A stretch of DNA of 30,309 nucleotides, taken from positions 1 to 30,309 of IMG/VR virus record IMGVR_UViG_3300043357_000044; one strand, 5' to 3'. This DNA is from a virus. Each line of letters starts with the position of its first letter. Positions within the stretch are counted from its first letter, which is position 1. Shown piece after piece: positions 1 through 30,309 of the stretch. The notes below the pieces were generated by a model, which was given only the letters and a program-made list of their open reading frames with translations, was not told the DNA's origin and did no database searches. The position numbers and the translations under genes were made by a program.

Positions 1-2021
1 CGCACCCGCCCGGCGACCTGCGGCGTGAACGTCACTTGGAGGTGCTGTTTAACGCCACCTGCAATGCCCGAGGTAAATCCGGCAGGAATGGCACCCGAAA
101 AGGCGCTGCCGCCGAAATTGGCCGTGACGACGTCGTTGGTTGACCCGCTCATATACGGGTATAATGCACCGCTAATGGTGCTGATGCTGAGCCCACCCGT
201 GCCGGTCGCTGGATTGGCGGTGCCGCTCCCGTTCCAATTGCCCGCTGGTGAGACGCGGAACCAGATCAACTGTGCGGTGAAATCAACCGCGATCCCGATG
301 ACGGCGGCTGCGCCGATGAGCCCAAGAGTGCTGCCCGTGTTGCTGGCGTTTATGGTTATGTTGCCAGTCGATCTCTGCACGTAGGCTATCCCAGCGCCGG
401 GGGATGTCAGGTTTCCTGAGGATAAGGAGATGCCGCAGGCGATGCTATTAGTATTCAATGTTGTGTAGGTGTTTTCCCAGTAATACTTGCCTGAGCTGAG
501 GGCGTTAACCCCGCGCACGCCGCAATTCCCTCCCGAGCTGGCCGCAATGAGGTTGCCGCCTGAAAGCGTGATGGCAGTCAGATCAGCCGGGTTCCACGTC
601 GTGAGCTGAACGGCTGGCGCGTTGTTCCAGGTCGCCGTGGAGGTCGGGACGGCGGCCGAGGGTGTCAGTGGGTTCGGCAGGCTGTAGGCGAAGGCACCGA
701 GCGACGAGCCGGAGGTGCCCTGGTATTCCAGCATCAGATTGATGTCGGTGTTGTTCAGGCTGACGCTGGAGATGATCTCCACGGTCGCGGTGCGTGCGCT
801 GCCGACGGTGGTGAGTTCGACGTCCATCCAGAAGCTGTCGAGCGTCATGGTCAGGAAGTCGCTGCGCACACTCGATACGAGCTTGATCGAATAGAGCCCG
901 ACGTCGTCCTGCGCGCCGCCGATCATGGTGGTCGATTTGTCGGTGATGACATCGCCGGCCGGGGTGTGGCGTTCCGAGATGATGTTAGTGCCGTCGAAGC
1001 AGTTGACGAGTTCGATTTCATCGGCGGCGGTGTTATAGGCACCCGTGCCTAACCGCACGACACCTGAGGCGATCCGGCAACTGTCGAAGAGCACCTTTTG
1101 GAACGAAAGGCCGCCGCCGGTATTATAGCATAATATCGTGTTGACGGCACTCAGATCGATGCCCCGGCAGGTGATGGTCGGAGCCATAGCGCTGCCACTT
1201 ACAAACAGGACTGCTGGCACGGTGCCGAGCACTGCCGATGGGGTGTTTATCCAAGCGAAGTCGAACGCATAACTAGCAGTCATACTGAGTAGTCGCTGAC
1301 CGGCGTTGTTGAACGACACCGTGGTGTTGTCGAACGTCACCTTCGTCGGGTTGTTGCAAATCATGTAACATGAGGTGTTGCTTGTGGTGTAGGTAAACGC
1401 ACAGTTCTTGAAGTAATGCGATTTCATGCCACCGCTAGCAAGGTATAGAAAGCTCGTCGTGCCACCTAGATTAAATGTCACGCCTTGCCAGTAACAGTTG
1501 CTGTAAGGCTCTAGAGTAAGGACTCCGGAGCTGCTGATAATGGTCGCACCGCTCAAAGCATCGGCCGCAACTGGCGGCACCGACCCAGCGCGGTTGACGG
1601 AAATCACCGAGATGATGCCGAAGGCGTTGCCACCGACGCTAAGTCCGTAGCTGGGAGAGGCGCTGGTCTCGCTGTGGTCGCTGGAGATAAAAACCCGGTC
1701 GCCCACTGCGAGGCGTCCATTAGGAGCGGAGAAGGTCATCTCGTAGAGATTGCCGGCAGCAGCGGTCCAGCCGTAGGCCGCTTGGCCGCTGACGTTGGTG
1801 AAAGTCGCGCCGCCCGTGATGACCGTAGCGTTGTTGGTGGCAGCCGACGCCCAGCTCGGCTCCGCGCCAGCAGTGCCTGCCGTCGTGCAACGGAAGGCCC
1901 ACTGCGCGGTGAGCGCTGGCGCGGTCAGTGGCCGAACGATGTTGCCGACGCTATAGACGCCGCTCACCGCGAACTGCGCGATCGCTGTCCAGGCCGCACT
2001 CGATACATACCAGTCGGCCAT
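1..2021 (-). CDS. Tail spike/fibre protein with C-terminal SPRY-like domain, 3' end cut by window edge
   Basis: The frame starting with ATG at 2019-2021 stays open to base 1 (about 673 codons), so the C-terminus lies outside the window. Residues about 1-110 look like a small N-terminal virion-attachment domain. The middle has short beta-strand-like segments rich in N, T, G and S (for example CYWQGVTFNLGG, YFKNCAFTYTT, CRGIDLSAVN), as in a right-handed parallel beta-helix of a receptor-binding spike. From about residue 500 a domain begins with LTTWNPADLTAITLSGGNL and continues through GKYYWENTYTT; it closely resembles the N-terminal SPRY-like domain of the gene just upstream. The start codon follows the upstream stop (TAG) without a gap and has no strong Shine-Dalgarno, so translation is probably coupled. 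Fold and role are inferred from composition and context. Confidence 0.75.
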   Translation of the reverse strand, partial: MADWYVSSAAWTAIAQFAVSGVYSVGNIVRPLTAPALTAQWAFRCTTAGTAGAEPSWASAATNNATVITGGATFTNVSGQAAYGWTAAAGNLYEMTFSAPNGRLAVGDRVFISSDHSETSASPSYGLSVGGNAFGIISVISVNRAGSVPPVAADALSGATIISSSGVLTLEPYSNCYWQGVTFNLGGTTSFLYLASGGMKSHYFKNCAFTYTTSNTSCYMICNNPTKVTFDNTTVSFNNAGQRLLSMTASYAFDFAWINTPSAVLGTVPAVLFVSGSAMAPTITCRGIDLSAVNTILCYNTGGGLSFQKVLFDSCRIASGVVRLGTGAYNTAADEIELVNCFDGTNIISERHTPAGDVITDKSTTMIGGAQDDVGLYSIKLVSSVRSDFLTMTLDSFWMDVELTTVGSARTATVEIISSVSLNNTDINLMLEYQGTSGSSLGAFAYSLPNPLTPSAAVPTSTATWNNAPAVQLTTWNPADLTAITLSGGNLIAASSGGNCGVRGVNALSSGKYYWENTYTTLNTNSIACGISLSSGNLTSPGAGIAYVQRSTGNITINASNTGSTLGLIGAAAVIGIAVDFTAQLIWFRVSPAGNWNGSGTANPATGTGGLSISTISGALYPYMSGSTNDVVTANFGGSAFSGAIPAGFTSGIAGGVKQHLQVTFTPQVAGRV

Positions 2022-2960
2022 CTACGCGAGCACCATCACGCGCGCCTGCGCACCACCACCGACGGGTGGTGCAGGAGACGCGGTGGCTTCAGCCACGATC
2101 GCGCTCAGCGGCAGCGCGTAGGTGTTGGCTGATGTCTGCCACAGCACGGCGGAGCCGATGCCGGCGCGGCTCGCGGGAAGCGCGTAGGATGCGCCGGTCG
2201 GTGACGCGATCGCCAACGTCGCCCACTCCTCGATGGCAACCTGGGTGAGTTGCACGATAGACGTAGACGGCAAGACCCACTGCTCGACCGCAACCTGGGT
2301 GAGTTGCGCGACCGGCGTGCCGACGCCCCATTGCTCGACAGCGACCTGGGTGATGAGTTCGTTAGTGGGGGGGGATGCAGCAGAGGTGAAACCAGCGGTG
2401 AAGCCGGCCGGCACAGTGCCGGCGAACGCAGCGTCGCCGAAATTGGCGGTTGTGGCATCTGATGCGGGAAAGAGGTAAGTGGCGGGGTAGGCTGGGATGC
2501 CAACCCCTAAACTGTTAACAGCTACACCCCCGACACCGGTCGCTGGGTTAGCGCTGGCGGACGTGTTCCAGTTGCCGGCGGCGCCAAGGCGAAACCAGAT
2601 CAGTCGAGCAGTGAGGTCAACGGCGATACATATCACAGTGCCGGCGGTGATCGTGCCAAAGGCAAGACCCTGAGAGGTGCCGTCCACGAAAACAGCGCCG
2701 TTGCGGTTGATGCCGCATTGTCCCGTATTCGGGTTGGCGAAACCGCCCGATATATTCGACGTGGCAGAGGCGATACCCGTTGCTGAGGCGGTGCCTGCGA
2801 AAGTCGTGGCGGTGATTTCCCAGTAAAACTTTCCAGTGACCTGCCGGTCGACTGCACGAACCCAGCCGTTGCCCCCGGCCGCCGCTGTCGCAACGAGGTT
2901 ACCGCCCGTCAGTGTGGTGTTGACGCCCTTGTCGCTCGGGTTCCAGGTGGTGTTGGCCAT
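2022..2960 (-). CDS. Structural protein with SPRY-like domain and TQVAVEQW repeats
   Basis: 312 aa. Residues 1-190 form a SPRY/B30.2-like beta-sandwich: TTWNPSDKGVNTTLTGGNL, then GKFYWEITATTF, a GIASA turn, and ICIAVDLTARLIWFRLG, the usual 'vgvavDl....iwf' strand pair of phage SPRY domains. About residues 200-255 carry three near-identical octamers (TQVAVEQW, TQVAVEQW, TQVAIEEW), a motif common in phage virion proteins and likely an oligomerisation or linker strand. It lies 4 nt after the upstream gene and directly abuts the downstream spike gene, which carries a related SPRY-like domain. A receptor-binding or tail-appendage role is inferred; no enzymatic motif is visible. Confidence 0.8.
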   Translation of the reverse strand: MANTTWNPSDKGVNTTLTGGNLVATAAAGGNGWVRAVDRQVTGKFYWEITATTFAGTASATGIASATSNISGGFANPNTGQCGINRNGAVFVDGTSQGLAFGTITAGTVICIAVDLTARLIWFRLGAAGNWNTSASANPATGVGGVAVNSLGVGIPAYPATYLFPASDATTANFGDAAFAGTVPAGFTAGFTSAASPPTNELITQVAVEQWGVGTPVAQLTQVAVEQWVLPSTSIVQLTQVAIEEWATLAIASPTGASYALPASRAGIGSAVLWQTSANTYALPLSAIVAEATASPAPPVGGGAQARVMVLA

Positions 2961-2964
2961 CGCG

Positions 2965-4428
2965 CTACACCGTCACGATCGGGCCGATCTGCACCGAATT
3001 CACGTTGGCTGGTGTCCAGGCCGCGCTGGTATTCGGATCAACCGTGTCGGTGCGAAACAACCAGACGAACGACGTGCTCAGTGCGAGCGATGCGCTCTGC
3101 ACCGTGGTGGCACCACTCTTCAGCTGCACCGCACCGCTGCGTGTGCCGGCGTCGGATTTCTCGATGAAGCCGCGCGTGGTGACCGCGATCACCGATGCTG
3201 GTGTCACGCCGATGCCGGCGATGTTGTAGAAATCCGCGTCGCTGACCGTGCTGTCGTAAACATAGCTCGTGGTGCCGTCTTGCAACGTCTCGTTGACGAA
3301 CTCAGCGCTGACTGTCGGTGTGATGTTGGTGATGCTGGCAAACTGATTTTGTCCGGCATTGACAGCAGGGCTTGCTGTCGGGAAGCTGGCATAGGCCACT
3401 GTCGTTGACGTCCGTGAGTTGTTAGTGGCCCCCGTATTCAAGACTGCGGTGACATCGTGTGAGACGCCCACCCAATAAACAGTCCCCCTTGTCACTGCGA
3501 CCGGCGTGCCAAACGTGAACGTATTGCTGCCGGTCACTGGGTTGGTGATCGTCGTCGCGGAACCAAGTATCGCTCCAGGGTTGTTTACGCTGTCGGCAAA
3601 TATCGTCAGCTTGCAGTTACCGGTAAACCCGACGCTGAAGAACATCGCGATGGTTGCGACCGTGCCGGTATAACTTGCCGTGAATGGCACATATCGCGCG
3701 GTTCCCGTCGGGTCGCTGACCGTGGAAGATAGGGCAACAGAAATCGGAGCTGGGCTGGGTGATCGCGCGAACTGCGTGCTGGCGTCGCTTGCTGGCATCC
3801 TGACATAACAACGAATGTCACCGGCCCACGCCACGGAAGATGCGTCGGAGCGCCAAAGCACGTCGTCCATCTGCTGGGTGGCGACGCCAGAGCCCGAGCC
3901 GAACAGCAGTCGGTTGGCGTAATTGTTCGCAGTTCCGCCTCTAGTATTCAGGGAACCCAAGGTGAAGTCGTTGCTCGTATTGCCATTCCTGCGGACAGTG
4001 AAAGAGCCAGTGGTGTTATTGATGACCACTTCCATCTCGAAGGCATACCAAGTGTTGGCCGCAGGGAAGGCTCCTGTGTAGGTGGCTAAGGTCGTCCCCC
4101 CTGGTGCACCGGCTTGCAGCAGGATGGCGCCGTCCTGACGAAACGAGATTGAGCATTGGGCGGTCGCTCCGTCGAAGAGTTGGAAGTAGGCGCATAGCGT
4201 CGCGCCGCTGATCACGCTGGTTTGGCGGAACGCGCAGATGATGTGATGGACCGCGTCATTGACGCCGGAGATCTTCGTCAAGGCGCCGGAAGAGGAGAAT
4301 TGAACGCACTGGCCGGTGAACCGCCCGGGTTGGAAAATATAACCCGCCGCATTGCTGTCCCAGTAGCCATTACCCAGTTCGGGTGTGGTGGCGTAGAGAT
4401 CGAAGCTGTCGCCGAAGCAATACGCCAT
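2965..4428 (-). CDS. Virion protein with concanavalin/LamG-like N-terminal domain
   Basis: 487 aa. The first 210 residues read like a laminin-G/concanavalin jelly roll of the phage appendage type: FGDSFDLYAT, a GRFTGQCVQF strand, and a TWYAFEMEVVINNTTGSFTVRRNG pair, ending in a DDVLWRSD strand. The second half is a separate beta-rich region with a TGNCKLTIFAD strand and, near residue 400, the NETLQDGTTSYVYDSTVSD segment followed by a domain seen in other phage tail proteins. The start overlaps the upstream stop as TAATG, so translation is coupled. It probably binds carbohydrate or packs against the fibres; this is inferred from fold-like pattern and position. Confidence 0.75.
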   Translation of the reverse strand: MAYCFGDSFDLYATTPELGNGYWDSNAAGYIFQPGRFTGQCVQFSSSGALTKISGVNDAVHHIICAFRQTSVISGATLCAYFQLFDGATAQCSISFRQDGAILLQAGAPGGTTLATYTGAFPAANTWYAFEMEVVINNTTGSFTVRRNGNTSNDFTLGSLNTRGGTANNYANRLLFGSGSGVATQQMDDVLWRSDASSVAWAGDIRCYVRMPASDASTQFARSPSPAPISVALSSTVSDPTGTARYVPFTASYTGTVATIAMFFSVGFTGNCKLTIFADSVNNPGAILGSATTITNPVTGSNTFTFGTPVAVTRGTVYWVGVSHDVTAVLNTGATNNSRTSTTVAYASFPTASPAVNAGQNQFASITNITPTVSAEFVNETLQDGTTSYVYDSTVSDADFYNIAGIGVTPASVIAVTTRGFIEKSDAGTRSGAVQLKSGATTVQSASLALSTSFVWLFRTDTVDPNTSAAWTPANVNSVQIGPIVTV

Positions 4429-5606
4429 TACGTCCTCGCACAGAGCACAGTGATGCCGAGATCGGCGAGCGTAGCATCCTGCGTCGGTGCGACGATCTGC
4501 AGCACGTCACCAATCGCGAGACTGCCGCCGGGACCGCCGAGTGTGCAGCTGGTGTTGGAGGTGCTGGTGATCGTCACCGTGCCGAGCGCTGTCGTGGTGC
4601 CCCCGGAGATGCGGTTGACGGTGAACGCCGCGCTGCCTGTCGTCTTGGTCGTATCATACACCACCGTGCCGGCGAGGCTGGCTGGCACCGTCACGGCGAA
4701 GGCCATCGGCACATTGACCACTGCACCCGTGCTCGGCTTGCCCGAGAATGGGAAGCTGACCGGGAGCTGCTGCACCTCAGTCGGTAGCTGGCTGTAGGTC
4801 GCCACACCCGTGAGCGCGGAGAACGTCGCAGGCGTCCAGGCAGCGCTCTTGCGGGCATACATCGTGCCGTCGTTCGGCGCGTCGGTGATGCCGCTGGAGG
4901 TGCCCGTGGAGGCCGCTGTGAGGCGTCCTGCGGCGTCCACCGTCAGGCTGGCGTTCGTATAGCTCCCAGGCGTCACCGCCGTCGCAGGCAGTCTGGCAGC
5001 CGGCAGCGTGCCGCTGACGATGTTCGACGCATTGGTCGTGTCCGGGCCGTTGGCCGCCGCCGTGAGCCGTCCCTTGGCGTCCACCGTCGCGTTCATGTTG
5101 GTGTAGCTGCCGGCCGTGACCGTGGTCGTCGCCATCGTCGGGTTGGGATACGTCCCCGCAAGATCGCCGCCTGCCGGCCCCGATGGCGCGCCGCTGCCGC
5201 CTCCCGTGCCGCTGGCGGCCGAGGTGATGCGCCCTGTCGCGTCGACCGTCAGGTTGGTGTTGGTGTAGGCCCCGGGTGCCACCGCTGTGTTCGGCAGCCT
5301 CGCAGCCGGCAGTATGCCGCTGGTGATGTTGGTCGCATTGGTCGTGTCCGTGGTGGCGCTGGGAGCGGGCGTGGCGCCGTTGATCTTGCTGACCGCAGGG
5401 TTGGGGTAGCTGCCCGACAAATCGCCGCCAGCGGCCCCGATAGGCGGTGCGCCGGCCCCGATCCCGACAGAGATCACCTGGGCGATCGTCATCTGCCGCG
5501 TGTGTGGCGTCTGCCCTGGCTGCCACGCCGCGATCGTGTCGGTGGCCTGGGGCGAGACCGCCGCCGGCAGCTGGCCGATGGTCTCGGTGGAGAGGCTGCC
5601 GCTCAT
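4428..5606 (-). CDS. Repeat-containing tail fibre protein
   Basis: 392 aa. It contains classic fibre-shaft repeats: [12 protein letters not shown] near residue 60 and [12 protein letters not shown] near residue 145, and three copies of a YTNxxxTVDAxGRLTxA block (near residues 112, 167 and 218). The repeats alternate with [16 protein letters not shown] segments. A C-terminal beta-rich domain (about 290-392) ends in [10 protein letters not shown]. Such trimeric fibre proteins link the virion to host receptors. The start codon overlaps the upstream stop as TGATG. No chaperone or autoprotease motif is seen. Confidence 0.85.
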
Positions 5607-6154
5607 CAGAGCGTCCCGAGCAGGTTGCCGGTGCCGTCGTTGACGATCGGCACATCGGCATCATCGACCAGGAACTGGATACCCGACGGCCCCATGTCGA
5701 TCACCACGTTCTCGATCGGGTCGGCATAAGGACCGCCCACCGACGCCGGCAGCCGATCCGTCAGCAGCATCTGGTTGCCGACGATACGGATGACCACCGG
5801 GAAGTAGTTCTCGCCGCTGTCGAGCATCACCGTGACCCGGTCGCCGACGCTGAACCCCTCGACACTGTCGACCGTGATCGTGTTGCCGCCGCGTGGCGTG
5901 AACGCCGTGACGTACGTCGCGGTGATGACGAACTGGTTCTTCTGCCTCGGCCGCGCCTGGGGCACCGTCTGGTCGTCGACCACGCCGCGTACGAAGTCCT
6001 GCGGATGCTGCGGCTCCCACCGCTCCGGCGCGACGATCAGACCGCCGGTCTGGCCCCCGGGGATCTTGCGGGAGCGCGACGCGCGGATCTTGAAGCCACT
6101 CAGATCATCGAGCTGATAGTAGTCGCCCGGCCGAAAATACCACTGACTGCTCAT
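5606..6154 (-). CDS. Phage structural protein, function unknown
   Basis: 182 aa. Begins [24 protein letters not shown], has a mid-region [20 protein letters not shown], then a small beta-barrel-like segment ([21 protein letters not shown]) and an acidic C-terminus. The SVGDRV barrel pattern is common in phage baseplate and head-completion proteins. It lies 10 nt after the 146-aa structural protein and overlaps the fibre gene by 1 nt, so it is likely a virion component at the neck or baseplate. I do not recognise a named family with certainty. Confidence 0.8.
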
Positions 6155-6164
6155 GGCCCACCGC

Positions 6165-6605
6165 TCACCTCGTTGGGATGTTCTTCGTACACCTCAGGAT
6201 CACGGTGTAGCCACTGTTGGCGACGGCGCCGACCGTGGTGATGTCGATCGAACCGGTGATGCCGGGAACGCCGACCGGCGGCGTGATACCACCGAAGCCG
6301 CCACGGTGCTCCAGGAACTGCCAGTTGTCAGCCTGGGTGACATTCATAATGTCGACATTCGCCGTCGCATGCCATTGCAGCCGCAACACCATCCCGGAGA
6401 CCGAGAACCAGATCGAGGTGAGCGAGAGATGGATGCCTGGGTATATCGTGTTGCCCTGGAACACGGTGCCATACGGCCCCGTGCTGGTGGCGTCCAGCTT
6501 CGTCACCCCGACCTCGTCGCCCGTGGCGTCGGTGAAGTTGGTGTATTTGGCCACGATGAAGCGCGGGCCATTCTCCAGTATCTGACTGGATACGATATTG
6601 GCCAT
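6165..6605 (-). CDS. Phage structural protein, function unknown
   Basis: 146 aa from the ATG at 6603-6605. This start is chosen over one 17 codons upstream because a near-perfect AAGGAGG lies 5 nt before it. The protein is beta-rich (ENGPRFIVAKYTNFTDATGDE, VSGMVLRLQWHATANVDIM, GSIDITTVGAVANSGYTVIL) with no signal peptide or transmembrane segment. The strong ribosome site suggests high expression, as for a virion protein. Its position between a 313-aa structural protein and a SVGDRV-type protein supports a tail or adaptor role, inferred from context only. Confidence 0.8.
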   Translation of the reverse strand: MANIVSSQILENGPRFIVAKYTNFTDATGDEVGVTKLDATSTGPYGTVFQGNTIYPGIHLSLTSIWFSVSGMVLRLQWHATANVDIMNVTQADNWQFLEHRGGFGGITPPVGVPGITGSIDITTVGAVANSGYTVILRCTKNIPTR

Positions 6606-6615
6606 CGACGCCTCC

Positions 6616-7557
6616 TTAGGCTTGCGGCACCCCGAAGAGCCCTTGGTTGAGGCCATACGTCGGGTTGACCATCTGCGGCAGCCACGGCCGCATGAACAGC
6701 GTCAGCCGCTTGGCACCGTCGGTGGCGCTCGCTGGTATCCAGGTGCCGCAGGTATCGCCCAGCAGAACAGTCGACGGGATCGTGGTGACGCCGGCCACGA
6801 ATGTGCCGGTGCCATACATGATCAGGTTGTTGTAGTAGCCATAGAGCTGGCTGAGCTGCGCGGCATAAAACGGCAGCCCGAAGGTGTCCGACGTGCCGAT
6901 CGACACGTTGCTGCCTGACAGGGTGCCGCTGCACACCGCACTCAGCAGCGCCTTGAAGGCCTTCAGGGTGGTCACCACGCCAGCGTTCGCCATGGTGAGC
7001 TGCTGACGCATCAGGTAGCCATACTGATCGACGCCGGTCAGCAGGATGGTCGCGGTGCTGTCGTTGCCAACCGAGGTCACGGTGATGCAGCGCTCGACCA
7101 TCGTGGCGCTGTCATAGGCGTAGGCCTGCTGCTTGCCGAAACCGAACTTCTGATAGACCGGCACCGCGTGGATGAAGCGCGCTGTCGTCGGCACCAGCTG
7201 ACCACCGGGGAACATCTGGGTCGGCGAGGTCGGCACGATCACCCCGGCGCCCGAGCTGGCGACCAAGGTCATTGGTGTGCCGACCACCGGGATCTGAGCG
7301 GCAGCGAGCGCAGCAGCGGCCAGGGTCGCCGGCACCAGATCGATCACCGGGTAGAGCCCGGGATCGGGCCAGCCGATCACCTGCGGCGCGAAGGCCGATG
7401 AGCCAGCATTCCATAGCCAGCGGCTGTCCTGGATGCCGGTGCCGCCGGCATCGAACGACATCGACACCGTCGGTGGCTGGCTGGCGCCCGATCGAGATCC
7501 GATGGGATTGCGTCCCATGACGCGGTGGGCGGGAGCGTAGAGTGCTGTGCGGGCCAT
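6616..7557 (-). CDS. Virion-associated protein, function unknown
   Basis: 313 aa, well expressed judging by AAAGGAAC 5-6 nt before the ATG at 7555-7557. The N-terminal 60 residues are charged and Ser/Gly-rich (GRNPIGSRSGASQPP). The middle carries hydrophobic beta-strands (PVYQKFGFGKQQAYAYDSA, CITVTSVGNDSTATILLTGV). The C-terminus ends in a compact YGLNQGLFGVPQA. No catalytic motif or membrane segment is seen. It sits between two structural genes, so a virion component is inferred. Confidence 0.75.
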   Translation of the reverse strand: MARTALYAPAHRVMGRNPIGSRSGASQPPTVSMSFDAGGTGIQDSRWLWNAGSSAFAPQVIGWPDPGLYPVIDLVPATLAAAALAAAQIPVVGTPMTLVASSGAGVIVPTSPTQMFPGGQLVPTTARFIHAVPVYQKFGFGKQQAYAYDSATMVERCITVTSVGNDSTATILLTGVDQYGYLMRQQLTMANAGVVTTLKAFKALLSAVCSGTLSGSNVSIGTSDTFGLPFYAAQLSQLYGYYNNLIMYGTGTFVAGVTTIPSTVLLGDTCGTWIPASATDGAKRLTLFMRPWLPQMVNPTYGLNQGLFGVPQA

Positions 7558-7605
7558 CGGTGTTCCTTTCAGCGCACTGAGTGCGGGGCAGAAGGAGGGT
7601 GAGTG

Positions 7606-9090
7606 TCAGCGAGCGCGGCGGGCCATGAGCTTTCCCCAGGCGGAGATCGTGCCGCTGGTGAAGCTGCAGTTGGTACCGAGCGTCACAACGGTTGAGGCTG
7701 CAATCGAGACCCGCATCGGCGTCAGCGGCACGATCGCTTGTAAGACACCATTGGCCACCGGCTCGATCGCGTTGCCGCCCATCTGATCGATCGATGGTGA
7801 TACCGTGCCGGTTGGGTTGATCCAGCCCCGCAACATGACATTGGCTGGATTAGTCATGGTGACCCCGAGCGAGCCCCAGACATCCCAGTCACCAGCAGTG
7901 AGTGTGAGACTGGTCAAGGCCGCGTCGACGTTTGTGGTTAAGGCCAGAGCGGCGGTGCTGAGCCGCTGCACGCCCATGTATTCACCGATCTGCCCGGCTA
8001 CCGCGTTGTCGTTGGTGGTGGTGCCAGCCTTCGTCTGATACGGGGCCAGCGCGGTCGTCACCTGGGCGGCGGTCTGGTAGCCGCTCGGGTTGGTGGCGGC
8101 ATAGCGCGAGGTATCGCTTGCGTGGACGTGGTCAGCCCTCGCCCAGGTCGTGCCAGTGCCGATCGCCACCGTGCCGTCCATCACGGGTGGCGTGCTCGAT
8201 GCCACCGGCACCGCGCTGGTCAGCGCGTAGGGGCCGAGCGACGCGGTCACCTGAGCGGCGGTCTGGTAGCCGGCCGGGTTTGTTGCGTTGTAGGGCGCGA
8301 AGGTCAGCGCGGCGGTGACGTCCGGGCTGGTCAGCGTCACCGCGCCGATGCGGGTGTTGAACGACGCGACACCGACCGTCACCTTGCTGTCGACGTAGCC
8401 CTTGGTTGCGACATCCATAGCGCCGGCAGGCCCGACACTTAGCGAAACCACCCCTGTCGCGCGATTGATGACGAGCGGATTGTCTACGATAGTGCCGGTG
8501 TCATCCCAGCGCGAGATGACGAAGTTCGATCCGGCATTGCTGCCAGTCTCGGGGTCTATCGAGCCGAATTGCGCTGTCCAGCGAGTGCTGGTGCCAGTCT
8601 GACCGATGATCCCTTTCTGCTGTCCCGAGGCGCTTCGCAAGAAGAGTTGCGAAGGGCCGAAGGAGTCACCATCGATGACGGCGTAGAGCTTGACGCCAAG
8701 CCAGCCTAAGAGTTGACCACCGGTCAGCGGCAGCACCTGTGTCCAGGTCGCGTTCAGCCGGCCGTAGGTGCTGCCGTCCTGTGGCGCCTCGGGGACGCCA
8801 CCAGCGCCCGCCGCTGGCACCAGCGGGATCATAGCGGCCGGCACCAGGGCCTCCGCTGCGTGCTGGTCGAGGCCGAACTCCTGGATCAGCGTCGATGTGA
8901 CGCGCGTGTTAAGCGCGTCTTGCGTCGGCGAGATGATCAGCTGGGTCTGGTGCTGCGCGCCAAGGCTGGACGCGGTGGGATCGACCAGTTTGTTGATAGT
9001 TGCGGCCACGAACCCGCCACCCATACCGAAGACCTGGATCTCCGGTGTGTCGGGCGCGGCTGCGTCGAGCTGTTCGGGTTCGTCGCTCAT
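7606..9090 (-). CDS. Tail fibre-like protein
   Basis: 494 aa. An alanine-rich N-terminal region (residues 1-110) is followed by shaft-like repeats: two ATNPxGYQTAAQVT blocks (near residues 270 and 335) and the MDVATKGYVDSKV motif near residue 225, which is typical of phage fibre proteins. A GTTWARADHVHASD segment, seen in many fibres, lies near residue 312. The C-terminal 110 residues form a TAGDWDVWGSLGV beta-domain typical of fibre tips. The ATG overlaps the upstream oxygenase stop as ATGA. Probable role: trimeric appendage contacting the host surface. Confidence 0.85.
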   Translation of the reverse strand: MSDEPEQLDAAAPDTPEIQVFGMGGGFVAATINKLVDPTASSLGAQHQTQLIISPTQDALNTRVTSTLIQEFGLDQHAAEALVPAAMIPLVPAAGAGGVPEAPQDGSTYGRLNATWTQVLPLTGGQLLGWLGVKLYAVIDGDSFGPSQLFLRSASGQQKGIIGQTGTSTRWTAQFGSIDPETGSNAGSNFVISRWDDTGTIVDNPLVINRATGVVSLSVGPAGAMDVATKGYVDSKVTVGVASFNTRIGAVTLTSPDVTAALTFAPYNATNPAGYQTAAQVTASLGPYALTSAVPVASSTPPVMDGTVAIGTGTTWARADHVHASDTSRYAATNPSGYQTAAQVTTALAPYQTKAGTTTNDNAVAGQIGEYMGVQRLSTAALALTTNVDAALTSLTLTAGDWDVWGSLGVTMTNPANVMLRGWINPTGTVSPSIDQMGGNAIEPVANGVLQAIVPLTPMRVSIAASTVVTLGTNCSFTSGTISAWGKLMARRAR

Positions 9091-9689
9091 CGCAGCTCCA
9101 TCGTCGGCTTGTAGGTCCGGATGTCGATCGTCATGGCGATGCGGTCTTCGGGCGAGTGGTTCTGCACCTCATGGATCTGCTGATTGTCGAACCACCACAC
9201 TGAGCCGGGCTCCATGTAGACGCGCTCATCCCCGGCGCGGAACACCACACCAGGAAGGCTGTGCAGCGTCAGCTGGTAGCGCTCGTAGTAGACCGCCGGG
9301 ATCTCGCGGTTGGGGAAGTCCCGCTCGCTGACCGGATCGTGATCGCTATGCGGTGGAATGGAGGCCTCGGGCGGCAGTCGGGAGACAAAGACCCGGCCTA
9401 AGTGCACACCCTGCACGCGCGCCATCAGGGCGAAGACGATCGGCATGGCGTGCGGCAAAGCGGCGAAGGCCGGGTAGTTTACGCAGGCGATGTTGGCAAT
9501 CACCGCCTCGCGCGGGTCGTCGGTCGTCGGGTCGAACCGGTTGTAGCGTAGCAGGATATCGTCGGTGTCGGCATGGTTGCCGTACTTCGAGCGGATCGGC
9601 ACGGAGTTCCACAACTGCGGCTGCGTGGTGATCTGATGCAGCAGCGGCTTGACGTCGATCCCGGTGACGATCTGCTCGAAGTAACGCAC
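9087..9689 (-). CDS. 2-oxoglutarate/Fe(II) oxygenase, aspartyl/asparaginyl hydroxylase-like
   Basis: 200 aa, GTG start with AAGGGG just upstream. The double-stranded beta-helix signature is visible: an H114-x-D116 pair in IPPHSDHD, a distal H173 in QIHEVQN, and R183 in EDRIAMTIDI, the expected 2-oxoglutarate-binding arginine. The strands YERYQLTLHSLPGVVFRAG and VYMEPGSVWWFDN match cupin-type Asp/Asn hydroxylases. The enzyme is expected to use iron, oxygen and 2-oxoglutarate to hydroxylate a protein side chain or another substrate. The gene overlaps the fibre gene by 4 nt and directly follows the major capsid gene, so a virion protein is a possible substrate; that is inference. Confidence 0.85.
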   Translation of the reverse strand: MRYFEQIVTGIDVKPLLHQITTQPQLWNSVPIRSKYGNHADTDDILLRYNRFDPTTDDPREAVIANIACVNYPAFAALPHAMPIVFALMARVQGVHLGRVFVSRLPPEASIPPHSDHDPVSERDFPNREIPAVYYERYQLTLHSLPGVVFRAGDERVYMEPGSVWWFDNQQIHEVQNHSPEDRIAMTIDIRTYKPTMELR

Positions 9690-10595
9690 TCACACCCCTT
9701 GGTTGGCGTAGATCGCGCGCCAGTCTGCCCAGAATGCGCTGTACCGCTCGTAGCACGCAGCCTTGGCATTCTTTGTATCGAAGTCGTTGTCCTGGTCGAA
9801 CGAAATCGCATCGCGTTCGAAGTACGTCAGGCCGTTGGGGATGTTGGTGCGGACGAAGTACGCCGTCGCCGATGTGAAGTAGTGGTTGACCTTGATGCCC
9901 TTGGGGAAGGTGCCGACCGCACGCAGCACGTTGATTGCATTGTTGGCAGTGTCGTTCTGCAGCACCGAGTTGTAGATGCGGTTCGCTTCGAACCACAGCT
10001 GTGGCGGCACATGCAGCGACATCGGCAGCGCCGAGATGCGCATGCCACGATTGTTCTGGCACTGCATCACCTGGATCACCAGATCCTCGATCGCCACCTC
10101 GCTGATATCCGCCGCAACGCCGAGATTGCTCTGTGATCCCGACAACGTCGGATGGTTGGCGGAGATCAAAGGCTGGCCGTCGGCACCGAGCGATGTGCCC
10201 GAGAACGCGAGGTTGTAGAGCCCCGCAAGCACGTTCTCCTTGGTCTGGCGCATACTGAACGCCAGCTGGGCCGCACGCCGCTTGGAGACTACCTCGTAGA
10301 GGTCGTCACGCAGCTCTTCGTAGGTCACGATGTAGCCGAGGGCATAGGCGACGTGGGTGAACCGGCTGACCGGGCCTTGCACTTCGATGTCGTAGAAGAT
10401 CTGCGCGCCTTGCGGCTTCACCGGGGCAAGGCCGAAGCCGGTGATCTCCACCTCCTCTTCGTACGCCTTGTCCGACGTCTGCCGATCGAACAGATCGAGA
10501 TACTCGACTGGGTGTTCGTTGTAGCTCCGGCCCCAGAAGGCCTTGACCCCAGGCCACAGCGCCTTGGGATGCGAGCCAGTGGTGATGACTGCCAT
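9690..10595 (-). CDS. Major capsid protein (HK97-fold expected)
   Basis: 301 aa, with AGGGAG before the ATG. The sequence starts MAVITTGSHPKALWPGVKAFWG. It contains FYDIEVQGPVSRFTHVAYALGYIVTYEELRDD, which fits an HK97 E-loop to spine-helix transition, and ends with the P-domain-like ENVLAGLYNLAFSG and TSATAYFVRTNIPNGLTYFERD. The Mu gpT-like pattern 'tee.rDd.y' is present. It lies after scaffold and decoration-type genes, the standard order of head modules, and is one of two proteins of the right size for the shell. Assignment rests on this pattern plus context; a fold search would confirm it. Confidence 0.8.
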   Translation of the reverse strand: MAVITTGSHPKALWPGVKAFWGRSYNEHPVEYLDLFDRQTSDKAYEEEVEITGFGLAPVKPQGAQIFYDIEVQGPVSRFTHVAYALGYIVTYEELRDDLYEVVSKRRAAQLAFSMRQTKENVLAGLYNLAFSGTSLGADGQPLISANHPTLSGSQSNLGVAADISEVAIEDLVIQVMQCQNNRGMRISALPMSLHVPPQLWFEANRIYNSVLQNDTANNAINVLRAVGTFPKGIKVNHYFTSATAYFVRTNIPNGLTYFERDAISFDQDNDFDTKNAKAACYERYSAFWADWRAIYANQGV

Positions 10596-10607
10596 TGTCG
10601 CTCTCCC

Positions 10608-11225
10608 TCAGACGCCGTTGGCGTTGTAGAATGGGTGCAGGCCCTGGTTGATCTTCACCAACCATCGAGCGTACTGGCCCACCGCGTTGTCCGAGAGCGG
10701 CTGTTGCAGCAACTGGATGATGCGCAGCTGCGCCGTCGGCGTGGCGGTTGCCAGCGACGAGGTTTGCATCGTCCATCCCGACTGCGCCGAGTAGACGTTG
10801 CCGGTACCCGACAGGAGGTTGGCGTTGCGTCCCGAGGCACCGGAGACCATCGCCAGACCACCGGCGCCGTCCTCCTGCGTCACGTAGAGCAGGTCCGGGT
10901 CGTCCGACACCATCACGTAGGCCGCCTGCCCTGCAGCGAGGTAGGGCGTCTGCGTCTGTTGCAGCGTGATCACGGCCTGCCCGGCGTTGTTGGTGATGCC
11001 CTGGAAGGAGCCGAGGACGTTGTTGCCGACACCTGCCGTGGCGACCTGCACCGTCTGGATGCCGTTACCGTCGGAGCTGTTGGTGATGTTCACCACCGGA
11101 TCGCCGATGTAGAGCGCGGTGGGGTTGGAGGCGGGAACATAGTAGACGCGAATTGCCCCGCTGTAGGGGGCGCCGCTTTTCATCGCATACGGCTTCAGCC
11201 CAAAGGGGCTATTTACATTTGGCAT
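10608..11225 (-). CDS. Head decoration/minor capsid-type protein
   Basis: 205 aa from the ATG at 11223-11225. A longer reading starting at 11288 adds 21 residues that look non-coding, and AGAGG lies before the chosen ATG. The start MPNVNSPFGLKPYAMKSGAPYSGAIRVYYVP and the segment ALYIGDPVVNITNSSDGNG are typical of small phage capsid-associated proteins encoded next to the major capsid gene. A compact beta-barrel (GDPV, AAYVMVSDDPDLLYV) fits a decoration or stabilising protein. It is 12 nt upstream of the capsid gene. Role is inferred from size, pattern and position. Confidence 0.75.
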   Translation of the reverse strand: MPNVNSPFGLKPYAMKSGAPYSGAIRVYYVPASNPTALYIGDPVVNITNSSDGNGIQTVQVATAGVGNNVLGSFQGITNNAGQAVITLQQTQTPYLAAGQAAYVMVSDDPDLLYVTQEDGAGGLAMVSGASGRNANLLSGTGNVYSAQSGWTMQTSSLATATPTAQLRIIQLLQQPLSDNAVGQYARWLVKINQGLHPFYNANGV

Positions 11226-11403
11226 CGCGAGGCCTCTGCCATGCTCGCCACGCGCTGCGGCTGACAGGCCAGGGCCAGCGCGCAGCACTTAGGCAAGCGG
11301 TTAAAGGGATGTCGTGCTGCTCTCGCGCGCGATGCCTAGCCGCGTCACAGCTTTGTCCCGGCTCAGGGCATTTCTATCCCGTCGCCTCCGAAGGGCTTAG
11401 CTA
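11226..11403 (-). other. Intergenic gap in head module with weak inverted repeat
   Basis: This 178-nt gap is one of the few without an array. It holds GCAGCAC at 11282-11288 and its complement GTGCTGC at 11314-11320, flanked by partly complementary GC-rich stretches, which could form a hairpin in the mRNA before the decoration gene. I see no convincing sigma70 promoter or U-tract terminator. Confidence 0.35.
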
Positions 11404-11943
11404 TCAGCGCCGATTAGTACCGGTCTCGATGCTGATGTTGCCCCGCGTTGACCCCGCGTAGCGAAGGTTACCATCCGCGCCTCCCGGCTTCGCATGTTCC
11501 CCGCGCCCGATCTGGGTCAGCAGCTCATGCACCACCGTTTCCTGGGCGGCCATGTCCTGCTCGAATAAGTCTTGCGGCAGTTCCATGAGGAACGCAACCA
11601 ATGCCTGTCCGCCGCGACCGATCCCCACCACGGTGGACACCGGCCTGCCATCCTCATCGTGCACCTGCTCATAGCCCGCTTCGCGCGCACGGATGATCCG
11701 CCCAGGCTCGTCGTTGAACCAATGGCGGTGGAAGCCCTCACGGTTGGGATAGGCGAGCTTCTGCTCCTGGCTGCCGAACGGCTTGCGCACGAACGGCTGA
11801 CGCTCCCGCCTCGGCAGCGTGTCGACGGAGGTGACTTCGTCGTCGCCGCCAAGGGCGCGGGCGACCTCTGCCTCGCGCCGTGCCTGGGCCGCAGCTGCGG
11901 CGTCGTTGAGCGGCTGACGCCCGATCGGGGGTCGTGTCGGCAT
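11404..11943 (-). CDS. Conserved-looking head-module protein of unknown function
   Basis: 179 aa. An N-terminal Ala/Arg-rich helix (residues 10-35) is followed by a charged core with PNREGFHRHWFNDEPGRI, REAGYEQVHDEDGRPV and a MELPQDLFEQDMAAQETVVHE helix. The last 25 residues are Gly-rich. Proteins with this 'W.nd.pgRi..A...Gye.v' pattern commonly sit between scaffold and capsid genes in uncultured phages. The ATG overlaps the scaffold stop as TAATG, so it is coupled to scaffold translation. A capsid-assembly role is inferred only from position. Confidence 0.8.
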   Translation of the reverse strand: MPTRPPIGRQPLNDAAAAAQARREAEVARALGGDDEVTSVDTLPRRERQPFVRKPFGSQEQKLAYPNREGFHRHWFNDEPGRIIRAREAGYEQVHDEDGRPVSTVVGIGRGGQALVAFLMELPQDLFEQDMAAQETVVHELLTQIGRGEHAKPGGADGNLRYAGSTRGNISIETGTNRR

Positions 11944-12908
11944 TACGGTATCTCCTCGAATTGCTCCCAGTAGTTCGCGGAAAATTCCTCACGCGTGAGC
12001 GGATCACCCTTGCCCTCGAGCATCTTCCGCTGGCGTTCGTATTGTTGTCGGACATCGGGCGGCATGGCCTCGAACGAACGCGGGCCAGGGCGCCTGGGCG
12101 AGGGGCTGTCGGATGAACGCGACACTGCCGCCGGCTGACGGCGCACTGGCTGAGCCACGGGCTCCTCCTCTTCGTCCTCGTCCTGCACATGCAGCGGCCG
12201 GCGAACGGTCCGCTCCGTGCCATTGCCGCTGCCGTTGGTGTTCCGGCGCGGCTGCGGGAAGTGCTCGGGGAAACGGCGACGGATGTGCGTCTCCGCCTCG
12301 ACCAGATGGTCCTCGGTGCTGCCCGCCGGGTTCAGCCGCTCGGCCTGCTGCATCGCCGCGATCATCGCCACGTTGGCCACCGGGTCGCTGCTGAACCACG
12401 GATTGGCCCGCACCCAGGCCATGATGACCGGGTCGTTGTTAGCCTGTGGGTGACCACCTTGTCCTTGCGGGGCCTGGGGCGGCGCCTCAGGCGGCGGACC
12501 GAGTTCCCGGATCGCCTGCTCCACCGCCTGGAAGGCGCCCGTGTCGCCCGTCTCCACGGCCCGCATGCGCTGCTGGTGCAGCTCCTGCATGGCGCGGCGA
12601 TAGCCGACCTGCTCCGCCTTCCTGGTGGACTGCAGCATCTGATTGAGGGTCTCGCCTTGCTGCGTCACCTGCTGGCGTAACTCGGTGATGGTGCGGTCCG
12701 CTGCCCGGCTGCGCTCCTGCAGCAGCGGCAGCATGCGCTCGCCGCGATCGACGAACTCGTCTGCCTCCAACCACCGTTCCGGGTCGCCGCGAAATTCCGG
12801 ACGGGGTCGCCACCCCATATTCCTGGCGCGTTGCTCGATTTCAGCCTGCCGTGGATCGTCTTGTTCCTGATCCGGCGGTTCGGCTGTCTGATCAGCCGTT
12901 TCTGACAT
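11943..12908 (-). CDS. Capsid scaffold-like protein
   Basis: 321 aa, highly charged and mostly helical. The N-terminal motif NMGWRPRPEFRGDPERWLEADEFV is typical of phage scaffold proteins. Residues 60-145 form a Q/E/R-rich coiled coil, and the C-terminal third has a D/E tract (QDEDEEEE) and a final RQQYERQRKMLEGKG helix that could bind the coat. A scaffold guides procapsid assembly and leaves before DNA packaging. It lies upstream of the decoration and capsid genes as expected. No maturation protease domain is recognisable in it. Confidence 0.8.
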   Translation of the reverse strand: MSETADQTAEPPDQEQDDPRQAEIEQRARNMGWRPRPEFRGDPERWLEADEFVDRGERMLPLLQERSRAADRTITELRQQVTQQGETLNQMLQSTRKAEQVGYRRAMQELHQQRMRAVETGDTGAFQAVEQAIRELGPPPEAPPQAPQGQGGHPQANNDPVIMAWVRANPWFSSDPVANVAMIAAMQQAERLNPAGSTEDHLVEAETHIRRRFPEHFPQPRRNTNGSGNGTERTVRRPLHVQDEDEEEEPVAQPVRRQPAAVSRSSDSPSPRRPGPRSFEAMPPDVRQQYERQRKMLEGKGDPLTREEFSANYWEQFEEIP

Positions 12909-13023
12909 TGTTTGTTTGCCTTCTCAACCGTTGTCATGGCTATTAGGTCGAGCAGGCGCTTAGGTTCAGGTTAGGATGTCTTTCAGGCGGCCGGCGTTAC
13001 CAGGGGTGGGACGCCGGCCTCTT
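12909..13023 (-). other. Leader of scaffold gene with strong hairpin
   Basis: A 9-bp GC-rich inverted repeat (12989-12997 with 13011-13019, loop 13 nt) begins just after the stop of the GroES-like gene. In the minus-strand mRNA it is not followed by a U-run, so it looks more like an mRNA-stabilising or attenuating hairpin than an intrinsic terminator. On the plus strand it would be followed by TCTTTCATTCTT, but no plus-strand gene ends here. Confidence 0.5.
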
Positions 13024-13425
13024 TCATTCTTGCTTGTCGTACAGCGCTCCCACCGACTTCTGCGACACCAGCCGGTATTCGACGCTGTCCTGGCCCTGCA
13101 CCACGCGCCCGGCATAGCGCTCCACCACCACACGGTTGCCTGGGACCGGTCGGAACCGTGGGTCGACTATGCGCACGCCGTCGTCGCTGAACACGAAGGC
13201 TGCGTGGCCGAGCGCGATGATCACGCCGGTCTCGCTCGCCATGCTCTGGCGCGAACGCGCGTCGTCGGGAATGACGATGCCGCCCGACGTCTTCTCGGCG
13301 TGCTCGTCCATCAGCACCAGCACCTTGTCATCGAGGGGGGTGATCCCGCTGTGGTTGGTGCCGTCCCAGGCAGCCTGCACGAACTCGCGCTGGTCGCCGG
13401 TTCGGAGAACGCGTCCCTCAAGCAT
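13024..13425 (-). CDS. GroES-like co-chaperonin
   Basis: 133 aa. After a 27-residue N-terminal extension comes a Cpn10 fold: ITPLDDKVLVLMDE (residues 28-41), the mobile-loop region EKTSGGIVIPDD (44-55) whose GIVIP tripeptide contacts GroEL, ETGVIIALGHAAF, and the closing PVPGNRVVVERYAG (93-106) and YRLVSQKSVGALY strands. Phage co-chaperonins such as T4 gp31 replace GroES so that the host chaperonin can fold the capsid protein. Its place between portal and scaffold supports that role. It overlaps the HNH gene by 8 nt. The N-terminal extension is unusual for the family. Confidence 0.85.
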   Translation of the reverse strand: MLEGRVLRTGDQREFVQAAWDGTNHSGITPLDDKVLVLMDEHAEKTSGGIVIPDDARSRQSMASETGVIIALGHAAFVFSDDGVRIVDPRFRPVPGNRVVVERYAGRVVQGQDSVEYRLVSQKSVGALYDKQE

Positions 13426-13987
13426 CGGCGACGTCCCTACGTTCTTGGTGATAGCGCTTCAGGGCGGCGCTGACAGCTGGTCCCTTATCACGGCTATTGG
13501 CGTTCTGCTCGCGTCTGGTTGACCATTTGACGTTCCCGGGTTCGTAATTGCCGCCGTTATCGATCCGGTCAAGTGAATACTTGGGGGATGGTCGCGGTCC
13601 GATGTGTGTATAGAAAGCCGCGAAGTCATATATCCACTCTGCACAGACAGAAATACCTCTGCCACCCCAATTGTGAAATCCATGCTTATTTTGGTTGTAA
13701 CAGCGCAATTTCATATCTATCCAAGCCCTGTACTCCGGCGAACGCGAACTACAGACACCGCTCTTAGTGCGAAGCTTAGTGCGCATGGCAACCAACTTCG
13801 CAACCCTGACACATCCGCAGTTGGTCGTATGACCCGTCACAAGATTGCCGCGCCGCACCTCGGTGTCGTTGCCGCACGCACACCGACACCTCCAAATGAC
13901 TACTCCTTCCTTCGTGCGACCGACCGGCGCAACCGCAGTCAGGTGACTGAATGTCTGTCCAGTCAGATCGGAGCCCGCCCTCGACAT
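13418..13987 (-). CDS. HNH-type homing endonuclease-like protein
   Basis: 189 aa from the ATG at 13985-13987, with a GGAGGG site upstream; it shares 1 nt with the upstream stop (TGATG). A Zn-ribbon-like N-terminus (C34, C36, C38, C57, C59 in WRCRCACG and NCGCV) precedes a domain of the phage HNH family: PEYRAWIDMKLRCYN, GGRGISVCAEW, then YSLDRIDNGGNYEPGN and VKWSTRREQNANSR. The DRID...N...N residues match the betabeta-alpha metal site, though the usual first His is not obvious. Such genes are often free-standing mobile endonucleases inserted between late genes. Its A+T content is visibly higher in the middle, fitting recent transfer. Confidence 0.8.
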   Translation of the reverse strand: MSRAGSDLTGQTFSHLTAVAPVGRTKEGVVIWRCRCACGNDTEVRRGNLVTGHTTNCGCVRVAKLVAMRTKLRTKSGVCSSRSPEYRAWIDMKLRCYNQNKHGFHNWGGRGISVCAEWIYDFAAFYTHIGPRPSPKYSLDRIDNGGNYEPGNVKWSTRREQNANSRDKGPAVSAALKRYHQERRDVADA

Positions 13988-14328
13988 CAGACCCTCCCCT
14001 CCGGTGCTGGCGTGGTGTCGCCGAAGTACCAGCGCAGCACGTCGGGCCACTCCAGCGCCACCAGCTCGCTGCACATCAGTGCGCGGCCGCGAAACTCCGT
14101 CAGGATCACCTGTTCCATCTCACCCGCCAGGAAGGCTCTAAGCGCATCACGCAGGAGGCTGTCCCGGTAGTCCTCCAGCCATGCCAGCACCTGCACCGTT
14201 ACCGGGTGGTGTTTCCAAAGACTGAAGTCCCCCGGCGATAGATCCAGCAAGGCCGGGCGGCGCGCCTCCACCACCTCCTCCGCCGGAGCTGTCACCTTCG
14301 TCAGAAGGTCCGCCGTTAGTTGTAACAT
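13987..14328 (-). CDS. 113-aa protein overlapping the portal C-terminus
   Basis: 113 aa with natural-looking composition: HHPVTVQVLAWLEDYRDSLL, a GEMEQVILTEFRGRAL helix and LEWPDVLRWYFGD. Its first 182 nt overlap the 3' end of the portal gene in another frame, where the portal reading is a low-complexity Gly/Pro tail. The stop is joined to the HNH start as TGATG. Position after the portal suggests a head-module accessory role, but I do not recognise the family. The start is uncertain, since the Shine-Dalgarno before 14328 is weak (GAG, 7 nt). Confidence 0.65.
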   Translation of the reverse strand: MLQLTADLLTKVTAPAEEVVEARRPALLDLSPGDFSLWKHHPVTVQVLAWLEDYRDSLLRDALRAFLAGEMEQVILTEFRGRALMCSELVALEWPDVLRWYFGDTTPAPEGRV

Positions 14329-16744
14329 TCAACAGCTCGATCTGATGTCTGAGTGCGGTCAGCTGATGCTCATACCAACCCTGGTCTGCCTCGGCGTCCG
14401 CCTTGCGCGCGTTGGCGAGGTTCAGGATCGCCTGCGACAGCTCCTTGATCTCCGAGGCCTTATCCTTGCCGCGCCGGATCGCCAGCTCGACCTGCTCATG
14501 CTGCTGGCGGATGTCGAGTTCCTTGTTGCGCAGCTGGGCCATGTGCGCGGCGATGTCGACCTGCTCCTTCTGGAGCTGCAGGTTCGCCGCCGCCGTCACC
14601 ATCTCGGCGTTGGGTGGCGCCTGGGCGGCAATCAGCTTGTCGATCTGCTGGATCGCGGCCGCCTGCAGCGCCCTCAGCCGGATCTCACGGCCATCGAAGA
14701 ACGGGTCTTGCGCGAACTGCAGCAGGAAGTTGGCCTGCGCCATCTGCTGGGTATCAGTGACCATGTCAGGGTCACTGACAGGCTCCGCACCACTGCCGCG
14801 AAGGTAGTCTTGCCGGGTGACCTGGAAATACTCGGAGCCGATGCGGAAGCCGGCCTCGTCGGGAAGATAGAGGCGATTGAGCCTAAATAGCTTGTCGAAG
14901 TCCTGCCGCAGGGATCTGTGTATACGTTTGAATATGGCATTGAACACCTTCAGACCTTGCTGGATCACCGCAAGGCCGAGGATGCCTGGAACATTCGCGC
15001 CGGGCAGCTGACCCTGCAGAACTTCCCTGATGCTACCTATATCTTTCGCTGCTTCGACTAAGAACTGCAGCAGCTGGAACAACACCGGGTTCGGCCCCGG
15101 CATCTCGAGTGGTACTAAGTTTTCTCTAAGCGTGCGGCCCTGTGTGGTGACCATCTTGTATTCGCCGGTCATGAACCGCACCGAACCGGCATTGATCGAC
15201 ACGCCACCACCGATGAAACCACCACCAGCGATCTGCAGGTGACCGGCGTCGAACATCTGATTGATCGTGGTGTTGACGGCCGCGTTCAGCGGATACATCA
15301 GGCTGCCGAAGCCGAGGTCGTATGACCCGCCGTCGGGGTTCGGGATGAAGCCGTACTTCGTGTAGTAGTCGACCTGCCGGATCTCGGCGACGTCGCCCTC
15401 GTCGGTCGCATCGATGCAGTCCTGATCGAACCCGACGGTGATCCTGGCCAGCTTGCCGCTGTCGCGGGCGAAGGTGACGATGACCGGCTCGTCGTAGCCA
15501 TCGTCGTCGAGGTCGTAGCGGCGATGCTGCTCGCAGAAGGTGATCGGCGCCTGCTCGTCCTGGCTGGTGTCGTTGTCGCGGCCGTAGCCCTGCTCGCCGT
15601 AGTCCAGCCACAGACCGGAGCGGACGTTGCTCTCGATCTCCCACGGGTAGAAGTCGATCAGCTCCGTTTTGCGCGGGGCGGCGTCGAAGCTCTTGGCCTT
15701 GTAGTTCACGCAGAGGCGCAGCGCGGAGACGATCTCCGAGACGTTCCGGCGCTCCTTCGGCTCGAAGTAGTTCTTGCGGAACATCGTGCCGGCGATCGCG
15801 ACGGTGATCAGCAGTCGGTCAGTCTGCTCCTCCCACTCCGGCATCTCGGTGAGCAGCTGCCAGGACATGTGGCGGCCGATGCGGTCCGCCCTGGTCTGTT
15901 TGGAGCCGGGCGGCACCATCCACAACAGCTTGCCACCGGGGCCGACGGCTTGCTGGCCACCCTGGCCACCCTGGCCACCCGGACCGCCTTGGGACGGCTG
16001 GGGTGGCGCGGCGCCCGGCCCCATCATGGGAGGCGCTCCTGGCGGCGCCCCTTGCGGGGGTGACGGTACGCCACCAGGAGCCGCACCCCCAGGCTGGCCC
16101 GGTAAGCCGAGACCCGGACCTCCTGGCCCTCCAGGGCCGCCTGGGCCAGCTCCCGGCATTCCCTGTGGCTGTGGCGGCATGATCAGCGGTACGCCGCGAT
16201 CGTCGCCGATGACGGTGCCCTTCACCACGTTGCGGCCCTGCACGATCGCCGGATACGCCCGGGCGTTGAACTGCAGCGCAGCGACGGTGATCAGCGGGAA
16301 GCAGACGTTGGAGGCGCCGGCCCAGGGATATGTCTTGGGTTCAACGACCTGGAGCGCGAAGTCCATCCAGTCCTGATAGCGCTGCTTCCAGTCGGCCCGG
16401 CTCTCTTCGTCGAGGTCGTATTCCCGCTTCGCCTGATCGGCGAGACGCTGGCGCTCGGTCTCCTGGATCTCGTCGGCAATATTCTTTCGCACGATCCAGC
16501 GGGCGAAGCGGCGTACGTGCTCCTGCTTCAGCAGCGGCCGGCGATCGTGTGGCTCCGCCCTGGGATCTGCCAGGGACTGATCGGGCGCTGGTGGGCGAAG
16601 CGGGAGGATGTCCGCTGATTTAAGCGGCTCAGGCTGGTCGGGCGCCGGCCCCTGCATGGTGTCGCCACTGTCGGGCGGCGCCTGCTGGTCGTCCTGGTCA
16701 GGAGGAGGCCCTCCCATCGGAAGGGCGCTTAATGCAGCGCTCAT
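14147..16744 (-). CDS. Portal protein with Gly/Pro-rich insertion
   Basis: 865 aa from the ATG at 16742-16744; a GTG at 16756 is possible but its Shine-Dalgarno would touch it. Portal features: a helical N-terminal half with YPWAGASNVCFPLI (near residue 139), a DRIGRHMSWQLLTEMPEWEEQTDRLL region, WEIESNVRSGLWLDYGEQ, and the stem/crown part GFGSLMYPLNAAVNTTINQM followed by PGPNPVLFQLLQFLVEAAKDIGSIREVLQG. The portal ring forms the DNA gate of the capsid. Residues about 190-271 are a collagen-like Gly/Pro/Gln tract inserted between two conserved blocks. The C-terminal Gly-rich tail overlaps the next gene. Confidence 0.88.
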   Translation of the reverse strand: MSAALSALPMGGPPPDQDDQQAPPDSGDTMQGPAPDQPEPLKSADILPLRPPAPDQSLADPRAEPHDRRPLLKQEHVRRFARWIVRKNIADEIQETERQRLADQAKREYDLDEESRADWKQRYQDWMDFALQVVEPKTYPWAGASNVCFPLITVAALQFNARAYPAIVQGRNVVKGTVIGDDRGVPLIMPPQPQGMPGAGPGGPGGPGGPGLGLPGQPGGAAPGGVPSPPQGAPPGAPPMMGPGAAPPQPSQGGPGGQGGQGGQQAVGPGGKLLWMVPPGSKQTRADRIGRHMSWQLLTEMPEWEEQTDRLLITVAIAGTMFRKNYFEPKERRNVSEIVSALRLCVNYKAKSFDAAPRKTELIDFYPWEIESNVRSGLWLDYGEQGYGRDNDTSQDEQAPITFCEQHRRYDLDDDGYDEPVIVTFARDSGKLARITVGFDQDCIDATDEGDVAEIRQVDYYTKYGFIPNPDGGSYDLGFGSLMYPLNAAVNTTINQMFDAGHLQIAGGGFIGGGVSINAGSVRFMTGEYKMVTTQGRTLRENLVPLEMPGPNPVLFQLLQFLVEAAKDIGSIREVLQGQLPGANVPGILGLAVIQQGLKVFNAIFKRIHRSLRQDFDKLFRLNRLYLPDEAGFRIGSEYFQVTRQDYLRGSGAEPVSDPDMVTDTQQMAQANFLLQFAQDPFFDGREIRLRALQAAAIQQIDKLIAAQAPPNAEMVTAAANLQLQKEQVDIAAHMAQLRNKELDIRQQHEQVELAIRRGKDKASEIKELSQAILNLANARKADAEADQGWYEHQLTALRHQIELLNVTTNGGPSDEGDSSGGGGGGGAPPGLAGSIAGGLQSLETPPGNGAGAGMAGGLPGQPPA

Positions 16745-16751
16745 GGTCCCC

Positions 16752-16774
16752 GGCACTCTCCAGCAGCACGGCTA
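16752..16774 (-). repeat. Solitary TIGR-like unit before the portal gene
   Basis: In minus sense TAGCC, a 9-nt spacer (GTGCTGCTG) and GAGAGTGCC, seven nucleotides before the portal ATG. Both halves and the 9-nt spacing match the large arrays further right. It could be a decayed array, a seed for a new one, or a repeat recruited as ribosome-binding sequence (it contains GGAGAG). Confidence 0.7.
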
Positions 16775-16805
16775 CCATATCTAGACGCTGCGCGGCGTTA
16801 CGAAG

Positions 16806-17060
16806 TCAACCGCTGGTCGTTCCCCGTTCGGTCCATGCGCCACACCAGTAATCTGGCCGCACCACCGGGAAGGTGCTGAAGGGCCGGAGTTCCATAGACG
16901 TTCCGAGCTTCGATGGCATCGGGATGAGGAACGCTGTCGGCGGGTTGCGGCGGCAGTTGAGATCCCCGGCTGGGTCTTTCCACGAATAGCGGCAAGTCGC
17001 GCAGGCTTGGTCGAGCATGCGCACGGCGACGTCGCGCGGAACGATTAAGGTTGAGGACAC
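16806..17060 (-). CDS. Four-cysteine HiPIP-like small protein
   Basis: 84 aa, GTG start at 17058-17060. Cysteines at 20, 23, 36 and 73 lie in CATCRYS, NCRRNPP and WCGAW; the CxxC...CRRnPP...FPvV...WCGxW arrangement is that of small phage proteins resembling high-potential iron-sulfur proteins. It could bind an Fe-S cluster or zinc; nothing in the sequence decides between them. There is no Shine-Dalgarno: the start codon directly touches the base of the stem element at 17061-17113, so initiation may depend on that structure. The gene lies between terminase and portal. Confidence 0.75.
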   Translation of the reverse strand: MSSTLIVPRDVAVRMLDQACATCRYSWKDPAGDLNCRRNPPTAFLIPMPSKLGTSMELRPFSTFPVVRPDYWCGAWTERGTTSG

Positions 17061-17113
17061 GGCGGGCAGTCTACACCGAGGGTAGCTCTCGGCGTCTACC
17101 TAGACTGCCCGCC
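17061..17113 (-). ncRNA. Structured element copy 1: outer stem with competing GGTAG/CTACC core
   Basis: In minus sense: outer stem arm (13 nt, 17101-17113), GGTAG, ACG, CCGAG, AG, CTACC, CTCGG, TG, then the second outer arm (17061-17073), which is perfectly complementary. GGTAG pairs with CTACC and CCGAG with CTCGG in an a-b-a'-b' order: a pseudoknot topology, or two mutually exclusive hairpins because some connecting loops are 0 nt. The GTG of the next gene follows at once. The upstream arm overlaps the last, degenerate half-repeat of the neighbouring array (GAGCGGGC). Confidence 0.75.
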
Positions 17114-17295
17114 CGCTCAGCCCTCAAGGTACTCTCGCACTCATCGGCTCGCTCCAACCATTCGGCACTCTCCCAGCCTGTGGCTCGCTCGCTATCTTCG
17201 GCACTCTCTCCAACACCGGCTCGCTCTGTGAAGTCGGCACTCTCATCGAAGGCGGCTCGCTCCTGTGGCTCGGCACTCTCCCGGGTGGCGGCTCA
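17110..17295 (-). repeat. TIGR-like array 1 (11 half-repeats)
   Basis: Between terminase and the four-cysteine gene. Half-repeats start at exact 18-nt steps from 17110 to 17290, alternating GGCTCGCTC and GGCACTCTC on the plus strand (GAGCGAGCC and GAGAGTGCC in transcribed sense), with ten 9-nt spacers all different. The promoter-distal end is degenerate (GGTACTCTC at 17128 and CGCCCGCTC at 17110). At the other end the terminase stop codon (17293-17295) lies within the first half-repeat. Confidence 0.88.
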
Positions 17296-18804
17296 GTAGC
17301 CGGTCACCCTCGAGCGCGTGCGATCTTGGGTCAAGCGCGAGTTCAGCTCGATGAGGTCGTTGTCGGCCTGATCGCCCTTCCACTGGAGGCTGGGGCCAAA
17401 CAGCCGGGTCGCGGCATACTGCAGCGCATCAGCGGGGTGACTGTAGAGGTTCTTCTCCGGCCGCTCAGCCCAGCGCTCGGTGCCGGCGATCTGGATGCGG
17501 CGGTAGTGGTAGCCCCCCTGCATGGCGCGGCGCAGGCGCGTGCACCTGGGGTGCAGATTGAACGCCGGCTGCCCGTCATCGTCGAATTGCCGCAGCGGCT
17601 TCCGTACACACTCCTGCCTGATTTGCGGCGACTGGAGCCCGGCCTCGATCCGCACGCCCTTGGAATGCAGGATGTCAAAGCAAGTGCGCTCGTCCGTCTG
17701 CGAGCGGGCCTCGCCGGCCGGGTCGCCGACGTCGGCGAATTCGCTGTCCGGGAAGTGCTGCGAGCTGTGGGACAGCACCTGATCGCTGAACCGGTCGACC
17801 CCCATGGTGTCGGCGCACAGCTCGTCGACGATCTTCCACTGACCCGTCGCCGACAGCTGGCTGAAGATGCAGGCGGGCGTCAGGCCGAAGTCCCAGCTGC
17901 GATAGACCGGCAGACGCGGGCTGGTCTTCGGGGCCTTCTTGTCGTTGGCCGAGCCAGGGCAATGGATGTTGTCGTGGTATTCCGGGAAGACCGGCCTGCC
18001 CTCGACGACGAAGCCATATTCACCGCGACAATATACCTTGATCCATTCATCGGTTTTTCCGATGGCCAGCCGCTGCCAGTAGCCGGCTGACTGGTTCGCC
18101 ATGTTCTCGGCGTGTGGCGACAACCCGGACGGTTGTTTGAACACGCGGGCATACTTCTCCACCGTCATGCCGGGCATGAACGCGGCCAGCTCCGCCACCG
18201 CCTCGCTGTGATCTGCCTGCTCGAAGAAGCGATACCACGCGCTGTCGGCGTCGGGCGGGTTGGTATCCATGATGATGCCGGCCCAGGTGGCGCCACCGTC
18301 GCGCTTGGCGGGGTAGCGATCGACGCGGCCCTGCAGGGCGTCGATGATCGCCCACGGCACTTCCCTGGCCTCATTGACCCAGGCGCCGGTCAGATCGAGC
18401 GACAGGAGATTACGGATATGATCCGGCCGATCGAGTGCGCGGAACAGAAGCTCGATTTCGGCACACTGCTTGTCGCCATCGGCAATCAACTTGTTCAGCA
18501 GGTATTCATGCTCCGTTGCACGCCAGATCCCCATCATTGGGTAGGGAAACCATTGGTGAACGGTGCGGATCGTCGTGTCCCGTAGCTGCGGATACGAGTT
18601 GCGGATCACCGCCCAGCGCGAGCGGCGCACACCGTCTGGCCCGGGCTTCTGCTTCAGGCCTCGGGCCACGATGTCCCACAGACACCCTGAGGATTTGCCG
18701 CTGCCGAACGGCCCCATCAGCCCCCGGATGAACGCGTCGTCATTGAGGAAGCGGTCGATCGTCGGGACGCAGGTCGCGTCGTAGTTTATGACTTTGCGGT
18801 TCAT
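17293..18804 (-). CDS. terL: Terminase large subunit
   Basis: 503 aa. The ATPase has a Walker A loop GPFGSGKSS (residues 31-39), a Walker B-type strand LLSLDLTGAWVNEARE (133-148; acidic pair at N144-E145) and the coupling motif IIMDTNPPD (177-185). The RNase H-fold nuclease shows YRSWDFGLTP (D305), FADVGDPAGEA (D358, D361) and a C-terminal SHPADALQYAATRL. The enzyme cuts concatemeric DNA and pumps it into the procapsid through the portal. No small terminase is recognisable nearby. The ATG lies 6 nt after a strong stem element and lacks a Shine-Dalgarno. The stop is embedded in array 1. Confidence 0.95.
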   Translation of the reverse strand: MNRKVINYDATCVPTIDRFLNDDAFIRGLMGPFGSGKSSGCLWDIVARGLKQKPGPDGVRRSRWAVIRNSYPQLRDTTIRTVHQWFPYPMMGIWRATEHEYLLNKLIADGDKQCAEIELLFRALDRPDHIRNLLSLDLTGAWVNEAREVPWAIIDALQGRVDRYPAKRDGGATWAGIIMDTNPPDADSAWYRFFEQADHSEAVAELAAFMPGMTVEKYARVFKQPSGLSPHAENMANQSAGYWQRLAIGKTDEWIKVYCRGEYGFVVEGRPVFPEYHDNIHCPGSANDKKAPKTSPRLPVYRSWDFGLTPACIFSQLSATGQWKIVDELCADTMGVDRFSDQVLSHSSQHFPDSEFADVGDPAGEARSQTDERTCFDILHSKGVRIEAGLQSPQIRQECVRKPLRQFDDDGQPAFNLHPRCTRLRRAMQGGYHYRRIQIAGTERWAERPEKNLYSHPADALQYAATRLFGPSLQWKGDQADNDLIELNSRLTQDRTRSRVTGY

Positions 18805-18810
18805 GAGATT

Positions 18811-18867
18811 GGCCGGTTGTTACACTGTAGAGGGTAGCGCTCTACAGGCTACCTGTAACAACCGGCC
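18811..18867 (-). ncRNA. Structured element copy 2, just before terL
   Basis: In minus sense: 14-nt outer arm (18854-18867), GGTAGC, CTGTAGAG, C, GCTACC, CTCTACAG, and the complementary 14-nt arm (18811-18824). The topology equals copy 1: outer stem enclosing a (GGTAGC), b (CTGTAGAG), a' and b'. Outer and b stems differ completely in sequence from copy 1 but still pair perfectly, while GGTAG/CTACC is kept, which is covariation evidence for a functional RNA fold. It overlaps the last half-repeat of array 2 (GAGCGGGCC) and ends 6 nt before the terminase ATG. Confidence 0.8.
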
Positions 18868-19299
18868 CGCTCACCACCCATGGCACTCTCTGCAGGTACG
18901 GCTCGCTCAGCGGCGCTGGCACTCTCGTCGAACACGGCTCGCTCGGTGATCACGGCGCTCTCGTCGAACACGGCTCGCTCCTACTGCACGGCACTCTCGG
19001 TAGTTCTGGCTCGCTCACTGGCGTCGGTGCTCTCATCACTAGCGGCTCGCTCTGTCGTAACGGCACTCTCGTCGTAGTCGGCTCGCTCGCTATTCTCGGC
19101 ACTCTCCAATTCGACGGCTCGCTCCTTTCGCTCGGCTCCCTCATCTCCTGCGGCTCGCTCAGCTTGTTCGGCACCCTCCAGCCTGTCGGCCGCTCCCATT
19201 TATCGGCACTCTCACGACTGCCGGCTCGCTCCGCTCCTGCGGCACACTCATTCACCCCGGCTCGCTCCCGTTCTCCGGCACACTCATGCAGCTCGGCTA
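18864..19299 (-). repeat. TIGR-like array 2 (25 half-repeats)
   Basis: Fills the gap between a 67-aa gene and terminase. It has 24 spacers and a 36-nt double period. One half-repeat at 19188 lacks 1 nt (GGCCGCTC); all other steps are 18 nt. Spacer GTCGAACAC (plus sense) occurs twice in adjacent units (18927 and 18963), always after the GGCACTCTC/GGCGCTCTC type. Spacer AGCTTGTTC at 19161 recurs in array 6. The stop codon (TAG, 19297-19299) of the upstream gene is inside the first half-repeat. No protein-coding use: the 1-nt deletion breaks every frame. Confidence 0.92.
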
Positions 19300-19500
19300 C
19301 TCGCCGACCTTGCTGCCATCCTGCAGCGGCTCCGGCAATTCCGCCTCATGTTCGTGCGTCCAGGGCTTCGGTGGCTTGCCGGCATAGGCGTGAAATATGT
19401 AGTTCTCCCTGGTCGGTGGAATGTCGCTCTTGAGCATCCAGTCCAGTGTCACATCACCCTTCCGATGCTCTTCCCAATCAATCCTCTTCGTCGTCGCCAT
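19297..19500 (-). CDS. Small protein of unknown function
   Basis: 67 aa, soluble and charged, starting MATTKRIDWEEHRKGDVTLDW and ending in an acidic Pro-rich tail (HEHEAELPEP). It overlaps the upstream 661-aa gene by 23 nt and has GGAGG 8 nt before its ATG. Array 2 begins at its stop codon. I do not recognise the family; the compact size and position between a large virion-type protein and terminase give no firm clue. Confidence 0.7.
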   Translation of the reverse strand: MATTKRIDWEEHRKGDVTLDWMLKSDIPPTRENYIFHAYAGKPPKPWTHEHEAELPEPLQDGSKVGE

Positions 19501-21463
19501 AGTCCTTGCCTCCAGCCCAAGTGGGCAACTTTAGCCCACCCGCATGCTTTACGATAGCTTCTCGTCTCTCATCAGGCGTTAATCCTCGGAACTGGCCCCG
19601 GTTCTGCCAGATGTTCTCGATGTGCTTGACGAACGCCGGGTCGCGCTTCTGCTCCGGCGAGAACAGCCCCCGGATGCCCTCCCAGGTCACCGACTGCACC
19701 TCTCGGGGCAGGACACGGCTCTTCGTCTCCTCCGCCAGCTCCGCTGCCGCCCGGCGGTAGGCCTCAGCCTGCAGGCCATACATGCCTCGGTTGCCCAGCA
19801 TGGCGTTGTTGGCCACACCCGGTCTGCCCTTGCCGACCGAGGTGCCGAGCCCGTGGCCGACCTCGATCGACTTGCCGCCGAGCGGGCGGAACAGCGCGGC
19901 GGCGATCGCGTGCGTGTCGTTGGTGATATCGCCGTGCGTCAGGTTATTCGGTGCGATGATGTTATTATAGAAATTGCGCACCTTGTGGTTGCCGCCCATC
20001 AGCCTGGAGATCGTCGCCTTGTCGGCGGTCTGCATCGCCGCCATCGCCTTGGCGATCTCGTTGAAGCTGCCCCAGCTGACCTTGCGCGGCGTTGCCTCGG
20101 AGATGAGCTTGCCCTTCTTGGTGTACTTCGCGGGCACCATCATCGTGCCGGCATCATCGCCCTCGGGGTTGATGATGTTGTAGTCGCGCGGGGTGTGGGC
20201 CTCGTCGTGCCAGCGCGCGAACACCGCACGCTCATGCGGGTCGGTCAGCTTCGACATAGGCGTGGACTGGAACTTCTCGAACAGCCGGCGCAGCTCGGGG
20301 ATCTGCTTCGGATCGTCCTTCGGCGCCTCGCCTTTCGCCTCCGCTTTGCCGCGCTGCTTAGCCGCCTCATCCTCGAGCGACTTGATGTAGCCGGTGGCGT
20401 ACTTGTGCATCTCCGGCGTCATGCGCCAGTTGTCGCCGAGCTGGTGCGCCTTCATCACCCGCCGGGCCAGCTCGACGTTTTGATACCAGTCCTTCTGCGG
20501 GCTGAGCGCGGCCAGCACAGCTGCTGCCTGATGTGGTTGGACGTTGAACTCTGTCGCCAGATTGTGGGCGATGCGGTTGGCACCCTCGTACCACTTCTTC
20601 GACCGCTCAACGATGTCGGGGCCGAGATCCTGGCCCATCCGGTTGTAGAGCCATTTGATGTTGCCCTTCATGTGCTCGATGAAGTGCTCGGTGATCTTGT
20701 GCGGGTCGTTGGTCCGTAGGTGCTCGAGCCCTGGGTAGTTCTTGATCAGCTGGGCGTTCTTCTCCAGCGCCTCGGGCGCCTGCTTCATGCTCTCCAGGCC
20801 GATCCGCAGATCACCCGTGGTGTGCGCGTCGACGCCGGTCTTCTTCTGCTGCGCTTCGGACGGGATGCGCGTGGAGATGCGGTCCTGGTCGCGGCTCTGC
20901 ACCGGGGTGTCGGAGATCTTCGGCTCAGGCGCGGCGCCAGCTGGGCTGCCGTAGGTCGGCACGTCGGGCGCCAGGGCGGCCATCTGGCGCGCCTTCCGGC
21001 CTACCAGTCCGCCGGTTGTCGGGTCTTGCTTGAACTGGGTGACGTCGGTCGGACCGCCCCCAGGTCGAGCTCCTGGTGCTTCCCACGGCGGCGTGGAGGC
21101 TGGTGGCGGTGTTCCACGTGAAACACCCGGCATAGGTACTGCCATAGCGGCGGCACTCGGTCCTGGTGCCGCAGCCTGCAGTGCGGCCGCTCCAGACGGC
21201 GCCCCAGGCGGCGGCAGACCACCCTCCGGCGGGGCCATCGGCGACGGTGCCATGGCCTGCTGGCCGAGCTGGGTCAGATGCATCGCGGCCTGCGGCGGCT
21301 GGATCGGCGCGACGTTCGGTGCCGCGCGTGGCGTCTGCCACAGCTGGTCAGTCAGCTTGGCCAGTGGGTCGAGCTGCTCGCGGTATTTGGCGAGCGGGTT
21401 CGTCTCGAGGTCGCGCTTGGGGTCGAGCTTCGGGTAGGGGATGCCGCCGAGAAGGTCGCTCAC
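19478..21463 (-). CDS. Large virion-associated protein, DUF7178-like
   Basis: 661 aa, GTG start overlapping the previous stop as GTGA. Residues 1-200 are Pro/Ala-rich and probably disordered. From about 215 a helical domain begins with NYPGLEHLRTNDPHKITEHFIEH, then NRIAHNLATEFNVQPHQAAAVLAALSPQKDWYQNVELA; this 'aaavLAALSPQkdWyqNv' pattern, with the later HTPRDYNIINPEGDDAG and KVSWGSFNEIAKA, is shared by a widespread phage family annotated as DUF7178. The 'hHhhSPQ.dW..N' part is reminiscent of a helix-hairpin DNA-binding fold, but function is unknown. The C-terminus is GWxGG-free and acidic (DYGDDEED). It may be an ejected or internal virion protein; that is inference from size and place. Confidence 0.75.
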   Translation of the reverse strand: MSDLLGGIPYPKLDPKRDLETNPLAKYREQLDPLAKLTDQLWQTPRAAPNVAPIQPPQAAMHLTQLGQQAMAPSPMAPPEGGLPPPGAPSGAAALQAAAPGPSAAAMAVPMPGVSRGTPPPASTPPWEAPGARPGGGPTDVTQFKQDPTTGGLVGRKARQMAALAPDVPTYGSPAGAAPEPKISDTPVQSRDQDRISTRIPSEAQQKKTGVDAHTTGDLRIGLESMKQAPEALEKNAQLIKNYPGLEHLRTNDPHKITEHFIEHMKGNIKWLYNRMGQDLGPDIVERSKKWYEGANRIAHNLATEFNVQPHQAAAVLAALSPQKDWYQNVELARRVMKAHQLGDNWRMTPEMHKYATGYIKSLEDEAAKQRGKAEAKGEAPKDDPKQIPELRRLFEKFQSTPMSKLTDPHERAVFARWHDEAHTPRDYNIINPEGDDAGTMMVPAKYTKKGKLISEATPRKVSWGSFNEIAKAMAAMQTADKATISRLMGGNHKVRNFYNNIIAPNNLTHGDITNDTHAIAAALFRPLGGKSIEVGHGLGTSVGKGRPGVANNAMLGNRGMYGLQAEAYRRAAAELAEETKSRVLPREVQSVTWEGIRGLFSPEQKRDPAFVKHIENIWQNRGQFRGLTPDERREAIVKHAGGLKLPTWAGGKDYGDDEED

Positions 21464-23370
21464 GATGTCCCCCGCTTGTGCTCGGCCAGGGCATCGGCGC
21501 CTGCGTCGACCATCGCCGGCAGGCCGTTGCGCTTGACGATGTTCAGCGTGCGCGGATCGAACACCACGTAGTTGTGCGAGACCTGACTGCGTAGGTGGTC
21601 GACATACTCCTGCTGCTTGCTGAGGCGGAATGCATCGGCGCCCTGGGCTCGCATCTCAGCAAGCTTGGCCTCACCCTGGGTGAGAGCATGCACATGCTGG
21701 CGACTGCCAGCGTCGGCGTATTTGATGCCAGGGATGCCAGCCTCGAGCAGGCTCTTCGCTGCACCAGCCCTACCGGAGCCCCCGGCTTCGAACTCCGGCG
21801 ACAGGCTCTGCATGGCAGAATGCACCTCCTCGCCGCTCGCGGTGAGCGGATGCATGCCGGTCATATGGCCCAGCTCCATAGCGCGCTCGACATGTGGCCG
21901 CAGTCGCTCCTGCACGTACTGGCTGTGCTGATGCAACGGCTTGTCCCAGTCGAGCATATGGTCGGGATGGACGTGCAGCTCGGCCTCGTAGAGATGGCCC
22001 TGGTCGTTGGTGAAGTGCTCCGGCTTCAGCTTCTCTGCCGCCATGTGCGTCCCGAGATGGAGCTGCGCCCGCCTGCGGTTCGCCTCCTTCGCCGACGCTG
22101 AGCCGGCGTCCCACATCGACGCGGACGCATGAGCGTCCTTGTATTCGGCGCTCACCTTCTGGATCGCCTGCTGCGCGGTCAGCCCCTGGTCCTGCATGTA
22201 TTCGGCGACCTGATGCACCGCCAGCGCGTGCGGGTCTGACATACTGCGTGGGATCGAACCGCCTTGGTACTTCACACCACCGGACAGATCGTCGCGGTAG
22301 CCCTGCGCCACCTTCTCGTTGCCGGCGACATACGGGCCATGGCCATACGCCTGCGCGCCCTCACCCGTGCCCAGCTTGGAGATGTCGAACTCACCGAGCG
22401 GGTTGGCGCGCGTGCCTCGGAACTCGTGCGGCGTGCCGTGGAACACCTGCAGCGGCGCGCTGTGGCGGATCAGCTGACCGCTGCCGTAGGCCTCCGGCCC
22501 CGGTGCCGCAGGCATGTTGCCACGGGCCTGTACCTGCGCCAGGGCGGCGCGCTGGTGGTGCTCGCCCTCGTCATAGTCGGCGATCCGCTTGCCGTCCCAC
22601 GGCTGGTAGGCGCCCGCCTGCGGATCGTGCGCCATGAACACGACATCCGGCCGACCACCGTTGTGCGCCTTGAACGTATCGTGCTTCCAGCCCTCGGGCT
22701 TGTACTCCTCGTTCCACGGCAGGCGTGCGACGGCACGGAAGCCGTTCTGCGCATAGAGGTGCGGCAGCACCGTATCGAACGCATCGAGCCGTCGGCCGCC
22801 GTTCTGCTTGGCGAGGTCGAGCATCGATCGGGTGACGTTACGGTATGGCGCCTTCGGATGTTTGAACACCGAGACGATGTCGTCGCCCTTCAGGGCGAAC
22901 CCTGCGTCGCGCTCCTTGGTCAGGAACGTGCGCATGTCCTTGTAGTCTTCGGCGGGATATTGGGTGACGGCGGCGCCCGCCTCGTGGGCGTGTTTGGCAG
23001 CGCCGATCGCGCTGTGGAACGCCTCGGCGCCCTCGGGATGCAGCTCGTGGTAGGTGGGATTGTCGGCGTTCGGATAGCTGGTCTTCGCTGTCCAGGTCGT
23101 TTTGACCGGCGCGTCTACACCCAGTGGCGAAGCTCTGCCCGGGCTTGCTCCACGGTAATTCCCTTCTGGCTCGCCAGCTTGTGCGCCAGCTCCTCCAACA
23201 GCCTGTCCGCCTCCCGGTGGATGTCCGGGGTCGAGTGGTAGCTGTGTGGCTGGTGTTGCTGCAGCAGGTGGCTGCCCTTGGGCGGTCGTCTGGCCATAGT
23301 TAGTTCCTAACGCTGACGGACTGGTCGGCGCGAGCGGTGGATAGGCAATGGTGCCGAGTGCCGCTGACAT
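21460..23370 (-). CDS. Polyvalent-type protein: GNAT-like plus ADP-ribosyltransferase-like domains
   Basis: 636 aa as drawn. Residues about 104-250 (SYPNADNPTYHEL, GFALKGDDIVSVFKHP, RRLDAFDTVLPHLYAQNGFR, GRPDVVFMAHDP) resemble the GNAT-like domain of phage polyvalent proteins. Residues 308-345 (VFHGTPHEF, FDISKLGTGEGAQAYGHGPYVAG), 455-480 (HLYEAELHVHPDHMLDWDKPL) and 545-606 (GIPGIKYADAGSR, NYVVFDP) form an ADP-ribosyltransferase-like fold often carried in virions and possibly injected to modify host proteins. The first about 95 residues are P/A/G-rich and overlap a plausible 60-aa gene in another frame, so the true start may lie elsewhere or involve frameshifting. Catalytic residues were not assigned. 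Confidence 0.75.
   Translation of the reverse strand: MSAALGTIAYPPLAPTSPSALGTNYGQTTAQGQPPAAATPATQLPLDPGHPPGGGQAVGGAGAQAGEPEGNYRGASPGRASPLGVDAPVKTTWTAKTSYPNADNPTYHELHPEGAEAFHSAIGAAKHAHEAGAAVTQYPAEDYKDMRTFLTKERDAGFALKGDDIVSVFKHPKAPYRNVTRSMLDLAKQNGGRRLDAFDTVLPHLYAQNGFRAVARLPWNEEYKPEGWKHDTFKAHNGGRPDVVFMAHDPQAGAYQPWDGKRIADYDEGEHHQRAALAQVQARGNMPAAPGPEAYGSGQLIRHSAPLQVFHGTPHEFRGTRANPLGEFDISKLGTGEGAQAYGHGPYVAGNEKVAQGYRDDLSGGVKYQGGSIPRSMSDPHALAVHQVAEYMQDQGLTAQQAIQKVSAEYKDAHASASMWDAGSASAKEANRRRAQLHLGTHMAAEKLKPEHFTNDQGHLYEAELHVHPDHMLDWDKPLHQHSQYVQERLRPHVERAMELGHMTGMHPLTASGEEVHSAMQSLSPEFEAGGSGRAGAAKSLLEAGIPGIKYADAGSRQHVHALTQGEAKLAEMRAQGADAFRLSKQQEYVDHLRSQVSHNYVVFDPRTLNIVKRNGLPAMVDAGADALAEHKRGTS
23115..23297 (-). 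CDS. 60-aa protein overlapping the N-terminus of the ART-like gene
   Basis: 60 aa. The second half (TPDIHREADRLLEELAHKL, then GITVEQARAELRHWV) is a convincing amphipathic helical sequence. AGGA lies 7 nt before the ATG at 23297. In the frame of the 636-aa gene the same DNA gives only P/A/G-rich sequence, typical of an out-of-frame shadow. It may be an independent nested gene, or the real N-terminus of the ART-like protein joined by a frameshift near 23115. I cannot tell which. Confidence 0.55.
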   Translation of the reverse strand: MARRPPKGSHLLQQHQPHSYHSTPDIHREADRLLEELAHKLASQKGITVEQARAELRHWV

Positions 23371-23381
23371 GGCGACACTCT

Positions 23382-23716
23382 AGCACGCTCTCCTCACTCG
23401 GCACTCTCGCTAGAGACGGCTCGCTCGTAATTGTCGGCACTCTCCAGTGCAACGGCTCGCCCCTACATTACGGCACTCTCTGGATTGTCGGCTCGCTCCT
23501 GCACCTCGGCACTCTCGGGTGTCACGGCTCGCTCTGTTGCCTCGGCACTCTCCTATAACGCGGCTCGCTCCGACACTTCGGCACTCTCTTCTGTCGCGGC
23601 TCGCTTTCGTAAATCGGCACTCTCACAGGTCGCGGCTCGCTCGCATTCATCGGCACTCTCTTTGGTCACGGCTGAGGTCGCTCATCGGTTGTCGGCACTC
23701 TCCTCAGACACGGCTA
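23382..23716 (-). repeat. TIGR-like array 3 (19 half-repeats), directly after tas
   Basis: Runs from the tas stop codon (TAG 23714-23716, inside the first half-repeat) to 11 nt before the ART-like gene. It has 18 spacers, mostly 9 nt. One half-repeat carries an internal insertion (GGCTGAGGTCGCTC near 23676) and its neighbouring spacer is 10 nt, a net +6. The distal half-repeat is degenerate (AGCACGCTC at 23382). Confidence 0.92.
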
Positions 23717-24928
23717 TCGCGACCGCGAACGTCTGGCACGTAATGCGATCTCTCGCGCCTCAGCAAGCCCGTCCACGATCTCCACATTGGGGATGTCCAG
23801 CAGATGCACATGCTGCGGACCGCCATACTCGAACACGAACGGCCAAGGCGGCAGCGCATTATACTCGCGCCAATACATCACCTCATGAAGGTGCGCGAGG
23901 AACAGCTTCACCGCACGCCGCTGCGCCCGCAGATGGATGCGCGCAGGCGGCAGCATGCCCTGCGAATACCATTTGAACGCGTCGGTCTTCGGATCGAACT
24001 TCTTGTTCTCTAAGCTGGCCTTCGCTTGATCGGCGTAGAGCTGACGGCTGTTGCGCTCGGTCTCCCATTCCTTCCTCTGCTTGTACAGCTTGCCGTAGAC
24101 GTCGTCGGGCCGGTTGCTCACCTTCACGAAGCTCTCGCCGATCAGGAAGCACAGCCGCTTCAGGCTGGCGTTCCACGGCCGCTTGGTGCCCTTGGCCCAC
24201 ACGCTGGTCGGGTCGAGGCCGGCGAAGCGCCAGATATGACCCACCGTCGGCGCCTTCTTGATATCGATGTTCGCCAGCAACCCGGCCGCGATCACCGGAC
24301 CGATGCCCTTGACGCTGCGCGCCCACACGCCGCTGCGGTTGGACAGGCTGTAGATGTCGAGTGTGCCCCGGATCTGCTTCTCGAGCGTCTCCTCCTGGAC
24401 GAACAGCCACTCCAGCACCTCGTGCGGCTCGGTCACCGGCTCGCCGGCCAGCTGCGCCATCTCCTCGACCTGCTCAGTAGCCTCCGCCTCTTCGTCGACC
24501 GGAGGCTCGTCTTCGCCGTTGCCTTTGGGCTTCTTCGGCTCCGCCAGAGTGCGTACCTGATGCTTCGTGCGGATGCGGTTTTCCTGCATGAGGTAATAGG
24601 CGTCGACAAGGAAGCGCGCCTCGATCGTGCCCAGCGTGCGGCTGGCCTGCTTCAGATCTCGGTCCAGCTTCTGGATCGGCGTGAGCAGGTTCGGGTCAGC
24701 CGTGCTGGTCATCAGCTGGTGCAGCGCATCGAGCATCTGGAACAGGGTGGAGATGAAGTCGCCGCTGGGTGGCAGGTTGCGGCCCATGCGCAGCAGGTTC
24801 AGCGCCTCGGACACCAGCTCGAGGGGTGTCATGGCGAGGAAGTCCTCAGGCCCCATAGGGCCTTCGGGATGCTCAGGCGGTGGTGGTGTGGTTTCCTTCT
24901 TGGTCTTCGATGTTCTCGGTGTTCTCAC
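23714..24928 (-). CDS. tas: Tas-like Nop-domain protein without visible nuclease
   Basis: 404 aa, GTG start with AGGAG 6 nt upstream (24935-24939). Order: Pro-rich N-terminus (1-30), helices 30-130, an acidic linker (131-165), a helix/coiled coil (165-200), then SVKGIGPVIAAGLLANID (205-222) and HIWRFAGLDPTSVWAKGTKRPWN (231-253), a helix block to 350, and a basic tail (ALRARRSRSR). The GIGPxxAAxLLA...FAGLDP core is shared by Nop domains of box C/D proteins and the C-terminal domain of IS110 transposases, the relatives reported for Tas proteins. No DEDD/RuvC or HNH motif is seen, so it probably binds tigRNA and target DNA without cutting. TIGR-like arrays flank it on both sides; array 4 with its promoter lies immediately upstream. 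An IS110 remnant is the main alternative, but the N-terminal catalytic domain is absent and no insertion ends are seen. Confidence 0.85.
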   Translation of the reverse strand: MRTPRTSKTKKETTPPPPEHPEGPMGPEDFLAMTPLELVSEALNLLRMGRNLPPSGDFISTLFQMLDALHQLMTSTADPNLLTPIQKLDRDLKQASRTLGTIEARFLVDAYYLMQENRIRTKHQVRTLAEPKKPKGNGEDEPPVDEEAEATEQVEEMAQLAGEPVTEPHEVLEWLFVQEETLEKQIRGTLDIYSLSNRSGVWARSVKGIGPVIAAGLLANIDIKKAPTVGHIWRFAGLDPTSVWAKGTKRPWNASLKRLCFLIGESFVKVSNRPDDVYGKLYKQRKEWETERNSRQLYADQAKASLENKKFDPKTDAFKWYSQGMLPPARIHLRAQRRAVKLFLAHLHEVMYWREYNALPPWPFVFEYGGPQHVHLLDIPNVEIVDGLAEAREIALRARRSRSR

Positions 24929-24944
24929 GATGGGCTCCTGGGGT

Positions 24945-25531
24945 GGTTCACTCTGGGGTTACGGCACTCTCTTCGGGCGCGGTTCACTCGTCCTCTACGG
25001 CACTCTCGATGATCGCGGTTCGCTCCATCTACACGGCACTCTCGCTTGACACGGCTCGCTCATGGGGATCGGCACTCTCCCGTAACGCGGCTCGCTCTCC
25101 TGATACGGCACTCTCATTCCAACCGGCTCGCTCCTTGATCATGGTACTCTCGCGTTCAACGGCTCGCTCGGATACTCCGGCACTCTCCACAGCGATGGCT
25201 CGCTCCTCGTCGACGGCACTCTCGTTCCTGCAGGCTCGCTCTTTCTGGTCGGCACTCTCCGCCTTGGCGGCTCGCTCATACTCATCGGCGCTCTCAGGCT
25301 TGACGGCTCGCTCACACCGTTCGGCACTCTCGTCATGGTCGGCTCGCTCTGGCGTCACGGCACTCTCGCTGAGCGCGGCTCGCTCAAGGACTTCGGCACT
25401 CTCCGCTGACTCGGCTCGCTCCGTTTGGTCGGCACACTCACAGATTGCGGCTCGCTCTCGGATACCTCGGCACTCTCAGCCAGCTCGGCTCGCTCCCCGT
25501 TGTCGGTACCCTCGGGAACTACGGCTCGCTC
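24945..25531 (-). repeat. TIGR-like array 4 (33 half-repeats), leading into tas
   Basis: Starts about 4 nt after the predicted transcription start and ends 16 nt before the tas GTG, so array and tas should share a transcript. It has 32 spacers; one is 11 nt (25458-25468), the rest 9. Promoter-side repeats are canonical, while the tas-side repeats decay (GGTTCACTC at 24945 and 24981, GGTTCGCTC at 25017), resembling trailer-end decay of CRISPR arrays. Spacer CGTTTGGTC (25422) recurs in array 5. Confidence 0.93.
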
Positions 25532-25541
25532 AGAACGGGGG

Positions 25542-25570
25542 ATACTAGAATGGCAAGCGCAAAAAGTCAA
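25542..25570 (-). promoter_or_regulatory. Sigma70-type promoter for array 4 and tas
   Basis: In minus sense TTGACT (25565-25570), a 17-nt spacer and TAGTAT (25542-25547): 5/6 and 4/6 matches to the -35 and -10 consensus. The predicted start near 25535 puts the first half-repeat (25531) almost at the 5' end of the RNA. This is the only array with a promoter I can see; it also fixes the transcribed strand. The region 25571-25638 between it and the upstream gene holds nothing else I can identify. Confidence 0.7.
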
Positions 25571-25638
25571 GATGGCTTATCTTGCTTCATCTGTCTTGCT
25601 GGCAGAAAGATGCAATGACGCAAGGAAGGGAAGGTAGG

Positions 25639-25851
25639 CTAGTGGCGGCGCGACCTGCCGGCGTGCCAGCTGGCATGGGGCAGCGGCAGGGCGGCCAGGA
25701 CATGGTGGCGCTCCCAGCCGGCCAGCTGCTCGGGGTTGAGGGTGATCACGCTCTCGCGGTTGCCATTGTTCCAGCGGATGTAGACCTGCCACTGGATCTG
25801 GCGCTCCGAGTTCTCGGCACTCTCGTCGGGAACGGCTCGCTCGGCTATCAC
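25639..25851 (-). CDS. Small protein whose 5' end overlaps array 5
   Basis: The convincing part is the last 55 residues (RQIQWQVYIRWNNGNRES, VITLNPEQLAGWERHHVLA), a small beta-type protein with a basic tail. No ATG, GTG or TTG lies between the array and this part, so the start must be inside the array: a GTG at 25849-25851 preceded by GGAGAG of a half-repeat (70 aa), or an ATG at 25882-25884. Translation would then begin with residues encoded by repeat DNA (ERA and ESA triplets). Function unknown. Confidence 0.5.
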   Translation of the reverse strand: MIAERAVPDESAENSERQIQWQVYIRWNNGNRESVITLNPEQLAGWERHHVLAALPLPHASWHAGRSRRH

Positions 25852-26415
25852 GGCACTCTCCAAGCTCGCGGCTCGCTCCTGCATATCGGCACACTCTCGT
25901 TTTTCGGCTCGCTCAACGGGTTCGGCACTCTCCGCTACATCGGCTCGCTCCCGCTCGTCGGCACTCTCGTCACACGCGGCTCGCTCAGATCTATCGGCAC
26001 TCTCCCGATCGACGGCTACGCTCAGGACATTCGGCACTCTCGAACATCACGGCTCGCTCGGCATATGCGGCACTCTCGTCACACGCGGCTCGCTCCGTTT
26101 GGTCGGCACTCTCGCGTCTTGCGGCTCGCTCAACGGGTTCGGCACTCTCTACTGTCTCGGCTCGCTCGCGTGATACGGCACTCTCTCATTTAGCGGCTCG
26201 CTCACGCCTTTCGGTACACTCTACCGTCTCGGCTCGCTCCTGTTGTTTGGCACTCTCTGGGGGAACGGCTCGCTCCACCCTTCGGCACTCTCTGCATCAG
26301 CGGCTCGCTCCACCCTATCGGCACCCTCCAGTTCTACGGCTCGCTCTGGGCCGTCGGCACTCTCGCCTTACTCGGCTCGCTCCGTGGTTGCGGCACACTC
26401 CTACCGTTCGGCTCA
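25816..26415 (-). repeat. TIGR-like array 5 (34 half-repeats)
   Basis: Lies between a two-helix membrane protein and the small gene above. There are 33 spacers. One half-repeat has an extra base (GGCTACGCTC, 26014-26023) and one spacer is 8 nt (26276-26283), so the total length stays in register. Spacers GTCACACGC (25969, 26078) and AACGGGTTC (25915, 26132) each occur twice, in the same A/B position. The upstream stop codon (TGA, 26413-26415) is inside the first half-repeat. Confidence 0.93.
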
Positions 26416-26637
26416 CCTCAAGGACACGTCCACCGGCTCAGCTGTGGTCTTCAACAGCCACGCGTTCTTGGCCAGACCAAACCCGATCACCGCGAGACAC
26501 GCCAGCACAACGATCGCCTTGAGGATCGGCGCCAGCAAGATCGGCTGGCTGGTGGCCTCGATGAGCAGGTCGATCAGCCAGCCCAGCAGCCACGCGATCA
26601 CGCCGTAAACGACCGCGCGCTCTTGCATCAACATCAT
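26413..26637 (-). CDS. Small two-helix membrane protein
   Basis: 74 aa. Two hydrophobic segments: VVYGVIAWLLGWLIDLLIEA (about 9-28) and ILLAPILKAIVVLACLAV (about 33-52), with a short loop and a C-terminal polar tail (KTTAEPVDVSLR). Size and topology would fit a class II holin or another inner-membrane phage peptide, but no endolysin is nearby in the window. The ATG overlaps the upstream stop as ATGA. Function is not determined. Confidence 0.7.
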   Translation of the reverse strand: MMLMQERAVVYGVIAWLLGWLIDLLIEATSQPILLAPILKAIVVLACLAVIGFGLAKNAWLLKTTAEPVDVSLR

Positions 26638-26867
26638 CGTCGTCCCACCGGATGCGCCATCCCGCTGCCGTTATGAAACGCTGTGCCGCCGCAGTTGTGC
26701 GCAGCCAGCTTGCCGCCTCCTGCCAGCCTGACGATCGACAGCAGTCGCTTGGCGCTAGGTGGGCGCGCTGCCCGCTGGCGGCCCGCCGCCACCGCCGAGG
26801 AGGCCGGCGAGCCCGCCAAGCCCCCCGCCATCGCCTTGGGGACTAGCCCCTGACTGATCACCGCCAT
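26634..26867 (-). CDS. Small protein overlapping the preceding gene in another frame
   Basis: 77 aa, with AGGAG 7 nt before the ATG and a stop joined by ATGA to the membrane-protein gene, both of which favour real translation. The C-terminal half (KRLLSIVRLAGGGKLAAHN, then HNGSGMAHPVGRR) is basic. Its first 113 nt lie inside the 77-aa Gly-rich gene in a different frame. No family recognised. Confidence 0.5.
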   Translation of the reverse strand: MAVISQGLVPKAMAGGLAGSPASSAVAAGRQRAARPPSAKRLLSIVRLAGGGKLAAHNCGGTAFHNGSGMAHPVGRR

Positions 26868-26988
26868 TGCTCGGCTCCTGTGGCATCGGTGGCAGCTGCT
26901 GCCGCTTCTTGCGCTTGTGTCGCGGCGGGTGCGCCTCCGGCCCTTCGGTGAAAGCGCCCGGCGCTTCGGGGAATGCTTGGTCGCTCAA
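26755..26988 (-). CDS. Gly/Pro-rich small protein
   Basis: 77 aa with a TTG start directly after the upstream TGA and GGGAGG 5 nt before it. It has a basic patch (RHKRKKRQQ) near residue 25 and a Gly-rich C-terminus (GGGLGGLAGLLGGGGG). Low complexity prevents family assignment. It overlaps the next gene by 113 nt. Confidence 0.6.
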   Translation of the reverse strand: MSDQAFPEAPGAFTEGPEAHPPRHKRKKRQQLPPMPQEPSNGGDQSGASPQGDGGGLGGLAGLLGGGGGPPAGSAPT

Positions 26989-27489
26989 TCACGCCTCCCT
27001 ATGCGGCTCGTCCCAGCTATGCGGCTGCACCTCAGGAGGCCTCTCCTCCGGTGCTGGCAGCGAGTGATCCGGCTCCCCAGGCTCCGGCTCAGGCTCAGGC
27101 TCGACCTCCGGCTCTTCAGGCCCCACCTCCGGCTCGACTGGCGGTTCCACGACAGGTGGCGCCTCAGGCTCGCTGCCCGTCATCACCACACGCGGCACCT
27201 CCGCTGCCTCGGCCTGGGTCAACCCGAAGTCGGCGACCAGACACGCCAGGATCTGCGGCTCGAGCGACATCACGTCGACCGCCAGGATGTGCCGCGTCTT
27301 GACCCGCTCAGCGAGGTTCGGAGCGTCAGGATCGCCGGCCATCGACAGGGTGGCAGCCGCGTAGTCGCCATGGATAGCGTAAGTCTGCACCAGAGGCAGA
27401 ACGACTTCCTCGATGAATTCCTCGCCCTCTAGGGCGGTAGGCTCTTCGCGGACGGCGGGCTCTTCGTGGACGGCGTAGTGGTCGGACAT
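26989..27489 (-). CDS. Acidic protein with Pro/Glu repeat tail
   Basis: 166 aa. Residues 1-100 contain a folded-looking part (EFIEEVVLPLVQTYAIHGDY, RVKTRHILAVDVMSLEPQIL, ADFGLTQAEAAEV). Residues 105-145 are P/E repeats (EPPVEPEVGPEEPEVEPEP), a stiff acidic linker. GGGGGAAGAG precedes the ATG. It overlaps the end of the Zn-ribbon-like gene by 61 nt. Function unknown. Confidence 0.75.
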   Translation of the reverse strand: MSDHYAVHEEPAVREEPTALEGEEFIEEVVLPLVQTYAIHGDYAAATLSMAGDPDAPNLAERVKTRHILAVDVMSLEPQILACLVADFGLTQAEAAEVPRVVMTGSEPEAPPVVEPPVEPEVGPEEPEVEPEPEPEPGEPDHSLPAPEERPPEVQPHSWDEPHREA

Positions 27490-27659
27490 TGCTCTTCCCC
27501 CTCATCCTCGGGTGGCGGCCAGTCGATCTCGCCCTCGCCTTTGCATAGCCAGCAGTTCTCGCGGACGATGCGCCTTACTGACCCCGGCGGGGCTGGGACG
27601 ATAACATATTGCCGGCCGTTGCAGTTCGGGCAAATGCAGCGGAACAGACCGACGGTCAC
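27429..27659 (-). CDS. Small Zn-ribbon-like protein
   Basis: 76 aa. Two CxxC pairs (CICPNCNG at 8-15 and CWLCKGEG at 36-43) form a probable zinc ribbon resembling the DnaJ Cys-rich type. The C-terminus is acidic then Pro/Ser/Thr-rich. The GTG start overlaps the upstream stop as GTGA. It may bind nucleic acid or protein; function not known. Confidence 0.7.
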   Translation of the reverse strand: MTVGLFRCICPNCNGRQYVIVPAPPGSVRRIVRENCWLCKGEGEIDWPPPEDEGEEQCPTTTPSTKSPPSAKSLPP

Positions 27660-27985
27660 CGCCGGGACCGCTCACCCTGGCGGTTGGCGACATACGCCTC
27701 GGACGGATGCTCCTCACTGGCGAGGTAGTTTGGTGCGTAGTCGACACGGAACGCTGGGTGATCGGCCGAGCTGGTGTGTTGTTTCGGCTCCGTGTTCTTG
27801 ATCTTGATCAGTGCTTGCCATGCTTGGTAGGGCAGCTGGTCGGGCCAGCCGGCCTGCTGCGCTTCCCAGAGATCGTGCGATGGCGCTTCGATGTGAGGAT
27901 AGCCCACGGCATAGCGCGGAACAGCGGAGACCATGGCGCTGGCGTCAGCTACCAGCGGCTGACCCACAGTCTCCACCCGCTCCAT
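27656..27985 (-). CDS. 109-aa protein of unknown function
   Basis: 109 aa from the ATG at 27983-27985, 6 nt after the last half-repeat of array 6. The same frame runs on upstream through arrays 6 and 7, but that part is repeat DNA and I do not count it. The protein has PRYAVGYPHIEAPSHDLWEAQ, a QLPYQAWQALIKIKNTE helix and a Tyr/Glu-rich C-terminus. No family recognised. It overlaps the Zn-ribbon gene by 4 nt. Confidence 0.65.
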   Translation of the reverse strand: MERVETVGQPLVADASAMVSAVPRYAVGYPHIEAPSHDLWEAQQAGWPDQLPYQAWQALIKIKNTEPKQHTSSADHPAFRVDYAPNYLASEEHPSEAYVANRQGERSRR

Positions 27986-27991
27986 CGAAAC

Positions 27992-28086
27992 GGCGCTCTC
28001 TGGGGGTACGGCTCGCTCAGCTTGTTCGGCACTCTCGCACTTTTCGGCTCGCTCACTTCTATCGGCACTCTCGGCTCTGACGGCTA
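27992..28086 (-). repeat. TIGR-like array 6 (6 half-repeats)
   Basis: The shortest array: five spacers at perfect 18-nt steps from 27992 to 28082. Spacer AGCTTGTTC (28019) is identical to one in array 2. The stop codon (TAG 28084-28086) of the upstream gene is in the first half-repeat. Confidence 0.88.
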
Positions 28087-28248
28087 TTTGTTCATTTTGA
28101 CGAAGGTTCGTAGGACTAGCTGCTTGAACTCCCATCGGTGTTTCTCGGTGTCCTCGAATTGACACAGGCGCAGCCAGTCCCGGTACACGGGGTTTAGTTT
28201 CTCGAGCGTTGACGGGGATTTCGGTCCGTCCGGCTCGCTCCTGCACAT
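28084..28248 (-). CDS. Small basic protein between arrays 6 and 7
   Basis: The last 35 residues (NPVYRDWLRLCQFEDTEKHR, WEFKQLVLRTFVKMNK) look like a natural helical protein. Possible starts are an ATG at 28246-28248 inside the last spacer of array 7, with GAGAG of a half-repeat as Shine-Dalgarno 5 nt before it (54 aa), or a later GTG (VYRDW). Its stop codon lies in array 6, as with five other genes next to arrays. Function unknown. Confidence 0.5.
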   Translation of the reverse strand: MCRSEPDGPKSPSTLEKLNPVYRDWLRLCQFEDTEKHRWEFKQLVLRTFVKMNK

Positions 28249-28993
28249 CGGCGCTCTCGTCTTTAGCGGCTCGCTCCGGCCTATCGGCACTCTCTGGCGG
28301 GTCGGCTCGCTCGCTTAACTCGGCACTCTCGCGCTTCCCAGCTCGCTCCTCAGTCACGGCACTCTCGGTGGTAACGGCTCGCTCTTCAGTATCAGCACCC
28401 TCGTTCGTCGCGGCTCGCTCGGCCTCCTCGGCACTCTCCTTGTCCATGGCTCGCTCTTTTCTGTCGACACTCTCGGTTGTTGCGGCTCGCTCGGCTCGCT
28501 CGGCACTCTCATGGTGATCGGCTCGCTCTGGTACCATAGCACTCTCAACTCGCTCGGCTCGCTCCAAGGGCGCGGCACTCTCACCAATGCCGGCTCGCTC
28601 CCGTTCAACGGCACTCTCTGTCGGCGCGGCTCGCTCTCACTTTTCGGTACACTCCAGTGATCCGGCTCGCTCTGGTACCACGGCACTCTCGCTGGTCGTG
28701 GCTCGCTCATTCGGTTCGGCACTCTCGCTTGCTGCGGCTCGCTCACCTAACTCGGCACTCTTAGTCGACGCGGCTCGCTCACTGTGCCCGGCACTCTCAT
28801 GTAGTACGGCTCGCTCAGCGTCATCGGCACTCTCACGGATTTCGGCCCGCTCATTTCACCCGGCACACTCGGTTGGTGCGGCTCGCTCTGCTTGATCGGC
28901 ACTCTCACACGGCTCGGCTCGCTCCATGTGCTCGGCACTCTCGCTAGCGACGGCTCGCTCAGACCTCTCGGCACTCTCGCTCGAAGCGGCTCA
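28232..28993 (-). repeat. TIGR-like array 7 (43 half-repeats)
   Basis: The longest and most regular array: 42 steps of exactly 18 nt from 28232 to 28988, no indels. One spacer equals the repeat itself (GGCTCGCTC at 28493 region) and two are near-identical (TGGTACCAT, TGGTACCAC). A few half-repeats carry single changes (AGCACCCTC, GACACTCTC, GGCACTCTT, GGCCCGCTC). The upstream stop codon (TGA 28991-28993) is in the first half-repeat. Confidence 0.94.
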
Positions 28994-29158
28994 CCAGATC
29001 CTGCCACCACCGAACAATAACACCAACACAAGGATCAACAGGATCAGCCCGATGCTACCGAAACCGCCACCGCCATAATAGCCGCCGCGATAGCCGTAGT
29101 AGCCACCACCGAGGCCGAACAGCACAACGATGATCACGACTAGCAACAACATGTTCAT
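28991..29158 (-). CDS. 55-aa membrane peptide, DUF3309-like
   Basis: Two hydrophobic helices (MLLLVVIIVVLFGL and IGLILLILVLVLLFG) flank a Gly/Tyr loop (GGGYYGYRGGYYGGGG). The pattern of short helix, aromatic/Gly loop and 'GlILLIlvlvlL.GrI' end resembles the DUF3309 family. It is too short to appear in usual ORF calls. The ATG overlaps the upstream stop as ATGA. Membrane location is clear; role unknown. Confidence 0.75.
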   Translation of the reverse strand: MNMLLLVVIIVVLFGLGGGYYGYRGGYYGGGGFGSIGLILLILVLVLLFGGGRIW

Positions 29159-29337
29159 AGCTCAGTGTCCAACGCTTGAAGCCAGAGTGCGTGTGCCTCC
29201 GCAATCGCCTGTCGCCGCAGATCGGCTACCAGCTCGGCTGGTGCATGCAGCCCGTCGATCGACAGCAGCTGTCCCAGCATCTCCGCATAGATCGGCGCCG
29301 CGACAAGACTGATGTGCTCGGCAAGCTCACGGTTCAT
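29155..29337 (-). CDS. 60-aa helical protein
   Basis: 60 aa, fully helical, soluble and acidic: LAEHISLVAAPIYAEMLGQL, then ELVADLRRQAIAEAHALWLQ. It starts 3 nt after the stop of the membrane peptide upstream and overlaps the next by ATGA. No family recognised. Confidence 0.7.
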   Translation of the reverse strand: MNRELAEHISLVAAPIYAEMLGQLLSIDGLHAPAELVADLRRQAIAEAHALWLQALDTEL

Positions 29338-29340
29338 AGC

Positions 29341-29514
29341 TCAACCCTGGATGATGAAACCGAACACGCGCCAGCCGAGCAAGAAGAACAACAGGAAGCC
29401 GATCAGCCAGCCGCCTCTGTTCCAGTATGGCGCACCTTGCGGCGTGAAGTTGCCGAACGCCCAGAACAAGAGCCACAACAACATGATCAACCAGAAGATG
29501 AACCCGAGCGTCAT
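29341..29514 (-). CDS. 57-aa two-helix membrane peptide
   Basis: 57 aa from the ATG at 29512-29514, chosen because AGAGGA lies 9 nt upstream; an ATG six codons earlier has no ribosome site. Segments LGFIFWLIMLLWLLFWAFG and GGWLIGFLLFFLLGWRVFGF are transmembrane, joined by FTPQGAPYWN. Role unknown. Confidence 0.7.
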   Translation of the reverse strand: MTLGFIFWLIMLLWLLFWAFGNFTPQGAPYWNRGGWLIGFLLFFLLGWRVFGFIIQG

Positions 29515-29635
29515 GACTGGGTGTCCTCTCATTGTTGGCCTACAGCAACCACCAGAGCAACGCTCCCCAGACCGGCAGCGACAGCGCGACGCTCACCCCA
29601 ATGCCTGTCGCCGTACCTAGCTGGTCATCATCCCC
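29515..29635 (-). other. Gap with possible 18-aa hydrophobic micro-ORF
   Basis: A GTG at 29594-29596 opens an 18-codon frame (SVALSLPVWGALLWWLL) ending at 29540. The hydrophobic stretch is suggestive but there is no clear ribosome site, so I leave it as a possibility. Confidence 0.3.
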
Positions 29636-29821
29636 TCATCTGGTCCCGGCTCGTTTGATCCAACGATCGCACCATCCCGCTGCTTTGATTTCACCTGCAA
29701 CGAGATGGCACGCGTTCGGCGGTCGCCAGTGCACGCACCGGTCACAGGCCTCGGACGCTGAGTGCGCCTTCGGAACGTAACTGGTCTCTCGTTTCGTCAG
29801 CTTCTTAGGCGGCTGCGCCAC
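29636..29821 (-). CDS. Four-cysteine small protein
   Basis: 61 aa. Cysteines 26, 29, 38 and 51 sit in ACDRCVHW, NACHLVAGEI and AAGWCDRW; the CxxC...C...GWCxxw arrangement is that of small HiPIP-like phage proteins, related in pattern to the four-cysteine gene next to terminase. It probably binds a metal or Fe-S cluster. GTG start directly after the preceding stop (TAG), so translation is coupled. Confidence 0.7.
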   Translation of the reverse strand: MAQPPKKLTKRETSYVPKAHSASEACDRCVHWRPPNACHLVAGEIKAAGWCDRWIKRAGTR

Positions 29822-30070
29822 CTAGCCCGGAATGTGATGCGGTCCATGGTCCGAGTGCGCCGTCGCCGGCATCTTGCCGCCACCACGCGAGACGTGCGGT
29901 GGACCAGCGCGCGAGCTGTCATCCAGCGGTGCGTGCGAGATGTTCTTGTCGGGATGCTCGCTGCCACCGTTCACCGAGGCGAGGCTGTCGCAACCGCAGT
30001 CGGATGCCTTCATCGTACCATCTCCTAGTGCCATGTTCTTATGCTGCCGGATGCTCGTGTCGTACGCCAT
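29822..30070 (-). CDS. Small His/Asp-rich protein of unknown function
   Basis: 82 aa, polar, with KASDCGCDSLASVNGGSEHP and a His/Gly/Pro-rich C-terminus (ATAHSDHGPHHIPG). AAAGG lies 8 nt before the ATG. It starts 1 nt after the stop of the upstream gene. No family recognised. Confidence 0.65.
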   Translation of the reverse strand: MAYDTSIRQHKNMALGDGTMKASDCGCDSLASVNGGSEHPDKNISHAPLDDSSRAGPPHVSRGGGKMPATAHSDHGPHHIPG

Positions 30071-30071
30071 G

Positions 30072-30218
30072 TCATTTTGCCTTTCGCTTCTTGCCTTTGG
30101 CGCGCCGCTGCGTCTCGAGCGCGATCGCGATCGCTTGCTTGCGTGGCTTCCCTGCGTCCGTTTCGGCTTCGATATTCTTGCCGACGGCTTCCTTAGACTT
30201 GGATTTGATTAGCGGCAC
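30072..30218 (-). CDS. Short basic protein, DUF6496-like
   Basis: 48 aa from a GTG at 30216-30218, preceded by GGGGAGGA at 5 nt. The sequence PLIKSKSKEAVGKNIEAE followed by AGKPRKQAIAIALETQRRAKGKK matches a widespread phage family that starts MPLIKS...AVGxNI and ends in a Lys/Arg tail. An upstream in-frame ATG (30261-30263) with AAGGGA would give 63 aa but does not fit the family's start. Probably a small DNA-binding or structural protein. Confidence 0.7.
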   Translation of the reverse strand: MPLIKSKSKEAVGKNIEAETDAGKPRKQAIAIALETQRRAKGKKRKAK

Positions 30219-30263
30219 AGCGTCCTCCCCTGTCAACCATCTCATGTCGATCCAGACCGGCAT

Positions 30264-30309
30264 GGCGGTTCCCTTAGAGCAGCTCCGGTTTGTGCAGTAC
30301 CTCACGCAT
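30264..30309 (-). other. Right-edge remnant
   Basis: A frame open at the edge ends with TAA at 30274-30276 (MREVLHKPELL). It may be the C-terminus of an upstream gene; too little is in the window to judge. Confidence 0.2.

What the first reader, a model, noticed from the sequence alone, without database searches (positions are those of the whole stretch)
16752..28993. Multi-array TIGR-Tas system embedded in a phage late operon
Seen: seven arrays plus one single unit with strictly alternating 9-mers (GAGAGTGCC and GAGCGAGCC in transcribed sense), 9-nt variable spacers and a 36-nt double unit; about 171 half-repeats and 164 spacers. Known: TIGR arrays encode about 36-nt tigRNAs with two 9-nt spacers used in tandem by Tas proteins with a Nop domain, found in phages and parasitic bacteria. 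Inferred: this is a TIGR-Tas locus with its guides dispersed into gaps between head and accessory genes instead of one array, a layout I have not seen described.
Basis: partly seen in the sequence, partly recalled or inferred. Interest (0 to 1): 0.98.

Follow-up and report, generated by a model that had tools for sequence, protein, structure and literature searches.

The report
Phage TIGR-TasA system, scattered guide arrays
This phage carries a nuclease-free TIGR-Tas RNA-guided system whose roughly 80 two-part guides are spread over seven arrays and one lone unit between its genes; comparing about 190 related phage contigs gives statistical hints that some guides aim at the DNA of related phages, including their own TIGR arrays.

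Summary
Seven arrays plus one lone unit (window 16734-28993, minus strand) alternate an edge repeat GAGCGAGCC and a loop repeat GAGAGTGCC at 18-nt pitch. The edge-N9-loop pattern occurs 46 times against 0 for the reversed-pattern control, and about 81 guide units were extracted. The 404-aa protein is a solo-Nop Tas (TasA). Its family profile matches solved TasR (E 4e-25) and TasH (4e-14) outside their nuclease domains, and the predicted fold hits TasH and TasR first.

New here: (1) Relatives carry arrays in the same gaps (portal|terL, terL|next gene, both sides of tas); five window arrays start at the upstream gene's stop codon. (2) Position 1 of each spacer is a purine in about 97-98% of units and does not follow targets, so the guide is 8+8 nt. 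(3) Spacers turn over fast; two units recur elsewhere with spacers A and B swapped, specifying the same site on the other strand. (4) With sA+rc(sB) geometry and no gap, guides match related phages more than shuffled pairs do (42 vs 27.9 +/- 3.6 units; self 0), most clearly beside related phages' arrays (5 vs 0.3).

Known family, unreported layout; guide targets are statistical, not experimental.

The parts
23714..24928 (-). tasA gene, 404-aa solo-Nop Tas protein (N-terminal extension ~1-80 low confidence, Nop/coiled-coil and C-terminal domain ~85-390)
   Evidence: PDB phmmer/hmmsearch to TasR and TasH; AF2 + Foldseek; Pfam Transposase_20 9e-5; PHROG 4285 1.7e-42; no HNH or RuvC family hit
16734..16775 (-). 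lone tigRNA unit just upstream of the portal gene: truncated edge TAGCC, sA GTGCTGCTG, loop GAGAGTGCC (16752-16760), sB GGGGACCAT, 3' partial edge GAGCGC
17128..17295 (-). array 1 (9 half-repeats in register) between terL and portal; truncated first edge TGAGCC overlaps the terL stop codon (17293-17295)
17050..17127 (-). strong hairpin right after array 1 (-48.6 kcal/mol, z -6.1)
18864..19299 (-). array 2 (18+5 half-repeats) between terL and the gene at 19478-21463; truncated edge TAGCC at the stop codon of ORF 19297-19500
18805..18863 (-). hairpin right after array 2 (-23.5 kcal/mol, z -3.9)
23400..23716 (-). array 3 (15 half-repeats in register plus one displaced) directly downstream of tasA; first truncated edge TAGCC overlaps the tasA stop codon
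24945..25531 (-). array 4 (29+4 half-repeats) directly upstream of tasA
25542..25570 (-). sigma-70-like promoter TTGACT-17-TAGTAT ending 11 nt before array 4 (the only promoter-like site in the region; 1.4 expected by chance, so only suggestive)
25816..26415 (-). array 5 (11+21 half-repeats); truncated edge TGAGCC at the stop codon of ORF 26413-26637
27983..28086 (-). array 6 (5 half-repeats); truncated edge TAGCC at the stop codon of ORF 28084-28290. Last unit (sA GTACCCCCA 28001-28009, loop 27992-28000, sB GTTTCGATG 27983-27991) matches 15/16 a site in relative L025/L100
28232..28993 (-). array 7, the longest (42 half-repeats); truncated edge TGAGCC at 28988-28993
27886..27901 (-). own counterpart (TATCCTCACATCGAAG) of the site matched by the last unit of array 6; 3 mismatches to that guide
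17293..18804 (-). terminase large subunit (context)
   Evidence: PHROG 2, 1.3e-22; tblastn to phage TerL up to 43% identity
14147..16756 (-). portal protein (context)
   Evidence: PHROG 1216, 8.5e-10
9690..10595 (-). major head protein (context)
   Evidence: PHROG 371, 5.3e-9; tblastn up to 58% identity

Best explanation
It is a TIGR-TasA system: a Nop-domain protein without a nuclease plus about 81 two-part guides in seven arrays and one lone unit packed into the gaps of the phage's late gene block. Shown: array anatomy, protein identity and fold, recurrence of the layout in relatives, fast spacer turnover, and a statistical excess of 16-bp guide matches in related phages at the geometry known for TasR (sA on one strand, reverse complement of sB next to it, no gap). 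Inferred: arrays are transcribed with the late genes, cut into 36-nt tigRNAs held by a TasA dimer, and the complex opens and bends matching DNA; without a nuclease it would block transcription or replication, or hold the DNA for another enzyme. The most likely use is competition between related phages in the same host. The detectable matches lie in homologous regions of relatives, most clearly beside their TIGR arrays, with a few in tas, terL and a neighbouring gene, and none was found in the phage's own DNA.
For: Identity; linkage: 68 of 85 searched array-bearing records also carry a Tas homologue, many of the others being short fragments. Layout shared by relatives. Geometry and targets: whole-set search gap 0, 11 exact and 282 one-mismatch hits vs 5.6 +/- 1.9 and 227.7 +/- 15.6 in shuffled pairs, no excess at gaps 1-4. 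Related phages: 2 exact and 17 one-mismatch sites vs 0.1 and 7.5; at contig level 42 units vs 27.9 +/- 3.6 (max 37 of 20 shuffles), the 15 other geometry/gap combinations give 18-33; array flanks of related phages 5 units vs 0.32 (max 1 of 25 shuffles), their tas genes 2 vs 0.32. Self matches 0 (0.7-1.4 expected). Wherever the own counterpart could be aligned it has 2-6 mismatches to the guide. Swapped units in other phages: L031:8344 vs L003:9248, and L071:3533 vs L056:1940, 16/16 identical, none in shuffles.
Against: More than 95% of guides have no convincing match in the DNA held, so hosts, plasmids or unsampled phages could be the main targets. The related-phage excess is modest (about 14 units above chance at contig level), several statistics, relatedness cut-offs and databases were tried before the flank test, which was suggested by the hits themselves, and the loci held are biased towards TIGR neighbourhoods (although the shuffles share that bias). 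Own counterparts differing from the guide is partly expected from 60-85% identity, and zero self matches is not significant alone. Three of the five flank matches come from last units of arrays, which could point to how units arise rather than to targeting. No RNA or binding data.
Confidence: 0.6

Rival explanations
1. A TIGR-TasA system used to control the phage's own genes: guides bind the phage's own late region and tune transcription of neighbouring genes.
For: Arrays start at stop codons inside the late operon and keep their gaps in relatives; the effector has no nuclease; last units of some arrays resemble sequence just downstream of the array.
Against: No unit matches its own contig at 0-1 mismatch (0 vs 0.7-1.4 expected); fast spacer turnover between relatives (5-15% shared) does not suit conserved regulation of conserved genes.
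Confidence: 0.12
2. A TIGR-TasA system aimed mostly at the host chromosome, plasmids or unrelated phages; the related-phage matches are a minor part.
For: Most guides are unmatched in 3.8 Mb of related DNA; a small whole-set excess remains outside related pairs (unrelated loci, outside array flanks and tas: 221 vs 200 +/- 11); the published work could not assign natural targets (PMC12045711).
Against: The clearest excess is in related phages. The host is unknown, so this was not tested.
Confidence: 0.25
3. The matches to sequence beside arrays reflect how guides are born (units copied from sequence next to an array, or from a relative's array end by recombination), not what they attack.
For: Three of the five flank matches (L014, L024, window) come from the last unit of the array.
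Against: Last units do not match their own trailer more than other units do; a matching flank carries sA directly followed by rc(sB), which a copied array unit would not; L027's match is from an internal unit.
Confidence: 0.1
4. An IS110-type transposon or a CRISPR array mistaken for TIGR.
For: Pfam and PHROGs call the protein a transposase.
Against: No N-terminal DEDD/RuvC domain, no single bridge RNA, 9-nt dual repeats instead of 25-36-nt repeats, TasR and TasH are much closer than IS621, no defence-system family match of note in the three proteins scanned.
Confidence: 0.01

Closest known systems
TIGR-TasA, dual-repeat type (Faure et al. 2025, PMC12045711; e.g. Flavonifractor plautii FpTIGR)
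   Same: Two alternating ~9-nt repeats, 9-nt spacer slots, 36-nt unit, truncated edge at array starts, Tas with Nop domain and no nuclease, arrays next to tas, viral setting
   Different: Seven arrays plus a lone unit over 12 kb in several gaps of a structural-gene block, ~81 units (5-15 is said to be most usual), arrays starting at stop codons, repeats ending CCR instead of TasR's CCA, 404-aa protein with an N-terminal extension. The paper's supplementary figures and locus tables were not read, so a similar layout there cannot be excluded
TIGR-TasR (Thermoproteota, PDB 9MTY)
   Same: Nop and C-terminal domain, profile E 3.7e-25; same guide geometry used for the searches here
   Different: No RuvC domain in the window protein
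TIGR-TasH (Salicola phage CGphi29; PDB 21KL, 9VZX and others)
   Same: Nop fold (Foldseek top hit), phage setting, 16-nt total guide
   Different: No HNH domain
Stem-loop TIGR arrays (e.g. TasA of a Peromyscus gut contig)
   Same: TasA without nuclease; more than one sub-array
   Different: Here true edge and loop repeats, no palindromic stems within units
IS110 / bridge RNA transposases (IS621, ISCro4)
   Same: Shared Nop-like RNA-binding fold
   Different: No transposase catalytic domain, arrays of many guides instead of one bridge RNA

Membership tests
TIGR-Tas | Two alternating 8-12-nt repeats separated by ~9-nt spacers, ~36-nt unit | tested here: met
TIGR-Tas | Edge and loop repeats share the same end motifs (box D / box C) | tested here: met
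   Both start GAG and end CC plus a purine at spacer position 1; loop middle varies, edge middle mostly CGA
TIGR-Tas | Adjacent Tas protein with a Nop domain | tested here: met
   Tas homologue in 68 of 85 searched array-bearing records
TIGR-Tas | Arrays begin and end with truncated edge repeats followed by a terminator | tested here: inconclusive
   Truncated 5' edges at six of seven arrays and the lone unit; strong hairpins after two arrays (17128, 18864) but not at the four other stretches folded, without clear T-runs
TIGR-Tas | Processing to 36-nt tigRNAs bound by Tas | not testable with these tools
   needs RNA data
TIGR-Tas | Tandem-spacer recognition of both DNA strands | tested here: inconclusive
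   Indirect: gap-0 match excess only at this geometry and swapped units; no binding data
TasA subtype | Nop domain without RuvC or HNH nuclease | tested here: met
   No nuclease family hit; alignment to TasR starts at TasR residue 122
TasR subtype | N-terminal RuvC domain | tested here: not met
TasH subtype | N-terminal HNH domain | tested here: not met
Stem-loop TIGR arrays | Palindromic stems in place of edge repeats | tested here: not met
   Constant non-palindromic edge repeat
IS110 transposase | N-terminal DEDD RuvC-like domain and a bridge RNA | tested here: not met
CRISPR-Cas | 25-36-nt single repeat and cas genes | tested here: not met
   no cas family in the proteins scanned

The most novel reading that the evidence does not exclude
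In this phage group TIGR-TasA is a weapon between close relatives, and many guides aim at the rival's own TIGR locus (array ends and tas), so that phages silence each other's guide systems; guides can be taken from a site in either orientation.
Probability: 0.3. Interest if true: 0.92.

Novelty: new variant of a known kind. Interest (0 to 1): 0.72.

Why it matters
What TIGR systems attack in nature, and where their spacers come from, is stated as unknown in the founding paper (PMC12045711). This group, with about 190 viral contigs in hand, most with nearly the same repeats, and about 2,700 distinct guide units, has enough related genomes to test targets by comparison. It already gives a match signal at the geometry found in the laboratory and a concrete prediction: related phages, especially their TIGR arrays. 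It also supplies named guide-target pairs for binding tests.

Tried and rejected
Repeat pattern in 84,980 species genomes: 14 single matches; on inspection none lay in an array, so no chromosomal copy of this repeat type was found. Exact search of viral contigs for two overlapping-target unions (19 nt each): no hit. Shifted-overlap test of predicted targets between units: counts not clearly above shuffles, so not used as evidence, although single cases (window unit vs L063, 14-nt overlap on opposite strands) are noted. A third and fourth swapped pair in L383 rejected: the exact one was a repeat-phase labelling error, the other only approximate. Phase slippage as the source of swaps: no match among 1,982 cross-edge pairs. 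Last unit matching its own trailer: same distribution as controls. A first version of the flank test timed out. Nuclease hidden in the N-terminal extension: no family hit, low model confidence. PADLOC: only a marginal hit of 0.0044 on 22 residues, treated as chance.

Full report
Observation. The window is a 30,309-base virus record. On the minus strand, in its gene direction, GAGCGAGCC and GAGAGTGCC alternate at 18-nt pitch in seven arrays and one lone unit between 16,734 and 28,993. The edge-N9-loop pattern is found 46 times on one strand, 0 on the other and 0 in the reversed-pattern control. PWM chaining finds 159 half-repeats in register and 81 loop-centred units. [quoted passage not shown] In five arrays that truncated edge overlaps a stop codon: terL 17293, ORF 19297, tasA 23714, ORF 26413, ORF 28084 (compare). 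Position 1 of each spacer slot is a purine in about 97-98% of units across relatives, and this base agrees with candidate targets only at chance level (83 and 72 of 293). The repeats therefore end CCR, like the CCA box C of TasR (PMC12045711), and each guide half is 8 nt, as in the published SpTasH system (16 nt in all).

Effector. The 404-aa product of 23714-24928 matches Pfam Transposase_20 (9e-5), a PHROG labelled transposase (1.7e-42), and in the PDB TasR 9MTY (6e-9) and TasH (1e-5). A profile of 54 relatives gives TasR 3.7e-25, TasH 3.9e-14, IS621 3.6e-5, ISCro4 6e-4; the TasR alignment starts at TasR residue 122, after the RuvC part. The AlphaFold2 model (mean pLDDT 74.5; about 84-94 over most of the Nop core) has TasH and TasR as its top 11 Foldseek hits, then IS110 enzymes. 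No nuclease domain was found, so it is TasA type.

Relatives. The working set has 379 loci and 191 contigs. Of 85 array-bearing records searched whole, 68 hold a Tas homologue. No array of this type was seen in 84,980 bacterial and archaeal species genomes. In the closest relatives the arrays sit in the same gaps: around terL, beside tas, and upstream of tas. The window has the most half-repeats of the nine contigs compared (159; others 32-124, some of them fragments). Hairpins follow array 1 (z -6.1) and array 2 (z -3.9); the four other stretches folded, near the ends of other arrays, show none. The terminase and head protein have distant relatives in proteobacterial and uncultured phages (at most 43% and 58% identity). 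No host was assigned.

Spacer evolution. Relatives whose Tas is about 75% identical share only about 5-15% of spacers. Two units recur in another phage with sA and sB exchanged: L031:8344 GACATCGAC/ATAAACCGC against L003:9248 ATAAACCGC/GACATCGAC, and L071:3533 against L056:1940 (16/16 each over the 8+8 core). Shuffled pairs gave none. In L031 and L003 the preceding unit is recognisably homologous, so the exchange happened within a homologous array stretch. Under the published geometry an exchanged unit specifies the same site on the other strand, and swapped spacers are functional for TasR (PMC12045711). Phase slippage does not explain it: no cross-edge pair equals a unit elsewhere.

Targets. 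From the published cut positions (8-nt 3' overhang; C-5 rule) the target strand should read sA followed directly by rc(sB). Array sequence was masked, the 8+8 core was searched, and sB was shuffled among units as control. Over all loci, gap 0 gives 11 exact and 282 one-mismatch sites against 5.6 +/- 1.9 and 227.7 +/- 15.6; gaps 1-4 give no excess. Split by relatedness, related phages have 2 exact and 17 one-mismatch sites against 0.1 and 7.5. Joined to contigs and shuffled within contigs, 42 units match a related phage against 27.9 +/- 3.6 (maximum 37 of 20); the other 15 geometry and gap combinations give 18-33; self matches are 0 against 1.4. By place, related phages' DNA within 120 bp of an array is matched by 5 units against 0.32 (maximum 1 of 25), their tas genes by 2 against 0.32, other related DNA by 9 against 5.7. 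The flank zone was chosen after seeing hits there, so its figure should be read as exploratory. Examples: last unit of an L014 array on the L057 and L071 trailers (16/16; own trailer 11/16), last unit of an L024 array on the L071 trailer (15/16; own counterpart 2 mismatches), an internal L027 unit on the L094 trailer (16/16) and L063 trailer (15/16; own 4 mismatches), an L042 unit in L073, L080 and L064 at positions inside their tas genes, and the window's array-6 last unit in a gene of L025 (15/16; own 13/16).

Mechanism. Array anatomy, protein family and gene setting are shown. Transcription with the late genes, processing to 36-nt guides, and blocking of bound DNA are inferred from the published TIGR work. 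Competition between related phages is the best-supported use but rests on statistics over a small matched fraction of guides.

Novelty. The family is known. The dispersed array layout, shared by relatives, is not described in the parts of the founding paper read here (its supplement was not read); two literature searches found no report of natural targets. The target signal and the swapped units are, as far as these searches show, new evidence on an open question.

Noticed in passing
L009:9902-12103: A Tas gene in a relative (IMGVR_UViG_3300036846_001526) carries an in-frame ~410-aa intein-like insertion with LAGLIDADG and Hint domains.
   Followed up: partly
L007, L016, L048, L050; L021, L027, L089, L103: Other Tas homologues carry ~50-65-aa inserts after the GLDPTxxW motif, or a cysteine-containing insert after 'IYMG', at two recurrent places in the Nop region.
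   Followed up: no
window arrays 2 and 5 (18864-19285, 25816-26400): Some spacers recur with different partners within the window (e.g. GCGTGTGAC, GAACCCGTT, GTGTTCGAC), and eight contigs have neighbouring units sharing sA, suggesting partial tandem duplication.
   Followed up: partly
L014:3816, 3996, 5616 (minus-strand index): Three units of one phage have predicted targets that overlap, in both orientations.
   Followed up: no
window 13418-14074: HNH endonuclease next to the portal gene (PHROG 374, 3e-56), possibly a homing endonuclease.
   Followed up: no
window 19478-23370: Two large proteins of unknown function (DUF7178 in 661 aa; weak ART-PolyVal in 636 aa) between terL and tas; the 636-aa gene is a candidate target in relatives.
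   Followed up: no
L093 and L100 Tas ORFs: Open frames upstream of tas run through array sequence (ESTTxxERA and ESAxxxERA repeats), because 36 nt is 12 codons.
   Followed up: no
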